The notes beneath the pieces are model-generated. The model was not told where the DNA came from. It saw only the letters and a list, made by a program, of their open reading frames with translations, and searched no databases. A DNA stretch of 64,000 bases from Verrucomicrobium sp. GAS474 (GTDB lineage Bacteria; Verrucomicrobiota; Verrucomicrobiia; Methylacidiphilales; GAS474). The stretch covers positions 2,542,001-2,606,000 of the forward strand of contig NZ_LT629781.1 of NCBI RefSeq assembly GCF_900105685.1, in the 5' to 3' direction. Shown in pieces: positions 1 to 64,000 of the stretch. The position numbers and the translations under genes were made by a program. The number at the start of each line of letters is the position of its first letter. The first letter of the stretch is position 1.

Positions 1-103
1 GGAGGCCGACCGGGAGGATGAGCAGCGACAGGGCGAGGGCCGTGGCACCGCTCCGCTGACCGGCCCGGCGGGCCGCGCAGATCAGCGGAAGGCTATGGAT
101 CAT
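1..103 (-). CDS. Possible N-terminal fragment of a membrane or secreted protein, cut by the window edge
   Basis: An open minus-strand frame starts at an ATG ending at position 103 and runs off the left edge. Its first residues include a basic stretch followed by a hydrophobic run (ALALSLLILPVGL), as in a signal peptide or first membrane helix. It would lie 21 bases downstream of the Lmo0937-like gene on the same strand. No clear ribosome binding site is visible and only 34 codons can be seen, so this is tentative. Confidence 0.3.
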   Translation of the reverse strand, partial: MIHSLPLICAARRAGQRSGATALALSLLILPVGL

Positions 104-124
104 GGGGAGGGAGCTTCGGTTGGC

Positions 125-271
125 TTAGGGTCTCCGGCCGCGGATCACCCGCAGGAGGATCATGATGATGGCCAGCACCAGCAGGAGGTGGATGAATCCG
201 CCCAGGGTGTAAGAGCTGACCAGGCCGAGGAGCCAGAGAATGATGAGTACGATAGCGATGGTTTCGAGCAT
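125..271 (-). CDS. Lmo0937-like small membrane protein
   Basis: This 48-residue protein begins MLETIAIVLIILWLLGL and is almost wholly two hydrophobic helices separated by a short Gly-rich turn (YTLGGFIH), ending in a basic RVIRGRRP tail. This pattern fits the Lmo0937/DUF5670 family of small bacterial membrane proteins, whose function is unknown. The start at 271 is preferred over upstream in-frame starts because an AAAGGA ribosome binding site lies a few bases before it and the upstream extension is low-complexity. It is probably an inner-membrane peptide. Confidence 0.7.
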   Translation of the reverse strand: MLETIAIVLIILWLLGLVSSYTLGGFIHLLLVLAIIMILLRVIRGRRP

Positions 272-636
272 AAGATCCTTTCGATTCTGCGGGGTTTGAC
301 AGGGGGGAGACGCAGTCGTCTCTCGCAAGGAGAGGTGCGCGATGTGTGCCAAGAAGACCGAGCGCCCCTTAACTCGATGGCAGGGAGGGAATTGGAGGGA
401 AAAGAGGTCCGAGGAAGCGTGACCGAGGCCGTGCAATCGGCAAGAAATAAGAGACTTCTTTCTACAGGGTGTTGCAAAATGCAATAAGCAGGCGATGGTA
501 AGGAAGGTTGCCTTTCCTCTCCGGGGTATTTTTTAAAGAGAGGGACCTCTGGGCGACCCGGGGGGTGGCACGAAATATTCTCATTCTAACAGAGAAAAAC
601 CGTCCCCTTGATCCCTTGCCTCCCTCACACCGCCCT
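272..636. other. Intergenic region between divergent genes
   Basis: This 365-bp gap has no convincing gene. It presumably carries the promoters of the divergent small membrane gene and the NtrC-type regulator. At 565-579 there is TGGCACGAAATATTC, whose -24 half matches sigma-54 promoters but whose -12 half (TC instead of GC) does not. A TGCAAAATGCA palindrome lies near 474-484. Similar TTTTGCAT words recur near 2874 and 11463 in other upstream regions. Confidence 0.35.
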
Positions 637-1998
637 ATGAAAATCCTGATTGTCGACGACGAGAAAAACATCCGCACCTCGACCAGCCTCGCGATCCAGA
701 GCGAGGGGCACGAGCCTGACGCGGTCGACAGCGGCCGGATCGCCCTCATGAAGATGGCCGAGGAGCCCTACGACCTCGTCTTCCTCGATCTGCGGATCGG
801 AGAGGAGGACGGCCTCGAAGTCCTCGACTCGATCGTGAAGCTCTTTCCCAACGTTCCCACCTGCGTCTTCACCGCCCACGCCTCGATCACCTCCGCCGTC
901 GAGGCGATGCGTCGGGGCGCGTTCGACTATCTCGAAAAGCCCTTTACCCCCGGCCAGCTCCGCAACATCGTCGGCATGGTCGAGCGGATGCGGAAGCTGA
1001 ACCAGCGCGTCAGCGACCTGGAGCAGCAGGTCTCCGTCCAGTCGCCGACCGTCGAATACGTTTCCGAGGACCCCGCGATGGCGAAGGTGATGGACGTCCT
1101 CAACCGGACGGCCGGGACCAAGGCCGCCGTCCTCATCCTCGGCGAGAGCGGCACGGGCAAGAGCGTCCTCGCCCGCTACGTCCACGACCACAGCGAGCTG
1201 AAGGACAAGCCCTTCGTCACGATCAGCTGCCCCAGCCTCTCCCGCGAGCTGCTGGAGAGCGAGCTCTTCGGCCACGTGAAGGGGGCCTTCACCGGCGCGG
1301 TGAAGGACACCTGGGGCAAGGTCGACGCCGCGAAGGGCGGCACCCTCTTCCTAGACGAGATCGGCGAGCTCCCCCTCGAGATCCAGCCGAAGCTCCTCCG
1401 CCTCCTCCAGGAGCGCCAGTACGAGCGGGTCGGCGACAACAAGACCCGGACCGCCGACGTCCGCGTCATCGCCGCCACCAACCGGAACATGGAGGAGTGC
1501 GTCCGGGAGAAAACCTTCCGCGAGGATCTCTACTACCGCCTCAACGTCATCTCGGTCACCACGCCGCCGCTGCGGCACCGGGCGGTCGACCTCAAGCGGT
1601 TGAGCCAGAATTTCGTCCGCTTCTTCGCGAAGCAGATCCGGCGGCCGGTGAAGGAATTCAGCCCCCAGGCGCTCGAACGGATCCTCGCCTATCCCTGGCC
1701 GGGGAACATCCGCGAATTGCGGAACGCCATCGAGCGGGCCGTCATCCTCGCCCAAGGGACCACCATCGAACTGAGCGATCTCCCCGAGCACCTCAGCGCG
1801 AAGCAGGAGCGCCGCGAGCTGATGCCCGGCTCCCCTGTCACGTTGGAGGAGCTCGAGTTCGAGCACATCCGCCTCGTCGTCGAACGGGCGGAGAACCTCG
1901 AGTCGGCCGCCCGCACCCTCGGCATCGATCCGGCCACCCTCTACCGCAAGAGGAAGAAGATGGATCACCTCCTCGCCGAGCCCGCGCCGAGCTCCTGA
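637..1998 (+). CDS. Sigma-54-dependent response regulator (NtrC/AlgB-like)
   Basis: A 453-residue three-domain activator. The N-terminal receiver (about 1-120) starts MKILIVDDEKN and has the acidic pair, the phosphoacceptor in LVFLDLRIG and the KPF lysine motif. A central AAA+ domain (about 145-385) shows Walker A GESGTGKS, the GAFTGA loop that contacts sigma-54, and Walker B LFLDEIGELP. A C-terminal Fis-type HTH ends the protein (AARTLGIDPATLYRKRKK). It should activate sigma-54 promoters after phosphorylation by a cognate kinase. The HAMP-PAS kinase at 8879-10765 has KinB-like architecture and is a possible partner, but it is not adjacent. The start at 637 is chosen because it opens the receiver directly. 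Confidence 0.92.
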   Translation: MKILIVDDEKNIRTSTSLAIQSEGHEPDAVDSGRIALMKMAEEPYDLVFLDLRIGEEDGLEVLDSIVKLFPNVPTCVFTAHASITSAVEAMRRGAFDYLEKPFTPGQLRNIVGMVERMRKLNQRVSDLEQQVSVQSPTVEYVSEDPAMAKVMDVLNRTAGTKAAVLILGESGTGKSVLARYVHDHSELKDKPFVTISCPSLSRELLESELFGHVKGAFTGAVKDTWGKVDAAKGGTLFLDEIGELPLEIQPKLLRLLQERQYERVGDNKTRTADVRVIAATNRNMEECVREKTFREDLYYRLNVISVTTPPLRHRAVDLKRLSQNFVRFFAKQIRRPVKEFSPQALERILAYPWPGNIRELRNAIERAVILAQGTTIELSDLPEHLSAKQERRELMPGSPVTLEELEFEHIRLVVERAENLESAARTLGIDPATLYRKRKKMDHLLAEPAPSS

Positions 1999-2235
1999 TT
2001 TCCCGGCCCTCCATGATCTCGGCGGCCTCTTGCAACGTGCAGGAGGCCGCCGCGGGAGGTCATGCTCTCTGCACGATTTACCCGAGCCCGGCGGCTGCGG
2101 GGCGGCCTCGCCCCTTGTTTTTGGAATCGCCGTAACTCCTTTGTTTCAAGAAGGAAGGAACGAGAGTTCTTCCTTTTCCCTCCCTTCTTTTCACCTCCGC
2201 GCATGGTCCATGCATGACCAGAGGCAGACGCACCG

Positions 2236-2250
2236 TGGCAACGCGGCAGC
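2236..2250 (+). promoter_or_regulatory. Weak sigma-54-type promoter candidate upstream of the YciF-like gene
   Basis: TGGCAACGCGGCAGC has GG and GC dinucleotides separated by exactly ten bases, as required for sigma-54 -24/-12 elements, but the -12 half lacks the usual TTGC. It lies 34 bp upstream of the ATG at 2285. It is a lead only. Confidence 0.25.
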
Positions 2251-2284
2251 CAGAAACGAATCTTTAAGAAAAGGAACCGATTCC

Positions 2285-2794
2285 ATGAAACTCGTGACCC
2301 TAAAGTCTCTTTACATCGACGAGCTCGACGACCTCCACAGCGCCGAGACCCAGATGATCGTCGCCCTGCCCCGCCTCGCCCGGGCCGCCCGCAATCCCGA
2401 TCTCAAGGCCGCCTTCCAGAACCATCTCGACGAAACCTATAACCACCTCCGCCGCCTCGAATTGATCTTCGAGGATCTCGAGGTCGTCCCGGGCAACGAA
2501 GTCTGCGAGGCGACCGAGGGCCTCATCGCCGAGGCCGAGGAGATGATCCATGCCTACGGCGATCCCGATGTCCGGGACGTCGCCCTGATCGCCTGCGCCC
2601 AGCGGGTCGAGCATTACGAGATCGCCGCCTACGGTTCCGCCCGCTCCTTCGCGAAGCACCTCGGCTTCGACCGCCACGTGCAGCTCCTCCAGAAGACCAT
2701 CGAGGAAGAAGGGGCCGCCGACAAGGCCCTGACCCACATCGCCGACGGCGGCTGGTTCACCAGCGGGTTGAATTGGGAGGCGGCCCGCAAGTAA
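2285..2794 (+). CDS. YciF-like ferritin-like protein (DUF892)
   Basis: A 169-residue protein matching the DUF892/YciE-YciF stress family: LKSLYIDELDDLHSAETQM at the start, followed by helical segments carrying E and H residues typical of a ferritin-like four-helix bundle (for example RVEHYEIAAYGSAR near 110-125). Family members are cytoplasmic and are induced by osmotic or general stress; a di-metal site is known structurally but the reaction is not settled. The start is set by the conserved N-terminus and by AAAAGGAACC just upstream. It is monocistronic, with a strong terminator immediately downstream. Confidence 0.9.
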   Translation: MKLVTLKSLYIDELDDLHSAETQMIVALPRLARAARNPDLKAAFQNHLDETYNHLRRLELIFEDLEVVPGNEVCEATEGLIAEAEEMIHAYGDPDVRDVALIACAQRVEHYEIAAYGSARSFAKHLGFDRHVQLLQKTIEEEGAADKALTHIADGGWFTSGLNWEAARK

Positions 2795-2812
2795 AGCCGC
2801 CGCTCCCTCTCT

Positions 2813-2846
2813 CCAAAAAGCCCCGGACTCCCGGGGCTTTTTGGCG
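2813..2846 (+). terminator. Rho-independent terminator after the YciF-like gene
   Basis: A perfect AAAAAGCCCCGG / CCGGGGCTTTTT stem with a 4-base loop lies 19 bp after the stop codon. The A-run and T-run on either side allow bidirectional function. Confidence 0.9.
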
Positions 2847-3021
2847 TACCGGCCTCCCGGTTTGTTCTCTCGCATTTTGCATGGTCGAGGCGGGGAGGGG
2901 TTGCAGAACTCCGGTGTGCCGCGCCACGGCGTTGAATGTAAGAAGTTGATTTAAGTAGCTGATGATCAGATTGTTTTGGTCGATCTGCTTTCTCTGGCAC
3001 ACCTCTAGCAACCTTAATGGC

Positions 3022-3699
3022 ATGAACACGATGCCGCTCTTCCGGTCGATCTCACTGCTCTCAGTGGCGTCGTTTCTCGCCTTGCTGCCGCTGGCAGGCG
3101 GCGTTGCCTGGATCATCGGCGCGCTCTTCCTCATTTTCGCCACGCCCTCGCCCGCCATGGTCGCGGGGGAGGGGGCCCGCGCCGATTGCACGGTCTACTA
3201 CACCCCCCGCGAATCGGGCTTCGCTCCCGGCCAGGGATTCGACCTCCGTCCCGAGACGCGGCCCGGCCTCGAAGGGGAATACTATCCCGCCGACTTCCTC
3301 CGGGCCGTCAAGGTTGAGGGCCATGGCCGCCTCGAGCAGCCCCACGGGACCGATCAATACATCTACTTCAACGGCCGCTGGGGCTACACCGATTGCCCCA
3401 AGGGGATCGGCCAGCAGCCGCTGATCCCGCTTCAATCGTGCGCCGTCTCGGTTCGCTCCCCGAATCTGAAGCGCGGAGTGTGGGTCCAGATGGCCCATGC
3501 CACGCTTCCCGCCCCGCTCCGCAACCGCTGGTGGAAGGTGAGCGACGTGGGAGGCGGCGTCCAGAGCCGCCAGGTCGATCTTTACTGGGGTGAAGACGAT
3601 CCCAAGGGGCCTGGATCGAAAGTGTACCAGCCCGCCGGAACGACCTTCACCGGAGTCCGGGACGCCCAAATGAACTTCCAAATCGGAGACGCATCATGA
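3022..3699 (+). CDS. Secreted or anchored protein with a 3D-like (double-psi barrel) C-terminus
   Basis: This 225-residue protein opens with a long hydrophobic segment (about 5-45), a signal peptide or membrane anchor, followed by an extracytoplasmic domain. Near residues 175-195 the stretch VSDVGGGVQSRQVDLYWG resembles the 3D motif of MltA/Wzi-associated barrels, in which spaced Asp residues form the site. A peptidoglycan-related role is possible but unproven. Its stop overlaps the next start as ATGA, so the two are probably translationally coupled. Confidence 0.55.
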   Translation: MNTMPLFRSISLLSVASFLALLPLAGGVAWIIGALFLIFATPSPAMVAGEGARADCTVYYTPRESGFAPGQGFDLRPETRPGLEGEYYPADFLRAVKVEGHGRLEQPHGTDQYIYFNGRWGYTDCPKGIGQQPLIPLQSCAVSVRSPNLKRGVWVQMAHATLPAPLRNRWWKVSDVGGGVQSRQVDLYWGEDDPKGPGSKVYQPAGTTFTGVRDAQMNFQIGDAS

Positions 3700-3962
3700 C
3701 CAAGCTCGCAGTATTCTTCCTCATCGTCGGCGGCATCGCCCCCGCGCTCTTCCTCGAAGGCGCCTACCTCTTCGCCTCGGCCGGAGGGGCCGACGCCGTG
3801 GCCCTCTTCGACCTGAAGCAGCCCGAACTGGCCCGGCTGGCCCTCCTCTTCGGCGGAGGCTGCTTCTTCGCTGGAATGGCCGTCTTCATCGCCGACGCGA
3901 CGATCGACGAACGGCATGCCCACCTGCATGACCACGATCATGCGCATTCCCACTCCCATTAA
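3696..3962 (+). CDS. Small two-helix membrane protein with a histidine-rich tail
   Basis: An 88-residue protein with two predicted membrane helices (about 3-28 and 45-68) and a C-terminus in which His alternates with Asp, Ala and Ser (HAHLHDHDHAHSHSH). The tail looks like a metal-binding segment, as in zinc or nickel handling proteins, but no known family was recognised. It overlaps the upstream 3D-like gene by four bases (ATGA). Metal binding is inference from composition. Confidence 0.6.
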   Translation: MTKLAVFFLIVGGIAPALFLEGAYLFASAGGADAVALFDLKQPELARLALLFGGGCFFAGMAVFIADATIDERHAHLHDHDHAHSHSH

Positions 3963-4003
3963 GTTTCCCCTTTGCAGTAACCCCACCCCAACAAGGAGTA
4001 TCG

Positions 4004-4216
4004 ATGAAAGTAGCCGGTATTGTCCTGATCGCCTTTGGCGCCCTTGCGCTGATCTATCAGGGTTTCTCTTACACGCAGACGAAGAAAGACGCCCAGATCG
4101 GGCCTGTCAGCATCCAGCACGATGAAACCAAGAACGTTTGGGTCCCGCCCGTCGTCGGTATCGTCTGCCTGGCGGCCGGTGCCGGCCTGATCGTCTTCTC
4201 TCCCCGCCGCGCCTAA
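4004..4216 (+). CDS. DUF3185-like small membrane protein, copy 1
   Basis: A 70-residue protein with a hydrophobic N-terminal helix (VAGIVLIAFGALALIYQGFSY), a short polar loop (TQTKKDAQIGPVSIQHDETK) and a second helix ending in a basic RRA tail. The pattern GIVLI..GALAL.YQGFSYT matches small DUF3185-type inner-membrane proteins of unknown role. An AAGGAG ribosome binding site precedes the ATG. It is a tandem paralogue of the next gene. Confidence 0.7.
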   Translation: MKVAGIVLIAFGALALIYQGFSYTQTKKDAQIGPVSIQHDETKNVWVPPVVGIVCLAAGAGLIVFSPRRA

Positions 4217-4259
4217 GCGCCCCATCCCTGTCCCCAACTCAACCCATAAATCCAAACCT

Positions 4260-4475
4260 ATGAAAATCCTCGGAATCGTATTGATCGTCGTCGGCGGCAT
4301 CGCATTGGCCTATCAGGGCTTCTCCTACAAGCAGACGGAGAAGGACGCCCAGATCGGCTCCCTCACCATCCAGCACCAGGAGACCAAGCACGTCTGGGTC
4401 CCTCCCGTCGTCGGCGGAGTCTGTGTCGCCGCCGGCATCGGCGCCTTGGTCTTCGGCAGCCGCCGGTTCGCCTAA
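4260..4475 (+). CDS. DUF3185-like small membrane protein, copy 2
   Basis: A 71-residue paralogue of the preceding gene, sharing YQGFSYKQTEKDAQIG, IQHQETKHVWVPPVVG and the basic C-terminal RR. Both copies keep the two-helix layout, so neither looks decayed. A rho-independent terminator follows. The pair arose by tandem duplication; whether the copies differ in expression cannot be seen. Confidence 0.7.
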   Translation: MKILGIVLIVVGGIALAYQGFSYKQTEKDAQIGSLTIQHQETKHVWVPPVVGGVCVAAGIGALVFGSRRFA

Positions 4476-4497
4476 GCCTTAGGCATCTGGTCGCTCG

Positions 4498-4533
4498 CAA
4501 AAGCCTCATCCCGCAAGGGATGAGGCTTTTTGT
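4498..4533 (+). terminator. Rho-independent terminator after the DUF3185 pair
   Basis: AAAAGCCTCATCCC, a GCAA loop, then GGGATGAGGCTTTTT gives a 14-bp stem followed by T residues. From here to 4786 there is no supportable gene, only two short hairpins (near 4694-4710 and 4719-4732). Confidence 0.9.
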
Positions 4534-4786
4534 TGAAAGGACTTAATTACCTCGGCTTCTCCAGCCCAGGGACGCGTGATTCCTCCCAAGCGGAAAAGGG
4601 AACTAGCGGACTCTTTCTACCTGAAGCGAACGGCCAAAATGCAGTGTCACTCTCACCAGTTCAGGCCTATCAGACGGGGAGGTCCAGGGAGGGGCGAAGC
4701 CCCTCTTGCGTCGTCTAACCCGTGCGGGTTACATGCACCTGTACAGGGCCATCTGCCCGGTCCCGAAGGGAGTACCGCCCGCCCCC

Positions 4787-5887
4787 TTACTTCGCCTGCT
4801 TATCCAACCCCGGCTTCATATGCTCGATCCAGGCGTTGCGGAGGAGGCCGCCGATCAACGTGAACCAGTTGGTGTCGGGCTTGTCGACCGAGCCTTCCAG
4901 GGGGATGCGGGTCGCGACGGTGTCGTGGGCGTGGTTGGTGAAGAAGAAGAGGATGGCGCTCACGATCGTTTCCTTCAGGAACTTCAGGGGGTGGTCGCCC
5001 AGGTCTTCGAGCTTCACGAACGAGGGGTCCTCGATGATCGGCTTCAGGTAGCCGTCGAGCTTCCCATTCTTCACCCGGAGCTCGCTGTAGGCCTGCATCT
5101 TCCCCTTTTCGGCATCGATCCCGGCATAGGCCAGGAGGAAGTTGTTCAACTCGGGGAAGGAGACATCGCTCAGTTCGAGGGTGAGATGGAAATCGGGGAG
5201 GGTGGCGATGGGGTTGAGGTCGATATGGCTCTTCAGGCTCGCCGTCTTCAGGACCTTGCACCGAATGTCGATCTTGCCGGAGAGCTCTTCCTTGGACGAG
5301 GCCCCGTTGGTCAGGTTGGTGCCGAGGACCTGGAGCTCGGTCATCCGCAGGTCGACGGGCGGGGTCGAGCGGGGGTTGCTGAAGCGGAGTTCCCCGTCGT
5401 GGATTGCCAGCCGGTTGATCTGGAGGGGGAAGAGTTGCTTGAATTTCTCGCCCCACGTCTGGGAGATCGTCAGCTGCTTTTCCTGTTCATCCGGGCTGTC
5501 GATGAGGTTCAGCCGGGGATGATCGATGTCGACCTCGCCGACAAAGGAACCGTGGAGGAGGGCCTTCCATTCGATCGAGAAGCGGAGGGCGGGGAAGGCG
5601 ATGAACGGTTCGGGCCGTTTCCCCGGGCTCTTTTTCTGGAGGGTCAGGTTATCGATCCGGTAGGCCCCGCGCCAGATGTGAAGGGTGACGCTCTCCGCAT
5701 GGCCCTGATAATCGGGCATGCCGCCGAGGATGCGGTTCACGCTGTAGAGGACGATGGAGGAGGCCGCGAGCCGGAGGATGATCAGGAAGACGACCAAGCC
5801 GATGAGGGACCCCATGATCCAGAGCTGGGTCCGGCGGGGGGCTTGGCGGTATCGTTCGCGCAGGACGGAGGGATTAAGGCAGGGCAT
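4787..5887 (-). CDS. AsmA/DUF748-like envelope protein
   Basis: About 366 residues with one N-terminal membrane helix (LWIMGSLIGLVVFLIILRLA) and a long beta-rich body with IDNLTL, VDIDHPRLNLI and LRFSNP segments typical of the DUF748/AsmA superfamily, which acts in envelope biogenesis or lipid transfer. The protein is anchored in the inner membrane with its body in the periplasm. The start at 5887 is preferred because it lies just before the anchor; an upstream in-frame start at 5947 is possible. It stands alone, followed on the same strand by nothing and preceded by the regulator block. Confidence 0.7.
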   Translation of the reverse strand: MPCLNPSVLRERYRQAPRRTQLWIMGSLIGLVVFLIILRLAASSIVLYSVNRILGGMPDYQGHAESVTLHIWRGAYRIDNLTLQKKSPGKRPEPFIAFPALRFSIEWKALLHGSFVGEVDIDHPRLNLIDSPDEQEKQLTISQTWGEKFKQLFPLQINRLAIHDGELRFSNPRSTPPVDLRMTELQVLGTNLTNGASSKEELSGKIDIRCKVLKTASLKSHIDLNPIATLPDFHLTLELSDVSFPELNNFLLAYAGIDAEKGKMQAYSELRVKNGKLDGYLKPIIEDPSFVKLEDLGDHPLKFLKETIVSAILFFFTNHAHDTVATRIPLEGSVDKPDTNWFTLIGGLLRNAWIEHMKPGLDKQAK

Positions 5888-6004
5888 CCCTGTTTGCTTG
5901 CAGGATCGATGCCATAGGGAAACCAAAGTTGCAACCCGTTTGAACAAAACGGTTTGCCTTTCGTAGGGTGGGACGGGGCCCGCGATGGGTCTTGCAGAAT
6001 GCGA

Positions 6005-6451
6005 TCAGCCGCCGGGCTGATGGAACGTGTCGGCGATGGCTTTGGAGAAAGAGTCGAAGGTGATCGGCTTTTCGATCCACTTCGTGACCCCCAGGGCGCG
6101 GCAGGCGACGATGTCGGCCGGATCGTTCGACGAGGTCATCACGATGACGGGAATGTGATTGAGGGAGGGGATCTCCCGGAGCTGGCGGAGGACCTCGATG
6201 CCGTTGAGGGAGGGGAGCTTCAGGTCGAGGAAGAGGACCATCAGCGATTGGGCCAGCGCGGGGGTGTTCTTCTGGAAGAAGCGGACGGCCTGCTCCCCGT
6301 CGTCGATGAACTTCACCATCTCGGCCATGCTGGCGTTCTTCAGTTGGCGGAGGAGGAGGATACGGTCGTCCTCGTTGTCTTCGGTGACGATGACGCGGAT
6401 GGGGTCTTCCTGCGGGGAGGAAGGGGGGATCTGGGAGGGGGAGGAGGGCAT
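6005..6451 (-). CDS. Single-domain response regulator (Rcp1-like)
   Basis: A 148-residue receiver with no output domain. It has the acidic pair in VTEDNEDDR, the phosphoacceptor in LFLDLKLPSLNG, the conserved Thr/Ser in IVMTSSN and the lysine in IEKPI. Single receivers of this type work by protein contact or as phosphorelay intermediates. It is the last gene of a minus-strand block 8787 to 6005 with a CHASE3 histidine kinase and another receiver, so these three genes probably form one pathway. Confidence 0.88.
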   Translation of the reverse strand: MPSSPSQIPPSSPQEDPIRVIVTEDNEDDRILLLRQLKNASMAEMVKFIDDGEQAVRFFQKNTPALAQSLMVLFLDLKLPSLNGIEVLRQLREIPSLNHIPVIVMTSSNDPADIVACRALGVTKWIEKPITFDSFSKAIADTFHQPGG

Positions 6452-6456
6452 GGGGC

Positions 6457-6942
6457 TTAGGTTAACTTTCCGGCGGCGAGGATGATGGGGGAGAGGAAAG
6501 AGGGGCGGAGGACGTTCGAGGCGTTGAGCCAGAAGTTTTCGATGTGGCCGACGATCTCGACCATCGTGTTGATCGAGGTCGGCTTCACGATGTAGGCGTT
6601 CACGTGGAGGCGGTAGGCTTCCTCGACGTCGGCCCGTTCCGACGAGGAGGTGAGGATGAGGACGACCAGCGGGCTCAGCGTCTCGTGTTGGCGGATCCAG
6701 CGGAGCACCTCGAGGCCGTTCTTCAGCGGGAGCTTGAGGTCGAGGAGGACGAGGTCGGGGAAGGGGTGCCGCTCCCGGTCGGCATAGCGGCCCGTGCCGG
6801 AAAGGTAATCGATGGCGGCCTGCCCGTCGTCGGCGCGCTCGATGGCGAGGTCGGCCTTGGCCGTGGAGAACGCGCGGCGCGTGATGAACGCGTCGTCGTC
6901 GTTGTCTTCCACCAGGAGGATGGTCGGGGCCGGGAGGGACAT
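6457..6942 (-). CDS. Single-domain response regulator
   Basis: A 161-residue receiver: acidic residues in LLVEDNDDDAF, phosphoacceptor in LVLLDLKLPLKNG, Thr/Ser in LILTSSSE and lysine in IVKPTS. It ends five bases before the next receiver's start, and the kinase gene ends 39 bp upstream, giving the order kinase, receiver, receiver. This is the common layout of Rcp1-type cassettes next to bacteriophytochrome-like or CHASE3 kinases. No DNA-binding domain is present. Confidence 0.88.
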   Translation of the reverse strand: MSLPAPTILLVEDNDDDAFITRRAFSTAKADLAIERADDGQAAIDYLSGTGRYADRERHPFPDLVLLDLKLPLKNGLEVLRWIRQHETLSPLVVLILTSSSERADVEEAYRLHVNAYIVKPTSINTMVEIVGHIENFWLNASNVLRPSFLSPIILAAGKLT

Positions 6943-6981
6943 GGGAATGACTCTGTGGGATGGGTCTTGGTCAACCTTCGC

Positions 6982-8787
6982 TTAACCCTTGCGCAGGTCG
7001 ATCCAGAACAAGCTGCCCTCTCGCAACTGGGATTCAAGTCCCATATTTCCGCCGAGGTTCTCGACCGCCCGCTTCACGATGGCGAGGCCGATGCCGGTCC
7101 CCCCGTATTGCTTCGGGTTGTGGACCTGCTCGAAGATCTTGAAGATCCTCTCCTGGTTTTCCCGGGCGATGCCGATGCCGTTGTCGCGGACGTGGATCCG
7201 GATCTTGCCGTTGATCTCCTCGGTCCAGACCCGGATATGGGGATGGAGGCCGGGGCTGACGAATTTGATCGCGTTGTCGAAGAGGTTCGAGAAGACCTGG
7301 GTGAGGACGGCCTCCCGGCCCAGGACGGGGAGGAGCGTCCCCTCGATCTCGATCCGGGCCCGGGGCGCATGGAACTGGGGATACTGGGCGACGATATCCC
7401 GGACGAGCTTGTCGAGCGGGACCGAGACGACCTCCTCCCGGTCCCGGGCGAGGCGGGTGTAGGCGAGGATGTCCTGGATGAGCTTGTCGAGGCGCTGGGC
7501 GGCGTTGTTGATCCGGGTGAGGTAGAGGTTCCCCTGCTCGTCGAGCTTGTGGGAGTAATCCTCCATCAGGGCCTGGGCGTAGCCCTGCATGGCGCGGAGG
7601 GGGGAACGGAGGTCGTGGGAGACGGTGTAGGAGAAGGCCTCCATTTCCTCGACGGCGCGGCGGAGGGACTGGGTCCGCTCGTCGACCTTGCGGGAGAGGT
7701 CGGCGGTGTATTCCTTCAGGTTCCGGTGGGCCTCCCGCTGGGTCGAGACGTCGTGGAAGACGAGGACGGCGCCGGAAACCTCCTGCTTCTGGCCGTGGAT
7801 CGGGGCGGCGCTGTCCTCGATCGGCCACTCGGCCCCGTTCCGGGCGACGAGGAGGGTGTGGGTCTCCAGGGCGGTCGTCCGGTTTTCCCGCATCACGATC
7901 TCGACGGGGTCCTCGACGCTTTCGCGGGTCTGTTCGTTGATCAGGAGGAAGACCGAGCGGAGCGGTTTGCCCAGCGCCTCGGCGGCGGTCCAGCCGGTCA
8001 TCCGTTCGGCCTCGGGATTCATGAAGGTGACGGCCCCGGTCCGGTCGGTGACGATCACGGCGTCGCCGATCGACGAGAGGGTGATGCGGAACCACTCTTT
8101 CTGCTCGTGGAGTTCGGTGTTCCGCAGGTGGGCCTCGACGAGGGCCGTCCGGTGGTCGGAGGTGAGGTGGCGGAGCTCGGCGACGGCGTACGCGGTCATC
8201 AGGATGGAGAGGACGAGGGCGATGGAGCCGCCGACGTAGATCATCCGATATTTCGTCCTCCGGACCTCCTCGGTCCGCTGCGTGAGGACCCCCTCCTCGA
8301 CCCGCTCGAAGGCGTCGAACTCGGCGCGGATCGTGTCCATGGCTTCCTTTTCTCCCATCGCCTCATCCTTGGGCGGCTGGGCCGGGGTACGCTGGAACTG
8401 GGTCTGGCCGTAAGTCATCCACGTCACCCAGTTGACGCGGATCGTGCGAATATGGCGGAGCTGGGTGGGATTCCCGGCGGAAAGCTTTTCGAGGTTGTCG
8501 AGCAGGGGGGAGACCTTCGAGACGGCATTCTCGTACGGCGTGAGGAAGATGGCGTCGCGGTTCAGGAGGTAGCCGCGGAGGCCGGTCTCCATGTCGATGA
8601 TCAGTTTTTCGGCCGCGCGGGTCTTGGAAAGGATGACCGAGGAGCGTTGGCCGGCCTCGATGACGCCCATCAGGTTGAAGACGAGGAGGGCGAGGAGGCA
8701 GGTGGCAATCAGGATCAGGCCGCCGGGCAGGATGAGGAGCCGGGTCAGGGCCTTGCGGAAGAGACGTTCTTGGATGCGGATCGGCAT
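6982..8787 (-). CDS. CHASE3-PAS sensor histidine kinase
   Basis: A 601-residue membrane kinase. A first helix (about 18-40) and a second (about 188-208) bracket a CHASE3-type extracytoplasmic sensor recognisable by MTETGLRGYLLN-like residues (METGLRGYLL near 66-76). A PAS domain follows (about 225-340), then HisKA with the phosphorylated His in SYTVSHDLRSPL and HATPase with N, G1 and G2 boxes (FDNAIKF, VRDNGIGI, GTGIGLAIV). It should phosphorylate the two receivers immediately downstream. The ligand of the CHASE3 domain cannot be told from sequence. Confidence 0.9.
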   Translation of the reverse strand: MPIRIQERLFRKALTRLLILPGGLILIATCLLALLVFNLMGVIEAGQRSSVILSKTRAAEKLIIDMETGLRGYLLNRDAIFLTPYENAVSKVSPLLDNLEKLSAGNPTQLRHIRTIRVNWVTWMTYGQTQFQRTPAQPPKDEAMGEKEAMDTIRAEFDAFERVEEGVLTQRTEEVRRTKYRMIYVGGSIALVLSILMTAYAVAELRHLTSDHRTALVEAHLRNTELHEQKEWFRITLSSIGDAVIVTDRTGAVTFMNPEAERMTGWTAAEALGKPLRSVFLLINEQTRESVEDPVEIVMRENRTTALETHTLLVARNGAEWPIEDSAAPIHGQKQEVSGAVLVFHDVSTQREAHRNLKEYTADLSRKVDERTQSLRRAVEEMEAFSYTVSHDLRSPLRAMQGYAQALMEDYSHKLDEQGNLYLTRINNAAQRLDKLIQDILAYTRLARDREEVVSVPLDKLVRDIVAQYPQFHAPRARIEIEGTLLPVLGREAVLTQVFSNLFDNAIKFVSPGLHPHIRVWTEEINGKIRIHVRDNGIGIARENQERIFKIFEQVHNPKQYGGTGIGLAIVKRAVENLGGNMGLESQLREGSLFWIDLRKG

Positions 8788-8878
8788 GGGGGGGAGGGAC
8801 GGGGAAACCGCTATAAAATCATCGCACTTCGGGCCGGAGCGTCAAGGGAGAGCCGGGGCATGGCCGGCGAAAAGGGGC

Positions 8879-10765
8879 TCAACCGACATGGGCATGGGCG
8901 GGCGCGGCGGGGGCGGCGGGCAGGATGATGTAGAACTCGCTCCCCTCGCCGGGGCGGCTGTGGACGCCGACCTCCCCGTCGTGGGCGCGGACGATTTCCC
9001 GGGCGATGGCGAGGCCGAGGCCCGCCCCCCGCTTGCGCGATCCGGCGACGCGGTAGAATTTCTCGAAGATCCGGGAATGGTGCTCCGGGGCGATCCCGGG
9101 GCCGTGGTCGCGGACGGAGAGGCGGACGAGGTTCCCCTCCTGCCGGGTGATCTTCAGGTGGATCGTCTCCCCGTGGGGCGAGTATTTGATGGCGTTGGAG
9201 ACGAGGTTGTTCACGACGAAGGCCATCCGCTCCGTATCGACCCGGACCTGCGGGAGATCCTTCTCCTCCTCCAGGGTGAGGGAGATCCCGGCCTCGGAGG
9301 CGAGGCCGAGGGTTTCGCGCCGGGCGTTCTCGAAGAGGCGGGCGGGCGGGATCAATTCGAGGTTGAGCTCGGGCGGCCCCTGCTCCAGGCGGGCGAGGTC
9401 GAGGAGGTCATTGATCATGTTCAGGAGGCGGTCGGAGTCCTCCCGGGCCGTGGCGAGGAGTTCCTCCTGCTGGTCGTTCAGCGGGCCGACCATCTTCTCC
9501 AGGAGGAGGTAGAGGGCCATCCGGACGCTGGTGAGGGGGGTCTTCAGCTCGTGGCTGACGGTGGTGACGAGGTTGTCCTTGATCTCGTCGACGAGGCGCA
9601 TCCGGGTGATGTCCTCCATGATGACGGCGGCGCCGAAGGGGGACTTGTTCTCGTCCCGCAGGAGGACGATGCGGGGCATGAAGTAGTGCTCGCTGTTGTC
9701 GAAGCGGAGCATGACCGAATCCTTGAAGTGGGAGGGAAGGTAGTCCTCCCCCCAGGCGAGGCTCTTCTCGACCATCTTCTCGACCTGCTCCGGGAGGCGG
9801 CGGACGCCCGAGAAGAGGAGCTTCAACGCGAGGGAGTCGCCGGCCGGGTTGCGGAACTCGACGGCCCCGGCGGCGTTGAGGACGAAGATCGGGTCGGGGA
9901 AGGCCGCGAGGGTCCGCTCCATCGTGAGGTTGAGGCGCTGGAGCTTTTCCGAGTTGGCGTTCCGGTAGCCCCGGAGCTGGGCGACCATCGTGTTGAAGCG
10001 GGCGGCGAGCCGTCCCAATTCGTTCCGGGAATGGGAGGGGAGGATCTGGTCGAGGTCGCCCTCGCCGATCTGGCGGATCGATTCGGAAAGGCTGTCGATC
10101 GGGCGGAGGACGCTCCGGCTCATCCAGATGCAGGTGTAGATGGCGACGACGATGGCGATGATCATCGCCAGGATCATGAGGCGGATCGTCGAGGTGATGT
10201 CCTTGCCCGACTCGATGTTGCGGGCGTTGATCGCGGCGCGGCTGGCGTCGAGGATCTGGTCGGAGAGCTCGAGCATCGCCGTCGTCTGGGTGGCGACGCG
10301 GAAGGCGAGGGGTTTCGTCGCCCCGGGATTGGCCGCGGCGGCGGAGGCCGATTTGTCGAGGAGCTGCCAGGCGTCGCGGAGGTAGGCCGTGTGGATCTCC
10401 CGCAGCTTGTGGGTGAGGGCCTGTTCGGGACCGGTACGGCTGATCTTTTCCTCTTCCTCGAGGGCGGCCTCGAAGAGGCGGCAGGCCTCGGAGAACTCGA
10501 CCCGGCTGTCGGAGGCGCGGGGATCGGGCCTGGAAGGGGCGGAGGGGGCGGGTCCCTTGGCCGGCTGGGCGGCCAGGAGGGAGGAGGTCATTTTCGTGCA
10601 GTTGACCTTCAACTGCTGGACCGCGCGGACGCTGCGGTCGTTGTCCTGGAGGATGAGCTGGACGCGCTGGCCGAGGCTGCTGCAGCGTTCGATGGAATAG
10701 AGGCCGATCGCCAGCAGGAGGAGAAGAAGACTAAGAAAGCCGAGAAAGAGACGGGTTCGTAACAT
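8879..10765 (-). CDS. HAMP-PAS sensor histidine kinase (KinB-like)
   Basis: A 628-residue kinase with two membrane helices (about 6-24 and 190-212) around a helical periplasmic sensor, a HAMP linker, a PAS domain (about 285-400, AFPDPIFVLNAAGAVEFRNP), HisKA with its His in TTVSHELKTPL, and a complete HATPase (VSNAIKY, VRDHGPGI, GAGLGLAIA). This layout is that of KinB, partner of the NtrC-class AlgB. The AlgB-like regulator at 637-1998 is a possible target, though other regulators are also close. It is separated by 91 bp from the CHASE3 kinase downstream. Confidence 0.88.
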   Translation of the reverse strand: MLRTRLFLGFLSLLLLLLAIGLYSIERCSSLGQRVQLILQDNDRSVRAVQQLKVNCTKMTSSLLAAQPAKGPAPSAPSRPDPRASDSRVEFSEACRLFEAALEEEEKISRTGPEQALTHKLREIHTAYLRDAWQLLDKSASAAAANPGATKPLAFRVATQTTAMLELSDQILDASRAAINARNIESGKDITSTIRLMILAMIIAIVVAIYTCIWMSRSVLRPIDSLSESIRQIGEGDLDQILPSHSRNELGRLAARFNTMVAQLRGYRNANSEKLQRLNLTMERTLAAFPDPIFVLNAAGAVEFRNPAGDSLALKLLFSGVRRLPEQVEKMVEKSLAWGEDYLPSHFKDSVMLRFDNSEHYFMPRIVLLRDENKSPFGAAVIMEDITRMRLVDEIKDNLVTTVSHELKTPLTSVRMALYLLLEKMVGPLNDQQEELLATAREDSDRLLNMINDLLDLARLEQGPPELNLELIPPARLFENARRETLGLASEAGISLTLEEEKDLPQVRVDTERMAFVVNNLVSNAIKYSPHGETIHLKITRQEGNLVRLSVRDHGPGIAPEHHSRIFEKFYRVAGSRKRGAGLGLAIAREIVRAHDGEVGVHSRPGEGSEFYIILPAAPAAPAHAHVG

Positions 10766-10874
10766 GGATCAGATGGGAATGAGGCTGCGGGCGGCAAGAG
10801 GCAAAGAGACGAGAGGCTTTTCAGCCGCCCTCTCCTTCATATTCCCTTCCGGCAGCGACCTTGCCACCTCTTTT

Positions 10875-11336
10875 TCAAGAATAGGGGCAATAGCAGGCGC
10901 AGCTGGCCAGGAACGATTCGAGCTCCTCGCGGCGGAGCGGGAAGGAAAGAACCTCGTCATAATCGTTGCCCTCGCCCCACTGGTGGGGGACGACGCTCCC
11001 GTCCCGCTGGAGGACGGCGACGATGGGCATCGCCTTGCGATGCTGCAGGGAGCAGCGGGCGACGTGGAGCTGGAGGCGGTGCCAGTCGATCCCCTTCGGG
11101 TCGATCACCAGGATATCATAATGCTTCCACTCGAACATCCGGGAGCCGAGATCGGTCGAGGGCGCTCCATGGACGGTGACGTTCATCGTGCCGAGCTTGT
11201 AGCAGCAGGAGGTGAGGCACTCCCGGTCCCGGCTCACGACGAGCGCATGGAGGGGAGTGACCGGTGCCGCCGCGTTCGCTTCCTTGGAAGCGGGGGTGGG
11301 GAGGGTGCATTCCATAATATGAGGTGTTGAATTCAT
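10875..11336 (-). CDS. Degenerate receiver-like protein
   Basis: A 153-residue protein with the fold signature of a receiver: LHALVVSRDRE at the first strand, DILVIDPKG where the phosphoacceptor sits, MPIVAVLQ and a final SFPLRREELESFL helix. The usual acidic pair is reduced and the conserved KP lysine is replaced (FP), so canonical phosphorylation chemistry is doubtful. It has several Cys residues at the C-terminus (CACYC). It lies upstream of the KinB-like kinase on the same strand, so an accessory role in that pathway is plausible. Confidence 0.6.
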   Translation of the reverse strand: MNSTPHIMECTLPTPASKEANAAAPVTPLHALVVSRDRECLTSCCYKLGTMNVTVHGAPSTDLGSRMFEWKHYDILVIDPKGIDWHRLQLHVARCSLQHRKAMPIVAVLQRDGSVVPHQWGEGNDYDEVLSFPLRREELESFLASCACYCPYS

Positions 11337-11573
11337 GGTTTTAAAATGGGCCGTTTCAAGAGGAGTGCATATCCGATGCCAAGCATGCCACTGAACCTAT
11401 TTACTCAGGTAAAATGAGGGTGGGCTCCCTTTCGGAGGCGGTTGAGAGGGAAAGGGATGGGCGCATTTTGCATGATGGGAAAACGGAAGATTGCAGGATG
11501 CAAGAAGAAGGAGAGGCCGATTTCCTTTCCGCGAGGGGTTTCTTACAGAGAGGAAGCCGCGGCGGCCCGGGAG

Positions 11574-11588
11574 TGGCACCCGGCGTGC
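11574..11588 (+). promoter_or_regulatory. Sigma-54 promoter candidate
   Basis: TGGCACCCGGCGTGC matches the -24/-12 consensus: TGGCAC, then GC, with exactly ten bases between the invariant GG and GC. Transcription would begin about 12 bp downstream and give a very short leader before the ATG at 11612. The two sigma-54 activators in the window make this credible, but no upstream activator site was identified. Confidence 0.45.
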
Positions 11589-11611
11589 GGAATGAAAGAA
11601 AATCCCCACCT

Positions 11612-13516
11612 ATGGCTCCTCTTCCCCCCCGCGCCAAATCGAAGTCTCCGAAATCGTCCAAGGCCCCGAAATCGCCGAAATCGGCTTCCTCCCCGGGGAC
11701 GACGCCCCTCTACAATCCCCGCCTCCTCGGCGCGGTCTGCCAGGAAAAGGGAGGGGTCCGATTCCGGGTCTGGGCTCCCTTTGCCGAGGCGGTGTCGGTC
11801 GTCGGGGAGTTCAACGGGTGGAATCCCTCGCAGCATCCCTTGGAGCGGGGCGACGACGGCATCTGGACCTCGCCGGTGATTGCCGAGGCTGCTCCCGGCC
11901 AGCGGTACCAATACGAGATCCGCAACGGGGAGCAGGTCCTGCGGAAGAACGATCCCTACACCCAGGCCATCGACCCGAAGGACAAGACCTCCGTCGTCGT
12001 CCGGGACGATTTCCAATGGCAGCACTCCGAGGCGAAGATCGCCAACTGGAACGAGTGGGTGATCTACGAGATCCACGTCGGCACCTTCACCTCGGGGGAG
12101 GCCGGAGCCCCGGGCCGGCTCGACCAGGTGAAGAAGCGGCTGGCCTACCTCCGCCACCTCGGGATCAATGCGATCGAGCTGATGCCCGTCGCCGCCTTCC
12201 CCTCGGAACGGTCGTGGGGCTACAACCTCACGAACCCCTTCGCCGTCGAGGGGGACTACGGCGGCCCCGAGGCGTTGAAGGAACTGATCGACGCGGCCCA
12301 CGGACAGGGAATCGCGGTGATCCTCGACGTGGTCTACAACCACTTCGGCCCCGACCAGCTCGACCTTTGGCGGTTCGACGGCTGGTCGGAGAACGACAAG
12401 GGCGGCATCTATTTCTACAACGACCACCGGGCCTGGACCCCGTGGGGGGAGAACCGTCCCGACTATGGCCGGGGGGAGGTCCGCCATTACATCCGGGACA
12501 ACGCCCTCTTCTGGCTCGAGGTCTTCCACGTCGACGGCCTCCGCTTCGACGCGACCAACTTCATCCGCAACACCCGGGGCGACCGGAATCCCGAGACCGA
12601 GATTCCCGAGGGATGGTCCCTCCTCCAGTGGGTCAACGAGGAGGTCGAGCGCCATTTCCCCGGACGCATCACGATCGCCGAGGATCTCCAGCAGAAGCAA
12701 TGGATCACGAAGACCGTCGGCGAGGGGGGGGCCGGATTCGCCAGCCAGTGGGACAGCGCCTTCGTCCATCCCGTCCGCGAGACCGTCGTCCAGACGGCCG
12801 ACGAGAACCGATCCATGGACGCGATCGTCCGCGCGATCACTTTCCGTTACAACGAGGACGCCGTCCAGCGCGTCATCTACAGCGAGTCCCATGACGAGGT
12901 CGCCAACGGCAAGGCCCGCGTGCCGCAGGAAATCTCGCCGGAGCATCCCGACGATTATTTCGCCCGGAAGAAATCGGCGCTCGCCGCCGGCCTCGTCTGC
13001 ACCGTTCCTGGCATCCCGATGCTCTTCGAAGGGCAGGAGTTCCTGACCGACGGCTGGTTCCGGGACGACGTCGCACTCGATTGGAACCGCCTCGGCTCCT
13101 TCCGGGGCATCACCCGCCTCTACCGCGACCTGATCCACCTGCGTCGGAACCTCTCCGGCACCACCCGCGGCTTGACGGGTCCCCACGTCCGGGTCCACCA
13201 TGTGAACCACGAGCACAAGGTTGTCGCCTTCCATCGTTGGCAGGACGGAGGGCCGAAGGACGACGTCATCGTCGTCGCCTCGTTCTCCAATCAGGCCATC
13301 GAAGGGGACTACCGGATCGGCTTGCCGCACGAAGGGGAGTGGATCACCCGGTTCAATTCGGACTGGAAAAGCTACAGCCCCGATTTCGGAGACCTGAGGA
13401 ACCCCGACGGACGCGTCATCGCCGAGAAGTCCTCCTACGACGGGTTCGACTATAGCGGGCGCTTCACCATCCCCCCCTACGGACTCCTCGTGATGAGCCA
13501 GGAAAGCGCCCCATGA
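11612..13516 (+). CDS. GH13 alpha-glucan enzyme, branching-enzyme or trehalohydrolase type
   Basis: About 634 residues. After a Lys/Pro/Ser-rich leader it has a CBM48 domain (VSVVGEFNGWNP), a GH13 barrel with DVVYNHFGP, the nucleophile Asp in VDGLRFDATNF, the acid/base Glu in ITIAEDLQ and the third Asp in SESHDEVANG, and a C-terminal beta domain. These are the hallmarks of 1,4-alpha-glucan branching enzymes and malto-oligosyltrehalose trehalohydrolases; I cannot separate the two by eye. It acts in cytoplasmic glycogen or trehalose metabolism. The downstream transglutaminase gene starts inside its stop codon region (ATGA-type overlap). Confidence 0.82.
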   Translation: MAPLPPRAKSKSPKSSKAPKSPKSASSPGTTPLYNPRLLGAVCQEKGGVRFRVWAPFAEAVSVVGEFNGWNPSQHPLERGDDGIWTSPVIAEAAPGQRYQYEIRNGEQVLRKNDPYTQAIDPKDKTSVVVRDDFQWQHSEAKIANWNEWVIYEIHVGTFTSGEAGAPGRLDQVKKRLAYLRHLGINAIELMPVAAFPSERSWGYNLTNPFAVEGDYGGPEALKELIDAAHGQGIAVILDVVYNHFGPDQLDLWRFDGWSENDKGGIYFYNDHRAWTPWGENRPDYGRGEVRHYIRDNALFWLEVFHVDGLRFDATNFIRNTRGDRNPETEIPEGWSLLQWVNEEVERHFPGRITIAEDLQQKQWITKTVGEGGAGFASQWDSAFVHPVRETVVQTADENRSMDAIVRAITFRYNEDAVQRVIYSESHDEVANGKARVPQEISPEHPDDYFARKKSALAAGLVCTVPGIPMLFEGQEFLTDGWFRDDVALDWNRLGSFRGITRLYRDLIHLRRNLSGTTRGLTGPHVRVHHVNHEHKVVAFHRWQDGGPKDDVIVVASFSNQAIEGDYRIGLPHEGEWITRFNSDWKSYSPDFGDLRNPDGRVIAEKSSYDGFDYSGRFTIPPYGLLVMSQESAP

Positions 13517-14457
13517 AAATCCTCATCCAGCATCGCACCACCTACCGCTACAGCGAGGAGGTCTCCTTCGGCCCGCACCAGATCATGATGCGGCCCCGGG
13601 AAGGGCACGACATCCACATCGAGAAATCGATCCTCGAAATCACCCCGGCCCACCACATCCACTGGCTCCGGGACGTGAACGGCAACTGCATCGCCCGGGT
13701 CGATTTCACCGAGCGGGCCGATCACCTCATGATCTACAGCGAGCTCGTCCTCCAGCACTACGACTCGAATCCCTTCGACTTCCAGCTCGACCGGGCCGCC
13801 GCCACCTACCCCTTCATCTATCCCGCCGGAAGCAAGAGCGAGCTCTCTGCCTTCACCCAGATCCTCTATCCGAAGGACACCGCCGCCCTCGTCGTCTACC
13901 TCGATCCCTTCTGGAAGCCGGGCGAGACCGTCGAGACGATGGCCCTCCTCCAGGCCCTGAACCACGACATCAATCAAAACTTCCGCTACCAGCGGCGCGA
14001 CGAGCCGGGTGTCCAGACCCCGGCCCAGACCCTTCAGCTCCGGAGCGGCTCGTGCCGGGACTTCGCCACCCTCTTCGTCGAGGCCTGCCGTAGCTGGGGT
14101 CTCGCCGCCCGCTTCGTCAGCGGTTACATGCTGTGCGACGCCACCGAGGCCGGGGGAGCCTCGACCCATGCCTGGGCGGAGGTCTACCTTCCGGGCGCCG
14201 GATGGAAAGGCTTCGATCCCACCTCCGGCATCCTCAGCGGCGGCCAATACGTCGCCACCGCCGTCTCCCGCGATCCGGAAAAGGCGATGCCGATCGACGG
14301 CGTCTACCTCGGGCCGAAGGAGGCCGCCCTCGGCATCGAGGTCGACGTCCACGTCTCCCAATACGATCTCCCCCCCGCCAGCCGCCGCGGGGAAGCGCCC
14401 CTGCCGATCCCCGTCGAGACGAAGCCCCTTCCGGTCATCGGGTCCCGGCCGCTCTGA
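13513..14457 (+). CDS. Transglutaminase-like protein
   Basis: A 314-residue protein with an N-terminal beta domain typical of bacterial transglutaminase families (HRTTYRYSEEV) and a complete Cys-His-Asp triad: Cys181 in SGSCRDFA, His219 in STHAWAE and Asp235 in FDPTSG. No signal peptide is evident. Such proteins are often annotated as cysteine proteases or transglutaminases of unknown substrate. It overlaps the glucan-enzyme gene by four bases, so the two are probably translated together, although the functional link is unclear. Confidence 0.85.
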   Translation: MKILIQHRTTYRYSEEVSFGPHQIMMRPREGHDIHIEKSILEITPAHHIHWLRDVNGNCIARVDFTERADHLMIYSELVLQHYDSNPFDFQLDRAAATYPFIYPAGSKSELSAFTQILYPKDTAALVVYLDPFWKPGETVETMALLQALNHDINQNFRYQRRDEPGVQTPAQTLQLRSGSCRDFATLFVEACRSWGLAARFVSGYMLCDATEAGGASTHAWAEVYLPGAGWKGFDPTSGILSGGQYVATAVSRDPEKAMPIDGVYLGPKEAALGIEVDVHVSQYDLPPASRRGEAPLPIPVETKPLPVIGSRPL

Positions 14458-14472
14458 TCTGGGAAGAAGAAC

Positions 14473-15243
14473 CTACTTCTTCTCCGAATGGATGAGGAAG
14501 CCGTGTTTCACGAAGACCTCGGAGGCCTCCTTGCCGCCCAGGTAGGTCAGGAACTTCTGGGCCGCTTCGGGCTCCTTCGCCGCGCTGACCACGGCGGCGG
14601 GGTAGACGATGTTCGGCCCCTCGGAAAGGGGGATCTCCAAGGCGATCTCGACCTTCTTCGAGATCGCGGCGTCGGTGCGGTAGACGATCCCGGCATCGAC
14701 ATTCGCCGTCTCGACGGCGGCGAGGACGGCCCGGACATTGGCGCAGGGGACCGTCTTCCCCGAGATCGCGCCCCAGACGTTCTTCCTCGTCAGGTACTCC
14801 TTCGCATAGTTTCCGACCGGGACCGTCGCCGGTTCTCCGACGGCAATCTTGCCGAAGGCCGGCGTCGCCAAGGAGGCCGCCGAGGAGAGGGGAATCGCAT
14901 GGCCCTTCGGCTCGACGACGACGAGCGTGTTCGAGAGTAGATAGAGGCCTTCGTGGACCAGGTTCTTCGTCCGCAGCTGGACGAGGGACTTCACGTCGGC
15001 CGAGAAGAAGAGATCGGCGGGCGCGCCCTCCTCGATCTGCCGGGCCAGAATCCCCGACGCCCCGTAATTGAAGGTCACCTTGTCCCCCGACGTTTTCTGG
15101 TAGGCCGAGGCAATCTCATTGAGACTCTCCGTCAGCGACGACGCCGCGAAGACAGTGATCTCCGCCGCCCGCAGCGAGGGAAGGGCCACGAGAAGGACGA
15201 GCGCCGAAGTCAGGAGAGGGAGCGACCGGAAGGACATTTTCAT
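14473..15243 (-). CDS. modA: Molybdate-type ABC transporter substrate-binding protein
   Basis: A 256-residue periplasmic binding protein: signal peptide (ALVLLVALPSLRAAE), then ITVFAASSLTESLNEIA, FNYGASGILARQIEEGAPADLF and a late VDAGIVYRTDA, all typical of ModA. It should capture molybdate or tungstate in the periplasm. No modB or modC permease or ATPase gene lies beside it in this window, so it is a solitary copy whose partners must be elsewhere. It is the last chromosomal gene before the tRNA-Lys. Confidence 0.88.
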   Translation of the reverse strand: MKMSFRSLPLLTSALVLLVALPSLRAAEITVFAASSLTESLNEIASAYQKTSGDKVTFNYGASGILARQIEEGAPADLFFSADVKSLVQLRTKNLVHEGLYLLSNTLVVVEPKGHAIPLSSAASLATPAFGKIAVGEPATVPVGNYAKEYLTRKNVWGAISGKTVPCANVRAVLAAVETANVDAGIVYRTDAAISKKVEIALEIPLSEGPNIVYPAAVVSAAKEPEAAQKFLTYLGGKEASEVFVKHGFLIHSEKK

Positions 15244-15401
15244 AACGGGACATTAGGCGATAAGGAGCCGTTTGTCGTCCCGATTTCAGAAAGGAGCGGC
15301 GCATCCTATTCATCCCTCCTTTTCAAAAAATAACCGGCTTCCCGTATTTTTTTATTGCGCGAAAAAGAACACCCCGATAAAAATGACACCCCTTCGCAAT
15401 T

Positions 15402-15476
<75 letters not shown>

Positions 15477-15581
15477 CTTCTTTTACTCTGAGAAGCTGAT
15501 AAATACAGGGTTCCACGGCTTTTCGGGTTTTCGCTCAAAACCTTTTCGACTGGTTTCGACTGCTTACGACAGGAGCTTTTT

Positions 15582-15601
15582 TTCTACGCCCGTTCTACGT
15601 C
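15582..15601 (+). other. Candidate integrase arm-type sites, left end
   Basis: Two tandem copies of TTCTACGYC (15582-15590 and 15593-15601) match TTCTACGTC at 58897-58905 near the right end. Just upstream, TTTCGACTG occurs twice between 15544 and 15562. Such short repeats at both ends of an element are typical arm-binding sites of tyrosine integrases. No gene is present between the tRNA and 15688. Confidence 0.4.
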
Positions 15602-15687
15602 AGCGAAAAATCGTCTCTCCCTGATAGAATGGGCCTTCCATTCGATTTCTCGGAAAAGCGGCACTTTCAAAAGCGACCTCTTTCAAG

Positions 15688-16047
15688 TTAGAGTTGCTTC
15701 AACCTAGGAGCCTCACCGTACTCCATCTCCTGCCCGAGGGGAAGGCGCGTCTCGAAGTGGAACTCCTGATGGAACTGCGGGGCCGGAGTGGAGCGCCCGA
15801 GCAGTGCGACAAGTACCAAGCCGATGGCCGAGATCGCGGCGGCGATGCAGATGCCCTGACGATTGATGACCGCCGCCCGGATCACATCACTCTCCATAGG
15901 CACCGGGGCCGGGGGCTTCGCGGTGGGGATGCGGTGGGGGGACTGAGGCTTGGCGGTCGGCTTGGAATTTTTCATATCCCCTGCAGAACTGATTTCCGAT
16001 TTGCCCCCGCGCCTCCGTGCCCGCCGCCGTCGTCGTCGACTGCTCAT
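15688..16047 (-). CDS. Small single-pass membrane protein with Arg-rich N-terminus
   Basis: A protein of 119 residues: an extremely Arg-rich start ([14 protein letters not shown]), a Pro-rich linker and one membrane helix (GICIAAAISAIGLVLVALLG near 77-96), then a polar tail. The ATG at 16047 overlaps the stop of the upstream gene (ATGA) and has GGAGGTGG before it, so coupling is likely; an internal ATG at 15975 with AGGGG upstream is an alternative start. No family recognised. It is the first gene inside the left end of the element. Confidence 0.55.
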   Translation of the reverse strand: MSSRRRRRRARRRGGKSEISSAGDMKNSKPTAKPQSPHRIPTAKPPAPVPMESDVIRAAVINRQGICIAAAISAIGLVLVALLGRSTPAPQFHQEFHFETRLPLGQEMEYGEAPRLKQL

Positions 16048-16277
16048 TCGCCACCTCCACCGTGAATAAGTTTTCCTAACTCCTTCAAAATCAGGCTTAA
16101 GCCCGGGAATAGCCATCCCAGACCGGCCAAGGTAAGCACACAGAGGAGGCAAGCCACGGGCGCCAGGACCTTAGCCTGAGCCTCGGTCAGGTTCGTCCAC
16201 CAGTTTCCGCCAGTGAGAGTGCACTCCTTTGGCCCTGCGGCTGGCATCGCTTCGGAAATGGGGGAGGGTCTGTCCAT
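16044..16277 (-). CDS. Small membrane protein
   Basis: A 77-residue protein with a polar N-terminus (ECTLTGGNWWTNLTEAQ) and a central hydrophobic helix (VLAPVACLLCVLTLAGLGWLF), followed by an amphipathic tail ending in GGGGE. No family recognised. It overlaps the next gene by four bases and forms a two-gene unit with it, separated by a terminator from the mobilisation operon upstream. Confidence 0.55.
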   Translation of the reverse strand: MDRPSPISEAMPAAGPKECTLTGGNWWTNLTEAQAKVLAPVACLLCVLTLAGLGWLFPGLSLILKELGKLIHGGGGE

Positions 16278-16566
16278 GGCTACAGGTCCATTAGGGTAAT
16301 CAGATCGTTTGGCGGTCCGTTTTGGCTAAATTTCTCGTTCGTCTATCTTCATTCTCGGTTTTCTTGGAAATCCGACCCAGTAATACCCGGAAAACGTTGG
16401 AGAATTTTTTCGTGAGCGAGAAAATGCCCAGGCGCCGATGGGGTAAAGTTGCTCCTCACGTACATATATATGACGAATCGGAAGTTAACGTGCTGGTAGG
16501 GAGTGGCTTGCGGATTATTCCCGTCGAGCGGTGGCCACTTTTTAATGGACGGAGGCACACGAAACG
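16278..16566. other. Intergenic region, probable promoter of the two small membrane genes
   Basis: No gene is supported here. The segment includes an AT-rich stretch (TACATATATATG near 16461-16472) that could hold a -10 element for the downstream minus-strand pair. Nothing else was recognised. Confidence 0.3.
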
Positions 16567-16598
16567 AAAAAACCCCGCCTCTTCAGGCGGGGTTTTTG
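16567..16598 (-). terminator. Rho-independent terminator of the mobilisation operon
   Basis: Read on the minus strand, CCCCGCCT, a GAAG loop and AGGCGGGG are followed by TTTTTT. It lies just after the stop of the gene ending at 16610 and so ends the relaxase-to-coiled-coil operon. Confidence 0.88.
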
Positions 16599-16609
16599 TT
16601 TTGGAACGA

Positions 16610-17986
16610 TCAGCGGCCTCTCGAGTAGCCGTGCTCGTGCTCCGGAGGCGGGGGCTCCTGCGCCGGGGTCGGGGTCACGATGCCCAGGTCCTCCGCATGG
16701 GCCGACGTTCGGAGGTCCGTCATAATCCTCGTCGCCGCCAACCCTCCCATCGCTCGCTCCGCCTCTGGACGATCGTGGCTCCGGGACTCGCCGCGCCCCA
16801 TCGACCGCTCCATCAACTCCGAGAGGTCGTTCGCCGCGGCGACGTCGAGGGCGCTCATCCTGCCGCCGCTGACAATGCCGTAGCTGTGTTCCCCCGCCTC
16901 CCGCTCCCGTTCGAGCTTCTGTTCCCGGTAGTCGGCCATGATCGCGTCATGGCGCCGAAGACACTCGATCTGCTGGATGGACGCCAGCTGGTTCGCGAGA
17001 CGGCTCTGGGACTGGGCCTGCTCGAACGCCTGCCGCTCACCCTGCTCCCGGATGAAGCCATCCGCCTGCTGCTGCGCGAAGGCCCGCGCTTGCTCCTGCT
17101 GGCCCTGCTGCTGGTCCGGGACGACGGCGGCGGGGGTAGAGACCTGCTGCGCCTTGGTCGGGCTCTGGGAGGCCGGCGACAACTCCGCCCGCTCCTTCTC
17201 CCGTTCGAGGGTCGGCAGGGGAGGGAGGACGTTCTCCTTCCGCAGCGCCTCGGCCTCCTTCTCCACGATGGCGGGGGTCATTCCGCCCACCTTCGCCAAG
17301 GCCTCGGTCAGTGGGACCTTCTGGGTGATCGCGTCCAGGGACGCGATCTGCAGCCGATCCCGGTCGACGGGGCTCGCGCGGACGTGGTCGGCCAGGGCGA
17401 CGAACGCCTCGTACGTCTTCGCGTCTCGGAGGTGGAGGGAACTGACCGGCCCCTTGCCGCCAGCGCCGTCGTAATCGAGGGAGGCATGAGCCAGCGAGCG
17501 ATCGAGCTTCCACGTCAGCTCCTCCCGCCGCAGCTCGAACGCGACGCTCTTCCCCTCCTCCGAAGCGAGGGCCACGGCATGACCGAGCCTCTCCTTCAAC
17601 TGGGCGACCTCCTTCTCGTTCCCGGACTCCTGTGCCCTGAGCAGATCCTCCTCGAATTCCTGCGTCGTCCCGTGCCACCCGGCGAGGGCCTTGGCCTTGT
17701 CGTGAAAGGCTTGCTCCGCCATTTTGGTTTCCTTCTCGCGGGCCGGTTGGGTCAGCTTCTCGAGCTCGACCTTCCGTCCCGTTCCGTTCGACGCCGCCAG
17801 CCGATCCGCCATGCCGATGAGATCGGTGTGACGGACGAGCTCCTTCTCCTTGCCCTCCTTCTCCAGCTTCTCCTTCCGCTCTTCCCACCACGCCGTCGTG
17901 TTGTTCTCCTTCGCCTTCTCGGCCGGAGTGCGGGTGATCCGGGCGATCTCCCTTTCGTTCGCATGCGATTGTCCTTCTTCGCTCAT
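16610..17986 (-). CDS. Large charged coiled-coil protein of the mobilisation operon
   Basis: A 458-residue protein rich in Glu, Lys, Gln and Ala with long predicted coiled coils (for example KLEKEGKEKELV, REKETKMAEQAF and a Gln-rich segment near 315-345). No catalytic motif or membrane helix is visible. It is the last gene of the operon that begins with the relaxase, so a relaxosome or accessory transfer role is plausible. The start at 17986 is chosen because a longer reading upstream would run antisense-like through the neighbouring gene in a different frame. Confidence 0.6.
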   Translation of the reverse strand: MSEEGQSHANEREIARITRTPAEKAKENNTTAWWEERKEKLEKEGKEKELVRHTDLIGMADRLAASNGTGRKVELEKLTQPAREKETKMAEQAFHDKAKALAGWHGTTQEFEEDLLRAQESGNEKEVAQLKERLGHAVALASEEGKSVAFELRREELTWKLDRSLAHASLDYDGAGGKGPVSSLHLRDAKTYEAFVALADHVRASPVDRDRLQIASLDAITQKVPLTEALAKVGGMTPAIVEKEAEALRKENVLPPLPTLEREKERAELSPASQSPTKAQQVSTPAAVVPDQQQGQQEQARAFAQQQADGFIREQGERQAFEQAQSQSRLANQLASIQQIECLRRHDAIMADYREQKLEREREAGEHSYGIVSGGRMSALDVAAANDLSELMERSMGRGESRSHDRPEAERAMGGLAATRIMTDLRTSAHAEDLGIVTPTPAQEPPPPEHEHGYSRGR

Positions 17987-18011
17987 AGATGATTTCGGTT
18001 GATACGAAAGA

Positions 18012-18037
18012 GGCGGGCCGGGTTTCCCCGGCCCGCC
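18012..18037. other. Perfect GC hairpin between two genes
   Basis: An 11-bp stem, GGCGGGCCGGG / CCCGGCCCGCC, with a 4-base loop sits between the stop at 18046 and the start at 17986. There is no adequate T-run, so it is more likely an mRNA stability or attenuation element than a terminator. Confidence 0.5.
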
Positions 18038-18045
18038 CAGTTCGA

Positions 18046-18576
18046 CTAGATGAGGATCTTGTCCTTGTCCTTCTCCGTCTTCGCCGGGGTCGAGGCCGGC
18101 TTGTCCTTCGCCTGCGCCGCGACCGCCGCGCTGACGTTCTTCGCGAACGGCGTCGGGCCGCCCGGCGCCGCCTGCTGCTTCGGCTCCGGGGTGAACACCT
18201 TCAGCGTCGTCTGGAGGATGTCGGGGTTGCTTTGGACGTACTCCTCCTTGGAGCTCTTCGTCACCTTCCCTCGCTCGTCGACCTTGCAGATCGGCGCTTC
18301 GAGGTATTCGCCGTTCGGCCCCGTCAACGTCTCGCCGTCGTCGCCGCGCAGCTGGAGTTGGTAGAACCCCGCCTCGAGCCGCACGTTGTCGTTCGTGCTC
18401 TCCAGCCACTTCTTCTTGATCGACGGCTGGATCTCGGGGTTGTTCTTGTCGACTTTGAGACAGTCGAACTGCCCGACGTAGGACAGCGACTTGGACTTCG
18501 GGAAGCCGACGACCTCCCGGAGGTCGCCGACCGTGGCGGACGTGAGCTTCGCGTTGTAGCGGTTGTAGTAACTCAT
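18046..18576 (-). CDS. Unrecognised protein of the mobilisation operon
   Basis: A 176-residue protein starting MSYYNRYNAKLT. The first ~115 residues are mixed alpha/beta (VGQFDCLKVDKNN, AGFYQLQLRGDDGETL), and the C-terminal ~50 are a Lys/Pro/Ala-rich tail ending KTEKDKDKILI. The ordered domain followed by a disordered charged tail resembles single-stranded-DNA-binding accessory proteins, but no conserved motif confirms it. The start at 18576 is preferred; an upstream in-frame ATG at 18633 exists. It lies 30 to 60 bp from its downstream neighbour. Confidence 0.55.
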   Translation of the reverse strand: MSYYNRYNAKLTSATVGDLREVVGFPKSKSLSYVGQFDCLKVDKNNPEIQPSIKKKWLESTNDNVRLEAGFYQLQLRGDDGETLTGPNGEYLEAPICKVDERGKVTKSSKEEYVQSNPDILQTTLKVFTPEPKQQAAPGGPTPFAKNVSAAVAAQAKDKPASTPAKTEKDKDKILI

Positions 18577-18667
18577 AATGATGATGGAACCTGCGACCGA
18601 ACAGGACTGCTGGTTGGGCTTCCTTATTCTCACCCATTCCAGGCTTACGACCCTGCTGCCGTTCTAG

Positions 18668-18880
18668 GAACCGCTTCGGACTGACGCTCCGGTGTGGCTG
18701 CACAATGCGTGCGCGCCTAGACCTATGGGAGGTCCTCGAGGCACACAGAGGGTGCCGCGTCAGCTGAAACGGAAACCGGCCAATATCTGGGAAACCGGGG
18801 CGAACCCCCATAGGCCGTTTGAGATGGAGCGGATTCCGCCGGCAAGTCGGGTGTCCGCGGGGTGAGCCGCGGCGTAGGTC
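18668..18880. ncRNA. Candidate structured RNA or leader in the mobilisation operon
   Basis: This 366-bp gap between minus-strand genes (18577-18942) is full of complementary segments: 18681-18687 with 18757-18763 (CTGACGC/GCGTCAG), 18722-18729 with 18807-18814 (CCTATGGG/CCCATAGG), 18740-18744 with 18752-18756, 18767-18772 with 18815-18820, 18829-18833 with 18854-18858 and the CCGCGG hairpin 18855-18860/18867-18872. Some of these cross each other, implying pseudoknots or alternative folds. No coding frame fits. The strand is not certain: the neighbours are on minus, while GAAA-type loops read better on plus. Confidence 0.5.
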
Positions 18881-18942
18881 AATCAATCACGACCCTCGAA
18901 CCTTGCCTTCAAAGAGAAACCAACTCCGGCCTACTGCTTTGT

Positions 18943-19428
18943 CTACGGTGCGTACGGCTCGTCCTGCTCATCCTCTTCGTCCGACGGACTGAAGTCGGGG
19001 TCAGGATCTACAGCAGCGACGGCGGCCCGGTTAGGAGCCACCTCTTCGACGACCGCCGTCACCACCGCTCCTTCCGGAAGGTCGGGGAGGCGATCGACGG
19101 GCACCTCAGACGACACGGAGTCTACCACGGGACCTTCTGCAGTCAAACCCAGCGCCGCCCGGTCCGTGACCGCCCACACCGCAGCGAGGCAATGGTCGGA
19201 GAGCGCGTCGGCGATCGTTTGGAGGTTCGTGCCGCGGATCGTGACGGTGCGGTCGACGAAGGTAGCGATGACGCCTTCGCGTGCGTCGCTGCAATCGTAC
19301 TGGACGTTGACGAGGTGAATGTACTGCTGGTGCTTTTCGGTGTGCGAACCGTCGCAGAACCGAACCGAGAAGCGGGGGTGCAACTCGATGTCGGTGCAAC
19401 GGTCGAAGGGGCGTGTGGTTCTGGGCAT
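18943..19428 (-). CDS. Unrecognised acidic protein after the relaxase
   Basis: A 161-residue protein with an ordered first half (FSVRFCDGSHTEKHQQYIHLVN, VDRTVTIRGTNLQTIADALSDH) and a strongly acidic C-terminus (DPDPDFSPSDEEDEQDEPYAP). The acidic tail resembles those of nucleic-acid-binding accessory proteins. No family recognised. It starts 38 bp after the relaxase stop and is surely co-transcribed with it. Confidence 0.55.
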   Translation of the reverse strand: MPRTTRPFDRCTDIELHPRFSVRFCDGSHTEKHQQYIHLVNVQYDCSDAREGVIATFVDRTVTIRGTNLQTIADALSDHCLAAVWAVTDRAALGLTAEGPVVDSVSSEVPVDRLPDLPEGAVVTAVVEEVAPNRAAVAAVDPDPDFSPSDEEDEQDEPYAP

Positions 19429-19466
19429 ACTGCTTTCCTTTCTGTTTTAGGGTTTGGGGACGAAAA

Positions 19467-22400
19467 CTAACGGCCTCTGCCGAGATCCCGGTCGATCTCG
19501 CCGGGGCGGGGAGGAAGGGGCTGCTCCCGCTCGTGGGCGTGGCCGTGGTAGAACCCGAGCTGGGGCGCGCGATCCACCTTCTCGCCACGGTGCGGTTGAG
19601 GGATGACCGCGTCACGGACCTCGCCGAGCACCTTGAGCCCCGCCGAGAGGGACGTCTGCCGCCGATCCGAGAAGAGCGACAGGACGCGGCCCGCCATCGT
19701 GACGCCCCTGATGAGCTTCTCGATGCGATTGCCCTTGCCCGTAACGGGGCGCGATGCCTTTGCGTGCTCCGCCTGCAGCTTCGCGATCTTCTTCTCGAGC
19801 GCCTCCCTCTTGTCCATCTCCCGTTCCAGCATCTTCAGGCGATTGATGTCCCGAACGAGACGACGGTGCTTCGGCGCCTTCTGCGACGGTGGGAGCTTCT
19901 TGTAGGCTTCGACCTCCTTCTCGACCTCCGGTGCGAGGGCTTTGAACTCCTTCTCCGCCATCCGAAGCCTGTGGTGTTCGTTCATGAGCTCGCGGGCGCT
20001 CAACCGCGTCGCCGTCTGCGTGACCCAGTCATTGAGACCGTGTTCGTCGCCCTTGCCTTCCAGCGAAGGGGTGTAGATCCACACGTCCGTCCGGTGCCGC
20101 GTCGACGAAACGTAGAACGCGTTTCGCGTTAGGGCCTTGCTCCGATAGCCATAAGCCATGAAGGCCGCATCAACGGTTCGCCCCTGGGAGGCGTGAGAGG
20201 TAAAGGCGTAGCCGTGCTCGAAGGTCCTGAAGGTCGGGGGAATCCTCAGCTCCTTGGTCTTCCCTTCGCGGCGCATCCAGATCGTCCCGTCCGCCTCGAC
20301 CCGACTGACGATGCCCACCATACCGTTCCGCAGGCCGAGCTCCTTGTCCTGCGCGCGAATCCAGAGCCGCTCCCCGACCGCGATATTCATCTTCCGCCGC
20401 TCCGAGATCGAGATGCGCTCCGATTGCTTAAGCGTGAAGAGGCCGTAGTCGAATTTCAGGGTCTCGCCCGTGACCATGTTTCGAAGGTCGAGCATCTGCC
20501 CCTCGCGTCCCTCGATCAGCCAGCGTCCCCGTTTCAGCGGGAGATCGTTGCCGTTCACGGTGAGGACGTGGCTGCGTTCCTTCTCGATCCGATTCCAATT
20601 GAGGCGCTCCGCCTTCGTATCCCGCAGGAGCCGCTCCGCCAAGACCGTCACGTCGTCGCCCGACAGGACGCCCCGCCCCCGCAGCTCGTCCCGAACGTAG
20701 CTCGTGACCTCGTCGATCTCCTTCCAGGTCGGCGAGACGATAAGCGCCGAGCGGGGCTTGCCGTTCTCCTTGATCGTCAGGATCGTGTCGACGTAGTGCT
20801 TCGAGAGCGCCGTGTATCGCGCCTCGTTATTCTGTTCCTCGATTACCCGCCCGAGCTTCTTGTAAATCGCGAGCGCCTTTACCGGTTGGTGCGCCGCCGC
20901 GAGTTGCGCCGCCTCCCGCAACTCCTCCGTCTGCTGACGATTGATCTTCTGAAGCTCCGAGATCCTGATCCCCGACTCCTGCTCGAGGATGCGGAGAGCG
21001 TCCCCCGCCGGAACCGAGGTGTGCTGCCGAATATCCCCGACCAGGGCGATCCGACAGCCCTTCTCCTTGCACAGTGCGAGAAGCTGTTCCATGTCCCGCG
21101 CCCCGACGAGGCCCGCCTCGTCGAGAATCACGTAATCGCCCTCGCCGAGGGCTTCCTGAGCCTTCTTGTTCTTGAGGAGCCCCTGCATCGTCCCGGTCCG
21201 AGCGAACGGATCGCCGGGAGCGAGGGACTCGCCCCGGAGATCCTGAACGGCGGTGGCGGAGGGAGCGAAGAGGTGAACCGTCACTCCCGCCTTCGTCAGG
21301 CCGTCGACCGCAGTCAGCAGGGCCGAGCTCTTCCCCGTGCCCGCCAAGCCCCGCAGCACGACGGCGAAGTCCGTCGACTGCCAGAGGTGCCGGACCGCGT
21401 CCCGCTGCTCCGCGGTCAAATCGAACCGGCCGCCGACGTCGCGGGTCGGAATCGGTGTGGAGAGGGAGATAGGGGCGAGCATCGCGCCGAGGCCCTCGCG
21501 CGCCAGGGCGATCATCGAGTTCTCGATCTTGAGCATCTCCAACGTCGTCATGAGAGAGTGCCCTTTGTAGGAGAGGAGCTGTCCCGTCTCCTTCATGATC
21601 ATGATCTCCTCCTTCAGGTGGTCCGCCTCGACCCGACCGATGCTGTTCGCCAAGATCCACGCCACGAGCTCGTGCTCCGAGAAGACGGAATTCCGTTCCG
21701 TAAAGTGAGCGATACCGAGTTGAAGGGCGTGTAGGGGACGAACCTGAGCGTAGGGTTCGAGAGGGCCGCCCGTGGTCGCCATTGTGTAGAGGCGCTCCAA
21801 ATCGCCGCGCTGTTCCGGCGTCAGGCGTTCGAGCTGCCCCTGCCGAATCTCCTCCGGCGTGAAGGGTTTGCCGTCGCGAACCCACTTGCTCTCCCGTGAG
21901 CCGACGACGATGCCCTTCTTTTCCTTCCATGTGAGCTCCCGCTCCAACTCCTCCTCTCGGCGCGCGATCTCAGCCTTGATAAGCTGCCCCCGTTTTGAGA
22001 ACTCCTCGCAGAGCGCCGTCGAGATACCCCGGATCGAGACCTCTCCCTTCGTGTCGACGTCGATTTCCCAGCCGAGCCTCCGAAGTTCGACGGCCAAGAC
22101 GTTGTTGAAGTGAACGCCTGCCCGTTCGAGCGCCCCATCCTTGAACATGAGCCCATTCTCCAGGGCAAACCACTCACCCGTCACCGGGTCGCGGCTCATG
22201 TTCCAAAATATGTTATGGACGTGAAGGTTCGGATCAATGGCTCCATCCACCGGCCGGGCCTCGGCGTGAAGATACGAAGCACCGATGACCTGCCCAGGCA
22301 CCTTGCGGCACGCGCCCCACGTTCCGTCTTGGACCCGGATAGCGGCCTGCGAGATGAGGAACTCCCGCGACTCATTCGCAGCCTTGAGGACAGCCTCCAT

Positions 22401-22742
22401 GATCCGCTTGTCCCCCGCCACCCGGCACGCAATGGAGACGCTCTTATGCGGAGAGCACGTGACGTCGAAGGCGGCCCTTCTGTCTTTGCGCGCCCGCTGG
22501 AAGAGCGGCTTCCCGGTCAACGGGTGGATGCCCTGGCCGAGCTTGCGAAAGGCGTCCGGCGTCAGCCCCGCAGGCCCCAAGAGCTCGCGGCAGAGGTCGC
22601 CGAAGACGCCATGGGTCGGCAAGTGATCGTGCCCTCGGACGGTGCCTTCGATGTGGTAGTCACCGCTAAGGAGGTGATCGACGAGGTACTCTTCCAGGTC
22701 ATCGACGTTCTTGAACCAGACGGCGGGTTTGTAAGCGCTCAT
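19467..22742 (-). CDS. MobF-family conjugative relaxase-helicase (TrwC/TraI-like)
   Basis: A 1091-residue protein that would nick oriT, bind the strand covalently and unwind it. The N-terminal relaxase shows candidate catalytic Tyr20 and Tyr29, the DVTCSPHKSVS strand (93-103) and the three-His metal site (YLHAEARP near 157-164 and DPNLHVHNIF near 170-179). The helicase half has Walker A GLAGTGKS (465-472) and Walker B VILDEAG (538-544), then further SF1 motifs and a C-terminal coiled coil. This is the usual MobF order and length. It starts the minus-strand mobilisation operon. Confidence 0.93.
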   Translation of the reverse strand: MSAYKPAVWFKNVDDLEEYLVDHLLSGDYHIEGTVRGHDHLPTHGVFGDLCRELLGPAGLTPDAFRKLGQGIHPLTGKPLFQRARKDRRAAFDVTCSPHKSVSIACRVAGDKRIMEAVLKAANESREFLISQAAIRVQDGTWGACRKVPGQVIGASYLHAEARPVDGAIDPNLHVHNIFWNMSRDPVTGEWFALENGLMFKDGALERAGVHFNNVLAVELRRLGWEIDVDTKGEVSIRGISTALCEEFSKRGQLIKAEIARREEELERELTWKEKKGIVVGSRESKWVRDGKPFTPEEIRQGQLERLTPEQRGDLERLYTMATTGGPLEPYAQVRPLHALQLGIAHFTERNSVFSEHELVAWILANSIGRVEADHLKEEIMIMKETGQLLSYKGHSLMTTLEMLKIENSMIALAREGLGAMLAPISLSTPIPTRDVGGRFDLTAEQRDAVRHLWQSTDFAVVLRGLAGTGKSSALLTAVDGLTKAGVTVHLFAPSATAVQDLRGESLAPGDPFARTGTMQGLLKNKKAQEALGEGDYVILDEAGLVGARDMEQLLALCKEKGCRIALVGDIRQHTSVPAGDALRILEQESGIRISELQKINRQQTEELREAAQLAAAHQPVKALAIYKKLGRVIEEQNNEARYTALSKHYVDTILTIKENGKPRSALIVSPTWKEIDEVTSYVRDELRGRGVLSGDDVTVLAERLLRDTKAERLNWNRIEKERSHVLTVNGNDLPLKRGRWLIEGREGQMLDLRNMVTGETLKFDYGLFTLKQSERISISERRKMNIAVGERLWIRAQDKELGLRNGMVGIVSRVEADGTIWMRREGKTKELRIPPTFRTFEHGYAFTSHASQGRTVDAAFMAYGYRSKALTRNAFYVSSTRHRTDVWIYTPSLEGKGDEHGLNDWVTQTATRLSARELMNEHHRLRMAEKEFKALAPEVEKEVEAYKKLPPSQKAPKHRRLVRDINRLKMLEREMDKREALEKKIAKLQAEHAKASRPVTGKGNRIEKLIRGVTMAGRVLSLFSDRRQTSLSAGLKVLGEVRDAVIPQPHRGEKVDRAPQLGFYHGHAHEREQPLPPRPGEIDRDLGRGR

Positions 22743-22843
22743 GGGAGGGAGGTGAGGGGAGCGGGGAGCTTTGGAGTGGGGAGTTGAGGCGAGGGCCGTA
22801 TTGAACGACCCCCGCCCGTGTTGCTTTTGGAACGACCGGCTTG

Positions 22844-23143
22844 TCAGGCGAACGAGGCGGCCTTCGGACCGTACTTCGCCGCGAGGATGTCGTAGGCGCG
22901 CTCGCAGAAGCGATCGAAGTCATCCGCCTCTTCGTCGTACTTGCTGGCGGTCGGCGCCGTCGTCTTGGCTTCGACCCCTTCGAGGTCTCGCCGGACGAGC
23001 GGGCAGACCTTTCCTGCGATGGTGATGAATTCGGGCATCTGGATCTTGCCACTGGGGACGTAGGTTACGGGGGACGGTTTCTGGATTTGGGCTGCGGCTT
23101 TGGCTTGGGCTTCTTCTTCGGTTTCAGGGAGGACGCGGGGCAT
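22844..23143 (-). CDS. Unrecognised protein upstream of the relaxase
   Basis: A protein of about 99 residues, starting MPRVLPETEEEAQ, with a C-terminal helical segment (DEEADDFDRFCERAYDILAAKYG). Its position first in the operon, next to the putative oriT, is where small relaxosome DNA-binding proteins usually sit, but no HTH or ribbon-helix-helix is obvious. An in-frame start at 23272 would add 43 residues that look poorly conserved. It is separated by 101 bp from the relaxase. Confidence 0.5.
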   Translation of the reverse strand: MPRVLPETEEEAQAKAAAQIQKPSPVTYVPSGKIQMPEFITIAGKVCPLVRRDLEGVEAKTTAPTASKYDEEADDFDRFCERAYDILAAKYGPKAASFA

Positions 23144-23573
23144 ATAGATGTTTTTCGATTTAAGTTTTTGTTTAACGGCCCGCAGTTCCTGCCAACGGTC
23201 GCGAAGGACCGAGGGCCGAAAACCGAGGGAGGGAGTAAGGGGGCCGGGAGCCAAGAGAGGCTTCACCGACAAGCAGAGGAGACCGAATTAGATGCCCCGA
23301 AAGACACCACTCTCTGCGCTTTACTGTTCTCGGATGCTAATATGAATGTTTTTTAAGTCAATAAAAAATTATAGAAAGATTGGTAGATAGGCTGACTCTT
23401 AGTGCTCCGCCTAAGTGCATCCAAAACTAATACAACAAGTAAATATCGACATCAGGCAGATCGGTCTCGTTTCAGTAGGCGATCATTTCGCACCCAACAG
23501 AAGATTACAAAAAAATCTATCTCGTATTAGTTTTGTATTGCCTCGACATAGGTGACCCCTGTAAGGTCCCGGC
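23144..23573. promoter_or_regulatory. Divergent promoter region and candidate oriT
   Basis: This gap separates the minus-strand mobilisation operon from the plus-strand transfer operon. From 23330 on it is markedly AT-rich. A perfect 12-bp inverted repeat, CAAAACTAATAC at 23422-23433 and GTATTAGTTTTG at 23524-23535, spans 114 bp. Relaxase-proximal, divergent, AT-rich gaps with inverted repeats are where origins of transfer lie in MobF systems. The nic site itself is not identified. Confidence 0.45.
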
Positions 23574-24050
23574 ATGAGCAACCAGCAACCCAAGGGGCCG
23601 AAGAGCCCAGCGCAGCTCATGCAGGAGCTCGAAGCCGAGGCCGTTGACTACGGCGTCGGGAAGCTCGCTCCCTATACCGAGGCCATCGTCTACATGGTTC
23701 GGAAGAAGAGGATGAAGTACCGGGCGATCGCGGCTCGGTTGAACGAGGACGTCTTCTCCCGCATGGAGCCGAAGGTCGTAAAGAAAGACGGGCGCGAGCA
23801 GCTGGTGAAGTGGTCGTGCAACGCTTCCGAGGTTCGCCGTCACTTCAATGCTAAGTCCCATCTCTTCGATGGTGTCCCTTCGGACCCTGCGGCGCCCCCC
23901 ACCACCGGGGCAGGGGAGGGAACGGCTTCTCCGACCAAGCTGAAGCTCGATGGTATAGAGGGCGCATTCAAGGATCGTCCAAAAGGCAATACGGCCGAAG
24001 ACAAGGCCCGTATCGGCAAGCAAGCCAGCAAACACGGTCGCCTCAGCTAA
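23574..24050 (+). CDS. Small HTH-like protein, copy 1
   Basis: A 158-residue protein. Residues 25-100 contain a helical HTH-like core (YTEAIVYMVRKKRMKYRAIAARLNED, then NASEVRRHF), and the C-terminal third is Pro/Gly/Thr-rich and disordered. The core is shared with the 78-residue protein at 32008-32244, which has YREIAAMFVED and HTEVRLFH at matching places. It opens the plus-strand operon directly after the inverted repeat, so it is a candidate oriT-binding or autoregulatory protein. AAGGTCC precedes the ATG. Confidence 0.6.
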   Translation: MSNQQPKGPKSPAQLMQELEAEAVDYGVGKLAPYTEAIVYMVRKKRMKYRAIAARLNEDVFSRMEPKVVKKDGREQLVKWSCNASEVRRHFNAKSHLFDGVPSDPAAPPTTGAGEGTASPTKLKLDGIEGAFKDRPKGNTAEDKARIGKQASKHGRLS

Positions 24051-24065
24051 CCTTTCCAACTACCC

Positions 24066-24434
24066 ATGAAGAATCTCATCCTCGCGTCGGTCCTCGCCCT
24101 CGGGGCGGGGATGCTCGGAAACGTGACCGCCTCTGCCGCCGAGGCGCCGCTCGTCGACGGTGTGGTGACGCACGTCCGCTATTGGCCCGCCCTCGAGCAA
24201 TACCAGCAGGACAAGGGCTTCGTCACCGTCTCCATCAACGGGAAGGAGTTCGAGGCCGTCGTCGACGACATGAAACTCCTCGCTCAGATCCACCCCAGCG
24301 ATACCATCGAGATCCAGAAGCAGACCGACTACCTCGACTGGGGACGGCAGAATTACGTCGTGACGAAGTGGATTTCCGAAGGGGCGCGTGGTCCTCGGAG
24401 CGGCTCCATTACTACGCCTTTCGCTGCCCTCTAG
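24066..24434 (+). CDS. Secreted protein of unknown function
   Basis: A 122-residue protein with a clear signal peptide (KNLILASVLALGAGMLGNVTASAAE) and a small mature domain of about 95 residues that is probably beta-rich (GVVTHVRYWPALEQ, FVTVSINGKEF). It follows the HTH-like gene by 15 bp in the same operon. Exported small proteins at this place in mobilisable elements may be entry or exclusion factors, but nothing in the sequence shows that. Confidence 0.55.
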   Translation: MKNLILASVLALGAGMLGNVTASAAEAPLVDGVVTHVRYWPALEQYQQDKGFVTVSINGKEFEAVVDDMKLLAQIHPSDTIEIQKQTDYLDWGRQNYVVTKWISEGARGPRSGSITTPFAAL

Positions 24435-24691
24435 TTCCGAATCGCCCCGAACATTTTTTTACCCTCTCAGTAGGTATAAATCATTTCTTATCGGTTCCCC
24501 TAGGTTCTTAGACGAAATTATAGTAACATCCCATTTCAAGCTGCCATTCCGGGTGTGCGCCGTTCATCGGGCCTCTCTTAATTGGAATCAAGCAGTGACA
24601 CCAGCGGAGCGCAGGTTGCGCTTACGGCCCACGAGGCTGAACCGCCGGGACCCATGAGGTCTTGAGGGTGTCTTTCGCAAGAAAGACATCC
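24435..24691 (+). other. Intergenic region with a hairpin abutting the next start codon
   Basis: No gene is seen. An AGCGCAGGTTGCGCT hairpin lies near 24609-24623. At 24666-24691 an 11-bp stem with a GCAA tetraloop (GGTGTCTTTC / GAAAGACATCC) ends directly before the ATG at 24692 and would bring the GAGG at 24664-24667 close to it. This could be a translational control structure, or the true start could be the TTG at 24662. Confidence 0.4.
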
Positions 24692-24964
24692 ATGACGACC
24701 CGGTCCCACAAAATCAAAGCCGTCGAGAGCGAACCCGCTCTCCTCCTCCCCACCAGTTCCGTCCTCCTTCTCCTCGGCCGAGCCCACACGTGCTTCGTCG
24801 ACTGCAAGGCGGCTGGCTGGATCGCGCCCGCCTATGGCGGGCACGGCAAAGGCAACAGCGGGTATTACCACCGCGCCGACGTCCACGCACTTGCCGAGCG
24901 CCTCCGTCGCGACGGACCGCCTCCTAAACGCACCAAAGGCAGCGGCTCCTCCAAGCCTGCCTGA
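24692..24964 (+). CDS. Winged-helix (excisionase/MerR-like) protein
   Basis: A 90-residue protein with an excisionase-type wHTH: LLGRAHTCFVDCKAAGWIAP, a Gly-rich wing and YYHRADVHALAERLRR. Proteins like this bind DNA as excision or replication accessory factors. A related arrangement (AGWI... then YRSRDVEALLDRY) occurs in the wHTH protein at 56772-57137, so the element has two such proteins. It may control the transfer operon or excision. The start could instead be the TTG at 24662. Confidence 0.6.
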   Translation: MTTRSHKIKAVESEPALLLPTSSVLLLLGRAHTCFVDCKAAGWIAPAYGGHGKGNSGYYHRADVHALAERLRRDGPPPKRTKGSGSSKPA

Positions 24965-25000
24965 CGCTTTCTCGCGCCTTCATCTCAACCCAAAGGAACC

Positions 25001-25909
25001 ATGACCGAAGAAAGCAATCAGAACGAAGCCTCCACCGACAACTCCACGATCGAGCACGTCCTCGTCGTCACTGACGCCCCGAAGGGCGGCGTGGGGAAGT
25101 CCGAATTCACAAACCACCTCACTTCGACGTTCCGCGCCATCGGCCTAGACACCTACATCGGGTACGACACGGACGGCAAGGCGCGGGTCTCGAAGGACCG
25201 CGACGACCGCTTCCGGTTGATCGACGTGACCGCCCTGAATGACAAGGACGCCGTCACCGAGCTCTCCCAGATGCTGGGGGCGCTGGGAACGGCTCCCGTC
25301 GTCGTGGTCGATCCCATGGCGCACCACGAGGCGCTCCTCCGCGATCTCTTCGAGAGGCAGCACGTCTTCGACCTCCGGCTGCCGAAGGTCAACGGCGCAG
25401 CCACGATCCTCGTATTCCCCGGCAGCGATGCCGACACGGTGTCCCAGGCCGCCGACGCCGTGAACTACTACCGGCGCAACCACTGCGGCCGGGACCACCG
25501 GGACGTGCGGATCGTGGCGGTCCTGAACGGCCATCTCAGCAAGGGCTTCGAGTTCTGGCAGGGGATCGAGGAGTCGGAACTGGTCGACGCCACCGTTGTC
25601 CTCCCGCAGCTCTCCCAGAAGGTTCGGGACGAGATCATCGTGGCTGCCCAGGAGATGGGGCGCCCGGCGCGCTTCGACGAGCTGATCCGCTCCGAGGACC
25701 CGATCCTCTCGCTGACGGCGCGGATGTTCACGGAGGACTACGTGCTGGGGGTGCGTCGCCAGATCCTCCGGAACGCCCACTTCTTCATGCCGACGGACCT
25801 CGCCGAGCAGGTCATGAAGGCCGTCCCCGCCGAGCCCACGCCCGCCGAGGTCCGCACCGGCTCGCAGATCCGGGGCTCCGTGAAGTTCGCCAAAAAGGAG
25901 CGGATCTAA
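25001..25909 (+). CDS. ParA/VirC1-like ATPase
   Basis: A 302-residue protein with the deviant Walker A KGGVGKS (28-34) of the ParA/MinD family, a switch region (VVVVDPMAHH near 103-112) and the expected alpha/beta fold. In conjugative systems such ATPases (VirC1, TraL) bring the relaxosome to the coupling protein at the membrane. Here it lies upstream of the coupling-like ATPase and is coupled by TAATG to a tail-anchored partner, which fits that role. A partition role for the replicating element is an alternative. Confidence 0.78.
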   Translation: MTEESNQNEASTDNSTIEHVLVVTDAPKGGVGKSEFTNHLTSTFRAIGLDTYIGYDTDGKARVSKDRDDRFRLIDVTALNDKDAVTELSQMLGALGTAPVVVVDPMAHHEALLRDLFERQHVFDLRLPKVNGAATILVFPGSDADTVSQAADAVNYYRRNHCGRDHRDVRIVAVLNGHLSKGFEFWQGIEESELVDATVVLPQLSQKVRDEIIVAAQEMGRPARFDELIRSEDPILSLTARMFTEDYVLGVRRQILRNAHFFMPTDLAEQVMKAVPAEPTPAEVRTGSQIRGSVKFAKKERI

Positions 25910-26592
25910 TGGGCATCGACGGCATCACCAGCCTGCCCACGTCCGGCACGACGGCGTCGCCCACCGCCGTCCCTGCCTCGGCGGGGACGGTGCGGGAAAC
26001 CGCACATGCGAGCCCTACCACCATGAGCAAATCCTCCGACATCTGGACGGATTTCATCCTCCGCAGCGTCCCCGCCGACCAGCAGGCCCGCGTCTTGGAG
26101 CTCTGGCGCGAGGCGGACCTCGAACCGAACAGCGTGTTCGGCCGCTTCCTTTTCGCCTGCCGGGTGACGTCCGGGGCGAACAGCAGCTTTGCCGCCGAGG
26201 TCACGGAAGCCGCTCGGCAGAACACCGCATCGGCCCAGGCCCTTCGCGTCGAAATCAACCGGGCGACGAGCGAGTTCCGGGAGGCCTTCATCTCGCTGCA
26301 ATCCGAGGTTCGGAAGCAGTCGCAATCATCCAACCAGCTCCTGAAAGCGATGCACGACGCTCGCTTCGACGAGTTGACCGACAAGCTGCAGGGGCTCGCG
26401 TCCGCTTTGGAGGTGGCTTCGATCACCCGCCCGCCCGCGGCTCCCGCCGATCCCATCCTCATCGCCGAGGTGAAAGCTCTCCGCGCCGACGTGAAGCGCC
26501 TCCGGGCGGCGGGACGGGATTGGTGGAAGACGGCCGTCGTCACCGTCCTTCTCGTCGGCGCCGCTTTCGCGCTCGGCCACCTCACTCACTGA
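25909..26592 (+). CDS. Tail-anchored coiled-coil protein
   Basis: A 227-residue protein whose first 40 residues are Pro/Thr/Ala-rich. A central coiled coil follows (EFREAFISLQSEVRKQSQSS and further), and a single C-terminal membrane helix (WWKTAVVTVLLVGAAFALGHL) ends it. The ATG overlaps the stop of the ParA-like gene in TAATG. The ATPase plus membrane-anchored coiled-coil pair suggests recruitment of the ATPase to the membrane. A start at 26023 (MSKSSDIW) is also possible. Confidence 0.6.
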   Translation: MGIDGITSLPTSGTTASPTAVPASAGTVRETAHASPTTMSKSSDIWTDFILRSVPADQQARVLELWREADLEPNSVFGRFLFACRVTSGANSSFAAEVTEAARQNTASAQALRVEINRATSEFREAFISLQSEVRKQSQSSNQLLKAMHDARFDELTDKLQGLASALEVASITRPPAAPADPILIAEVKALRADVKRLRAAGRDWWKTAVVTVLLVGAAFALGHLTH

Positions 26593-26649
26593 TCACCCCA
26601 ACCAACCATTGCCGTCCCAATCAACCTTCAAGCCAACCAACACAACACC

Positions 26650-28512
26650 ATGAAGCTCATTCACCTCCTCCAGAAGCTGGTCCAGTCCGTCCTCGATCTC
26701 TTTGATGGTCGCCCTCGCGCCGAGAAGGAGTGGCGCGCCAAGAACCCCGACTATCCCGACAACCTCCCGTTCCCGTTGACCGATGACGGCACGGCCCTCC
26801 TCCCGCGAACCCGTGTCCTCCGGAACACGAGATCGAGCGGTTACTCGGTAGTCGAGTTCCCGGAGGACGTCCCGCTCGGTTGGCGGCCGCCGAAGGGCTG
26901 GAAGATCGTCGCTGCCGAGATGCTCAACGCCGAAGACCACGGGGCCGTTCGGGTTCCAGGGCAACGCCTTGAGTCCTATCCGATGGACATGGCGCTCTTC
27001 AACTGGGACGGCACGCCGTTGGCCTTCGGCGCGAACAAGACAGCAATGCTCATTCAGCATCTCTTCGAGAACATCTTCGCCTGGGGGAAAACGGGTTCCG
27101 GCAAGACCTCCGGTACCGGACGGCGCGTCTGGGGCTCCTGCTGCCGCTTCGGTCTCGGCCTTCTCGGTCTGGCCGTTAAAATGGACGAGCCCGCAGAACT
27201 CCTCCGGCAGGCTTTGGCCGAAGGACGGCAGCTCCGTCCCAATAAAGTCGAGGACCAACGACCCAACGACATCCGGATGTTCGGGCCGGACCATGGCGAA
27301 CGCTTCAACTTCGCCTCCTATCATGGCTTCCTGACGAACCGGATGGGCACGACTGCCGAGACGGTCGAGGTCCTCAATACGATCATTGGGATCGCGAAGG
27401 GGAATAGCGCCGATGTGTCGAAGCACGATTTCTGGGCCGAGCAACGTGGGCTGATGCTACAGAACGCGATCGACATTGTCCGCCACCGTCCCCACGGCGA
27501 GATCAAGCTCGAGGAGATCATGCAGTTGATCGATGCCGCGCCCACGAAGGCTGGCGTCGTCAATCGGGAGTCGGTCCTCGATCGGTGGGGTGTTGAGGCT
27601 CTGCAGCACGTCTGCACCTCGGAAGAGCTCCGTCGCCGCTTCGAGGGCGAGGTGCTGGCAGCTCGACGCTACTGGCAGGAAACCTACCCGAGCATGGAGG
27701 CCAAGACGCGTAATGACTGCCTCGCCACCATCCGCGGTTTCGTCGACGGGATGAACCGGCAGCCCATTCGCGACCTCTTCTGCACGACCACCACCGTCAC
27801 GCCGAACGACATCTTCGATGGCGCTGTCGTGATCATCGACATGCCGGTCCACGCGGACCGAGCCACCAACGTCCTCGCGAACGCAATCTGGAAGGTCATG
27901 ACCCAGTACGGCGCCATGCAGAGGAAGATGCCGGTGAAGAAGGAGGAGCGGGACAAGGTGCTTCCCTGCCTGATCTATGCCGACGAGGCCCACTTCCTTG
28001 CCGCAGAGAAGGACAGCGAGTACCTCAGCGTGATGCGGTCCTACCGCGTCGGGACGTGCTTCCTGAGCCAGAACGCCCCCGAATATCGCCGTCACCTCGG
28101 TGGCGGGAAGGACGGGGTCGACCGAATGCTGGGGCTGCTCGGCAACTGCGGAACGACGATCCTTCACGCCAACAGCTGCAGCGAGACCTACCGCATCTAC
28201 AACGAGCAGTTCGGCAACGAGATCGCCTGGATGAAGGGCGAGAGCATGGGCTTCTCGTTGGGCGGCCTCGTCGGCGGCCTTACCGGTGATGGAGACAAGG
28301 GTGCCATCGGCGCCCTCGAGGGCGTCAATGTCGGGGACAGCCGCAGCCAGCAGATGCAGCCGGTCCTCAAGCAGACGGACATCCTCTCCCTCCGGAACGG
28401 CAGCGACGCTCACGGTGCCATTGCCGACGGCATCTGGATTCACGGCGGTGAGATCCTGCCCAACGGCAAGCCGTGGATGAAGTTCACGATCAACCGTGGC
28501 GACGACTTCTAA
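26650..28512 (+). CDS. Coupling-protein-like (TraD/TrwB-type) ATPase without membrane helices
   Basis: A 620-residue ATPase with Walker A WGKTGSGKT (145-153) and Walker B LIYADEAHFL (441-450), plus VVIIDMPV and a late C-terminal GSDAHGAIADGIWIHGG, matching the T4CP/TraD-TrwB fold that links relaxosome to transfer channel. Unlike typical T4CPs it shows no N-terminal membrane helices. The next two genes encode membrane proteins that could supply the anchor. A VirB4/HerA-type motor is a less likely alternative. Confidence 0.72.
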   Translation: MKLIHLLQKLVQSVLDLFDGRPRAEKEWRAKNPDYPDNLPFPLTDDGTALLPRTRVLRNTRSSGYSVVEFPEDVPLGWRPPKGWKIVAAEMLNAEDHGAVRVPGQRLESYPMDMALFNWDGTPLAFGANKTAMLIQHLFENIFAWGKTGSGKTSGTGRRVWGSCCRFGLGLLGLAVKMDEPAELLRQALAEGRQLRPNKVEDQRPNDIRMFGPDHGERFNFASYHGFLTNRMGTTAETVEVLNTIIGIAKGNSADVSKHDFWAEQRGLMLQNAIDIVRHRPHGEIKLEEIMQLIDAAPTKAGVVNRESVLDRWGVEALQHVCTSEELRRRFEGEVLAARRYWQETYPSMEAKTRNDCLATIRGFVDGMNRQPIRDLFCTTTTVTPNDIFDGAVVIIDMPVHADRATNVLANAIWKVMTQYGAMQRKMPVKKEERDKVLPCLIYADEAHFLAAEKDSEYLSVMRSYRVGTCFLSQNAPEYRRHLGGGKDGVDRMLGLLGNCGTTILHANSCSETYRIYNEQFGNEIAWMKGESMGFSLGGLVGGLTGDGDKGAIGALEGVNVGDSRSQQMQPVLKQTDILSLRNGSDAHGAIADGIWIHGGEILPNGKPWMKFTINRGDDF

Positions 28513-28563
28513 CCAATCAGTTTCGGAAAACAACAACCCATACACAAAAGGAAAATCAGCACT

Positions 28564-29490
28564 ATGACTGCAAACGCTCCCATCATGACGGCGACGATCC
28601 GAGGGGGTCGCCCGTTCCAGATCGACAAACGCTTCTGGGGCTACGCCGCCCTCAGCGCCTCCATCATCCCCATTACCCTCGCGCTCGCGTGGCTCGTCTT
28701 CCCCGGACTGGGGTTGATGCTCCCGAGCGTGGAGGGGACGTTCCGGGACTCGCCCCAGCTCTCCGCCGACGAGCTGGCGGGCTTCCGCAGCCAGCAGGAC
28801 GGGAACCAGCTCAACCACATCTGGTATGCCGTCGTCAGCTACGACGGCATTCGGCAGTACACCCCGTTTAACGACGATACCCTGACGACAATGGGGGTAT
28901 CGGAGGGCATGACGAATCGTCAGGTCGGTCAGGCGGCCGTGACCTACATCAATCGCCGATACGCGGCGGGCTCCCTCACCCGGGCCGAACTGCGGGAGGC
29001 GAAGATCATGACCGATTACGCCGCCGGGGTGGCAGGGGTGATCGAAACCACGAAGTCCTTCAAGCACTACGCCGCCAAACACGCGGCGGAAGGGAAGGAT
29101 GCCTACCGGGCCGCCGTTCTCCTTTGGCGTTGGAGCCAGTCGGCCGATAACCCCGCGCCGACCCGAATGGCCTACCAGCCGCCCGTCGTTCGCGAACAGG
29201 CGTCCGCCGCTCCCATTGCCTCAAACAGTCAGGCTGCCGCCGCCCAGATGCCGCAAGACGTCTCCGTTGAGGCGCAGGCTCCCGACGCGAAGGCCCGTCT
29301 CGCTTCGATCATACCCCGAACGGCGATCCAGTTGCGTCGGCAGTTCGTGCCGTTTGTCCAGTGGCGGCAGGTCAACGCCCAGTCGGATACCCACAAACTC
29401 CTCGATGGCCTGCGGCGCCGGGACCGCGTCACCAACGCCGAGGTCGACCAATTGATTCAGCTGACCCGGATCATGGAGGCCGCCAAGTAA
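28564..29490 (+). CDS. Single-pass membrane protein of the transfer operon
   Basis: A 308-residue protein with one N-terminal membrane helix (YAALSASIIPITLALAWLVFPGLGLML, about 23-50) and an extracytoplasmic or cytoplasmic helical body, rich in Ala and Arg late (RQFVPFVQWRQVNAQ). No family recognised. It follows the coupling-like ATPase by 51 bp. Its order suggests a membrane partner of that ATPase. Confidence 0.6.
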   Translation: MTANAPIMTATIRGGRPFQIDKRFWGYAALSASIIPITLALAWLVFPGLGLMLPSVEGTFRDSPQLSADELAGFRSQQDGNQLNHIWYAVVSYDGIRQYTPFNDDTLTTMGVSEGMTNRQVGQAAVTYINRRYAAGSLTRAELREAKIMTDYAAGVAGVIETTKSFKHYAAKHAAEGKDAYRAAVLLWRWSQSADNPAPTRMAYQPPVVREQASAAPIASNSQAAAAQMPQDVSVEAQAPDAKARLASIIPRTAIQLRRQFVPFVQWRQVNAQSDTHKLLDGLRRRDRVTNAEVDQLIQLTRIMEAAK

Positions 29491-29521
29491 ACAATCCCCA
29501 ACCAACCCAAGAAAAAAATAT

Positions 29522-30496
29522 ATGTCTCAAGACCAAAACGACAACGGCTTCGGCAACGCCGCAATGCAGAACGCATCCCAGAAGATCACCAAGGAGGAGA
29601 AGCTTCTCACTCTGCTGATCGTCTGCTCGCTGGCCTTCTGCCGCAATGCGGCCGTCATGGCGGTGGGCCTCGGCTTGATCGGCCTCGCCTCGGGATTCGT
29701 CATCAGCCAGCTCACGAAGCCCGTGGAGGATCTCTACTGGTCGATCAAGGGCCTGTTCGATCCGGCGATGACGCGGGAGGTGTATCTCCAGCACGTCCAC
29801 GGCCAGTGGGGCGGCTACTGGGCCTTCCCGTTCCTCGTCGGCGCGTCCCTCATCGCTTGGGGCATCTGGGCGAACCGGGCCGGTATCCGGTCGCATCTGA
29901 AGCAAGCGAGGAAGTTTGCGATCATCTATGTGGTCGTTTCCCTCATCGGTGCCTGCCTTATGGTGATTGACTTGGTCATCTCCAACGGAAGTAGCGTCGG
30001 TGGCCTTGTCGGTATCATCGTAGGCGTTGCTGCAGCCAGCTTCACCTTCCTCGCCGTCCCCGCTGCGGTGTTCGGCCTTCAACTCGTTCGATGGGCTGAT
30101 GCGAGTCACGCCGAGCACAAACACGTCCTTGGCGAGAAGGAAGCTGACGGGACCGAGAAAGCTTGGTTCTGGGGCGCTTTCACGATTCCTCAATGGGCGG
30201 TGCGGACCGGGAAGTGGATTGCGGTTGGCACGCCGGTCATCGCCGCATTCATCCCCCTCGCAGGGATGTTCCTCGGGTGGCGTCTGCCCTTCATCGAGTT
30301 CGGATCGACCGTCGTCATCACGATCCTGCTCTTCCTCTTCCTCGCCTCGGCCTCCGTTGGCTTCCGCCTCTGGCGCTACCTCCAGACCCGCTTCGAGGTT
30401 TGGGAGGCGACGGGCGAGAAGGAAGTCCTCGAAGGGCTGATCCCCATCGACGAGGCGAAGGAGACGAAGCACGCCCGGATCACCGCGACCCTCTAA
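29522..30496 (+). CDS. Polytopic membrane protein of the transfer operon
   Basis: A 324-residue protein with at least six hydrophobic segments (near 30-58, 95-113, 135-155, 160-190, 235-255 and 260-285) and charged termini. No family recognised; it is not an obvious VirB6 or DotA homologue. It starts 31 bp after the single-pass protein. Together these two membrane proteins take the place where mating-pair or T4CP-anchoring genes would be expected. Confidence 0.6.
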   Translation: MSQDQNDNGFGNAAMQNASQKITKEEKLLTLLIVCSLAFCRNAAVMAVGLGLIGLASGFVISQLTKPVEDLYWSIKGLFDPAMTREVYLQHVHGQWGGYWAFPFLVGASLIAWGIWANRAGIRSHLKQARKFAIIYVVVSLIGACLMVIDLVISNGSSVGGLVGIIVGVAAASFTFLAVPAAVFGLQLVRWADASHAEHKHVLGEKEADGTEKAWFWGAFTIPQWAVRTGKWIAVGTPVIAAFIPLAGMFLGWRLPFIEFGSTVVITILLFLFLASASVGFRLWRYLQTRFEVWEATGEKEVLEGLIPIDEAKETKHARITATL

Positions 30497-30511
30497 CCCC
30501 ATACCGTTCCG

Positions 30512-30539
30512 GATGCGGGAGGAAGACACCTCCCGCATC
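30512..30539 (+). other. Perfect GC hairpin before the small gene at 30551
   Basis: GATGCGGGAGG and CCTCCCGCATC form an 11-bp stem with a 6-base loop. A third copy of CCTCCCGCAT follows directly and ends at the ATG, so the stem can form with either copy. This is a possible translation switch. Confidence 0.5.
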
Positions 30540-30550
30540 ACCTCCCGCAT

Positions 30551-30748
30551 ATGAATCCGTTCTTCAAATTCCGCTCCCCCGACGGCCAGGGCGTCGTCAA
30601 ACGTCAGCTCACCTCCCTCCCGGTCACGACCAACGCCACCAAGGCGGCGGCCGGCACCGTGAAGGAACGGGCCAAGCTCGAAGGCCATGCGCCCGTGTCG
30701 CATCTCAAAGGCCCGAACGACGACGAACCCTCCACTCCGAAACACTAG
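30551..30748 (+). CDS. Small basic protein
   Basis: A 65-residue protein starting MNPFFKFRSPDGQG, without membrane segments and probably disordered, with a Lys/Arg-rich composition. No family recognised. It lies between the polytopic membrane gene and the 395-residue gene in one operon. The upstream hairpin ends at its start codon. Confidence 0.45.
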   Translation: MNPFFKFRSPDGQGVVKRQLTSLPVTTNATKAAAGTVKERAKLEGHAPVSHLKGPNDDEPSTPKH

Positions 30749-30754
30749 ACCACT

Positions 30755-31942
30755 ATGAACTCCGCCCTCATCCTCCTCCCCCCGACCATTCGCTCGAAAG
30801 GGTCCGCCCTGCGGTTCGCTCGGTATCTGCGCGACTTCGATCTCGTCGGCGCGATCTACGACGCATCCGGATTCACTGCCGCCGCCCAGAGCGGTTTCAA
30901 GGATGCGAGCGCGCTCAGCTTCGAGCCGCAGATCCGTTCCCTCGGCGCGGAGGTCGCGCGGCGGACGGAGAACAGGTCGTTTCTGTCCCCGGCTCTGCAT
31001 CGAAGGGTGCTCTGGCAGATGCTGGCTGGCCACCGCATCGTCCTTGTTCCCAACGCCACCGACTGGTCCTTGAGGATCGAGGAGGAGGGGATTGAGACCG
31101 AGACCATCCTCGACTGGGCCTCCTTCGTCGAGTTCGTCCAGGCCATCGCAGAAAGCCCTTCGATGGCGCCGACCGTAACCGAGGATGGAACCTTCAGCCC
31201 CAGGCTGGTGATTGCCATCGACAAACCCGACAACGTCTTCGGCATTCCTCCCATCGACCCCGTCGCCTTTTCGCAGCTCGACGAGAAGGGAAGGGAGCAG
31301 ATCCTGGGGGCCGTGATGGAGGTCTGTGCTGCGGTCGCTCCTATCATCCGAACGGCCGTCCTGCAGCCCGAGCCGACGATTGTCTGGCCCGAGGACCAGG
31401 ACTTCCTCTTCGAGGGGCGCACTCTCGGAGAAATCTACACGGACGCGATCTCGCTCCTGCCCTATCTCGACCTGTCGGCGAAGAGAATCTGGGAAATCGT
31501 TCAGCGCCTCGCCCCCCAAGGAGTGACCACCGTTCGCTCGTTGGGCGTAATTCTGCCCAAGGCCCACTCGATGGCGACCTACCATCCCGAAGGGAGTGGT
31601 GGCGTTGGCTTCGGGAAGGCGCTTCTCATGGACCGCCTTGGTATAGACGCCGACGAGATCGTCCGGAAGGTGAAGGACGATGCGGAGCTGACTGCCAATC
31701 TGACAACGGTTGGCGAGTCAGCACCGTCGGCGACCGAGGAGCGGCCCGCAGCGTCAGCCGCCGAAGGCGCAAAGAGTGTACCCTTTCCGATGTTCTCGAT
31801 CGACAAAGCCGCACGGGCTTTCGAGGGACTCGCGCCGTCCTCCGCCGAGGGACTGACGACCTCCAATGTGGATGCTCTCCGGGCAGGCGCGGCGCGGCGC
31901 CTCGCCGCGAGGGAGAAGGGTGGCGACGGATTGGCTAAATAA
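30755..31942 (+). CDS. Unrecognised 395-residue protein of the transfer operon
   Basis: A soluble alpha/beta protein beginning with TIRSKGSALRFARYLRDFDLVGAIYDASGF-like content (a motif like a toprim or receptor domain was considered and not supported). The core (about 1-290) has repeated short strand-helix units; the last 100 residues are Ala/Glu-rich and disordered, ending in a basic tail. No catalytic motif visible. It is the last long gene of the transfer operon and is probably co-expressed with the ATPase and membrane proteins. Confidence 0.55.
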   Translation: MNSALILLPPTIRSKGSALRFARYLRDFDLVGAIYDASGFTAAAQSGFKDASALSFEPQIRSLGAEVARRTENRSFLSPALHRRVLWQMLAGHRIVLVPNATDWSLRIEEEGIETETILDWASFVEFVQAIAESPSMAPTVTEDGTFSPRLVIAIDKPDNVFGIPPIDPVAFSQLDEKGREQILGAVMEVCAAVAPIIRTAVLQPEPTIVWPEDQDFLFEGRTLGEIYTDAISLLPYLDLSAKRIWEIVQRLAPQGVTTVRSLGVILPKAHSMATYHPEGSGGVGFGKALLMDRLGIDADEIVRKVKDDAELTANLTTVGESAPSATEERPAASAAEGAKSVPFPMFSIDKAARAFEGLAPSSAEGLTTSNVDALRAGAARRLAAREKGGDGLAK

Positions 31943-32007
31943 AGTCCAGTCCGTTCCAACAAAACCCTTGACGTTCCAAAAGGACCCACTACGATCCACA
32001 CTAGAAG

Positions 32008-32244
32008 ATGAAGAAGTCTCCTAAAGCGGCCCTCGAACTCTTCGCTCGGCTCCCTCCAAAGAAGAAGGGACATAAGCTGGCCGGGTACGAGGACGCGGTG
32101 GAAATGGGGCGCGACAAGGGCCTATCCTACCGGGAGATCGCAGCGATGTTCGTCGAGGACATCCTTCCGTCGGGCAGCAAAGTAACCCATACCGAAGTCC
32201 GTCTTTTTCATCTTCGTATGATCGCCAATAAGAATAGAAAATAG
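32008..32244 (+). CDS. Small HTH-like protein, copy 2
   Basis: A 78-residue basic protein, paralogue of the first gene of the operon (23574-24050). Shared pattern: an aromatic start to a helix (GYEDAVEMGRDKGLSYREIAAMFVED), a linker, then THTEVRLFHLRM. It lacks the disordered tail of copy 1. It ends just before a large structured RNA-like segment and may regulate or bind there. DNA binding is inferred from the HTH-like pattern. Confidence 0.55.
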   Translation: MKKSPKAALELFARLPPKKKGHKLAGYEDAVEMGRDKGLSYREIAAMFVEDILPSGSKVTHTEVRLFHLRMIANKNRK

Positions 32245-32246
32245 TC

Positions 32247-32483
32247 GTCGACCTCAAAGGTGGTTGTCCGAAAGGAGCCGCCCCGAGGTCCACTACTGCC
32301 AATCGGTGGATGGTTAGAGGTATAAGGCCCGGCAACGGGAATAAGCCTCCTTCCGCCGTGATCCCCCCCAAGGGGGTCCGTGGCAGATAGCGCACAAGCG
32401 TTATCTGCCGCATGAAGCCCTCCTCTCTCCCGAATCTCCCCCAAGCCCCGTGCCGCACGTCTCGTGTGGTCCGGGGCTTTTTC
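32247..32483 (+). ncRNA. Candidate structured RNA ending in a terminator
   Basis: This segment has no coding frame of merit and many stems: GACCTC 32250-32255 with GAGGTC 32285-32290, CCAC/GTGG around 32290-32309, GAGG 32317-32320 with CCTC 32346-32349 enclosing CCCG-GCAA-CGGG (32328-32339, a GNRA loop), CCCCC/GGGGG near 32364-32376, and a 12-bp hairpin at 32382-32409. A terminator ends it. It could be a free-standing RNA or an attenuator leader for the gene at 32643. No known RNA class recognised. Confidence 0.55.
32443..32483 (+). terminator. Rho-independent terminator ending the RNA-like segment
   Basis: AAGCCCCG and CGGGGCTTTTT enclose an inner CCGCACG/CGTGTGG stem. The T-run on plus fixes the strand. 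Confidence 0.8.
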
Positions 32484-32642
32484 GTGTCTTCGTCCTCTGC
32501 GGCCGCAGCCCTGCGGCTCTCCTCTCTTCCATCCATTGCCGAAACGGCTTCCTCGTGCCCCGAGGTGCCGTCCTGCCGGGCTGAGCTCCCAGCAGCTGAT
32601 GAGGCAGCTCCCTCCAATGTCCAAAACAACAGGAATCAAAAT

Positions 32643-33044
32643 ATGTCCATTGAAACAGCGAACGCCGACCTCGACATCTACACCGTCAAAGCGAAATACC
32701 ACGTCGAAGGTCTTGTCGGTCTCACTCACCGGGAGGCTGACTTCCTCCTGACCTATTACTCGTCGCGCGAGATCGAGCAGTTGAAGGCCGAAGAGGAATC
32801 GACCGCCGCTCCCGAAGAGGGCGACTTCAAGATCGAGAGCGGCGTTCCGATCTCCCCGATCTACCGCTCCGGGCGAGGACCGAGATACCCCTTTGCCGAC
32901 CTGCAGATCGGCGACTCCTTCTTCGCGAAGGGGTGCAAGCCCGGGACCGTGGGTAACGCCGCTCGTTCGTTCGGAGAACCCCGCGGAATGGAGTTCGTCA
33001 TCCGCCGAGTCATCGGGGGCACCCGTGTCTGGAGGATGAAATAA
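32643..33044 (+). CDS. Conserved phage/plasmid-type small protein (DUF7303-like)
   Basis: A 133-residue protein whose C-terminal half, YPFADLQIGDSFFAKG then ARSFGEP and a final VIGGTRVWRMK, has the pattern of a small family found on phages and mobile elements (DUF7303-type). Function unknown; the conserved GDSFF and VWR suggest a binding domain. The start at 32643 has AGGA upstream; a longer reading from 32412 would cross the terminator and is rejected. Confidence 0.6.
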   Translation: MSIETANADLDIYTVKAKYHVEGLVGLTHREADFLLTYYSSREIEQLKAEEESTAAPEEGDFKIESGVPISPIYRSGRGPRYPFADLQIGDSFFAKGCKPGTVGNAARSFGEPRGMEFVIRRVIGGTRVWRMK

Positions 33045-33060
33045 CCGAGAGCCGGATCAA

Positions 33061-33082
33061 GGGGGCTCCTTGAGGAGCCCCC
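33061..33082 (+). other. Perfect 10-bp GC hairpin
   Basis: GGGGGCTCCT and AGGAGCCCCC with a TG loop lie between two genes, with no T-run. This is one of several hairpins at gene junctions in the element. Confidence 0.5.
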
Positions 33083-33106
33083 ACTACCTCCTCCTCCGAG
33101 AATCCC

Positions 33107-33577
33107 ATGAAGAAGCACCACCTCATCGACCAGAACATCTTCGCCTTCGGCTGCAACGTCCGTCGCTTCGTCGCAAAGCGCGACCCCGGATGCTACCAGC
33201 TGACCCGCAGCACGAAGGAGACCAAGGAAGGCCCGATCACGACCGACCTCTTCGCCTTCGTCGGCTGCGGCGAGATCGTCGAGCTGATCCAGATCGAGTG
33301 GGGCCAGGGAGAGATCATCGCCGGGAAAGCCTACCTGCCGCAGACCAGCACCCGACATGGGGTAGGCATCGCCGAGCTGCAGATCGAGGCTGACCACTAC
33401 AACCACATCTTCCTGAACGCGGTCGACATCCGGTCGGACGTCCTCCGGCTGGTTTGCTCCGCCTTTCGGTCCCGCCGCCTCGAGGCGGTGACGATCGGGA
33501 CCGTCATCCACCCCCAATCGTGGGTCAGGGCCGAAGAGCTCATCGGCTGGCTCCTCCTCGACGCCTACCGGTCCTAG
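33107..33577 (+). CDS. Unrecognised protein
   Basis: A 156-residue soluble protein (MKKHHLIDQNIFAFGCNVRRF) without clear motifs or membrane segments. It contains two Cys residues and a hydrophobic C-terminal segment (IGWLLLDAY). It lies between the DUF7303-like gene and the adhesin, all on plus, and is separated from the adhesin by 27 bp. No function can be assigned. Confidence 0.5.
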   Translation: MKKHHLIDQNIFAFGCNVRRFVAKRDPGCYQLTRSTKETKEGPITTDLFAFVGCGEIVELIQIEWGQGEIIAGKAYLPQTSTRHGVGIAELQIEADHYNHIFLNAVDIRSDVLRLVCSAFRSRRLEAVTIGTVIHPQSWVRAEELIGWLLLDAYRS

Positions 33578-33604
33578 CGCCCCCAACTCAATCACCTCAT
33601 CATT

Positions 33605-36600
33605 ATGATCTCCATCCTCACGTCTGTCCGGTCCGCCCTCGGTCGCTTCGATTGCATCGAATTCGCCGAGGAGCTCTGCACTGCGGTCCTCCTCTTGTTC
33701 CTCACCGCCTTCGCGTGGTGTCTGTTCGTCGCGACGGCAGCCGCGAACCCGACAGGCGCCGACGTCGTCTCGGGGACGGCATCCATCAGTAGCAATGGGA
33801 ACACCCTCAACATCGTCAACAGCAACGGAGCGATCATCAACTGGGGGAGCTTCTCCATCGGGGCAGGGGAGACGACCAACTTCCTCCAGCCGTCCAGTGC
33901 CAGCTCTGTTCTGAACCGTGTCGTAGGCAGCAACCTATCCGAGATCTACGGAACGCTGAGCTCCAACGGGAAGGTGTTCCTCATCAATCCCAACGGCGTA
34001 ATGATCGGCAGCACCGGCATCATCAACACAGCGGGCTTCCTCGCCAGCACGCTCGACGTCAGCAACGCGGACTTCCTCGCCAACAATGGCAGCGGGACGA
34101 TGCACTTCACCGGCAACGGCGGCGCCGGGATCACCAACTACGGAACGATCAAAGCCCTCGGAGGCAACGTGGTCCTAATGGCTGAACGGGTGACGAATGC
34201 CGGGACGATCTCGGCGACTGCTACCGCCAGCGGCAAGGGCGGGAACGTCGTCCTCGGCGGCGGGACCGACGTCTACCTGACCACGACCCAGAATGACGGA
34301 GCATACATCCGCGCGACCGGGAAGGGCCAGATCATCAACTCCGGGACCATCGACGCCGTCTCCGCGCGCCTCCAGGCGGCGGGGGGCAACGAATACGCCC
34401 TCGCGATCAACAACACGGGCACGATCAAGGCCACTGGCGTCGTCCGCCGCGGCGGGCATGTCTATCTTCTCTCGCCCGATTCCACGATCTCCAACTCCGG
34501 CTCAATCATCGCCAAGAAGGTAGACGGCAGCGGCGGCAAGATCTTGGCGAGCGGAGGCACAGCACTCAACTCCGGCATCCTCGACGCTAGCGCCTCGTCC
34601 GGCAAGGGCGGCAAGGTGACGATGCAGGGCAACTACGTTGCCCTCTACGACGGCGGCTCGATCTACGTTTCCGGCCCCTCGGGCGGTGGAACCGTCATGA
34701 TCGGCGGCGGCGCCCACGGTGCGGACCCTCACGTCCTGAACTCCCAAAGCACCTTCATCGGTTCCGGCTCCATCATCAATGCCGACGCCACGGTGAGAGG
34801 CAATGGTGGCACCGTCGCCGTCTGGAGCGACGGAACGACCCGCTTCTACGGTTCGATCTCGGCCAAGGGTGCGGGGGCTGGTCTCGGTGGCTGGGTCGAG
34901 ACGAGCGGCCATACCCTCGTCGCCCAGGGCTCTGTTGCTACGGGAGGCGGAACGTGGCTCCTCGATCCGAGCGACGTCGTCATTGGCGACGCCTACTCGG
35001 ACTCCGTCTCCTACGCGGATTCGACCAGCTACGACTTCTCGACGGCCTCCGACACCTCCTATATCTCCACCGGCTCACTCATGGCGGCGATGGCCGACAA
35101 CGACGTAGACGTAACGGCATCCGGCTCGATTCTTGTCGACGGAGCAACAGCTTCACTCACTGGCGGCCATACACTTAACCTGACGGCCCAAACCGGTGGG
35201 ATCACGATCCAGGGCTCGGATTTGGAAGGGGATTACAGCCTCGCAGCAATCGCAGGCGACGCGGTTACCATCACCGGTTCGACGATCAACTCCTCCGGGA
35301 CCGTGAGGCTCAGCGGAACGTCGGTATTCAGCGATTCGGATCTCTACGTCTCCGCCCTAAACCTGTCTGGTGCCTCCGTTGAGGTCGATGGGCAGATCAC
35401 CACTACTTCTGGTGCTCTATCGGTCACATCCACCGGGCCGGTGCTTTTTCAAGGCGTCAGCGCCACTGCGTCGTCCTCGGGAGGCACGGCCATTTCCATT
35501 GCGGCAGGCGGGCCGGTCGAGATCGATGGGGAGATCGACTACACCGGCAAGGCGAGCATCTCGACCACCAACGCCGACGTCACCCTCAACCACGACGTCA
35601 TCGGTGACGGGGATCTTTCAGTGTCTGCCCTGGGCTCTATTCGAGTCTCAAACGTCACTACCTCGCCGGGCAGTGTTTACCTCAATGCCGGGACAAACGT
35701 GACCATCGCCGGAAACGTGACGTCCGTCGCCTCGAGTGCCGCCCATGACGTTCTTAACGTGGTCGCCGGGGGAGATGTGGTCATCAACCTGAACAAGATC
35801 GTTGACGTCACCGGCTCAGTGACGATTCAGGCTGGGGATCGTCTGACCATTGCGGGAAGCAGTCTTATAGTCGAGGACGGGGCTCCCTATGGTTGGATCT
35901 CGAATCTTTCGATCTCCAGCCCGAACGGACTGGACGTCGCGTCTTCCTCTCGGGCGACCCATATCGCGAATAACGACCCGCTGGGTCAGGTAATCGTCAA
36001 CGTCGCCAACGGAACGCTTTCGATCACCAGTTCGGGCAGTTTGGTCTCAGGCATTTCAGCGGCCGGAGATCTGCTGCTGAACGCGCAGCAGCTCATGGTT
36101 CGAAGCGGCAATGTTGGCGCCGGTGGTAACGCCACGGTCAATATCGCGGGGGATGTTACGCTCACCGCCAATGGCAGCGCTTTTCCTGCAAGCATCTCGT
36201 CGGGCGGGCTCATGGACATCACCGCGGGCGGAACGATCAGCATGGGTGTCTGGACGGGCGTGTCAGGCGACAGTGGTGTTTCGATTTCCTCCGGCTCCGG
36301 CTTTGTCTGGAACTCCAATATCTCCCGGTGGACGTCAGTGACGTCGAGCAGCGGCGCCGTTAGTGTTTCGAGCGGGTCGGGCTTTTCGGGCACGAACCGG
36401 CTCGTCATCAATGCCGGGACAAACGTCCGTCTCTCTTCCGGGGGAGAGATCGACCTCGCCAACTCGTCGAACGGTGTTTCGGCGTTCACTGCGCCGACGA
36501 TGGCTGTCGGGGGGGAATCCGCGATTTATCTCAACGCCACGGACTATGCGGCGATCCTTCCGAATGGGTCTCAGCTCCTAACCGTCCAGGTCGGCGACTC

Positions 36601-37366
36601 GAGCAGCACCTATGGTACGGTTCCCGACCTCTCCGGCGTTTCGATAACCAGTACCGGTCTGACTGCGGGTGACACCCTCGCGGCCCTCGGCATTGGCGGC
36701 CTGACTACGACGGCCACCGCTTCCTCGCCGATTGGAACGTATGGAATTACCAGCAACATCGCATCGGGGACGGTCATTGGGAACTACCTCGTCTACTCCT
36801 TGGACGGCACGCTGACGCTGAGCGCCCCGCTCCCGACGCCTCCGCCTGTCGCTCCGGCCATCCTCTCAACAGCTACCATTGAGGTGCCGCGCATCCCCTT
36901 CCAGCAAGAAGGCATTCCCCTTCGGCTAGACCGGACCGACGTGGGCTATGAGGTCATCTATGCCAATCGTCCGGGCTCCCAGGAGATCGCCTCGGTTAAT
37001 GGCAACACCGTGAAGGTGATCTACAACGACTTCCGTCCAGCTAAGGGAACGCTGGTTGGGACCCACTGGACCCCTTCCGGCCGCGCCGTGGCAAAAGCTC
37101 AGACGCCGAGCGTCGTCGGTACTCCTGAACACCGCTTCGTCGTCAGGAACCCGGACGCCGATGAGATCGTGGTCGGGCAAGGCAATTACAAGATCTCCCA
37201 CGGCGCCGTCAGTCCCGCCACTGAAGCCGAGATGCCGAAGATGCGGATGGCGGAAACGCCGACTGCCTCCGTCCCTATCGCCCTGCCTCCATTCCAGCCA
37301 CACGGCGCGCGGGGCTTCGAGGATGACGCTCAGAACCCTGCGAAACTCGTCGGGGGATGGTGGTAG
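33605..37366 (+). CDS. Large filamentous-haemagglutinin (TPS) adhesin-like protein with an MBG-like domain
   Basis: A 1253-residue exported protein. After a hydrophobic signal segment (LLLFLTAFAWCLFVATAAANP) comes a TPS secretion domain (about 48-200, with NPNGVMIGSTGIINTAGFLAS), then long imperfect beta-helix repeats rich in Gly, Ser, Thr and Asn, an MBG-like domain (about 980-1080, SSTYGTVPDLSGVSITSTGL), and a Pro-rich C-terminal tail. Such proteins are surface adhesins moved by a TpsB partner. No TpsB gene was seen in the element. GC is slightly lower than neighbours. Cargo of the element. Confidence 0.8.
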   Translation: MISILTSVRSALGRFDCIEFAEELCTAVLLLFLTAFAWCLFVATAAANPTGADVVSGTASISSNGNTLNIVNSNGAIINWGSFSIGAGETTNFLQPSSASSVLNRVVGSNLSEIYGTLSSNGKVFLINPNGVMIGSTGIINTAGFLASTLDVSNADFLANNGSGTMHFTGNGGAGITNYGTIKALGGNVVLMAERVTNAGTISATATASGKGGNVVLGGGTDVYLTTTQNDGAYIRATGKGQIINSGTIDAVSARLQAAGGNEYALAINNTGTIKATGVVRRGGHVYLLSPDSTISNSGSIIAKKVDGSGGKILASGGTALNSGILDASASSGKGGKVTMQGNYVALYDGGSIYVSGPSGGGTVMIGGGAHGADPHVLNSQSTFIGSGSIINADATVRGNGGTVAVWSDGTTRFYGSISAKGAGAGLGGWVETSGHTLVAQGSVATGGGTWLLDPSDVVIGDAYSDSVSYADSTSYDFSTASDTSYISTGSLMAAMADNDVDVTASGSILVDGATASLTGGHTLNLTAQTGGITIQGSDLEGDYSLAAIAGDAVTITGSTINSSGTVRLSGTSVFSDSDLYVSALNLSGASVEVDGQITTTSGALSVTSTGPVLFQGVSATASSSGGTAISIAAGGPVEIDGEIDYTGKASISTTNADVTLNHDVIGDGDLSVSALGSIRVSNVTTSPGSVYLNAGTNVTIAGNVTSVASSAAHDVLNVVAGGDVVINLNKIVDVTGSVTIQAGDRLTIAGSSLIVEDGAPYGWISNLSISSPNGLDVASSSRATHIANNDPLGQVIVNVANGTLSITSSGSLVSGISAAGDLLLNAQQLMVRSGNVGAGGNATVNIAGDVTLTANGSAFPASISSGGLMDITAGGTISMGVWTGVSGDSGVSISSGSGFVWNSNISRWTSVTSSSGAVSVSSGSGFSGTNRLVINAGTNVRLSSGGEIDLANSSNGVSAFTAPTMAVGGESAIYLNATDYAAILPNGSQLLTVQVGDSSSTYGTVPDLSGVSITSTGLTAGDTLAALGIGGLTTTATASSPIGTYGITSNIASGTVIGNYLVYSLDGTLTLSAPLPTPPPVAPAILSTATIEVPRIPFQQEGIPLRLDRTDVGYEVIYANRPGSQEIASVNGNTVKVIYNDFRPAKGTLVGTHWTPSGRAVAKAQTPSVVGTPEHRFVVRNPDADEIVVGQGNYKISHGAVSPATEAEMPKMRMAETPTASVPIALPPFQPHGARGFEDDAQNPAKLVGGWW

Positions 37367-37384
37367 GCCTCGACACCTAAACCA

Positions 37385-37477
37385 ATGAAAACGACTGACA
37401 ACCCCCTCGACTGGGCCTCCCTTGGCATCTCGACCGCGCTCGCGGCGGGCCTGATTACCTACCTGCTCCTGACGTGA
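37385..37477 (+). CDS. 30-residue membrane peptide
   Basis: MKTTDNPLDWASLGISTALA, then a hydrophobic stretch to LLLT: a 30-codon frame with one membrane helix. Its TGA overlaps the GTG start of the next gene (GTGA at 37474-37477). The overlap suggests translational coupling and supports it as a real gene. Confidence 0.5.
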   Translation: MKTTDNPLDWASLGISTALAAGLITYLLLT

Positions 37478-37971
37478 AAGGCTTCTCGGCAGCCGGCCTC
37501 CTCGGCAACAGCGCGTTGATGTCCCGTAATCCTGAGCTGGCGCGCCGTCTTGGGGCGGTTGCTCCCACACCCGCGCCAACCGCTCCCGCCTCCGCTACGC
37601 CCATCCAAAAGGTCCCGAGAGGCGGGGGAGGGGGTGCGGGCACCGACAGGAAAATGACGAAGGAGGAGCGCGCCTATGAGCGAATCCTTGAGGCGAGGAA
37701 GAACAAGGGCGAGATCCTCGCCTACGGATTCGAGAGCACCAAGCTGCGCCTCGCCTACAACACCACCTACACCCCGGACTTCGAGGTGACGATGCCGGAC
37801 GGCCGCACCGAGTTTCACGAGGTGAAGGGCGGCTATATCTACGACGGCGCCCTCGACAAGTTCAAAATGGCGGCGGCACAGCGGCCGTGGAACCGCTTCC
37901 TCCTCATCCAGAAGGGGGTCATCAAGTACGACTTCAACGACCCCACCAAAACAGAAAGGAACAACCCATGA
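37474..37971 (+). CDS. DUF1064-like PD-(D/E)XK nuclease
   Basis: A 165-residue protein with a disordered Pro/Ala-rich start and a C-terminal restriction-type fold: YTPDFEVTMPDGRTEFHEVKGG (residues about 110-131) supplies the D and E-x-K of the PD-(D/E)XK active site, as in DUF1064 phage endonucleases. It may process DNA during mobilisation or replication. GTG start overlaps the membrane peptide; its stop overlaps the next ATG (ATGA). Confidence 0.72.
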   Translation: MKGFSAAGLLGNSALMSRNPELARRLGAVAPTPAPTAPASATPIQKVPRGGGGGAGTDRKMTKEERAYERILEARKNKGEILAYGFESTKLRLAYNTTYTPDFEVTMPDGRTEFHEVKGGYIYDGALDKFKMAAAQRPWNRFLLIQKGVIKYDFNDPTKTERNNP

Positions 37972-38237
37972 TTCAGTTTGAGGACTCACCCACTCCGGAG
38001 CCGTTCGATTCGGCCAAGCCCGACTACTTCACCTTCCCGAGCCACCCGGGCGTCCGCTTCTGGAAGGAGAAGGCTGGCCGCGCCATGACCGAAGAGGACT
38101 ATAGAACCATCCTCGCCTCGGAAAGACCGGTCGAGCTGGAAGGCTTCATCAGCCGCGCCGGTAAGCCGTTCTCCGCCCCTTGCCGCTTCAATCCCGAGAC
38201 GAAGACCGTCGAGTTCGTCTTCGACGAACGGGGCTAG
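37968..38237 (+). CDS. Small protein with a topoisomerase C-terminal-repeat-like domain
   Basis: An 89-residue protein whose tail, LEGFISRAGKPFSAPCRFNP then TVEFVFDERG, matches the short repeat found at the C-terminus of topoisomerase III and related proteins (Toprim_Crpt). It may bind DNA. It overlaps the nuclease gene by four bases, so the 30-residue peptide, nuclease and this protein form one coupled unit. The start is set by that overlap. Confidence 0.6.
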   Translation: MIQFEDSPTPEPFDSAKPDYFTFPSHPGVRFWKEKAGRAMTEEDYRTILASERPVELEGFISRAGKPFSAPCRFNPETKTVEFVFDERG

Positions 38238-38249
38238 AGCGCCGGCTGC

Positions 38250-38296
38250 GTTTCACCCCTTCCTTTTGGCGTGGCCGCCGCAGGAAGGGGCGAAAC
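38250..38296 (+). other. Long perfect hairpin between genes
   Basis: GTTTC-A-CCCCTTCCT pairs with AGGAAGGGG-C-GAAAC, giving about 14 bp with one mismatch, and a 17-base loop. It has no T-run and lies 25 bp before the next start. Confidence 0.5.
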
Positions 38297-38321
38297 ACCT
38301 GAACCAAGATCTTTAAGCATT

Positions 38322-38645
38322 ATGAAAACGAAACTGCCGGTCGGAACCAAAGCCATCGAAATTCAGCACATCTCCCTCGCGAAGGGCGGATGGGAGTGGG
38401 CGCGCACCCGCGGCGAGATCCGCGTCGCCGCCATCGACCCCGAACGCTACCACCGTAAAACGAACCACAAAGGCTATCTCGGAACCTTCTCCCGGTCGTC
38501 AGATGTCACCTTTGACTACCCGGCCGGCAAGTGGGGATACGGAAGGGCGGAGAAAAAGGCACTAGAGATCGCCAAGAGCCTTGCGATGAAGTTCGACCTC
38601 CCGCTGTTCAAGGACGGTAAGCCGCTCGATCTGGCGAACGCCTGA
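38322..38645 (+). CDS. Unrecognised basic protein
   Basis: A 107-residue, Lys-rich soluble protein (MKTKLPVGTKAIEIQHISLAK at the start) with RAEKKALEIAKSLAMKF near the C-terminus. Mixed beta then helix. No family recognised, though the tone suggests nucleic-acid binding. It ends the plus-strand cargo run before a block of minus-strand genes. Confidence 0.5.
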   Translation: MKTKLPVGTKAIEIQHISLAKGGWEWARTRGEIRVAAIDPERYHRKTNHKGYLGTFSRSSDVTFDYPAGKWGYGRAEKKALEIAKSLAMKFDLPLFKDGKPLDLANA

Positions 38646-38653
38646 AATGAAAA

Positions 38654-38679
38654 GAGGGAGGGGGACGGCCCCCTCCCTC
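38654..38679. terminator. GC hairpin between converging genes
   Basis: GAGGGAGGGGG / CCCCCTCCCTC is an 11-bp stem with a 4-base loop, located between the plus gene ending at 38645 and the minus gene ending at 38703. It has no T-run, so its action as a terminator is uncertain. Confidence 0.4.
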
Positions 38680-38702
38680 CAGTCCCCCCAAATTGTTGTC
38701 GG

Positions 38703-39092
38703 CTAGCGTAGCGAAGCCAGGGGCTGCCACCCGGCCATCCCCTTCGTCCAGACGAGCGCCGTCCTCGGGAGCTTCCCTGAGTTGGCGAGGGCCTCGATCT
38801 GCGAAAGGTCGACTGGGCCGACCTTCTTCCCGTCGGCCTCGTAAAACCAGTTGGCGCTTTGGGGAAGGGGAGGCGGCTCGTTTTCCGGGTCACGGCCTTC
38901 CGCGACCGCCATCGCGTGGCGAGCAGGGCGCAACTGCTCTTCTTTTTTCAGACGATCATAGGCTTCCAGGTAGCGGACACCCTTACACTCGCCGGGTACA
39001 GCGACCTTCGTCACCTTACGCAAGTGAAGGAAGAAGAGGATGCCGACGAAAACAGCACCGAAGGGCATCGTGCCCATCAAAAAATCAACCAT
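38703..39092 (-). CDS. Membrane-anchored GYF_2-domain protein
   Basis: A 129-residue protein with an N-terminal membrane helix (FLMGTMPFGAVFVGILFFL) and a C-terminal GYF_2-type domain, WFYEADGKKVGPVDLSQIEALA to MAGWQPLASL. GYF_2 domains bind Pro-rich peptides in bacterial membrane proteins. It overlaps the preceding minus gene by eight bases, and the two form an operon. Confidence 0.7.
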   Translation of the reverse strand: MVDFLMGTMPFGAVFVGILFFLHLRKVTKVAVPGECKGVRYLEAYDRLKKEEQLRPARHAMAVAEGRDPENEPPPLPQSANWFYEADGKKVGPVDLSQIEALANSGKLPRTALVWTKGMAGWQPLASLR

Positions 39093-39573
39093 AGTTCAGC
39101 TCGTTTTCTACGCGGTTAATCGACCTTTGGAGGTTGGAAATTTCATCCGACCGACGCTTCTTTTCTTCGTCCTGCTTCGCAGCGCGATAGAGAACGATCA
39201 GGACCGCCGCGACGGAAAGGACCCCCAACCAAAACATGAGAGGGAGGATGATGGCTCCGAGCTCAGGGCTGCATTCAGCGATAACGTCGCGGATCACCGC
39301 TTTGACCATCCGCCACGATAACCATGTGATAAGTGCCCCTCCGGGAACCACCAATAGGGCATAAAACCCGCAGGCAAAGCCAAAGAGAAAGATGGCGATT
39401 CCGACCGGCATAATGACGAACGAGAGGACGATCTTGGCGACGCGCCAGATCGTTGCAGGCCTATGCCCATAGGCCGCCTCGCAGACGAGGTTAATCTCTG
39501 CAAGGCGATCGTACTTGGATTTGGCCCACCAGCCGAGGCCCGCGGCGAGGGCGGCAAGGATTAAATAAAACAT
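39085..39573 (-). CDS. Polytopic membrane protein
   Basis: About 162 residues with four hydrophobic helices (near 1-18, 47-72, 76-90 and 110-140) and a C-terminal coiled coil (DEEKKRRSDEISNLQRSIN). No family recognised. It is co-transcribed with the GYF_2 protein downstream. An in-frame start at 39636 exists but would add non-conserved basic residues. Confidence 0.55.
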   Translation of the reverse strand: MFYLILAALAAGLGWWAKSKYDRLAEINLVCEAAYGHRPATIWRVAKIVLSFVIMPVGIAIFLFGFACGFYALLVVPGGALITWLSWRMVKAVIRDVIAECSPELGAIILPLMFWLGVLSVAAVLIVLYRAAKQDEEKKRRSDEISNLQRSINRVENELNYG

Positions 39574-39695
39574 CCAACCCCCCGGTTTAATTGAGACATA
39601 GCTCTTTCTGGTACAGAAAAGAGCACGGCGACGCAAGTGAATTAGGTGGAGTATGCTCCCTGTTGTCGTGGGTGGATTTCTCCAAAATCTGCTTC

Positions 39696-39965
39696 GTGTC
39701 TAAATCCGAGCAAAAACGTCGTCCCGCCAAACGCAAGGTGGTCCGGCGTCCAAAAGCCCCCGACTACGGGGCTGAGTTCGGTCGTCGCCTGAAGAAGGTC
39801 CGGGCCGAAGCGGGTCTTACACAGGAGACGCTTGCGGAGCTGGCCGACATCTCCACCGATTATGTTAAACGTCTCGAGGGTGGCCACTACGTTCCGACCA
39901 TTGCGGTCGTCGACAGCATCCGTTGCGCCCTGAATCTCTCGTGGGACCAGATGATGGGCTCATAG
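39696..39965 (+). CDS. XRE-family HTH regulator
   Basis: An 89-residue protein with a Lys/Arg-rich start and a canonical HTH_3: FGRRLKKVRAEAGLTQETLAELADISTDYVKRLEGG, then VDSIRCALNLSW. A GTG at 39696 is the most sensible start; longer readings begin with TTG. It is divergent from the minus membrane operon (39573 down), a usual place for a repressor controlling both. Confidence 0.78.
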   Translation: MSKSEQKRRPAKRKVVRRPKAPDYGAEFGRRLKKVRAEAGLTQETLAELADISTDYVKRLEGGHYVPTIAVVDSIRCALNLSWDQMMGS

Positions 39966-39977
39966 GCCCCCGAGCAT

Positions 39978-40295
39978 CTATTCCTTCGGCACTTGCCGAA
40001 TTAGGCTCATCGAGCCGAACGCGACGGCGATGGTGGCGAGGTTAATGATCGACCACAACCCTCGGTTCAGGTGCAGAGGCATGAAGGGGTTGTAGACGAT
40101 AGCCGTGATCCCGCAGATCCACACCCAGTTCTGCTTTTCCAGCTTCGACGCTTTCAACGCCAGAAAAACGAAGACCCCAAACACCACCAGCCGTAGGAAC
40201 ATGTAGAAGCCGTAATGGAAGTGGCCGAACAGGGCCAACACCAGCAAAACGATGACGACGATCTGGGGCAGGACCTGCGTGGGAGTCGGGCGCAT
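39978..40295 (-). CDS. Small polytopic membrane protein (DUF6804-like)
   Basis: A 105-residue protein with four hydrophobic segments (PQIVVIVLLVLALFGHF, LRLVVFGVFVFLALKA, WVWICGITAIVYNPFMPL and LATIAVAFGSMSLI). The NPF.PL motif before the last helix matches the DUF6804 pattern. Function unknown. It is three bases after the preceding small basic gene on minus. Confidence 0.6.
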   Translation of the reverse strand: MRPTPTQVLPQIVVIVLLVLALFGHFHYGFYMFLRLVVFGVFVFLALKASKLEKQNWVWICGITAIVYNPFMPLHLNRGLWSIINLATIAVAFGSMSLIRQVPKE

Positions 40296-40298
40296 GGC

Positions 40299-40550
40299 CT
40301 AAGCCTTTGCTTTCTTGGCTGCCCAACGCGCTTTCTGCGCCGCAGCCATCTTCGCCTTCACTTCAGGAGAGAGCTTCTTGCGAGGTTTCCGCGCCTTGCC
40401 GGGGGAAGTGAGCCTGTCGCCGACGTCGGTGCCGAGGGCCTCGAGGCGGCGGTTGATCTTGGCGATCTGCGCGGAGATTCGCTCATGTTCCCGCTTCAAC
40501 CGGATAGCGAGGCGAAGGTCGGCGACGGAGAGGCTGAGGAGAGAGCGCAT
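40299..40550 (-). CDS. Small histone-H1-like basic protein
   Basis: An 83-residue protein: a helical N-terminal half (LRLAIRLKREHERISAQIAKINRRLEALG) and a Lys/Ala-rich tail (SPEVKAKMAAAQKARWAAKKAKA). The tail resembles bacterial histone-like or nucleoid-binding extensions; DNA binding is inferred. It is in an operon with the DUF6804-like protein. Confidence 0.55.
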   Translation of the reverse strand: MRSLLSLSVADLRLAIRLKREHERISAQIAKINRRLEALGTDVGDRLTSPGKARKPRKKLSPEVKAKMAAAQKARWAAKKAKA

Positions 40551-40562
40551 GGTAATTTGGTT

Positions 40563-41360
40563 TTAGGTTTTCTTGTCGAACTTGGCTTGGAACCGCGCCC
40601 ACCACTGGATCAGGCGCGCATGGTCGGGACTGGTATCGACGGTCGGCCATCCTTGATTGACGAAGGAATACGCCATCTTGCCCATGCTGAGAGCAGCGTC
40701 GTTTTGACCATTTGTGAGCTCCGTGGTTTTAACTGAAGGACCGAAGCTCTGGACAAGGCACGTCTTCAACTTGTCGACGTCGGCTTTTGTGAGTTGGATG
40801 GAGGAGAAGTCGTTCTTCGCCTTCGTCATCCGCTCGGTGTCGAGAAGCAGACTATAGATGCCGAGGTTGGTTTTGAGAATCGAGAGCCAAAGATCGTGCA
40901 GTTCTGTTTCGTTCGTCGAGATCTGTTTTGCGATGGTACCCCGCTGGCCGTCGGCCAAGCCCGGATTGTTGGCAAGGCTTTCCCAGAAAGAGATCGAGGC
41001 GTCATATTTCCCCATCAACGCGGCGTATTGGTATTCGAGGAGCAGGATATTCCTCTCCATGTGGACGTCGGGGCACTTTTCGCTGTCCACCAGATCCTTA
41101 CCTGCTCGGGCGACGGCGGCTTTACAGCTCTCGAGGTATTGAACGGCCTCTGTCGCCTGAGTCTGGAGATCTTGGGGATTGCTGCTCTTGGCCGGAACCT
41201 CGGCGATGAGAGCCGCCCCACGATAAAGCCGTTCCAATCGAAGCTCGATGGCGGACGATCGGCTAACCTGTTCGCTCGTGGCAATCATGAAGAACGTCTT
41301 CCCGGCCCAGACGGCGGCGATCAAAAGCAGAACAATAATGAGGGCACCGGTTTTCTTCAT
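40563..41360 (-). CDS. Membrane-anchored or exported helical protein
   Basis: About 265 residues with a signal-anchor (TGALIIVLLLIAAVWAGKTFFMI) and a mostly helical extracytoplasmic body, with two Cys (ESCKAAV, SEKCPD) that could form a disulphide. AT-richer than neighbours. No family recognised. It lies in a minus-strand row of membrane cargo genes. Confidence 0.5.
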   Translation of the reverse strand: MKKTGALIIVLLLIAAVWAGKTFFMIATSEQVSRSSAIELRLERLYRGAALIAEVPAKSSNPQDLQTQATEAVQYLESCKAAVARAGKDLVDSEKCPDVHMERNILLLEYQYAALMGKYDASISFWESLANNPGLADGQRGTIAKQISTNETELHDLWLSILKTNLGIYSLLLDTERMTKAKNDFSSIQLTKADVDKLKTCLVQSFGPSVKTTELTNGQNDAALSMGKMAYSFVNQGWPTVDTSPDHARLIQWWARFQAKFDKKT

Positions 41361-41422
41361 TACGGCAAGAAGTAGCCCCACCAATTAAAACGACAAGGAC
41401 TTTGAGCGTACTACGGAAAGGA

Positions 41423-42151
41423 TTAACTAAACCGCGCTTCGCCGCAGTGAGAGGTGCAGCCGAAGTATTTAATCATCCGTTTGCCTTCGCGATTTTCGCC
41501 GTAGGCATAGCTCAATTGACCGGGCGTGCAGATAGGGCAAGGGAGGGGACTCTGGTGTCCTGCCTCATCATGGGCCTTGATTGCCGCGAAGAGGACGGAC
41601 CACTTCTTCGTCGTCCGCTCCGATTCGGCTTTTTCCCTGTCCCGCTTTGCTTCTTGCAACTCGTCAGCTCTGGTCTTCTCGAACTGGAGCTGCCGCTTCA
41701 GCGTCTCGATCTGCTGAAGGTTCCGTTGTTCCACATACTCGGACGTCAGCTTCTCATCGTAATTTCGGTTCATATCGCTGAGAGCGGTTTTAGTGATTTG
41801 GAGGTGGCGCTCGGTTGAAATAATCCGAGGCTCGAAAAACTCCTTCTGGTAATCGGTCGCGGTCTCGATCTGGGCCTTCATCAAGGTCAGGCGGTCGGTT
41901 AGCTTCCTCTCGTAGCGCGTCAGGGCTCTCGCAGCTTTAGCTCGCGCGCGGCGATCGTACTCCCATTGATCTCCGGTGTAGACGATCCACCTAATGCCGG
42001 GATCGTTCCGCATCTTCCACCACCAGCTGAAGCTCGTTCGTGCGATAAAGGCGGCTTCGCCCGGGAAAAGGTACCGAAGCGCGTAGCAAATGAAGAAAAA
42101 CAGTCCAACCGCACCGGCGATGCAGGAAATAATTACGCTGTCGGTATCCAT
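41423..42151 (-). CDS. Membrane protein with coiled coil and Cys-rich tail
   Basis: A 242-residue protein: one N-terminal helix (IISCIAGAVGLFFFICYALRYLF), a long coiled coil (about 80-185), and a C-terminal Cys cluster (CPICTPG, then FGCTSHC) that looks like a zinc-binding site. No family recognised. It is the first gene of the minus-strand membrane row, starting opposite the structured segment at 42.2-42.5 kb. Confidence 0.5.
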   Translation of the reverse strand: MDTDSVIISCIAGAVGLFFFICYALRYLFPGEAAFIARTSFSWWWKMRNDPGIRWIVYTGDQWEYDRRARAKAARALTRYERKLTDRLTLMKAQIETATDYQKEFFEPRIISTERHLQITKTALSDMNRNYDEKLTSEYVEQRNLQQIETLKRQLQFEKTRADELQEAKRDREKAESERTTKKWSVLFAAIKAHDEAGHQSPLPCPICTPGQLSYAYGENREGKRMIKYFGCTSHCGEARFS

Positions 42152-42243
42152 AGAGTGCTCCTTTGTGGTCTTTAACTGACGAAGGCCATCGCCGTCCAGA
42201 GGATTGCGCCGTCCACCTGATCGCGGCGCGAAGAACCCCCGCC

Positions 42244-42500
42244 CCCCTAGCGTTCAGTCGCGGGCGTCAAGGTAGTGCCGCTGCGCGGCCTCCACCTTGA
42301 CTCCCACTCCCTCCACGCTACAGCCCCGGTCGCCCCCGCGAATCGAGGGAAGCCCTCGCTTCGCCTTCTATCCAGACGGCTTGCGCCGTAAAGGGAGGGG
42401 TTGTTCGAGCACGCCCTCCTTCTGACGAAGGGCGTGCCCGCCAACTTCAATGCTCGCTGAAGAGCTGAGCCCCGGGAGGGGCCGAATTGAAGAAAAGAGC
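42244..42500 (+). ncRNA. Candidate structured leader RNA upstream of 42524
   Basis: A 372-bp gap (42152-42523) without genes holds successive stems: GTCAAGGT 42266-42273 with ACCTTGAC 42294-42301 around a GCCGC/GCGGC-type inner stem, CGAGGG/CCCTCG 42344-42358, ACGGC/GCCGT 42376-42389, GCACGCCCT/AGGGCGTGC 42409-42437 and GCCCC/GGGGC 42469-42482. The next start at 42524 lies 24 bp after it. A similar CAAGGT...ACCTTG hairpin is, as far as I recall, seen in other mobile-element leaders, but I cannot verify this here. Confidence 0.5.
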
Positions 42501-42523
42501 GGGCCGCACTTCGGAAAGAAAAC

Positions 42524-43159
42524 ATGACCGACACGCCGAACGCTGAATATTGCCAGATCGAAAAACAACGCCTTGCCCGGGACCTCGTCGCCTCCGACGT
42601 TCACGGGAACGTCTCCAGCCTCATTGCCGACCTTGCCAAGCTGCCCGAAGGGGAACACTACGACGAGGCCCTCTCGCTCTCCATGCCGCAACCGGATTAT
42701 GTTGCGACGGTCGAGGAAGCGGGGGAGCTGGAAGACTGGGAAGACGCGCTGGAACTCCTCAACCGCGAGGCATCCGGCTTCTTCGTTGATACCGCGATCC
42801 TCGGTGCCGAACGCATTGCCGAGGCCCGCGACGAGGACAAGGGCCGGGACGCTGATGACATCCGCCGCCTCGAGGCGCGGCGCTACGTCGTCGACCATTG
42901 CCGAGAGAATCCGGACGACGCCGAAAAGGTGTGTGACGAGCTCCGCCTCGAACTCGTCGAAAACGAGGTCTACGAGCATTGGGTTGTCTCTCGTTGGTTG
43001 AAGCAGCGGCTGGCGGAGAAGGGCGAAGTCGTCGGCGAGCTTTACGGGCTCAGCGTCTGGGGCCGGTGCTGCACCGGTCAGTCTATCGCGCTGGACTGCG
43101 TCTTTCAGGACATTGCCGTCGAGCTTGAAAACGTCCGCGGCGGCCGGGACCAGAAGTAA
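42524..43159 (+). CDS. Conserved mobile-element protein of unknown function
   Basis: A 211-residue acidic protein. Its C-terminus, VYEHWVVSRWLKQRL then LYGLSVWGRCCTGQSIALD, matches a pattern common on proteobacterial ICEs and plasmids in a region near ssb and antirestriction genes. The N-terminal part is helical and acidic. No enzymatic motif. It begins a plus-strand operon with three small genes and follows the structured leader. Confidence 0.6.
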   Translation: MTDTPNAEYCQIEKQRLARDLVASDVHGNVSSLIADLAKLPEGEHYDEALSLSMPQPDYVATVEEAGELEDWEDALELLNREASGFFVDTAILGAERIAEARDEDKGRDADDIRRLEARRYVVDHCRENPDDAEKVCDELRLELVENEVYEHWVVSRWLKQRLAEKGEVVGELYGLSVWGRCCTGQSIALDCVFQDIAVELENVRGGRDQK

Positions 43160-43169
43160 GGAGCGCCCC

Positions 43170-43349
43170 ATGTTCCAAACCCTCGTCTATCGCGGCTTCT
43201 TCATCCACCTCAGCCACCCTGCCCGAAAGGGCGGGGGAAGCGAGGTCATCGAGATCCAAAGTCCCCGTTTCAAGTTCCTGCCCTACGAGCCCAAGACCCT
43301 TGCCGGAGCAAAACGCCTCATAACCCGCCTTTCCAAAACCAACTCCTAG
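43170..43349 (+). CDS. Small unrecognised protein
   Basis: A 59-residue beta-rich basic protein (YRGFFIHLSHPARKGGG, IEIQSPRFKFLPY). AAGGAG precedes its ATG, which lies 10 bp after the previous stop. No family recognised; part of the 42.5-44.0 kb operon. Confidence 0.5.
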   Translation: MFQTLVYRGFFIHLSHPARKGGGSEVIEIQSPRFKFLPYEPKTLAGAKRLITRLSKTNS

Positions 43350-43354
43350 CCCCC

Positions 43355-43771
43355 ATGAAAAATCTGATTCGCTTCGTTAATCGCCGCGGCGACGTTCGCC
43401 TAATGGAAGTTTCCATGCGCCTTGTCGTCGACGGCTTTAATCCGCTCGTTGTCGAGAACATCGGTTTCAATAGTTATTACCACCCTACGGAGCTTTTGCT
43501 GTCGGTGGCTCACTATGGGACGCAAAACGGTGACGCGATGCGGGACCCGGAGATCGTCTTCGCCGCCGAGTTCGACCGGGAGGGGAAGCTCTCCAAGCTC
43601 CATCCCTGCTATTTCAGGAACGATTATCTCGGGCTGGAGACGCAGGGGTATTTCGAGGAGGAGGGGCGGCAGATGATGCGTCCGCAGCTGATCGCGGAGT
43701 GGCGGCGCTTTGCTGTCCAGTGGGACCGGAACCTCGTCGCCCAGGGCTTTTTCAATGGGAGTGCCCGATGA
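43355..43771 (+). CDS. DUF6908-like protein
   Basis: A 138-residue protein with the DUF6908 pattern: YYHPTELLLSVAHYGTQNGDAMRDPEIVFA followed by a C-terminal helix. The NGD..RDPE motif is the most recognisable. Function unknown; members occur on mobile elements. It overlaps the next gene in ATGA. Confidence 0.65.
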   Translation: MKNLIRFVNRRGDVRLMEVSMRLVVDGFNPLVVENIGFNSYYHPTELLLSVAHYGTQNGDAMRDPEIVFAAEFDREGKLSKLHPCYFRNDYLGLETQGYFEEEGRQMMRPQLIAEWRRFAVQWDRNLVAQGFFNGSAR

Positions 43772-43992
43772 GCGTGGCACCCAATCCCTACACGTTCGCC
43801 CGTTTGGGGAAGCGGTTGGACGTTGAAACGAAAATGGCCGAGGCCCGCGCCGCGGGCGTCCTGGTGACGGAGGACCGGGATGCCGGGACCGTCAAGGCGA
43901 CCCACCAGGGGCAACTCGTCTTCAAGGCTCTCGACAAGGGCGGGGGAGGGTGGATCGTCATCTACTCCTCCGCCTTCTTCAGCGAGAAGTGA
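43768..43992 (+). CDS. Small protein coupled to the DUF6908-like gene
   Basis: A 74-residue protein (MSVAPNPYTFARLGKRLDVETK...) without motifs or membrane segments. Its ATG overlaps the preceding stop (ATGA), which is the main evidence for reality. It ends the plus-strand operon. Confidence 0.5.
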   Translation: MSVAPNPYTFARLGKRLDVETKMAEARAAGVLVTEDRDAGTVKATHQGQLVFKALDKGGGGWIVIYSSAFFSEK

Positions 43993-44002
43993 GACGTGTC
44001 GG

Positions 44003-44030
44003 ATCGCGCCGCCCGTTCGGGCGGCGCGAT
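44003..44030. terminator. Perfect 13-bp GC hairpin after the operon
   Basis: ATCGCGCCGCCCG and CGGGCGGCGCGAT with a TT centre lie 11 bp after the stop at 43992. It has no T-run, so it is a stability or weak terminator element between converging genes. Confidence 0.5.
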
Positions 44031-44081
44031 GACCGCTTTACCCTGGCAGGGCCGCTCTACCAGCCGCTTAGACAGCGGGTG

Positions 44082-44570
44082 TTATGCTTCTTTGAGTGCG
44101 CCAGCCGAGAAGTGTTTCAACCAGCCGATATGTCGGCCCTTCTTCTTCTGGGCGGCATAGACGTCGCGGTAAACCTGCGTCGGCTGGAACAGATACATCA
44201 CGTTATCAACTTCGACCGCTATCGAGAGCTGATTGAATTCGATAGCGAGACCGTTTGCCATTTCGTTGATTTCCTTGAGGCGATCCGTCGAGAGGTCTTG
44301 GCAGAAGGAATAGCAGAGCGTCACATCTTCTTTGTGAACGTGCATCGTTGCTTCATCGACGAAGTATCCAGTTCCCTGTACGTGAGTAGCGCCCTTGAGT
44401 TCGAGTAAGAGGTATCGCATGACCCCGTCGATGAGCGACTGACGTCGCTCCGGAGGCATCGTTTCGGCTCCGGCACCTTCCTTACTCGGTAGGTAGAAAG
44501 TTACCTTTTTTGGAGCTTTATTCTTTTGAGGGAGCCAGTCGATGAAACCTTGGGGATGACGCATTTTCAT
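44082..44570 (-). CDS. Unrecognised protein next to the polymerase V operon
   Basis: A 162-residue soluble protein (MKMRHPQGFIDWLPQKNKAPKK) with helical and strand segments and no recognised motif. It is divergent from the umuD-like gene, with only 45-80 bp between the two starts, so a shared regulatory region is likely. AT-richer than the element average. Confidence 0.5.
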   Translation of the reverse strand: MKMRHPQGFIDWLPQKNKAPKKVTFYLPSKEGAGAETMPPERRQSLIDGVMRYLLLELKGATHVQGTGYFVDEATMHVHKEDVTLCYSFCQDLSTDRLKEINEMANGLAIEFNQLSIAVEVDNVMYLFQPTQVYRDVYAAQKKKGRHIGWLKHFSAGALKEA

Positions 44571-44615
44571 TAGCTTTGTAGCCCGCCGATTCTACTCAGG
44601 CAATTCGGATAGAAC

Positions 44616-44643
44616 TTGACGAGTTCCTTGGTGTTATTATACA
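44616..44643 (+). promoter_or_regulatory. Promoter of the umuD-like gene
   Basis: TTGACG (44616-44621), a 16-bp spacer and TATACA (44638-44643) fit a sigma-70 promoter. The start point would fall near 44650, so the mRNA would begin at or just before the ATG at 44652. No canonical LexA box was recognised. Confidence 0.55.
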
Positions 44644-44651
44644 AGCGAATA

Positions 44652-45020
44652 ATGATACCTGGGCTCCTTGAACTCCCGTTCCTCGTCGCCCAGATCCCTG
44701 CGGGGTTCCCGTCCCCGGCTGATGATTACAGGGAAGAGCCGCTTAATATTCAGCAGCTCGTCACGCGGAACCCGCTTGCCACCTTCTTCGTTCGCGCCCA
44801 TACGCACGCTCTCCCCAGCCGCGGGATCGAACTGGGCGATCTCCTCGTCATCGACCGCTCCCGCACGCCGTCGCCGGGGCAGGTGATCCTCGCCGTCGAG
44901 GACGGAGAGATCCGTCTCCGCGAAATGCCGTCGAGCGGTGAGATCGAGGTGTGGGGCCTCGTCACCTACACGCTCAAGGAACTGACCAACGCGTATGTTC
45001 GCCCTCATCGACTGCAATAA
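44652..45020 (+). CDS. umuD: UmuD-like polymerase V subunit lacking the catalytic dyad
   Basis: A 122-residue S24/UmuD-type protein. It keeps the self-cleavage site (Ala17-Gly18 in [12 protein letters not shown]) and the fold motif GDLLVIDRS. Where UmuD has GDSM with its catalytic Ser, this protein has THAL (Ala53), and the catalytic Lys position aligns to Arg90 in GEIRLREM. It therefore probably cannot cleave itself. It overlaps umuC by 26 bases. The ATG at 44652 is the only fitting start and gives an almost leaderless mRNA. Confidence 0.8.
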
Positions 45021-46236
45021 TTTCTACGCTTCCTGTGAGCGGGTCTTCTCCCCAAAGCTCAACGGGAAGGCTGTCGTTGTCCTCAGCAACAACGACGGAT
45101 GCGTGATTGCCCGTTCCAACGAGGCGAAGGCCCTCGGCGTCGAGATGGGCGCCCCGTTCTTCAAGGAGAGGGAGCGCCTTGAGAAGAACGGCGTTGAGGT
45201 CTTTTCCAGCAACTACGAGCTCTACAGCGACATGTCGCGCCGGGTCATGGGCACCCTTGCCTTGTTCTCGGGGGAGATCGAGGTCTACTCCATCGACGAG
45301 GCGTTTCTTCGCCTCACCTTGGCCCCGGACCGCCTCCGCGATCACGCTACCGAGATCCGGGCGACCGTGAAGCAGTGGACTGGCATTCCCGTATGTGTGG
45401 GAATTGCCACAACAAAGGTCCTAGCCAAGCTCTCCAACCGCTTTGCCAAAAAGAACGCCGGGACCGGTGGGACCCACTTTCAGGCCGCACCCACCGAAGA
45501 GTTCCTCTCTCGCTTCGACGTGGAAGACGTCTGGGGCGTCGGCGGCCGTTGGGGGGAACGGCTGAATGCCGGAGGCATCAAGACGGCGTGGCAGCTTCAC
45601 GAGGCGAACCAGAGCTGGATTCGCGCCGAGTTCGGCGTGGTCCTGCTGCGTATCGTCTACGAGCTCCGGGGCGTCTCCTGCCTTTCGCTTGAGGAAGTGG
45701 CCCAAGACAAGAAGGGCATCGTCTCTTCCCGTTCCTTCTCTCGCTCCGTTACCGACATCGACGAACTCCGGCAAGCGGTCCGCGACTACCTGTCGACCGC
45801 AGCCGAGAAGCTCAGGAGCCAGGCGTCCGTCGCCGGCCGGGTGCAGGTCCATATCCTGACGGCCCGCCACGGCGACAAGCCGAAGTATTCCAACGCCGCC
45901 GAAGGCGAGCTCGACGAGCCGACCGACGACACCGCCACTCTGATCCGCCGCGCCATGCCGCTCCTCGATGCGATCTACCGGGAAGGCTTCGAGTATCGAA
46001 AGGCCGGGGTTTACCTCACCTCGATCTCTCCCGCCTCCCTGATCCAGCGCGACCTCTTCGGCGTGCCCATCGAGAAGAGCGAAAAGCAAAAGACGCTCAT
46101 GGCCGTGATGGACCAGCTCAACCGGAACGGGCGCCGGGTCCACTTCGGGGACGCCGGACGGAAAGGGTGGACGATGAAGCGTGGACGCCGGAGCCAGTCG
46201 TTTACAACGGACTGGAAAGACCTTTTGTCGGTTTAG
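44995..46236 (+). CDS. umuC: Y-family DNA polymerase, UmuC-like
   Basis: A 413-residue translesion polymerase: metal-binding Asp in [17 protein letters not shown], then YSIDEAFL with the second acidic pair, the palm [11 protein letters not shown] region, thumb HhH ([14 protein letters not shown]) and a little-finger domain. With UmuD' it forms polymerase V for damage tolerance. The gene starts inside the umuD-like reading frame. Mobile elements often carry umuDC (rumAB, mucAB). Confidence 0.93.
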
Positions 46237-46260
46237 CCAAAACCAAGTAAGGAGGACAGC

Positions 46261-46656
46261 ATGATGAATATCGAAAAAGTGAAAGGAGCCTTGAATGGGA
46301 TCTCCCTGAATAATTGGATCGGGATCGGGACGCTCGTTTTGAACACGGTCCTCCTCTCCGTCGTTATTGCGAAGCTCTCGAGCATTGAGCTTAATACCGG
46401 CTACTCTCCCGATGTTCAAAACGTCATGATCGTCAATAAGGACGCCGTGCCGGTGGAGCTGTCGAAGATCGCCGACCGGGATCTCGAATGGGACAACAAC
46501 GTGTGGCGCCCCCCGTTCCTCGGCCTTCGTAAGCAGAATCCTATTCACTTGAAGGGAGAGCCTGAAGAGAATGTTTCCGATCGGTCGCCCATGAGTGTCG
46601 AGCCGTTTGTCTCCGGGGGCGTGTTTGTTGGAAAGGTTCCCCCTCAGTGGCCTTGA
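46261..46656 (+). CDS. Small membrane protein
   Basis: A 131-residue protein with one membrane helix (IGIGTLVLNTVLLSVVIAKL) near the N-terminus and a polar extracytoplasmic tail. AAGGAGGACAGC gives a strong ribosome binding site. No family recognised. It lies between umuC and the secreted nuclease gene. Confidence 0.5.
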   Translation: MMNIEKVKGALNGISLNNWIGIGTLVLNTVLLSVVIAKLSSIELNTGYSPDVQNVMIVNKDAVPVELSKIADRDLEWDNNVWRPPFLGLRKQNPIHLKGEPEENVSDRSPMSVEPFVSGGVFVGKVPPQWP

Positions 46657-46666
46657 ACTAATCCAG

Positions 46667-47185
46667 ATGATGATTGGTTGGCGATTCCTGTTTCTCTTCG
46701 TCGCTATTCTCCTCCCGTTTCAGGGATTGAAGGCCGCCTCCATCAGCGTCTTCTTCTCGCCGAACGGCGGGGCGATGGAGGCCGTCGTTCGCGAGTTGGG
46801 GGCGGCGAAGGAGACCGTGACGATCCAAGCCTACGGCTTTTCGTCCGCTCCGATCGCCAAGGCGATCCTCGCGGCGAAACAGCGGGGAGTGGCAGTAAGG
46901 GCCATTCTGGACAAGAGCAACGAAACGGCGAAATACAGCTCGGCGAAGTTCCTCGCCAACGCCGGGATTCCGGTCTGGATCGACTACCTCCCCCACATCG
47001 CCCATAGCAAGGTCATGGTAATCGACTCGAAGACAATCATTACCGGCAGCTTCAATTTCACGAAATCGGCGGAGAGCAGTAACGTCGAGAACCTCCTCGT
47101 CATTCATCGACGACCTACGCTTGCCAAACAGTACAACGAAAACTTCGAGAAGAGATTGGCTCTTTCTCGGGCCTACCAACCTTGA
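46667..47185 (+). CDS. Secreted PLD-superfamily nuclease (Nuc-like)
   Basis: A 172-residue protein with a signal peptide (FLFLFVAILLPFQGLKAAS) and one HKD motif, HSKVMVIDSKTIITGSFNFT, characteristic of the single-HKD Nuc endonucleases (pKM101 Nuc). Such enzymes work as dimers in the periplasm and cut DNA. On mobile elements they may degrade incoming or released DNA. Start at the tandem ATG at 46667. Confidence 0.8.
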   Translation: MMIGWRFLFLFVAILLPFQGLKAASISVFFSPNGGAMEAVVRELGAAKETVTIQAYGFSSAPIAKAILAAKQRGVAVRAILDKSNETAKYSSAKFLANAGIPVWIDYLPHIAHSKVMVIDSKTIITGSFNFTKSAESSNVENLLVIHRRPTLAKQYNENFEKRLALSRAYQP

Positions 47186-47246
47186 TCTTGAGGTTTAAAC
47201 CGGGCACAAACGGGGCCGAATCACAAACTCAACAGAAGGCACAAAA

Positions 47247-47747
47247 ATGAAAAGGCTGACGAAAGAGCAAGCCGCGGCGTTCATCTCCAAAGCAAATATG
47301 CTTACGAATCCAGTGAAGCCGCACGAAGCTAGGATTATTCAAAATATTCTCCAGGGAAGCGAAACGCTCCATGGGTGGAGGTTCAAAAATCACCTATTTT
47401 GTCAGGGTTGCCATAAAGAACTGAGCGTCCTCGATTTGTTTTTAAGTTCCTTGGAGAGGCACAGCCCTCAGTACCTTCATGATTATCTCTACGAAGGGAA
47501 GATTTCGAGCGGTGGTGAGACAATTTACGAAGCCGAGGGGCAACCGACGATACAGGTCTTTAAGCACGGACTTACCGTTATTTGCACTGGTTGCGGGGTT
47601 GCCAATCGCAGTGAAAACGCGCTGGGCTGTGACTACTATCTGTATTCTCGGCCTGTCCGACCAAACGGCGTGATTAGTCTATCGGAATATTGGTTTGAGA
47701 AAATTATGGCTCAGATTGAGCAGGACGACGCACGCCGAAAGGGCTAG
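47247..47747 (+). CDS. Zinc-ribbon-like unrecognised protein
   Basis: A 166-residue protein with two Cys-x2-Cys pairs (FCQGCHKE near 50 and ICTGCGVA near 112), spaced as a zinc ribbon. The codon use is AT-richer than neighbours, suggesting a later acquisition. No family recognised; DNA or RNA binding is plausible. Confidence 0.5.
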   Translation: MKRLTKEQAAAFISKANMLTNPVKPHEARIIQNILQGSETLHGWRFKNHLFCQGCHKELSVLDLFLSSLERHSPQYLHDYLYEGKISSGGETIYEAEGQPTIQVFKHGLTVICTGCGVANRSENALGCDYYLYSRPVRPNGVISLSEYWFEKIMAQIEQDDARRKG

Positions 47748-47820
47748 CCGGTATCGGGAGCTATCCAGGGATTCCCTTTTGGCACTTGGTCGTCGTAGAG
47801 GGCGAAGACGAAGAGACGGG

Positions 47821-48723
47821 TTAAAATAATCTTGTGGGACGGGGCTTGCGCTCCGGGAGTCCGAGCATCCGCCGCAGTTCCTTGGCGGCCTTCGGGGCAT
47901 AGTCCTTGTCGTTGTTGTTCGCCGCGACACGGACCTGCCTCGCATTCCCCTTCAGCTTCTCGACCCGTTGGACGATGCCCCGCAGCTCGTCCTCACCGTA
48001 TTGCCAGCTGAACCGCTCGGCGACGGTCCTCCCCTGAACGAAGCCAGTGGCGTTCCGGCCGTGGAGACGGAGGTAGGCGAGATCGGGGTTCGTGACGTAG
48101 TCGAGAGCGGGCATGGCGATGGCGTCCTCAATGTCCGGGGTGTCGACCCCTACGAGCGTAGCTCGGTAATCGGAGAGGAAGTCGATGGTGTGCTGGGCGG
48201 TTTCGCCCTCTAGCCAGCCCTTGTTCCGCAGCTCCACCGCGAGCGGCAGAGGAGACAGGTCCTCGAGCAAACCCTCCAGCTCCGTCAGCCGATGCCGGTT
48301 GGGGACGAAGGAGGGGGCAAGCTGAAGGAGAAAGGCCCCGAACTTGCCTGCCTCGATGACAGGGGCGAACTGCTCTTTCGTCCAGAGGACGAGATCCCGC
48401 TCCAGCTCACGGTCGATACGGACCGGAGACTTCAATCCGTGGCCCTTGGGCCGGATCGAGGGGGGCAACGTCTCCACCAGGGCGTTATGCCGGGAGAGCG
48501 CCTTGTGGAGCTTGGCGTCGAAAAGGAAGTCGTCCGGGGTCTGCTCCACCCACTTCGCCACATTCCTTCGCTCAGGCACCGCATAGAAGCTGGAGTTCAC
48601 TTCGACATAGTCGAAATTCTCTGAATACCACCGGAGGCGCTCCTCAGCGCGCACCTCCTTCGGATACCAATGCTTGATGAACTCAGGGTCGAGCCATGAG
48701 GAGCAGCCAACGCGGATCATCAT
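47821..48723 (-). CDS. DUF72 protein (YecE-like)
   Basis: A 300-residue TIM-barrel-like DUF72 protein: IRVGCSSWLDPEF, FDYVEVNSSFYAVP, VELRNKGW and YLRLHGRNA. The family is widespread, with suggested nuclease or glycosidase-like folds, but its reaction is unknown. Its ATG overlaps the stop of the upstream gene (ATGA). It is an accessory cargo in the element. Confidence 0.88.
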   Translation of the reverse strand: MMIRVGCSSWLDPEFIKHWYPKEVRAEERLRWYSENFDYVEVNSSFYAVPERRNVAKWVEQTPDDFLFDAKLHKALSRHNALVETLPPSIRPKGHGLKSPVRIDRELERDLVLWTKEQFAPVIEAGKFGAFLLQLAPSFVPNRHRLTELEGLLEDLSPLPLAVELRNKGWLEGETAQHTIDFLSDYRATLVGVDTPDIEDAIAMPALDYVTNPDLAYLRLHGRNATGFVQGRTVAERFSWQYGEDELRGIVQRVEKLKGNARQVRVAANNNDKDYAPKAAKELRRMLGLPERKPRPTRLF

Positions 48724-49607
48724 TTTTCGTAATTACTCTTAGGTTTGGGCTGGGGAGAGGGACTGGTGGGGTACCCATAATCCTCAACCAAATCCTTTCC
48801 TTCCCTGCCATTGGCGTGTGTCGGTCCAGCACCACGCTGGCCGGGCGTGTGAGCTTCGTTCCAAGAGACAATAGCCACCAATTGATGAACGGTCTTACCC
48901 TCCAATGTCACTTCATAATAAAAGCAGACCGGAGAGCAGGTCGGAAGGGGTGCATCCTTGGGAGGAGCGTCAATAGTTCCTTTAGGGAGGAAGGACGTAG
49001 ATGTTCCCCCTATCGCTCCATGCAATGCTCTGGCTTGCTTCACCAAGGAGACAAGGGCAGCAATCTGCTGTGTCGTGATAGAGACCTCCACTAGGGGAGG
49101 AGGCAGGGAGTGAGTGAAATCAAACTTTTCGGCTTTGAGCTTCTTGATCAGCTGGTCGATGGCCGGAGTGGGAATAGGGGGCGTCATGGGAGCCTTCTTA
49201 GGGGGGCACAAATCGCCAGTCAAAGGGGAGACGAGGGGGACGGCGTCAAGAAAGGGGAGATCCTGATCGAGCGACCACATGAATCGCTTTTCCCACCTCT
49301 GGAGTGCCGAGGTTGCGCCCCGGAAAACCCCGGCCGGGCTTTGGAGCGGGATCGACCACAACTGAAAGTAATCCGCAATCTCTGGAAAGACGGCGAGGGT
49401 GCTTCGGGGAATGAAGAACCCCCGTTCGGCGGGGTTAGGAAAATAGCCTTTAGGAGAGAAAGCTCTTTTAAGAAACGCCCGGATGTTGGGCAGATGGCCA
49501 CGATAGCCGGTTTCGGCATAGTATCGGTTGCTCTCGGGATCCCAGACGAAGAAGTGGACGACAGCGGCCAGCTCCGCGAGATCGAGAGCCCCTAGGGCGA
49601 TCTTCAT
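48720..49607 (-). CDS. Unrecognised protein coupled to DUF72
   Basis: About 295 residues from the ATG at 49607 (MKIALGALDLAELAAVVHFF); an in-frame start at 49730 would add 41 residues. It contains helical segments (ERGFFIPRSTLAVFPEIADYF) and a Pro-rich C-terminus. No membrane segment. It overlaps DUF72 by four bases, so the pair is translationally coupled. No family recognised. Confidence 0.55.
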   Translation of the reverse strand: MKIALGALDLAELAAVVHFFVWDPESNRYYAETGYRGHLPNIRAFLKRAFSPKGYFPNPAERGFFIPRSTLAVFPEIADYFQLWSIPLQSPAGVFRGATSALQRWEKRFMWSLDQDLPFLDAVPLVSPLTGDLCPPKKAPMTPPIPTPAIDQLIKKLKAEKFDFTHSLPPPLVEVSITTQQIAALVSLVKQARALHGAIGGTSTSFLPKGTIDAPPKDAPLPTCSPVCFYYEVTLEGKTVHQLVAIVSWNEAHTPGQRGAGPTHANGREGKDLVEDYGYPTSPSPQPKPKSNYEK

Positions 49608-49807
49608 GGGATGCTCGCGATGATCGAGGAGCCCATCAGCTTTTACGTGCCAGCGGCGAGAAACAGAGAGGAGGAGGTAGAGAGGCCCAGCCATCCCCAG
49701 CAGCATACCGTGCCCGTCCAGAGGTCTCATTTACCAAAGTAAACACTTTCCGCACGCCGGGAGATCTTGACCGGGGTGCTTGGTCACCGCAAAGAGCCGG
49801 GTGGACT

Positions 49808-49981
49808 ATGAAAAATATCATCATCTCGACCCTGATTGCTTTCGGAACAATCGCCGTCCTTTCTATCGGAATCCCTATCGCACTTCGAGCGAAAAAGGAC
49901 ATGGAGAAAGGTGAGGAACCGGTGAAGGAGGCAGAGGAGAATTATTACCATCCGAAAGGCAAGGTGATAGTAGTCCCCTAG
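49808..49981 (+). CDS. 57-residue membrane peptide
   Basis: MKNIIISTLIAFGTIAVLSI begins a short frame with one membrane helix, followed by a charged tail (KKDMEKGEEPVKEAEEN). The composition is protein-like and an in-frame stop follows. It is upstream of the 50.0 kb genes on the same strand. Confidence 0.45.
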   Translation: MKNIIISTLIAFGTIAVLSIGIPIALRAKKDMEKGEEPVKEAEENYYHPKGKVIVVP

Positions 49982-50019
49982 GCGCTTGATGCTCGATTGG
50001 ACGGAGCCTAATTTAACCC

Positions 50020-50325
50020 ATGCCTTTCTTCGCGATGATGTCCGTTGCCGAGTTCCTCGAACTCCGCAAACGGGCTCCCGCCAAACTCACGCCAACCGAG
50101 CAGCAAGCCATCACCGATGCCTGTAATTGGGGAATGACGACGGCACCCAAGCTCGATGCCGACTTCACTGAGGGCTGGAACGCCGTCCTCGCGGACTGGG
50201 AGAACCCGAACCCCAATGTCCAGGCCGTCGTCAGCAAGTACGGCGGATGGGGGATCGGATCTCTTGCCTCCTCACCGGGGATGGTTCAGAAAGCGATTGT
50301 CGAAGCAAAGAACAAGAAAACCTGA
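50020..50325 (+). CDS. Unrecognised small protein
   Basis: A 101-residue helical protein (VAEFLELRKRAPAKLTPTEQQAITDAC). Internal ATGs are possible starts. It is four bases before the next gene, so an operon with the ribbon-helix-helix protein and protease is likely. No family recognised. Confidence 0.5.
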   Translation: MPFFAMMSVAEFLELRKRAPAKLTPTEQQAITDACNWGMTTAPKLDADFTEGWNAVLADWENPNPNVQAVVSKYGGWGIGSLASSPGMVQKAIVEAKNKKT

Positions 50326-50329
50326 CCTT

Positions 50330-50494
50330 ATGCCCAAAGCAGCACAGAAGCAGAACAAGGAATCCGTCCTCCGAGCCCGCGTCACCCGGCAGATGAAGGA
50401 CGCGTGGAACCACCTCGTCATCGAGAGCGGGGAGAGCGAAGCCTATCACCTCCGCGAAGCCGTGAGGGAGTACTTGGCGAAGGTCTCAAAGTAA
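50330..50494 (+). CDS. Ribbon-helix-helix DNA-binding protein
   Basis: A 54-residue protein with the RHH pattern SVLRARVTRQMKDAWNHLVIESG followed by HLREAVREYLAKV. Such proteins are repressors, often autoregulatory. It lies between a small unknown gene (4 bp gap) and the protease-like gene (14 bp gap) and probably controls them. Confidence 0.7.
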   Translation: MPKAAQKQNKESVLRARVTRQMKDAWNHLVIESGESEAYHLREAVREYLAKVSK

Positions 50495-50508
50495 GAAAAT
50501 CGTCGGCA

Positions 50509-51375
50509 ATGAACTTTCTTGAGCAGACGGGACTCCGTCCATTCGAACCCGAGAGCGACGCCCAAGAATTCGTCGACGTACTGTCGTTGGCAGCGGTCCG
50601 CTTGCGGATGGTTTTTGAAACGGAACGTGAATGCGTTATCCTAGCCATAGGCTCGGGCTGTTTCGTTAAGATCGGGGAAAAAGCCTACCTTTTAACCGCC
50701 CTCCACAATCTCACCGGAAAAGAACCGGACACCGGCAAATACAAGCACTCCAAGGGCGGTGGTCCTAACTTGGTTGTCATGGACGGCGCCTTCGGGACAG
50801 TGGTGGAAAAGCTCTACACGGGAGAGAACTGCCAGTACAACAACTCCCCTCGATTCTATCAGCATAGCGAAGGGCCGACTGTGGATGTGACGTTGCTTCC
50901 GGTCGAATTTCCGGAGCGAGCGACCTGCTACGACGAACTGCTGCTGAGCGATAATCTGCGAGTGAACGCGGTGCCGACTGCAATTTCAGGGCTCTGCTAC
51001 ATCATCGGCTTCCCGCAGGGTCTGGCCCACTATCATCGACAGAAGGTCCTTCCCATCTGGAAGATGGCGCACATCGCCTCCGAGCCAACCTTGAATTTCA
51101 ACGAGGAGCCGCTCTTCCTCGTCGACGCCGTTACGCGCCCCGGCCTGTCAGGCGCTCCGGTCGTCGTGCACAAACAGGTGAAGGGGCAGGCCCGGGAGCA
51201 TCGTCTGCTCGGGATCTACGTCGGGCGGTTCGTGTTCAAACCGGACGCGAACGTGAAGAAGAAGGGAAAAAAGAAAAAGGCTCGTCCCGAGATCGACCCT
51301 GCTGAGTACCTTGGGATAGGCCGGGTGATAAAAACCTACGTGATTCGGCAGATCGCCGATGAAAATAATCTCTAG
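50509..51375 (+). CDS. Trypsin-like serine protease domain protein
   Basis: A 288-residue protein with the chymotrypsin-fold triad visible: His in YLLTALHNL, Asp in TVDVTLLPV and Ser in RPGLSGAPVVV. The last segment is Lys-rich (KKKGKKKKARPE). There is no signal peptide, so it is probably cytoplasmic. Trypsin-like domains without export signals occur in bacterial antiphage systems. It lies after an RHH regulator and before the REase-PIN protein, suggesting one functional cassette. Confidence 0.75.
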   Translation: MNFLEQTGLRPFEPESDAQEFVDVLSLAAVRLRMVFETERECVILAIGSGCFVKIGEKAYLLTALHNLTGKEPDTGKYKHSKGGGPNLVVMDGAFGTVVEKLYTGENCQYNNSPRFYQHSEGPTVDVTLLPVEFPERATCYDELLLSDNLRVNAVPTAISGLCYIIGFPQGLAHYHRQKVLPIWKMAHIASEPTLNFNEEPLFLVDAVTRPGLSGAPVVVHKQVKGQAREHRLLGIYVGRFVFKPDANVKKKGKKKKARPEIDPAEYLGIGRVIKTYVIRQIADENNL

Positions 51376-51479
51376 TTCCTCGATCGCACGAGGCTAGGCA
51401 AGTGATCGAGCTGTGCCCCGGCCGGGACAATTGGGCCAAACCCTAGTCAGACGGGGAAAGCGTGATAGGCTGGGAAACC

Positions 51480-51803
51480 ATGGAAGAAAGTCCCATGTCC
51501 CTATCGGACGAAGAGTGGAACAAGCGGTGCGCCGCTGATTCAAAGCCCGTTGATCTCGTCCTTCCGTTGGCAGAGGTGGAAGGAGGGATGCAGACCGGCT
51601 CCAGGACTATTGTCCTCGAGGGCTATGAGGTCGATAGGCTGCGGGACATTGAGGTTCTCGGCGAAGTGAAGCTTTCGCGCGATCGGGTTGCTACCTTTTA
51701 CCGAGAACAAAATCTAGTCACCTTCCTCGACCGCAGTCAGGAGCCACAGGTCCTACTCGTTCGTCCTACTGCCCTGACCGTCGCGCTGGCGGGCGTTGCC
51801 TGA
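51480..51803 (+). CDS. Small protein upstream of the REase-PIN gene
   Basis: A 107-residue soluble protein (MEESPMSLSDEEWNKRC). Its start could also be the GTG at 51462. It ends 52 bp before the REase-PIN start, same strand. No family recognised. Being small, upstream and co-directional, it could be an inhibitor or partner of the nuclease, but nothing in its sequence shows this. Confidence 0.45.
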   Translation: MEESPMSLSDEEWNKRCAADSKPVDLVLPLAEVEGGMQTGSRTIVLEGYEVDRLRDIEVLGEVKLSRDRVATFYREQNLVTFLDRSQEPQVLLVRPTALTVALAGVA

Positions 51804-51855
51804 CGTCGTGCCACAATGGAATCGACCATCGAGGCGATTTACCTATTCTAGCCTC

Positions 51856-54045
51856 ATGTCGATCCCCGCTGTTCCTCTAGATACTCTAAAGTTGGCACTG
51901 CGGACGCTTTCCGGGGAAGACGGATTCATCTTCGAGGAGTTTGCCAATCAGCTACTCTCGGCGGAGTTTTCTAAGCTGGTGCCGATTGGTGGGATTGGAG
52001 ACGGCGCACGGGATGGGGTGGTCTATTTTCCCGAGGGCCAGCCGTGCGTTTTCATTCAACACTCGGTTACGCCTGCTTTCGTCGGCAAAATCAACAGCAC
52101 CGTCAAAGCCCTCGAAGAGGACGGTCGCACCGTAAAGATTCTGATTTACGGGAGTCCGCATGTCATCACGGCGAAGGCAGATACTCTTACGACGGAACTC
52201 CGAGAGAAGAAGGAGGTCGCCCTTTACATTCGGGACCTCGCTTGGTTTGTCCAATACGCCAATAGCAACGACATTACGCGTGGAGCCTGCCATGCGTTAA
52301 TTGCCAAGATGGTGGGAACGGCCGCTGGCATCAGCACGCTCGTCCACGAAGGGTTACTTTCCGAAGTAGACAAGAGGACGGCGCTGGCTTACCTCGAAGT
52401 TACCGTCGGAAACAAGAGTCCAGGCAAGAACGTCAATCTCGTCTGCCTTGAGGCGATGGTGAAATACGCGATCCGGAATGGAACACCCGACGCCCCGATC
52501 CCGCGTGAGGAGATATATCGAACGGTCGGGTCGTTCATCACAACTGAAGAGTCCCAGCGTTTGCGGGCGCGAATCGATGGCTGTCTTGGGCGTTTTTCAA
52601 AATCCGAGGTCAAACATCACGAAAAGGTAAACGGCGTGCTGGTGGACGGCTTCGCTCCCGAGGTCGCGGGACGAATCGCGAACGAGGCTAGTTTTCGAGC
52701 CTTGGTGCTGATGCAAAGGCGGGTCGATGATTTCGCGCTGGATTGCGTTCGGCACGTTGTGCTGGAGAAGGAGATCGAGTACGACCTCGATGAAGAGGCA
52801 TTTGCCCATGATGCCCGAATCGTGGCCGAAGCCATGCTGTATCGGAAAAGCGAGGCGGCAGCGCGGGCATTGATACCCGGTCCGACGTTGGCGAATCCCA
52901 TTGTCTCGCTGGTGGAGCTGACCACGAAAATCTGCCTCAATGAGGGCCACCTTCTCAAGTCACTCCGAGCAGTAGAGCCCGAGAAGGTCTTGGACATTGT
53001 GCCTTTCGCCGCAGAGCGGCTGCTCAGAAGCGACGAAGGAGAGGTCACAAATTATTTTCGGCACGTTCGGGACAGCTACTTCCTCTACTTTGCGCTTCGG
53101 CAGGCGCCGGATGTCCAGGAGGCCCTCAATAGCGTCATCCGAGGGATGATGTTGATCGTCGATGCCAGTATCATTGTTCCTTGCATGTGCGAGAGGCTGC
53201 TCGAAGATGCAACGGTTGGCCGAATGACCCAACTCCTTAACGCGGCTAAACAGGTAGGAGTAAAGCTGTTCGCCAGCAAGGAAACCATAAACGAACTGAT
53301 TTCCACGATTCATACCGCGAATGCGATCCATCAGTCCTACGCCCGGTTTAAAACACCTTACGATCATTCCGAGTTGGCGAAGGCGTACATTGAAGCTGGA
53401 GCGACGGAGGGCTTCGAGAAATTCCTAGAGCGCTTTTGCGACAAAGACACTCCTGTCGAAGACTTAAAGGAGTTCCTTAAAAGCGTTCTCGGGATTGAGT
53501 TCGACGACTTTGCCGACCAACGTCGGCAACTCGACCATTCCAAGGTAGAGGACCTTGGAAAAATCCTTTTTGATAAGCGGAAGGTGAAAGAAAGCATCGA
53601 CGTAAGGCACATCGAGACGCTGGTAACGAACGATTCCCTCTCCATCCATTTAATCGACATACTTCGGAAGGATGCGATTGTTCGGCCGGGGAAGGGTGAG
53701 GCGTGGTGGTGGATGACCCGCGATTTCACCACGAACAACGTCGATAATCAGACCTTCACGGACGCGGGCCGTAAAGGGCCGGCGACCATGGCGCCTGACT
53801 TCCTCCTGCGGCACCTATCCTTAGCTCAACGGGACGGAAATAAAGCGACGACCTTCACACTACCCACGGCGATTGAGGTATCTGCCCTTGGCTTCATTCC
53901 CGCGGAAGTGATCAAGGCTGTTGACGAGTCTCTCAAGGAGACCGGACGCCTTCCTGTTTACCTTCGAGATCGGAAGATCCGGAAGATGCTGAATCAGGAG
54001 CGCTCCGGCCATACTCCAGCACCTAATCCCGCGGCCGCAGCCTAA
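51856..54045 (+). CDS. Large protein with an N-terminal REase-like domain and a PIN-like domain
   Basis: A 729-residue protein. Residues about 12-130 resemble an Mrr/DUF4297-type endonuclease fold: FEEFANQLL, then GDGARDGVVYF and the FIQHSV strand, a variant of the D-ExK/QxK site. Residues about 435-620 look PIN-like: MLIVDASIIVPCM (first Asp), ETINELIS (Glu) and WWWMTRDFT (late Asp). The middle is helical. Two nuclease-like modules in one chain beside a protease-like gene suggest a defence effector. Start ATG at 51856; an upstream TTG would add a weak extension. Confidence 0.6.
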   Translation: MSIPAVPLDTLKLALRTLSGEDGFIFEEFANQLLSAEFSKLVPIGGIGDGARDGVVYFPEGQPCVFIQHSVTPAFVGKINSTVKALEEDGRTVKILIYGSPHVITAKADTLTTELREKKEVALYIRDLAWFVQYANSNDITRGACHALIAKMVGTAAGISTLVHEGLLSEVDKRTALAYLEVTVGNKSPGKNVNLVCLEAMVKYAIRNGTPDAPIPREEIYRTVGSFITTEESQRLRARIDGCLGRFSKSEVKHHEKVNGVLVDGFAPEVAGRIANEASFRALVLMQRRVDDFALDCVRHVVLEKEIEYDLDEEAFAHDARIVAEAMLYRKSEAAARALIPGPTLANPIVSLVELTTKICLNEGHLLKSLRAVEPEKVLDIVPFAAERLLRSDEGEVTNYFRHVRDSYFLYFALRQAPDVQEALNSVIRGMMLIVDASIIVPCMCERLLEDATVGRMTQLLNAAKQVGVKLFASKETINELISTIHTANAIHQSYARFKTPYDHSELAKAYIEAGATEGFEKFLERFCDKDTPVEDLKEFLKSVLGIEFDDFADQRRQLDHSKVEDLGKILFDKRKVKESIDVRHIETLVTNDSLSIHLIDILRKDAIVRPGKGEAWWWMTRDFTTNNVDNQTFTDAGRKGPATMAPDFLLRHLSLAQRDGNKATTFTLPTAIEVSALGFIPAEVIKAVDESLKETGRLPVYLRDRKIRKMLNQERSGHTPAPNPAAAA

Positions 54046-54094
54046 TCACCTCGGCCCTGACGGTCCGAGGCAGAACGGCGTTTTGGTCATCGTG

Positions 54095-54559
54095 AAGTGC
54101 CGCAAAGTGACGCAGCGATTTGCGGCACATCCGTCAGAGTAAATCCGACCGGTTGCGGCACTTTGCGGCGCATCGCTGCATGGTGTCGAATGTCTATATA
54201 TACCTATAAAAGAAGAGGTTATAATATATATTCAATTCTAAGTGCCGCAGAATTGAGGATTTCCAGAGCCATCGCCAAAAAGGGAAGCAAGCAGAAGGCG
54301 AAGCCGTTCAGGGCCTCTTGGCCCAATGGCCTTTGGGGATGACGTAGCCATTTCTTGGAGCCGAGGGTGTTATAGGGCATTTGCGGCACTTCGCGCCTCA
54401 TCGAGGCTTCGCCTCGCGTTGTAAGCGGCACGACGAAAGGTAGATCGCCCCAGAGGCGATGGGCGTTGGGACCATGCGTTAAAGCGCCGCAAAGTGCCGC
54501 AGCGCCCGATGTCTACTCTGAGCCAAGTGCCGCACCCTGTTTGCGGCACTTGCGGCGGC
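54095..54559. repeat. Iteron array and AT-rich region: probable replication origin
   Basis: The 10-bp word AAGTGCCGCA and its complement TGCGGCACTT occur repeatedly: perfect copies at 54095-54104, 54154-54163, 54240-54249, 54382-54391, 54492-54501, 54525-54534 and 54542-54551, and variants at 54105-54114, 54121-54129, 54163-54172, 54422-54431, 54482-54491 and 54551-54559. A very AT-rich stretch (54191-54240) lies inside the array. This is the layout of an iteron origin. The replication-type gene begins at 56775 and ends at 54616 beside it. Confidence 0.75.
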
Positions 54560-54568
54560 TGCTGGAAT

Positions 54569-54602
54569 GAAAAAGCCCTCCCGTCGCCGGGAGGGCTTTC
54601 GT
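54569..54602 (-). terminator. Rho-independent terminator of the DUF3987 gene
   Basis: Read on minus, AGCCCTCCCGG / CGGGAGGGCT stems are followed by TTTTTC, 14-20 bp after the stop at 54616. Confidence 0.85.
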
Positions 54603-54615
54603 TTGCCAGGAACCG

Positions 54616-56775
54616 TTACCGGCCCACCGTGGCGTAGCGCAGGGCCTTTCCCTGCTTCCGGCTGACGATCCGTCTCCGTGCGACCAGCTCTGCCAGCGAC
54701 GCCCGCAGGTCGTGGCCTTCGATATGGGTGTACTTCGACAGCTCCCGCACCGTCATGCTCCCCCGCTTCTGCAGTTCCTCCATGACCTTGTCCTCCCGCA
54801 CCTTCGCCTCGCCCGCGAGGTAGGGGGCCAGGAGGAACAGTTCCTGCCGTGCCAGCCAGAGCGTCAGCTCGACAGCCGCCTTCGCCGTTTCCACCGACAT
54901 CGTCTTCATGCTGGCCGGGATCGAGCACGAGATCCTCACGGTCGGGCCTGCCTCTTTTGCCGCCTTGGCAAAGGCCGCCATGATGCCCGAATCCTGATGC
55001 AGCAGGTGGAGCAGGAGAGCAATCCGCATCGCCTTCTCCGGCCAGCGGCGCGCGAAGTTGCTCGCCCCGGCGAGGTTGGTCTCGCTCTCGATCTCCGCCT
55101 CGATCCGTGTGCTGAAGGTGCGGAAGACCTCCATAACCTCCTCGCTGCCGATGAGGTCAAGGTACTCGCCCCTCTCCGCCAACCGGTGGCAGAAACGCAG
55201 GAGATCCGTCGAGAAGCCGCTCCAGTTCGCCTGAATCATGGGATCGAGCTCGAGGCCCATCTGCTTGATCCCCTGATCCATGAGGCAGAACTGGAAGCGT
55301 GGCAAGAGGCCGCCCTTCACCGACTCCTCGTTTACGATCTTCCCAGTCTGGTCACTCTGGGTCAGCCAACAAACCGAGAGCCGCGGCTCGTTGACGTTCT
55401 CCTCGTCACGCCCCGCCCGAATCGAGTCGAGGTGGTCGCCACTCCAACCTTGAATGAGGAGCGAGTCGTCAGGGGTGGAGGTCTTCGAGAACAGACCTTT
55501 GAACGTGATGAGCACGATTTTTCGGCCGTCCGTGTGGAAGCCGAAGAGCGACTCGCCCACGGCACCCGACAGCTTCTTTTCGAGGCCGGCGCTGGTGAAG
55601 TCGGTGACGACGAAGTTCGGCTTCCACTTCTCGCGGTGCTTGATCTCCTGGATCTTTTCTTCGACATCCGCGAGAGCCTCATCGAGGCAGGGAGTTGGGG
55701 CGGCGACGGAACCGGCATCCATCTTCGCCTTCCGCCGCATGAGCTTCACGATCTCCTTGTCCTGCTCGAGGGCAGGCATCGCCTTCTTGTCCTTCTTCAC
55801 CTGCTCAGCGTGCTTCGCGATGAGGGAGCTGTTGAACCGCCGAATCGGTTCGCCGATCTCCCCGCCTACGACGCTTTTGCCACCTGCCGAGGGTACAATA
55901 ATGAGCGAGTAGATGTTCGAGTGAGTGTAACCCTTGCCGCGCTTCAGCCGAACCCGCGCGAACGTCGAGCCGCTGACGCAGCTCAATGCCACGAGGAGCG
56001 GCATGATCGGCGGGCAGACGTGGACGCGCTCGTAGTCCCGGACCATCCGCCGCAGGAGGAGCGGCAGGGCACCAGAGGGAAAGGTGGCGTCGTAGTCCGG
56101 GTCGATCAGCGGTGCGGTCCGAACCTGCTGTGCGTTCCGGAGTGCTTCCCCATGGTCGCCGCCGTTGACGAACCCGACGACCCAGATGTCGTTCTGGACC
56201 AGCCTTTTGATGATGGCATCCGCCCACTCGCCATGCTCTTCCGATTTCCAAACGACGGCTTTGTGCTGCGCCGGCTGGATCATGTCGAAGATGTCCACGC
56301 TCTCGGAGACTTCGTCTGGCATTGCGTCCTTCGATCGCCGGACACCGCCACGATCGACGATGACCGTTGCCGGGAACTCGACGGTGGCGGGAAACCCAAG
56401 GACTCCCTCAACCTTGGCCATGACCTGCAGGTAGTGGCGAGCCGACGAGAAGACGTGGATGACCTCAGTGATCGGGAGGTGCCCCACCACTAGGGGAGTC
56501 AGCTTCGTTTTCGGGTAGGTGTACGCCTTGCCCTCCTTGGTCAGGACGTGGAGCGCCACGACCTTACCTTCCTTCTCGATCGGCAGCGCGAGGTTGCCCT
56601 CGTGCGCGCCGAGATGAGGGAACTGCCAGAGCGTATCAGGCGCGACCCCGAGGATCGGTCCGAACGTCTCGCAGATCTCCTCTGTAAGGGAGAGCTTGGC
56701 CTCCTGCCACAGGTCGAGTGGGATGGACGTGGCAGCCCCGGCCGGGCCTGCCACTTTGGCGGGGAGATCGCTCAC
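54616..56775 (-). CDS. DUF3987 replication-type protein
   Basis: A 719-residue protein of the DUF3987 family of primase-helicase-like phage and plasmid replication proteins. It has an N-terminal domain with alpha/beta strands, a P-loop-like VPSAGGKSVV (294-303), and a C-terminal winged helix (TVRELSKYTHIEGHDLRASLAELVARRRIV). It lies beside the iteron array and is overlapped by the wHTH gene (ATGA), so it probably is the element's replication initiator or primase-helicase. Confidence 0.78.
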   Translation of the reverse strand: MSDLPAKVAGPAGAATSIPLDLWQEAKLSLTEEICETFGPILGVAPDTLWQFPHLGAHEGNLALPIEKEGKVVALHVLTKEGKAYTYPKTKLTPLVVGHLPITEVIHVFSSARHYLQVMAKVEGVLGFPATVEFPATVIVDRGGVRRSKDAMPDEVSESVDIFDMIQPAQHKAVVWKSEEHGEWADAIIKRLVQNDIWVVGFVNGGDHGEALRNAQQVRTAPLIDPDYDATFPSGALPLLLRRMVRDYERVHVCPPIMPLLVALSCVSGSTFARVRLKRGKGYTHSNIYSLIIVPSAGGKSVVGGEIGEPIRRFNSSLIAKHAEQVKKDKKAMPALEQDKEIVKLMRRKAKMDAGSVAAPTPCLDEALADVEEKIQEIKHREKWKPNFVVTDFTSAGLEKKLSGAVGESLFGFHTDGRKIVLITFKGLFSKTSTPDDSLLIQGWSGDHLDSIRAGRDEENVNEPRLSVCWLTQSDQTGKIVNEESVKGGLLPRFQFCLMDQGIKQMGLELDPMIQANWSGFSTDLLRFCHRLAERGEYLDLIGSEEVMEVFRTFSTRIEAEIESETNLAGASNFARRWPEKAMRIALLLHLLHQDSGIMAAFAKAAKEAGPTVRISCSIPASMKTMSVETAKAAVELTLWLARQELFLLAPYLAGEAKVREDKVMEELQKRGSMTVRELSKYTHIEGHDLRASLAELVARRRIVSRKQGKALRYATVGR

Positions 56776-57137
56776 GCAGCCTCCTGCTGGGCGACATTTT
56801 CATCGGCGCGGCGACGGCGCCTTCTCGGTGCCGGTCGCTCGTATTCGACTTCGCAGCGGAGGGGTGGGGGGCGCAGACCTTGGTCATAGCGATCTAGAAG
56901 AGCTTCGACGTCCCGCGACCTGTAGAGCGCCTTCGCCCGGGGACCCTGTCCGGACGCTCTCGTGATCCATCCTGCCTCTTCGCAGCGGCGGAGGTCTTTT
57001 TCTTTCCCAATCTTACCGACAACTTCGGCGCGGGGAACCATCCGACGGGTGAGGTGTCGGACGACCTCGGCGCCGATACGATTAACTACCTCTTCGACGA
57101 TCTTCTCGATGTCGACTTCTGAATTGCGCGAAGGCAT
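56772..57137 (-). CDS. wHTH protein paired with DUF3987
   Basis: A 121-residue protein with an N-terminal coiled segment (DIEKIVEEVVNRIGAEVVRHL), a wHTH-like core (LRRCEEAGWITRASGQGPRAKALYRSRDVEALLDRY) and an Arg-rich tail (PRRRRRRAD). It overlaps DUF3987 by four bases, implying coupled expression. It may be an iteron-binding initiator or an excisionase. The core resembles that of the small wHTH protein at 24692-24964. Confidence 0.62.
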   Translation of the reverse strand: MPSRNSEVDIEKIVEEVVNRIGAEVVRHLTRRMVPRAEVVGKIGKEKDLRRCEEAGWITRASGQGPRAKALYRSRDVEALLDRYDQGLRPPPLRCEVEYERPAPRRRRRRADENVAQQEAA

Positions 57138-57159
57138 GGGCCTTCCTTTCGTGGTTAGC

Positions 57160-57400
57160 GATTGGAAGGTCTCGGCGGTTCAAGCGCCGGCGCGGCCCGT
57201 CGCAGGGGCAAATTCCTGCGATTTAACACCTCGTCGCCGAGGGGGACTACTGCCTAAGACCTAGATCTACAACGGACGTTCCCAGTTTCGTAGGGCTCTC
57301 AGTCCTCGTGGATCGAGAGCAAGCAGAGGGACGTAGCCCCCGGCAAACACGGCAAGTACAAGCCAGTTGATGGGCGGACTCTACCCGAAACGAAATACCT
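57160..57400. ncRNA. Candidate structured leader between integrase and replication genes
   Basis: The 299-bp gap 57138-57436 lacks genes but has nested stems: AGGTCT 57167-57172 with AGACCT 57257-57262, CTCGGCG 57171-57177 with CGCCGAG 57235-57241, TCGCAGG 57200-57206 with CCTGCGA 57215-57221; and a second unit with GCTCTC 57295-57300/GAGAGC 57315-57320 inside ACGT-CCC 57276-57283/GGGACGT 57328-57334. It lies upstream of the wHTH-DUF3987 operon (minus). It could be a leader, an antisense copy-control RNA or a single-strand origin. Confidence 0.5.
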
Positions 57401-57436
57401 TGTCAATAACGGTCTCGACAGGTCGCGACACAATCC

Positions 57437-58876
57437 CTATTTGGCCGCCGATCTCTCCTTTTTGCCAGGAAGGATAGCCCAGTACGCCTGCCAGACCGGC
57501 TCCTTAACGACTGTCCGATAGTGCTTCAAAATGACGTCGGGACTATTGCCCATCATCGCCGCCGTCCGCGCCTCATCGGACGTAGCTGCGAGAAAGTACG
57601 TGCCGAAGGAGTGCCGGATGGGATTGCGGGGCCAGACCTTGAGCACTGTGCCGTCCTTCTCCTTAGCTTCCTTCGCTTGTTCTGGGGTGAAGAAGCCCGC
57701 GGCCTCGCGTGCCTTCTCAAAGTGAGACCGCCAGGGCGTCGGCGCCACGAGCCCAACGCGCTCTTCTTCCGGGACGAGATCGAGCCAAGCCTTCAGGGTC
57801 GCGTGAATCGCGATCATCCGGTTCTTCCGGGTCTTCGCGATCCGCGCTGAGACCTGAATCTCCTTGTCGCCGACGGCCGCCCAGTCGAGCTGTTGGATCT
57901 CGCTGGAGCGGAGCCCGGCGAAGAGACCCAACGCGGTCGCCGTTCGGATGGGTCCGTCGCTCTTGGTGAGGAGGTCGGCTGCCTCTTCGGGGGTGAGGAT
58001 CGCGCAATCGGCATCGTAGTCGATGCGGGGAATGTCGATGGCGGGGTCGACGCCGACATAACCGTCGCGCTTTGCCCAAGCGAAGAACGCTTTCAGGTTG
58101 CGAAGATGGTGAGCTTGGCTTCCCCGGGTCCAAGCGTCCTCGTCGATCCAGTCGGAAACATCGTCCTTCTGGATCTCGTGGACTTTGGCGCGCGGATGGT
58201 CGGTGAAGAAGTTCCGGATGGTCCCGGAGTAGTCCTTCCTCGAGTTGGGGAGGAGGGGGGCTGGGCGAGGGTCATCCAAGAATAGGGCGAGGGCGGCCTC
58301 CCAACCAATCACCCCCTTGGAGGGACGGCCCAGCTTGATGCCGTCCTCCACCGCCTGAGTGAGTGTAAGACCCGGGAACTGCTTGATCCTGCCGAAGGCG
58401 AGGGCGGCTTCGTTGAGCTGGGCCGGTTCGAGGCGCGTCGCGGTGATCTGGTCCCGCTTCGAATACTGCTCCCATGCCCAGCGACGAGCCTCCTCCTTGT
58501 GTTTGAAGTCCTTCAGGATCGCCCGGCTCTTCTTCTTGTTCTTGGGCAGGGCATTGGCGGGGTTGCCCCGGTTCGGCGAGGTCGTTGGTAAAAAGGGAAT
58601 CTGAACGTCCGGCCGCGCAGCTACGAGGTAGTTCAGGATGCCGCCGGGGAGGGGGACGACTTCCGCCTCCATCGTAGGGACCGGCGCCTCATCCCGGCTA
58701 CCGATGATTCCGAGGAAGCGTTCGCCCAAACGAACGCGCCACGTGACGCTGCCATTGCCTCCCTCGTTCTTGCCCAGCCCGACGCCCGGGGGAAGACCCT
58801 TGGGGATCTCGACGTTGGACGGATCACCGTCGAGAAACACCTCACGAAGGGTCTTCTTTTTGGTCAGGGCGCGCAT
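57437..58876 (-). CDS. Tyrosine site-specific integrase
   Basis: A 479-residue recombinase. Residues 40-65 resemble an arm-binding N-terminal domain, followed by a SAM-like core-binding domain (about 190-275) and a catalytic domain: Arg323 in FAGLRSSEIQ, Arg421-His422 in NPIRHSFGT, and Tyr453 in KHYRT. The first His of the HxxR motif is Asn418 and the GH motif is GN (Asn443). It lies 54 bp from attR and is the likely integrase. Integration into tRNA-Lys follows from the repeats. Confidence 0.9.
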   Translation of the reverse strand: MRALTKKKTLREVFLDGDPSNVEIPKGLPPGVGLGKNEGGNGSVTWRVRLGERFLGIIGSRDEAPVPTMEAEVVPLPGGILNYLVAARPDVQIPFLPTTSPNRGNPANALPKNKKKSRAILKDFKHKEEARRWAWEQYSKRDQITATRLEPAQLNEAALAFGRIKQFPGLTLTQAVEDGIKLGRPSKGVIGWEAALALFLDDPRPAPLLPNSRKDYSGTIRNFFTDHPRAKVHEIQKDDVSDWIDEDAWTRGSQAHHLRNLKAFFAWAKRDGYVGVDPAIDIPRIDYDADCAILTPEEAADLLTKSDGPIRTATALGLFAGLRSSEIQQLDWAAVGDKEIQVSARIAKTRKNRMIAIHATLKAWLDLVPEEERVGLVAPTPWRSHFEKAREAAGFFTPEQAKEAKEKDGTVLKVWPRNPIRHSFGTYFLAATSDEARTAAMMGNSPDVILKHYRTVVKEPVWQAYWAILPGKKERSAAK

Positions 58877-58896
58877 TAGTGTAATTTTACGCTAAT

Positions 58897-58905
58897 TCTA
58901 CGTCC
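58897..58905 (+). other. Candidate integrase arm-type site, right end
   Basis: TTCTACGTC here matches the copies at 15582-15601 at the left end. It lies between the integrase start and attR, as arm sites usually do. It also overlaps the likely integrase promoter, so autoregulation is possible. Confidence 0.35.
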
Positions 58906-58930
58906 TACTGCAACACCAGAGTAAAAGGTA

Positions 58931-58978
58931 TGACTCTTAATCAATTGGTTGTAGGTTCAAGTCCTACTCGCGGCACTT
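58931..58978 (+). repeat. attR core repeat
   Basis: Identical to 15429-15476. It includes the tRNA-Lys 3' half only, with no acceptor 5' strand or D arm, so it is not a functional tRNA. Beyond it, chromosomal sequence resumes. Confidence 0.95.
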
Positions 58979-59095
58979 TTTAAGCTCCTCTCGTTCAGAG
59001 AGTTAGAGTGGGATTTCTTCGGGATGATCGCCGGAACGGCACCCCGCGTTCCGATTCTTTGACGGGCCTTGCGCGGACGCGAGGCCTGTCCCGTT

Positions 59096-59833
59096 TTACT
59101 TCGTCGCCTTGAGGTCCCGGGAGGCGGCGTGCTTCAGCTTCCAGAGTTGGCGGAGCGTGGTGACGTAGCTGATGGCGAAGGCGACGAGGTCGCGCTTGGT
59201 CTTGCCCGCGTTACGCTGCTCGAAGAAGAAGGGGATCTCCTTGATCCGATAGGCGGGATGGTAGATGGAGAGCTTGACCAGGATTTCCTCGACGATGTCG
59301 AAGTGGACGCACTCGAGCCGGAGGGCGCGGAGGTCGGCGCCGCGATAGAGGCGGAAGCTGTTGGAGACGTCGGCCACCCGGAGGCCGAGGACGATCCGGA
59401 AGACGATGTTCACGAAGAGGCTCATCCAGATGAGGATCTTCGGGTTGTCGGTATGGCCGCCGGGAACGTAGCGGGAGGCGATCAGGAGGTCGGCCCGGTC
59501 CCGGTCGGCCCAGAGGGTGGCGATGAAGGAGGGATTGTGGGAGCCGTCGGCGTCCATGATGACGACGCGCTCGCCCAGCGAGAGGCGGATGCCCTGCTGG
59601 ATGGCCCCGCCGTAGGAGGACTTTCCTTCCCCGTAATAATGCCGCGCCCCGTTGGCGGTGCAGACTTCGGCGGTGTCGTCCCGCTTTTCGTGGGCGTCGA
59701 TGATGACGATCTCGTAGGAGATCCCCAATCCTCCCAGGGTCTGGTGGAGGGCCGGGAGCATGCCGCGGAGGTTCTCGGCTTCCTCATAGGCCGGGATGAC
59801 GACGGAGAGAGCGGGGGCGACGGCCTGAGACAT
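59096..59833 (-). CDS. Family 2 glycosyltransferase (polyprenyl-phosphate type)
   Basis: About 245 residues. GT2 signature: LSVVIPAYEEAENLRGMLPAL at the start, VIIDAHEKRDDT (a variant of the nucleotide-binding Asp motif), VVIMDADGSHNPSF and RYVPGG. The family includes dolichyl-phosphate mannosyltransferase-like enzymes that charge polyprenyl-phosphate with sugar at the inner membrane. The start at 59833 is preferred; a further upstream start lies in low-quality sequence. Confidence 0.85.
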   Translation of the reverse strand: MSQAVAPALSVVIPAYEEAENLRGMLPALHQTLGGLGISYEIVIIDAHEKRDDTAEVCTANGARHYYGEGKSSYGGAIQQGIRLSLGERVVIMDADGSHNPSFIATLWADRDRADLLIASRYVPGGHTDNPKILIWMSLFVNIVFRIVLGLRVADVSNSFRLYRGADLRALRLECVHFDIVEEILVKLSIYHPAYRIKEIPFFFEQRNAGKTKRDLVAFAISYVTTLRQLWKLKHAASRDLKATK

Positions 59834-60106
59834 GGAGGGCTGATTAAGTCGGTTTTTTTCGATTCTGGCAAGGGGCAACTGGGAGGCCGCTCTCTTTGGC
59901 TGGGGCGCGGAAAATGGGGCGCGACCGTTTTTCTCTCTCCCCTGGGGCAAGATGGTTACTTTTTGATCAGCCTTTGAATAAGGATTGGCCAATAGGTGGG
60001 GTCTTTGATGGAGTGGGGTTAATCTGGTTAACTTCGTAAGTTGCTTTATTGGATCAGGTTGTGGTTTCCTCCGCTACCTTGGCACGGCTTAAGCGACTCT
60101 CCTTGT

Positions 60107-61129
60107 GTGAAAGCGAACACCAAGCAGTCCGGTTTGATTCTGATCATCGATGCGGAAGCCTCCGTCCGGCAGGAACGCCGGGATGTTCTGGAATGGGCGG
60201 GCTTCCGCGTCGAGGAAGCGGCTGACTCCCGGGAAGGTCTCTCCCTGGCCCGTCTCCTTCGGCCCGAGGTGATTTTCTGCGCCGACCGGGTGGCCGGGGT
60301 GCGCGGCGAGGAACTGCTCCGCCTCCTCGATGAGGAATGGGAAAGCGGCGGCGCGTGGGCCTTCATCCTCCTCGGCGGCGGCGAGGAACTCCCCGACGCG
60401 CTCGACGGCCGCGACCCCGATGCGATTGTCGCCGACGATATCTCGGGCAGCGACCTGATCGCTCTGGCCCGGAAGTATCTCTCCCAGGTGGACGAATGGC
60501 GCGCCGCCGAGGAACGGGCCGAGGAAAAGGTCGCCGAGGTCCTGAACGACTGGGAAACGGCCGATCCGATGCCGAACGCCGCCTCCCTGAGCTGGGACGA
60601 CGAGGGGGGCGAAGGGCTGGGCAAAGGCCGGGTCCATTCCAATCAGATTTACGAGCTCGCCCGGGAGATCGTCTTCCGGTTCGGCCGGAGCTCCGACCTC
60701 GAATGTTTCATCGATAACGGGTTCCTTCCCTTCAGCATGGAGGTCCTCCGGGCCGTGATCGAGGAGCTGGTCGGCAATGCCTGCCGCTTCACGACGAAGG
60801 GGACCCGGATCGATCTCTTTTTCATCCGCGGGGTGGAGCGTTCCGTTCTCTTCATCCGGGACTACGGCCAGGGAATGGAGGCGTCGATGGCGGTGCGGTT
60901 GACGGCCGGTTGGGATTCCCACGGCAAGGGCAAGGGCCTCCTCACGGTCCGGCGGCTGGTCCGCGAGGCGGGAGCCTCCTTCCGCGTCGACGGCGGCGTC
61001 GACGAGGGGGTGACGATCCGCATCGAGATCCCCGACGAAAGCCGGGCGACGCTCCCCCTGACCGTGCCCGAGGAGATGGGGATCATGCACCTGCGGATCG
61101 GCCTCCCCCGGAAGCAGGGGAAGAAGTAA
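60107..61129 (+). CDS. Pseudo-receiver with C-terminal HATPase
   Basis: About 340 residues from a GTG. N-terminal receiver-like fold (LILIIDAEASVRQER, AWAFILLGGG), but the phosphoacceptor site is altered: PEVIFCADRVAGVRGEEL has Ala where LVLLD normally ends. The C-terminal HATPase_c domain is intact by its N box (EELVGNACRF), G1 (RDYGQGM) and G2 (SHGKGKGLLTVRR). No HisKA phosphorylation His is visible. It could bind ATP and regulate a partner, perhaps the NtrC-type regulator downstream. Confidence 0.68.
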   Translation: MKANTKQSGLILIIDAEASVRQERRDVLEWAGFRVEEAADSREGLSLARLLRPEVIFCADRVAGVRGEELLRLLDEEWESGGAWAFILLGGGEELPDALDGRDPDAIVADDISGSDLIALARKYLSQVDEWRAAEERAEEKVAEVLNDWETADPMPNAASLSWDDEGGEGLGKGRVHSNQIYELAREIVFRFGRSSDLECFIDNGFLPFSMEVLRAVIEELVGNACRFTTKGTRIDLFFIRGVERSVLFIRDYGQGMEASMAVRLTAGWDSHGKGKGLLTVRRLVREAGASFRVDGGVDEGVTIRIEIPDESRATLPLTVPEEMGIMHLRIGLPRKQGKK

Positions 61130-61138
61130 CCGCTCTCG

Positions 61139-61154
61139 CCTAGAACGTTCTAGG
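61139..61154. promoter_or_regulatory. Perfect 16-bp palindrome
   Basis: CCTAGAACGTTCTAGG is a perfect 16-bp palindrome 9 bp after the stop at 61129 and 136 bp before the ATG at 61291. It could be an operator or a transcription pause hairpin. Confidence 0.4.
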
Positions 61155-61290
61155 TAATAGTCGGGTTCTTTAGCAGTGGCAGGGAGGGAGGGGATGAATT
61201 ACAATCTTCGTCATCGAAGAATAGGCGGCCCGGACCGAGATCATCGGACGGGGCGTCTCCCGGGGGGGAGGAAAGGATGTTCCAGCCACC

Positions 61291-62736
61291 ATGTCAGGCC
61301 ACGTTTTAGTCATCGAAGATGATCGCGCGATGGGGGCGCTCTACCGCTCCGCATTGAGCTCGTGCGGCCATCAGGTCAGCATCGCCGACCGAGGGGACAC
61401 CGGCTACCAGATGGCGAAGGAGGGGAACTATGACGCGATCATCAGCGATTTCATGATGCCGGGCCTCGACGGCCTCGACCTCCTGGAGAAGCTCCGCGCC
61501 AGCAACCCCTTCGTCCCCGTCATCCTGATGACCGGCCACGGTTCGGCCGAGACGGCCATCGAGGCGATGAAGCGGGGGGCCTACGATTACCTCCTGAAAC
61601 CGGTCCAGCTCGACGAGCTGATGGAGACGGTGGAGAAGGCCATCGTCAACTCCCGCATCCAGACCCAATCGGTCCGGGTCGGCACCCCCGCCGAGGCCGG
61701 AAAGGAAGGGGAGGGACTCCACATGGTCGGCTCCTGCCCGGCGATGCAGAAGATTTTCAAGGAGATCGGCCGGATCGCCGCGAAGCCGGTGACGGTCCTG
61801 ATTCGCGGGGAGACGGGGACCGGCAAGGAACTCGTCGCCCAGGCCGTCTACCATTACAGCAACCGGAAGGGAAAACCCTTCGTCGTCGTCAATTGCGCGG
61901 CGATCCCGGAGACCCTCCTGGAGAGCGAGCTCTTCGGCAGCGAGAAGGGGGCCTTCACCGGGGCGCAGGCGCGGCGGATCGGCCGCTTCGAGCAGGCCCA
62001 CACTGGCACCCTCTTCCTCGACGAGATCGGCGAACTCAGCCCCGGCACCCAGGCGAAGCTCCTCCGCGCCCTCCAGGAGCGCGTGATCCAGCGCCTCGGC
62101 AGCAACGAGGCGATCTCGGTCGACGTCCGCGTCATCGCGGCGACGAACCGGAACCTGGAGGAGGCGATCCAGGAAAAGCAGTTCCGCGAGGATCTCTATT
62201 ACCGGCTGAACGACGCCACCATTTCCCTCCCGCCCCTGCGGGAGCGGCAGGGCGACGTGCCCGAACTGATCGGCTACTTCATCTCCCATCACGCGAAGGA
62301 TCTCGGCGCCCAGCGTCCCGGGATCACCCCGGAGACGGTCGATTACCTCGCCTCGCTCCCCTGGCCCGGGAACGTCCGGCAGCTCCAGTCGTTCCTCCGC
62401 CAGGCGATCCTCGCCTCGCGCGGCTACGCGATCTCCCTGGAAACGGTGAAGGAGATGCTCTCCCGCGAGGGCAAGACCGGCGGGGGCAAGGGGGCGGCCG
62501 ACCGTCCGTTCCGCGATTTCATCGCCGAGGTTCTGGAAGGGGCCTCGACGGCAAAGGAGCCCGACGCCTACGCCGTGGCGATCCGCGCGGCGGAGCGGGA
62601 GCTCCTCTCCCAGGCGATCCGGCTGACGAAGGGAAACCAATCCCTCGCCGCCCGCTGGCTCGGCATCTCCCGCCTCACGCTCCGGACGAAGCTCACCGAA
62701 CTCGGCCTCCGCGAGGCTTCCGAGAAGGAAGAGTAG
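61291..62736 (+). CDS. Sigma-54-dependent response regulator (NtrC-like)
   Basis: A 481-residue NtrC-class activator: receiver (about 1-120, phosphoacceptor in AIISDFMMPGLDG, KP lysine in LLKPVQ), AAA+ domain with GETGTGKE, GAFTGA and LFLDEIGELS, and a C-terminal Fis-type HTH (AARWLGISRLTLRTKL). It activates sigma-54 promoters. The receiver-ATPase at 60107 lies directly upstream. Upstream of the start lies a GC-rich region with a short TCTTCG/CGAAGA hairpin. Confidence 0.92.
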   Translation: MSGHVLVIEDDRAMGALYRSALSSCGHQVSIADRGDTGYQMAKEGNYDAIISDFMMPGLDGLDLLEKLRASNPFVPVILMTGHGSAETAIEAMKRGAYDYLLKPVQLDELMETVEKAIVNSRIQTQSVRVGTPAEAGKEGEGLHMVGSCPAMQKIFKEIGRIAAKPVTVLIRGETGTGKELVAQAVYHYSNRKGKPFVVVNCAAIPETLLESELFGSEKGAFTGAQARRIGRFEQAHTGTLFLDEIGELSPGTQAKLLRALQERVIQRLGSNEAISVDVRVIAATNRNLEEAIQEKQFREDLYYRLNDATISLPPLRERQGDVPELIGYFISHHAKDLGAQRPGITPETVDYLASLPWPGNVRQLQSFLRQAILASRGYAISLETVKEMLSREGKTGGGKGAADRPFRDFIAEVLEGASTAKEPDAYAVAIRAAERELLSQAIRLTKGNQSLAARWLGISRLTLRTKLTELGLREASEKEE

Positions 62737-62817
62737 GGGAGTTTCTCCCGCCTCCAAAACCACTCTTTCGGCGCGGCGTTCAGGTTGCGTTTTAGATCTG
62801 GGTCTAAAAGAGAAGGG

Positions 62818-62889
62818 AGCCGCTTGTCGGGATCGAACCGACGACCGACTGTTTACAAAACAGTTGCTCTACCACTGAGCTAAAGCGGC
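62818..62889 (-). tRNA. tRNA-Thr (UGU)
   Basis: Read on minus: acceptor GCCGCTT/AAGCGGC, D arm GCTC/GAGC, anticodon stem ACTGT/ACAGT around TTTGTAA (anticodon UGU), T arm GTCGG/CCGAC with TTCGATC. Discriminator U. The gene is complete. Confidence 0.97.
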
Positions 62890-62936
62890 GTGGGGAACGG
62901 AGTGCGGGAGTATGGCGCAGCGTGTCCCGGCTGAAA

Positions 62937-62979
62937 AGCCCGGAACGTCGTTCCCCCGTGCTTTTATCGGTTCCGGGCT
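62937..62979. other. Long inverted repeat before the permease gene
   Basis: AGCCCGGAAC and GTTCCGGGCT form a 10-bp stem with a 23-base loop between the tRNA and the permease. There is no T-run after it, so its role is open. Confidence 0.35.
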
Positions 62980-63042
62980 CGGAAAGTGCTTCCCAAACGC
63001 GTTCCCGGAGGGAAATCTCTCCGGACCCAACCCACTATCTCC

Positions 63043-64000
63043 ATGGATCTTTTAAGAAAGAAGTCGTTCGCCTCCTTGCAGAAACAGGCCGAACGCGTCG
63101 GGGGGCTGCGCCGGGTGTTGACCGCGCCCCAGCTGGTCGGCCTCAGCGTCGGCACGGCGATCGGGACCGGCGTCTTCGTCCTGACGGGGCACGTGGCGGC
63201 GGAGCACGCCGGCCCGGCGCTCGTCCTCTCCCTCATCGTCGCCGGGCTCGCCTCGCTCTTCGCCGGGCTCTGCTATGCCGAATACGCCTCGATGATCCCC
63301 GTGGCCGGGAGCGCCTACACCTACGCCTATGCGACGTGCGGGGAATTCTTCGCCTGGATCATCGGCTGGGACCTGATCCTCGAATACCTCTTCGGCGCGG
63401 CGACGGTCGCCGTCGGTTGGTCGGGCTACATGACCCGCTTCCTCCACTATTGCGGGATCGACCTTCCCACGAAGCTGGTTTCCTCCCCCTGGGTCTACAA
63501 GCACGGGGAATGGATCCACAGCGGGGCCTACTTCAACCTTCCGGCGGTCCTCATCACCGCCTTCGCCACCTGGGTCATCTACTCCGGCATCCGCGAATCG
63601 GCCCGGCTCAACCTCGTCATCGTCATCATCAAGGTCTCGGTGATCCTCCTCTTCATCGGCTTCGGCCTCCCCCACGTGAAGCCGGAAAATTGGCATCCCT
63701 TCATCCCGCCGAGCGACGGCATCTCGGGCGAGTTCGGCTTCAGCGGCATCTTCGCCGGTGCGGGGGTCATCTTCTTCGCCTACCTCGGCTTCGAGGCTGT
63801 CTCGACGGCGGCCCAGGAGGCGAAGAACCCGCAGCGGGACATGCCGATCGGCATCCTCGGCGGCCTCCTGATCTGCACCGTCCTCTACATCTCCGTCGCC
63901 GTCGTGCTGACGGGGCTCATGTCCTACAAGGACCCCGGGATGGCGGGCCCCGCGCCGGTCGCCTACGCCATCGAGCACGTCGGGACATCCCTGAAGTGGC
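63043..64000 (+). CDS. APC-family amino acid permease, truncated by the window edge
   Basis: The visible 319 residues start MDLLRKKSF and contain the APC signature SVGTAIGTGVFVLTG in the first helix, followed by further helices with VLSLIVAGLASLFAG, LCYAEYASMIPVAGS and AWIIGWDLILEYLFG. It resembles cationic amino acid transporters (CAT type). It is complete at the N-terminus and runs off the right edge. ATG is preceded by a GGAG-type site further upstream. It is not part of the mobile element. Confidence 0.85.
   Translation, partial: MDLLRKKSFASLQKQAERVGGLRRVLTAPQLVGLSVGTAIGTGVFVLTGHVAAEHAGPALVLSLIVAGLASLFAGLCYAEYASMIPVAGSAYTYAYATCGEFFAWIIGWDLILEYLFGAATVAVGWSGYMTRFLHYCGIDLPTKLVSSPWVYKHGEWIHSGAYFNLPAVLITAFATWVIYSGIRESARLNLVIVIIKVSVILLFIGFGLPHVKPENWHPFIPPSDGISGEFGFSGIFAGAGVIFFAYLGFEAVSTAAQEAKNPQRDMPIGILGGLLICTVLYISVAVVLTGLMSYKDPGMAGPAPVAYAIEHVGTSLKW

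Follow-up and report, generated by a model that had tools for sequence, protein, structure and literature searches.

The transmembrane domain (TMD) of the coupling proteins TrwB and MobB is described as essential in the excerpted text of PMC7431656. The window (the whole 64,000-nt stretch of DNA analyzed) harbors at 26650..28512 on the + strand a gene for a putative type IV coupling protein (T4CP) of 620 aa without such a domain. This raises the question of whether the protein is indeed a T4CP and which protein could provide its membrane part. An earlier note had proposed either a split coupling protein with the membrane part encoded by a separate gene, or a different motor.

Codon use of the ORF was coding-like. 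As claimed in the note, the Walker motifs were those of TraD/TrwB: the Walker A motif GKTGSGKT was located at residues 146-153, and Walker B (D445-E446) was invariant in 71 aligned sequences. The N-terminal hydrophobic helix, which the note had reported to be missing, was also not detected. All membrane helices were called by hydropathy scans and not by a dedicated topology predictor, and in these scans no window of 19 residues reached a Kyte-Doolittle value of 1.6. The maximum of 1.23 (residues 160-178) was within the NTPase core, and windows starting before residue 126 reached at most 0.77. By this measure, the protein lacks the two or more N-terminal membrane helices of VirD4-type proteins and resembles the TMD-less T4CPs, which have no TMD.

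The AF2 model of the protein (pLDDT 82) had TrwB as its top structural match (Z 25.8, rmsd 3.6, 372 of 427 TrwB residues), while the scores for VirB4 (Z 22.8) and HerA (Z 21.7) were lower. A helical insert at residues 235-368 corresponded to the all-alpha domain of TrwB. The protein itself matched the Pfam family TraG-D_C with 19 bits, which is under the cut-off of 22, and a profile match to DotL was obtained (E 7.5e-7). Within the family, 70 of 71 members matched TraG-D_C and 67 matched TrwB_AAD_bind. HerA and FtsK have the same fold, so that a HerA/FtsK-like motor for repair, packaging or defence had to be considered. The higher score of TrwB, the family matches and a relaxase gene nearby make such a motor extremely improbable, and no PADLOC defence family matched at E 0.01 for the T4CP or for the products of 25001, 25909, 28564, 29522 and 30755. 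Neither a missed N-terminal helix nor assignment to a family other than T4CPs emerged from these checks. The NTP-binding domain with Walker A and B, the TrwB-like fold and the linkage to a relaxase are properties of T4CPs, and fold and family evidence support that 26650-28512 encodes a T4CP. DNA-dependent ATPase activity, a hexameric state and contact to a type IV secretion system (T4SS) are predicted from its class membership; the oligomerization of TMD-less T4CPs is stated to be unknown in the excerpted text of PMC7434980.

The gene is part of a 43.5-kb integrated element (15429-58978), which is flanked by a 48-bp tRNA-Lys repeat. The left copy (15429..15476, +) overlaps the 3' part of tRNA-Lys (15402-15474), and the right copy (58931..58978, +) is identical to it and adjoins a tyrosine integrase gene (57437..58876, -). 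A MOBF (TrwC-type) relaxase of 1091 aa with a helicase domain is encoded at 19467..22742 (-), close to the T4CP operon and divergent from it. Among the called genes of the element, P-loops were found in the relaxase, the T4CP and one likely chance match. No VirB4 was found within 15429-58978 by a search that divergent pore genes could escape. Integrase, tRNA att repeats, an own relaxase and no own mating pore found are what is seen in integrative mobilizable elements. Repeats between 22650 and 23600 were listed as oriT candidates, none of them convincing, and promoter and terminator scans gave results not clearly over chance. We consider 26650-28512 to be probably the coupling protein of an integrative mobilizable element, and this explanation includes a membrane part supplied in trans.

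Elsewhere in the same chromosome, at about 705-765 kb, there is a second MOBF element, which carries a T4SS of its own. Whole-genome searches with PF03135 and PF19044 were negative and had suggested a genome without T4SS. This claim was abandoned after a sub-threshold match to PF11130 had pointed to two genes adjoining the second MOBF relaxase gene, one VirB4-like and one for TrbI/VirB10 (5.8e-21). The T4CP of this second element has an N-terminal helix, and its gene is not followed by a membrane gene. The second element is a possible helper for the element in the window.

As the note had stated, the T4CP gene is followed by genes for a one-helix and a six-helix protein. The first (28564..29490, +; 308 aa) has its helix in an N-proximal position, the second (29522..30496, +) has 324 aa, and both belong to families without known match. 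The three genes are collinear with intergenic gaps of 51 and 31 bp. Farther downstream, 30755..31942 (+) encodes a 395-aa protein of a family without known match. On the upstream side, 25001..25909 (+) encodes a ParA-like ATPase (KGGVGKS) with weak similarity to a ParA-like gene adjoining the T4CP of the second MOBF element. Immediately 5' of the T4CP gene, 25909..26592 (+) encodes a protein of 227 aa that has a membrane helix at its C-terminal end. As a candidate for the anchor, this tail-anchored protein is disfavored by the place of its positional counterpart beside a T4CP that carries an N-terminal helix, although homology between the two proteins was not detectable. The 158-aa product of 23574..24050 (+) may be an accessory DNA-binding protein of the divergent operon, judged from a weak local likeness to its counterpart.

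Searches for homologs of the proteins encoded by 28564 and 29522 gave nothing useful in plasmids or viral contigs. The same was true for 28564 in 60 related genomes and for 29522 in 288 genomes of the phylum, where two matches at E 6e-4 covered short stretches. The two proteins could modify or replace pore parts of a helper or act as exclusion proteins, as TraG of SGI1 or TrbJ/TrbL of IncP islands. Their sizes and helix counts would suit VirB8-like and VirB6-like proteins, and islands with few pore subunits are described in excerpts of PMC5704250. Neither protein matched TrbL or VirB8 in Pfam, a weak test since the candidate VirB6 of the resident operon likewise had no Pfam match, and neither resembled the six-helix protein encoded in the resident T4SS operon or other proteins of that region. 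We regard a function in the pore or in exclusion as rather unlikely.

Relatives of the T4CP occur on plasmids and across many phyla, likewise without N-terminal helices, and the arrangement in the window is therefore more than chance. Among 79 relatives with an identifiable Walker A motif, none had an N-terminal helix at a Kyte-Doolittle threshold of 1.6 and one at 1.4. Most of them begin close to Walker A (median position residue 38). The next gene on the same strand encoded at least two membrane helices in 53 of 76 loci, compared to 80 of 952 more distant background genes, while such a gene was present at position -1 in 1 of 51 cases. None of 10,000 within-locus permutations reached the observed enrichment at any of three thresholds. 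Three of 80 loci (L020, L025, L052) were dropped for lack of a usable ATPase ORF. Many pairs of T4CP and next gene overlap by about 4 bp (gap -3), and two unrelated membrane families, A3 and A4, occupy this same position. For the model of the partner family (pLDDT 91), Foldseek gave no match with an E of 0.001 or lower, and none of the 48 chains compared reached a Z of 5, which does not imply a new fold. The T4CP of the window is an outlier with an end branch of 2.98 (median 0.48) and belongs to no starred clade.

The relaxase queries matched 37 (MOBF) and 19 (P/Q type) of 85 related loci; one MobA/MobL query was missing, so that locus L004, for which the record annotates MobA/MobL, was counted among the 29 loci without match. 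A decayed conjugative element, which lost its pore genes and kept relaxase and T4CP as relics, would also show these two genes without a pore. All three genes are open, however, and the pairing of relaxase and T4CP recurs across phyla. Moreover, the resident VirB4 as single-sequence query, which may miss distant VirB4 proteins, had a match only in L046 of 88 related loci. Decay thus appears improbable.

In 25 of 86 rows with a TM-less T4CP, including plasmids K2D, Runella pSP2_3 and Skermanella pSM-4, the next gene did not encode a multi-helix protein and no partner family matched within the next two genes. These relatives would fit a T4CP that does without an anchor encoded by the element. 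Residues 2-19 of the window protein are its most amphipathic 18-residue stretch (moment 0.66) and were modelled as a helix (block pLDDT 84), which might bind the membrane peripherally, so that the protein docks straight on a helper T4SS and the two membrane proteins serve otherwise. Most relatives, however, begin too near to Walker A to have this helix and are followed by a multi-helix gene, and we consider peripheral binding unlikely.

A separate membrane gene and a membrane anchor in cis appeared to exclude each other. In a same-phylum family whose T4CPs have N-terminal helices, such a membrane-gene neighbor was usually absent, and other relatives have helices fused to the N- or C-terminus. 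The exclusion was significant with all 119 rows (Fisher p 4e-10), a few of which represent the same place twice (e.g., L100 and L150), and also at 70% identity (76 rows, p 2.9e-5), where near-copies are gone. ORFs of less than 400 aa, without recognizable Walker A or without a neighbor on the stretch were excluded from these rows. After phylogenetic pairing, 5 pairs were left (p = 1) and power was lost; the exclusion is therefore not counted as proof. The C-terminal helices of some relatives were considered as a fused partner ("Rosetta stone"), and this was rejected as they showed no likeness to A3, A4 or A5.

At the level of the family, gene order strongly suggests that the membrane part is encoded by a separate gene, in line with the split coupling protein of the note. 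For 28564 and 29522 this may hold by their position; neither product shows detectable likeness to A3 or A4. By position, 29522 is the best candidate for the membrane partner. In the proposed mechanism, the element would excise and the relaxase would then nick oriT. The TM-less hexameric motor would dock the relaxosome on a helper T4SS, perhaps that of the second MOBF element. The membrane part, which other T4CPs carry in cis, would come in trans from the product of a separate gene. In the relatives, this role would fall to the conserved multi-helix protein encoded by the following gene; in the window, 29522 is the most likely provider, and 28564 may be an accessory.

The coupling protein TrwB of R388 works with a MOBF relaxase. 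It shares the motor fold with the protein described here, but possesses N-terminal helices as well as a cognate T4SS. TMD-less T4CPs with membrane partners have already been described, such as TraJ/TraI of pIP501 (excerpts of PMC7434980, PMC9083827, PMC12857230). Likened by description, TraJ is also a helix-free motor with a small separate membrane protein, TraI, as proposed anchor, but pIP501, a conjugative plasmid of Gram-positive bacteria, encodes a T4SS of its own, whereas we describe a mobilizable element with a MOBF relaxase and partners without known family. In R27-type TraG-TraJ pairs, the T4CP is accompanied by an adjoining membrane protein, which measures about 200 aa and has up to five helices (excerpts of PMC7434980), an arrangement similar to the pairs of the relatives; unlike the T4CP of the window, TraG itself is a membrane protein. 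CloDF13 is likewise a mobilizable element with its own T4CP, MobB, but the TMD of MobB is essential for mobilization and the relaxase is of the MOBC type (excerpts of PMC7431656). As far as the excerpted text of a 2017 review goes, no canonical integrative mobilizable element with MobF is listed, and own VirD4 T4CPs occur only together with MobC (PMC5704250). A TMD-less T4CP with a membrane partner is thus known; here a candidate for this arrangement lies in a MOBF mobilizable element, and its T4CP has relatives in several phyla.

With motor and putative membrane part encoded by separate genes, the anchor role is testable by deletion and swapping. The widespread T4CP family can also serve to mark mobilizable elements in phyla with little-studied conjugation. 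More tentatively, mobilizable elements across many phyla might share a modular T4CP composed of a soluble TrwB-like motor and a separate, exchangeable membrane subunit (at least the unrelated families A3 and A4, and perhaps a third in the window). If this is true, the exchangeable subunit would let each element fit its motor to various helper pores.

The ATPase gene (26650-28512, + strand, 620 aa) and the downstream genes at 28564 (308 aa) and 29522 (324 aa) proved to be three real, collinear genes, as the earlier note had claimed for an ATPase followed by two membrane proteins, and the one helix and six helices that it had assigned to the downstream products were also predicted here. The ATPase indeed lacked an N-terminal hydrophobic helix: in 19-residue hydropathy windows the N-terminal maximum was 0.77, and the top window (1.23) lay within the NTPase core. 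Residues 1-18 form an amphipathic helix, and Walker A is found at residue 146.

By sequence, models of type IV coupling proteins (T4CPs) matched the window protein weakly (TraG-D_C 19 bits, cut-off 22; VirD4-like CD1115 25 bits). In the family alignment, comprising the window protein and 70 relatives, TraG-D_C matched 70/71 members, TrwB_AAD_bind 67/71 and T4SS-DNA_transf 33/71, and a profile of the family retrieved DotL from the PDB. The AlphaFold model (pLDDT 82) gave Foldseek matches to Cag-beta and TrwB, and VIA-align ranked TrwB at the top (Z 25.8, 372 residues), followed by VirB4 (22.8), DotL (21.8) and HerA (21.7). The best VIA-align match together with the Pfam and DotL matches of the family upheld the previous coupling-protein-like assignment; the window ATPase is a coupling protein.

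T4CP-like relatives are plasmid-borne in Skermanella, Nitrosospira, a planctomycete, Runella and Roseibium, and these plasmids also encode MOBF, MOBP or MOBQ-type relaxases. No annotated T4SS operon was seen on the inspected stretches of these plasmids, although the MOB-suite label of the Nitrosospira plasmid is MPF_T. Scanning genomes with the family profile confirmed 210 stretches, and the best 80 were retained. An ATPase was identified at 85 loci; among these, relaxase matches were of the MOBF type at 37 and of the MOBP/MOBQ type at 19, and 29 showed no match within the available stretch, which was short in some cases. None of the 79 relatives with a recognisable Walker A had an N-terminal helix at a Kyte-Doolittle value of 1.6, and their median Walker A start was residue 38.

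The product of the same-strand gene after the ATPase had two or more helices at 53 of 76 loci, compared to 80 of 952 more distant genes of those loci and 1 of 51 same-strand genes preceding the ATPase. The observed next-gene count was never attained in 10,000 within-locus permutations at any of three thresholds. Gaps between the two genes were short, most commonly -3 (4-bp overlap). BLAST linkage grouped the partner proteins into A3 (46 members, several phyla) and A4 (10, Pseudomonadota), between which no relatedness was detectable. A3 members share no common Pfam family, and the A3 model (pLDDT 91) had no significant PDB match. A4 stands where A3 would be in one Pseudomonadota clade, apparently by a single exchange of partner. 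Conservation of the gene order across motors of about 25-30% identity points to a functional pair of ATPase and next-gene product, in which the partner would supply the coupling protein's membrane portion. At three Opitutaceae loci (L015, L024, L081) two T4CP-like ORFs lie within a run of large genes in the same orientation, where the conserved partner is absent; these possibly represent another system.

For comparison we used relatives with C-terminal helices and a sister T4CP family, sampled from the same phylum, whose members have N-terminal helices. A multi-helix neighbour was present in 1/19, 0/14 and 54/86 rows for N-terminal-helix, C-terminal-helix and helix-less T4CPs, and in 1/12, 0/7 and 34/57 at 70% identity. 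Anchored T4CPs thus almost never had a membrane neighbour, unlike those without helices, a contrast that is no more than suggestive, as the tree-based test had no power (5 usable independent pairs, p = 1). T4CPs with 1-4 C-terminal but not N-terminal helices occurred at L002, L003, L046, L100, L101, L104, L105, L108, L109 and L112; a VirB10-like gene is also present at both L002 and L046, in the latter alongside a VirB4-like gene.

The window T4CP sits on a very long branch of 2.98 (median 0.48) and has no supported sister in the tree. The 28564 and 29522 products did not match A3 or A4, and other frames of the window held no convincing likeness to either. By operon position and helix number, 29522 would fit the partner role. 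The suggestion of a separate membrane gene for the T4CP had the right general form and was plausible in its details, with 28564 and 29522 as unproven candidates.

The ATPase gene lies between exact 48-bp repeats at 15429-15476, in the 3' part of tRNA-Lys, and 58931-58978, the latter adjoining a tyrosine integrase (57437-58876). This 43.5-kb element encodes a MOBF relaxase, and when VirB4- and VirB10-like sequences of the same genome served as queries, none matched its called genes. Judged from sequence, it is best described as a predicted integrative mobilizable element. It further encodes a 1253-aa protein with a TPS (two-partner secretion, haemagglutinin-like) domain shortly past the mobilization region (33605-37366), a UmuC-like polymerase (44995-46236), a DUF72 protein (47821-48723), a trypsin-like protein matching the candidate defence family PDC-S45 (50509-51375) and a DUF3987 protein adjoining the integrase (54616-56775).

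The same chromosome encodes another MOBF relaxase (31% identity across the aligned region) at about 715 kb, beside a T4CP with an N-terminal helix, a TrbI/VirB10 gene (5.8e-21), a ParA-like gene and a VirB4-like gene with weak Pfam matches; the VirB4 was missed by whole-genome searches with PF03135 and PF19044. A gene for a tyrosine integrase follows some 33 kb beyond. This region is likely a conjugative element and possibly a helper for the window element. A 1714-aa protein that weakly matches methylases and helicases (L124:1467-6611) is also encoded beside its relaxase and T4CP, and the surrounding loci L157-L159 (705001-765000) contain RND-type efflux genes, as judged by size and helix count only.

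MobB with its transmembrane domain (TMD) deleted is inactive (PMC7431656). As of 2017, a VirD4 T4CP encoded by an integrative mobilizable element itself had been recorded together with MobC but never with MobF (PMC5704250). Among the papers listed by searches that left subscription journals mostly uncovered, none described a relaxase-linked, T4SS-free family of TMD-less T4CPs in diderm phyla. T4CPs that lack a TMD and pair with a membrane protein are recognised as a subfamily (PMC7434980), and TraI of pIP501 is the proposed anchor of TraJ (PMC9083827; PMC12857230). A TMD-less T4CP with a membrane partner is already known in kind, and the window arrangement is a variant of that kind.

Follow-up and report, generated by a model that had tools for sequence, protein, structure and literature searches.

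A window of 64,000 nucleotides from Verrucomicrobium sp. GAS474 contains a dense array of short repeats directly behind a gene for a DUF3987 protein. What does this array do, and which protein reads it? The best explanation for the whole, to which a probability of roughly 0.7 is given, is that 54095-54551 is the origin of a mobilizable element and is bound by a winged helix at the C-terminus of the DUF3987 protein.

The array itself is real. A scan of the window found seven exact copies of AAGTGCCGCA in 54095-54551, four on the forward and three on the reverse strand, and four near copies, which confirms the original prediction of at least seven perfect copies and several variants. By chance, 0.07 exact copies would be expected per 64 kb, and seven were reached in no shuffle; in 2000 dinucleotide shuffles of the 570-bp array region the highest count of any 10-mer was three. 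Genome-wide (3.76 Mb) the exact repeat is found 15 times, with seven copies in the array and eight as lone scattered copies. In three places the repeats form head-to-tail pairs whose partners are exactly 10 bp apart (Table 1). Copies lie on both sides of a 50-bp AT-rich stretch, as had been predicted, and their orientations are mixed on each side; within the window, the 80% AT of this stretch is equalled solely at 23332. The array starts 65 bp downstream of the DUF3987 stop codon, and the interval is occupied by a terminator-like GC-rich hairpin with a T-run, which is absent from the terminator-scan results. No DnaA box was found in the array (within one mismatch) or beside it, and no RNA family was found at the array. 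Close to its other side, at a distance of about 50 bp, ends the gene for a 749-aa protein of no known family (51796-54045).

The 719-aa protein encoded next to the array has DUF3987 (PF13148) as its sole Pfam match, with an E value of 8e-41 and 140.8 bits against a gathering cut-off of 27; DUF927 and D5/Primase_Cterm were not assigned. Neither this protein nor its 121-aa neighbour has a Pfam match to Rep_3 or RPA-type initiators. The protein belongs by similarity to a phage DNA helicase family (phrog_2373), its C-terminal part also matches phrog_630, and its Walker A motif looks degenerate. In the AlphaFold2 model the mean pLDDT is 42 and the helicase core is of low confidence; the last 60 residues reach a pLDDT of 79-91 and follow the order helix-helix-helix-wing. 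When the C-terminus was compared with the PDB by Foldseek, winged-helix proteins were matched (E 0.02-0.1), and a resemblance to the plasmid centromere binder AspA was given a probability of 1.00. From this model a C-terminal winged helix is predicted. Searches of genome contigs, viral contigs, plasmids, and phages gave no close relatives of the protein, and a sequence search returned no solved structure for it. Its relatives within the phylum are about 22-30% identical and lack conserved stretches sufficient for alignment-based scans. DUF3987 has been predicted to be a mobile-element helicase (PMC5862659), and two open-access passages on DUF3987 make no link between the domain and iterons.

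A second candidate reader is the 121-aa protein, whose gene shares 4 bp with the start of DUF3987. The original prediction of a DUF3987 gene overlapping a winged-helix gene stood as regards the domain and the overlap; the small protein appears winged-helix-like on its sequence pattern only. It has no Pfam match, a search for HTH_17/AlpA (PF12728) gave nothing up to an E value of 5, and its single-sequence model is poor (pLDDT 50). A paralogue at 24662-24964 (33% identity, E 6e-7) heads the ParA/T4CP gene set. At another locus (L080) the protein in the equivalent position is an HTH_17 protein (PF12728, E 1.3e-10) whose gene also overlaps DUF3987, and BLASTP detected no similarity between the two. 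No iteron copy is present in the promoter region of the 121-aa gene or in that of its paralogue's gene set. Because the repeat is absent at both, a regulator or excision factor fits better, and the 121-aa protein is probably one of these rather than the repeat reader. Either protein had been proposed as the initiator; DUF3987 is still plausible in this role, and the small protein, with no repeats in its own promoter region, is not favoured as reader of the repeat.

Table 1. Features of the element in the window, and repeats directly downstream of DUF3987 genes at other loci.
Feature	Position	Strand	Remark
attL, 3' end of tRNA-Lys(CTT)	15429..15476	+	48-bp perfect direct repeat
TTTTACTCTG just inside attL	15481..15490	+	possible recombinase arm site
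MOBF relaxase-helicase	19467..22742	-	TrwC type, E 1.7e-40
ParA-like P-loop protein	25001..25909	+	sequence motif KGGVGKSEFTNHL only
Coupling-protein-like (T4CP-like) ATPase	26650..28512	+	
Exact AAGTGCCGCA copies	54095, 54240, 54492, 54525	+	
Exact AAGTGCCGCA copies	54154, 54382, 54542	-	
Near copies of AAGTGCCGCA	54105, 54482	+	1 mismatch each
Near copy of AAGTGCCGCA	54121	-	1 mismatch
Near copy of AAGTGCCGCA	54164	-	2 mismatches
Head-to-tail iteron pair	54095..54114	+	10-bp register, 54095/54105
Head-to-tail iteron pair	54154..54173	-	10-bp register, 54154/54164
Head-to-tail iteron pair	54482..54501	+	10-bp register, 54482/54492
att-arm motif copy in array	54134..54144	-	1 mismatch
AT-rich stretch, putative unwinding element	54188..54237		50 bp, 80% AT, inside array
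att-arm motif copy in array	54511..54521	+	2 mismatches
Terminator-like GC-rich hairpin and T-run	54556..54615		inverted repeat, between DUF3987 stop and array
DUF3987 (PF13148) helicase-like protein, putative initiator	54616..56775	-	719 aa; Pfam, phrog_2373
Predicted C-terminal winged helix of DUF3987 protein, putative iteron reader	54619..54810	-	about residues 656-719
Small winged-helix-like protein, putative regulator or excision factor	56772..57137	-	121 aa
Sigma-70-like promoter ahead of small gene and DUF3987 gene	57378..57406	-	consensus match only
Tyrosine integrase	57437..58876	-	
TTTTACTCTG just inside attR	58917..58926	-	inverted; possible recombinase arm site
attR	58931..58978	+	second copy of 48-bp repeat
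Downstream repeat, L085			CGATTCCC
Downstream repeat, L080			GGGAACAA
Downstream repeat, L084			CGCTGACA
Downstream repeat, L173			CGGCGAAA, two inverted sets
Downstream repeat, L145			GGTTAGAA x10
Downstream repeat, L146			TCTAACAA x10
Downstream repeat, L141			GTCCGACA x9

The array and both genes lie inside a region of 43.5 kb bounded by a duplication of the tRNA-Lys end, and the 48-bp repeat has exactly two copies in the genome and no third. No T4SS family was matched among the ORFs scanned, which were part of all ORFs and included several large ones without a family. With the att repeats, the integrase, the MOBF relaxase, and the T4CP-like ATPase, the region is best classed as an integrative mobilizable element. 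Its transfer is likely to proceed by conjugative mobilisation rather than phage packaging, because a relaxase (and a T4CP-like gene) is present. Among the ORFs scanned, no packaging or hijacking genes like those of phage satellites stood out. Plasmids carrying distant counterparts of both the relaxase and the ATPase are known from Planctomycetes bacterium K2D and Runella sp. SP2. The ParA-like protein has no Pfam match. An AT-rich intergenic stretch between divergent mobilisation genes (23300-23560, with 80% AT near 23332) is a candidate oriT. As cargo the element carries a UmuD/UmuC-like pair (44616-46236); it also encodes a two-partner-secretion-domain protein and a trypsin-like protein (50404-51375) matching the PADLOC candidate defence family PDC-S45 (E 6.5e-15).

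The integrase has no relatives in the genome-contig collection, and its matches in other genomes reach about 37% identity at most. Beside a match from the same genus (L208), the neighbouring genes match neither DUF3987 nor the other element proteins tested. At two loci from the same taxonomic order, L211 (G034) and L209 (G033), a related integrase occurs with a MOBF relaxase; these may be sister elements that use a different replication module. In G007 a modA-like homologue adjoins the tRNA-Lys, matching the left side of the element, but the contig stops short of the right side; the tRNA-Lys neighbourhood of G006 has a different arrangement. Since these two give no empty-site proof, the integration history rests on the 48-bp duplication. 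Of the excisable replicating element that had been proposed, an origin-like array in an element made excisable-looking by its att duplication was borne out; excision and replication themselves are inferred.

If the array serves the DUF3987 protein, similar arrays might be expected behind other genes of the family, and a search for the same repeat had been suggested as a check. AAGTGCCGCA itself is absent from the closest relatives (22-30% identical), but arrays of other sequences are present, and the absence of the identical repeat, named beforehand as grounds for rejection, does not apply in the form in which it was worded. For the survey, a family or protein search supplied DUF3987 genes from further genomes of this phylum and class, one gene was kept per 60%-identity cluster, and the window itself was left out. 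Repeated 8-mers on both strands were scored in the 620 bp at the 3' end of each gene against dinucleotide shuffles, with at least 4 copies and a z of at least 4 counted as positive. In the genomes alone, a repeat cluster lies directly downstream of DUF3987 at 12 of 39 non-redundant loci; upstream the count is 1 of 37 (Fisher p 0.0015), and behind the remaining genes at these loci it is 5 of 236 (Fisher p 5e-8); the thresholds were fixed after the first results, and these p-values are a guide. With viral contigs added the counts became 20/56 downstream, 1/54 upstream, and 8/300 behind other genes, in a set biased by query genes that were picked for having arrays. The array sequence differs at each positive locus (Table 1), often with both orientations and an AT-rich stretch nearby, and a repeat register of about 8-12 bp is common. 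Some positives are weak or of doubtful kind: the CGACAAACC repeats of L057 (5664-5922) fall for the most part in the 5' coding end of an adjacent DNA polymerase gene and translate as GLSGLS-like and NPTNPT-like stretches, and those of L073 and L175 are one-sided. About two thirds of the DUF3987 loci, mostly encoding shorter proteins, have no array at the survey threshold, and the closest relative (L124) has none in the first 560 bp downstream of its DUF3987 gene.

Among the viral loci, one pair indicates which part of the protein would read the repeat. L100 and L102 have helicase cores that are 95% identical, C-terminal parts that are 72% identical, and strongly divergent downstream regions, where the repeat GGGAAT of L100 is replaced by GTGAAT in L102 at 5 of the 6 aligned origin sites. 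Between L100 and L103/L104 the cores are 83% and the C-terminal parts 84% identical, and the repeat is unchanged. Because C-terminus and repeat change together in the first comparison and both stay closer in the second, this comparison of sequences points to the winged helix at the C-terminus of DUF3987, and not to the separate small protein, as the likely iteron reader. With near-identical cores and a switched C-terminal domain and repeat, the phage-type loci L100 and L102 amount to a natural specificity swap.

A mechanism can be proposed on this basis. The integrase would excise the element by recombining its two 48-bp tRNA-Lys repeats with each other. The C-terminal winged helix of the DUF3987 protein would then bind the iterons and assemble on both arms of the array, and the protein would open the AT-rich stretch between them and serve as a self-loading replicative helicase, as is thought for SaPI Rep and SCCmec Cch2. 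Thus, 54095-54551 would act as the vegetative replication origin after excision, with the overlapping small protein as a probable regulator or excision factor of the module.

Motifs common to the array and the att ends allow a different account, in which the array is bound by the recombination machinery, either as a relict att of a smaller, ancestral DUF3987-HTH-integrase element or as a switch between excision and replication. The iteron 9-mer GCGGCACTT is present at the end of the att core and at 15658, and TTTTACTCTG, found inside both att sites, recurs twice in the array with one or two mismatches. Similarly, at L053 (3384-3715) and L181 (8008-8560) a tRNA or tRNA-like att sequence beside DUF3987 has repeats on both sides. 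However, one-mismatch iteron matches outside the array are near chance, at about 3 expected per 64 kb, and the motif comparisons were made after the fact; they hint at a connection of excision with replication and do not amount to a finding. Moreover, 4.4 kb separate the array from the nearest att site, the array does not adjoin the integrase gene, the viral DUF3987 arrays have no integrase beside them in the stretches read, and the viral repeats change with the DUF3987 C-terminus. Control by recombination proteins is therefore considered unlikely.

Less probable again is that the array is an operator or a parS-like partition site, used by the small winged-helix protein or its ParA-side paralogue. 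Repeat arrays near ParA systems can be centromeres, and each of the two gene sets, DUF3987 and ParA/T4CP, begins with the gene for a small winged-helix protein. The promoter regions of both sets lack the repeat; the array follows the DUF3987 gene and is some 29 kb away from the ParA-like gene, and the recurrence of arrays behind DUF3987 genes without such a neighbour would be left unaccounted for. That the repeats are a non-origin family or regulatory noise, placed behind the gene by chance, is very improbable given their concentration at the array, with the 8 single copies elsewhere, and the recurrence of the same position in unrelated lineages.

An origin bound by the DUF3987 protein would have wider consequences. 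DUF3987, a common domain in phages and islands, is still listed as being of 'unknown function'. Should the layout hold, DUF3987 proteins would have a defined role as origin-binding initiator helicases, a rule would place the origin in the first few hundred bases downstream of DUF3987, and pairs of the L100/L102 type would become ready specificity-swap systems. The presence of the layout, with different repeats, behind about a third of the distant relatives surveyed makes the role of the family testable. The odds seem about even that long-type DUF3987 proteins are widespread self-loading initiator helicases that read iterons in phages, satellites, and conjugative islands, in which winged helix and downstream origin evolve as a unit, with the present element possibly having an excision switch in its origin. 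If true, this is a mobilizable island that replicates with a satellite-type origin.

How does such an origin compare with known replicons? In classical iteron plasmids, iterons of about 17-22 bp are repeated directly, all in one orientation, and a DnaA box is present. A plasmid of this kind (RepA/Pi/TrfA type) is ruled out here by 10-bp repeats in both orientations and no DnaA box; of the plasmid design originally predicted, the origin-like array holds, and the design of SaPI Rep and SCCmec Cch2 fits instead. In satellite P4, the alpha protein is a helicase initiator whose short binding repeats occur in both orientations next to an AT-rich stretch, and it is a primase-helicase of another family than DUF3987. 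Unlike P4, the present element shows no second, crr-like array. The Sulfolobus plasmid pRN1 is similar in that a small repressor gene and a replication protein share one operon and the origin region, which is essential, comes directly after it, behind a putative terminator, but its origin is a long stem-loop and not an iteron array (PMC4234260). The PICMI satellites combine an integrase, an HTH_17/AlpA protein, and a replication gene, 'prim', modelled with DUF3987 and DUF5906 and involved in satellite replication (PMC10803314). Deletion of this DUF3987-model gene is described there as giving fewer circular or concatemeric copies (PMC10803314). In contrast to the element here, the PICMIs are 6-kb phage satellites of Vibrionaceae without a relaxase, and iterons did not turn up when the paper's text was searched (PMC10803314).

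SGI1, a replicative mobilizable island, carries an HTH_17 gene (S004), rep, and an iteron oriV in that order (PMC7433901). The likeness covers an integrative mobilizable lifestyle, an HTH gene (putative here), a rep gene, and an iteron origin immediately downstream, and SGI1 replicates once excised, as is proposed for the present element. SGI1 differs in having four 17-bp direct repeats and a putative DnaA box, compared with 10-bp repeats in both orientations, no DnaA box, and a putative initiator of helicase type in the present element. In SaPIs, the iterons have opposite orientations and flank an AT-rich stretch. Oppositely oriented repeats around an AT-rich stretch are likewise found here, although in mixed sets. 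SaPI Rep and SCCmec Cch2 of Staphylococcus are initiator helicases with a C-terminal DNA-binding domain, which reads the iterons directly downstream (PMC7581432). The present locus shares with them an integrated element, short repeats directly downstream of a helicase gene, and a predicted C-terminal DNA-binding domain, here on a DUF3987 helicase rather than one with DUF927 or D5/Primase_Cterm. Another difference is its relaxase and T4CP-like gene, with which conjugative mobilisation is likely in place of phage packaging. By analogy, the replicon of the array would work like the SaPI/SCCmec type, not as a member of it.
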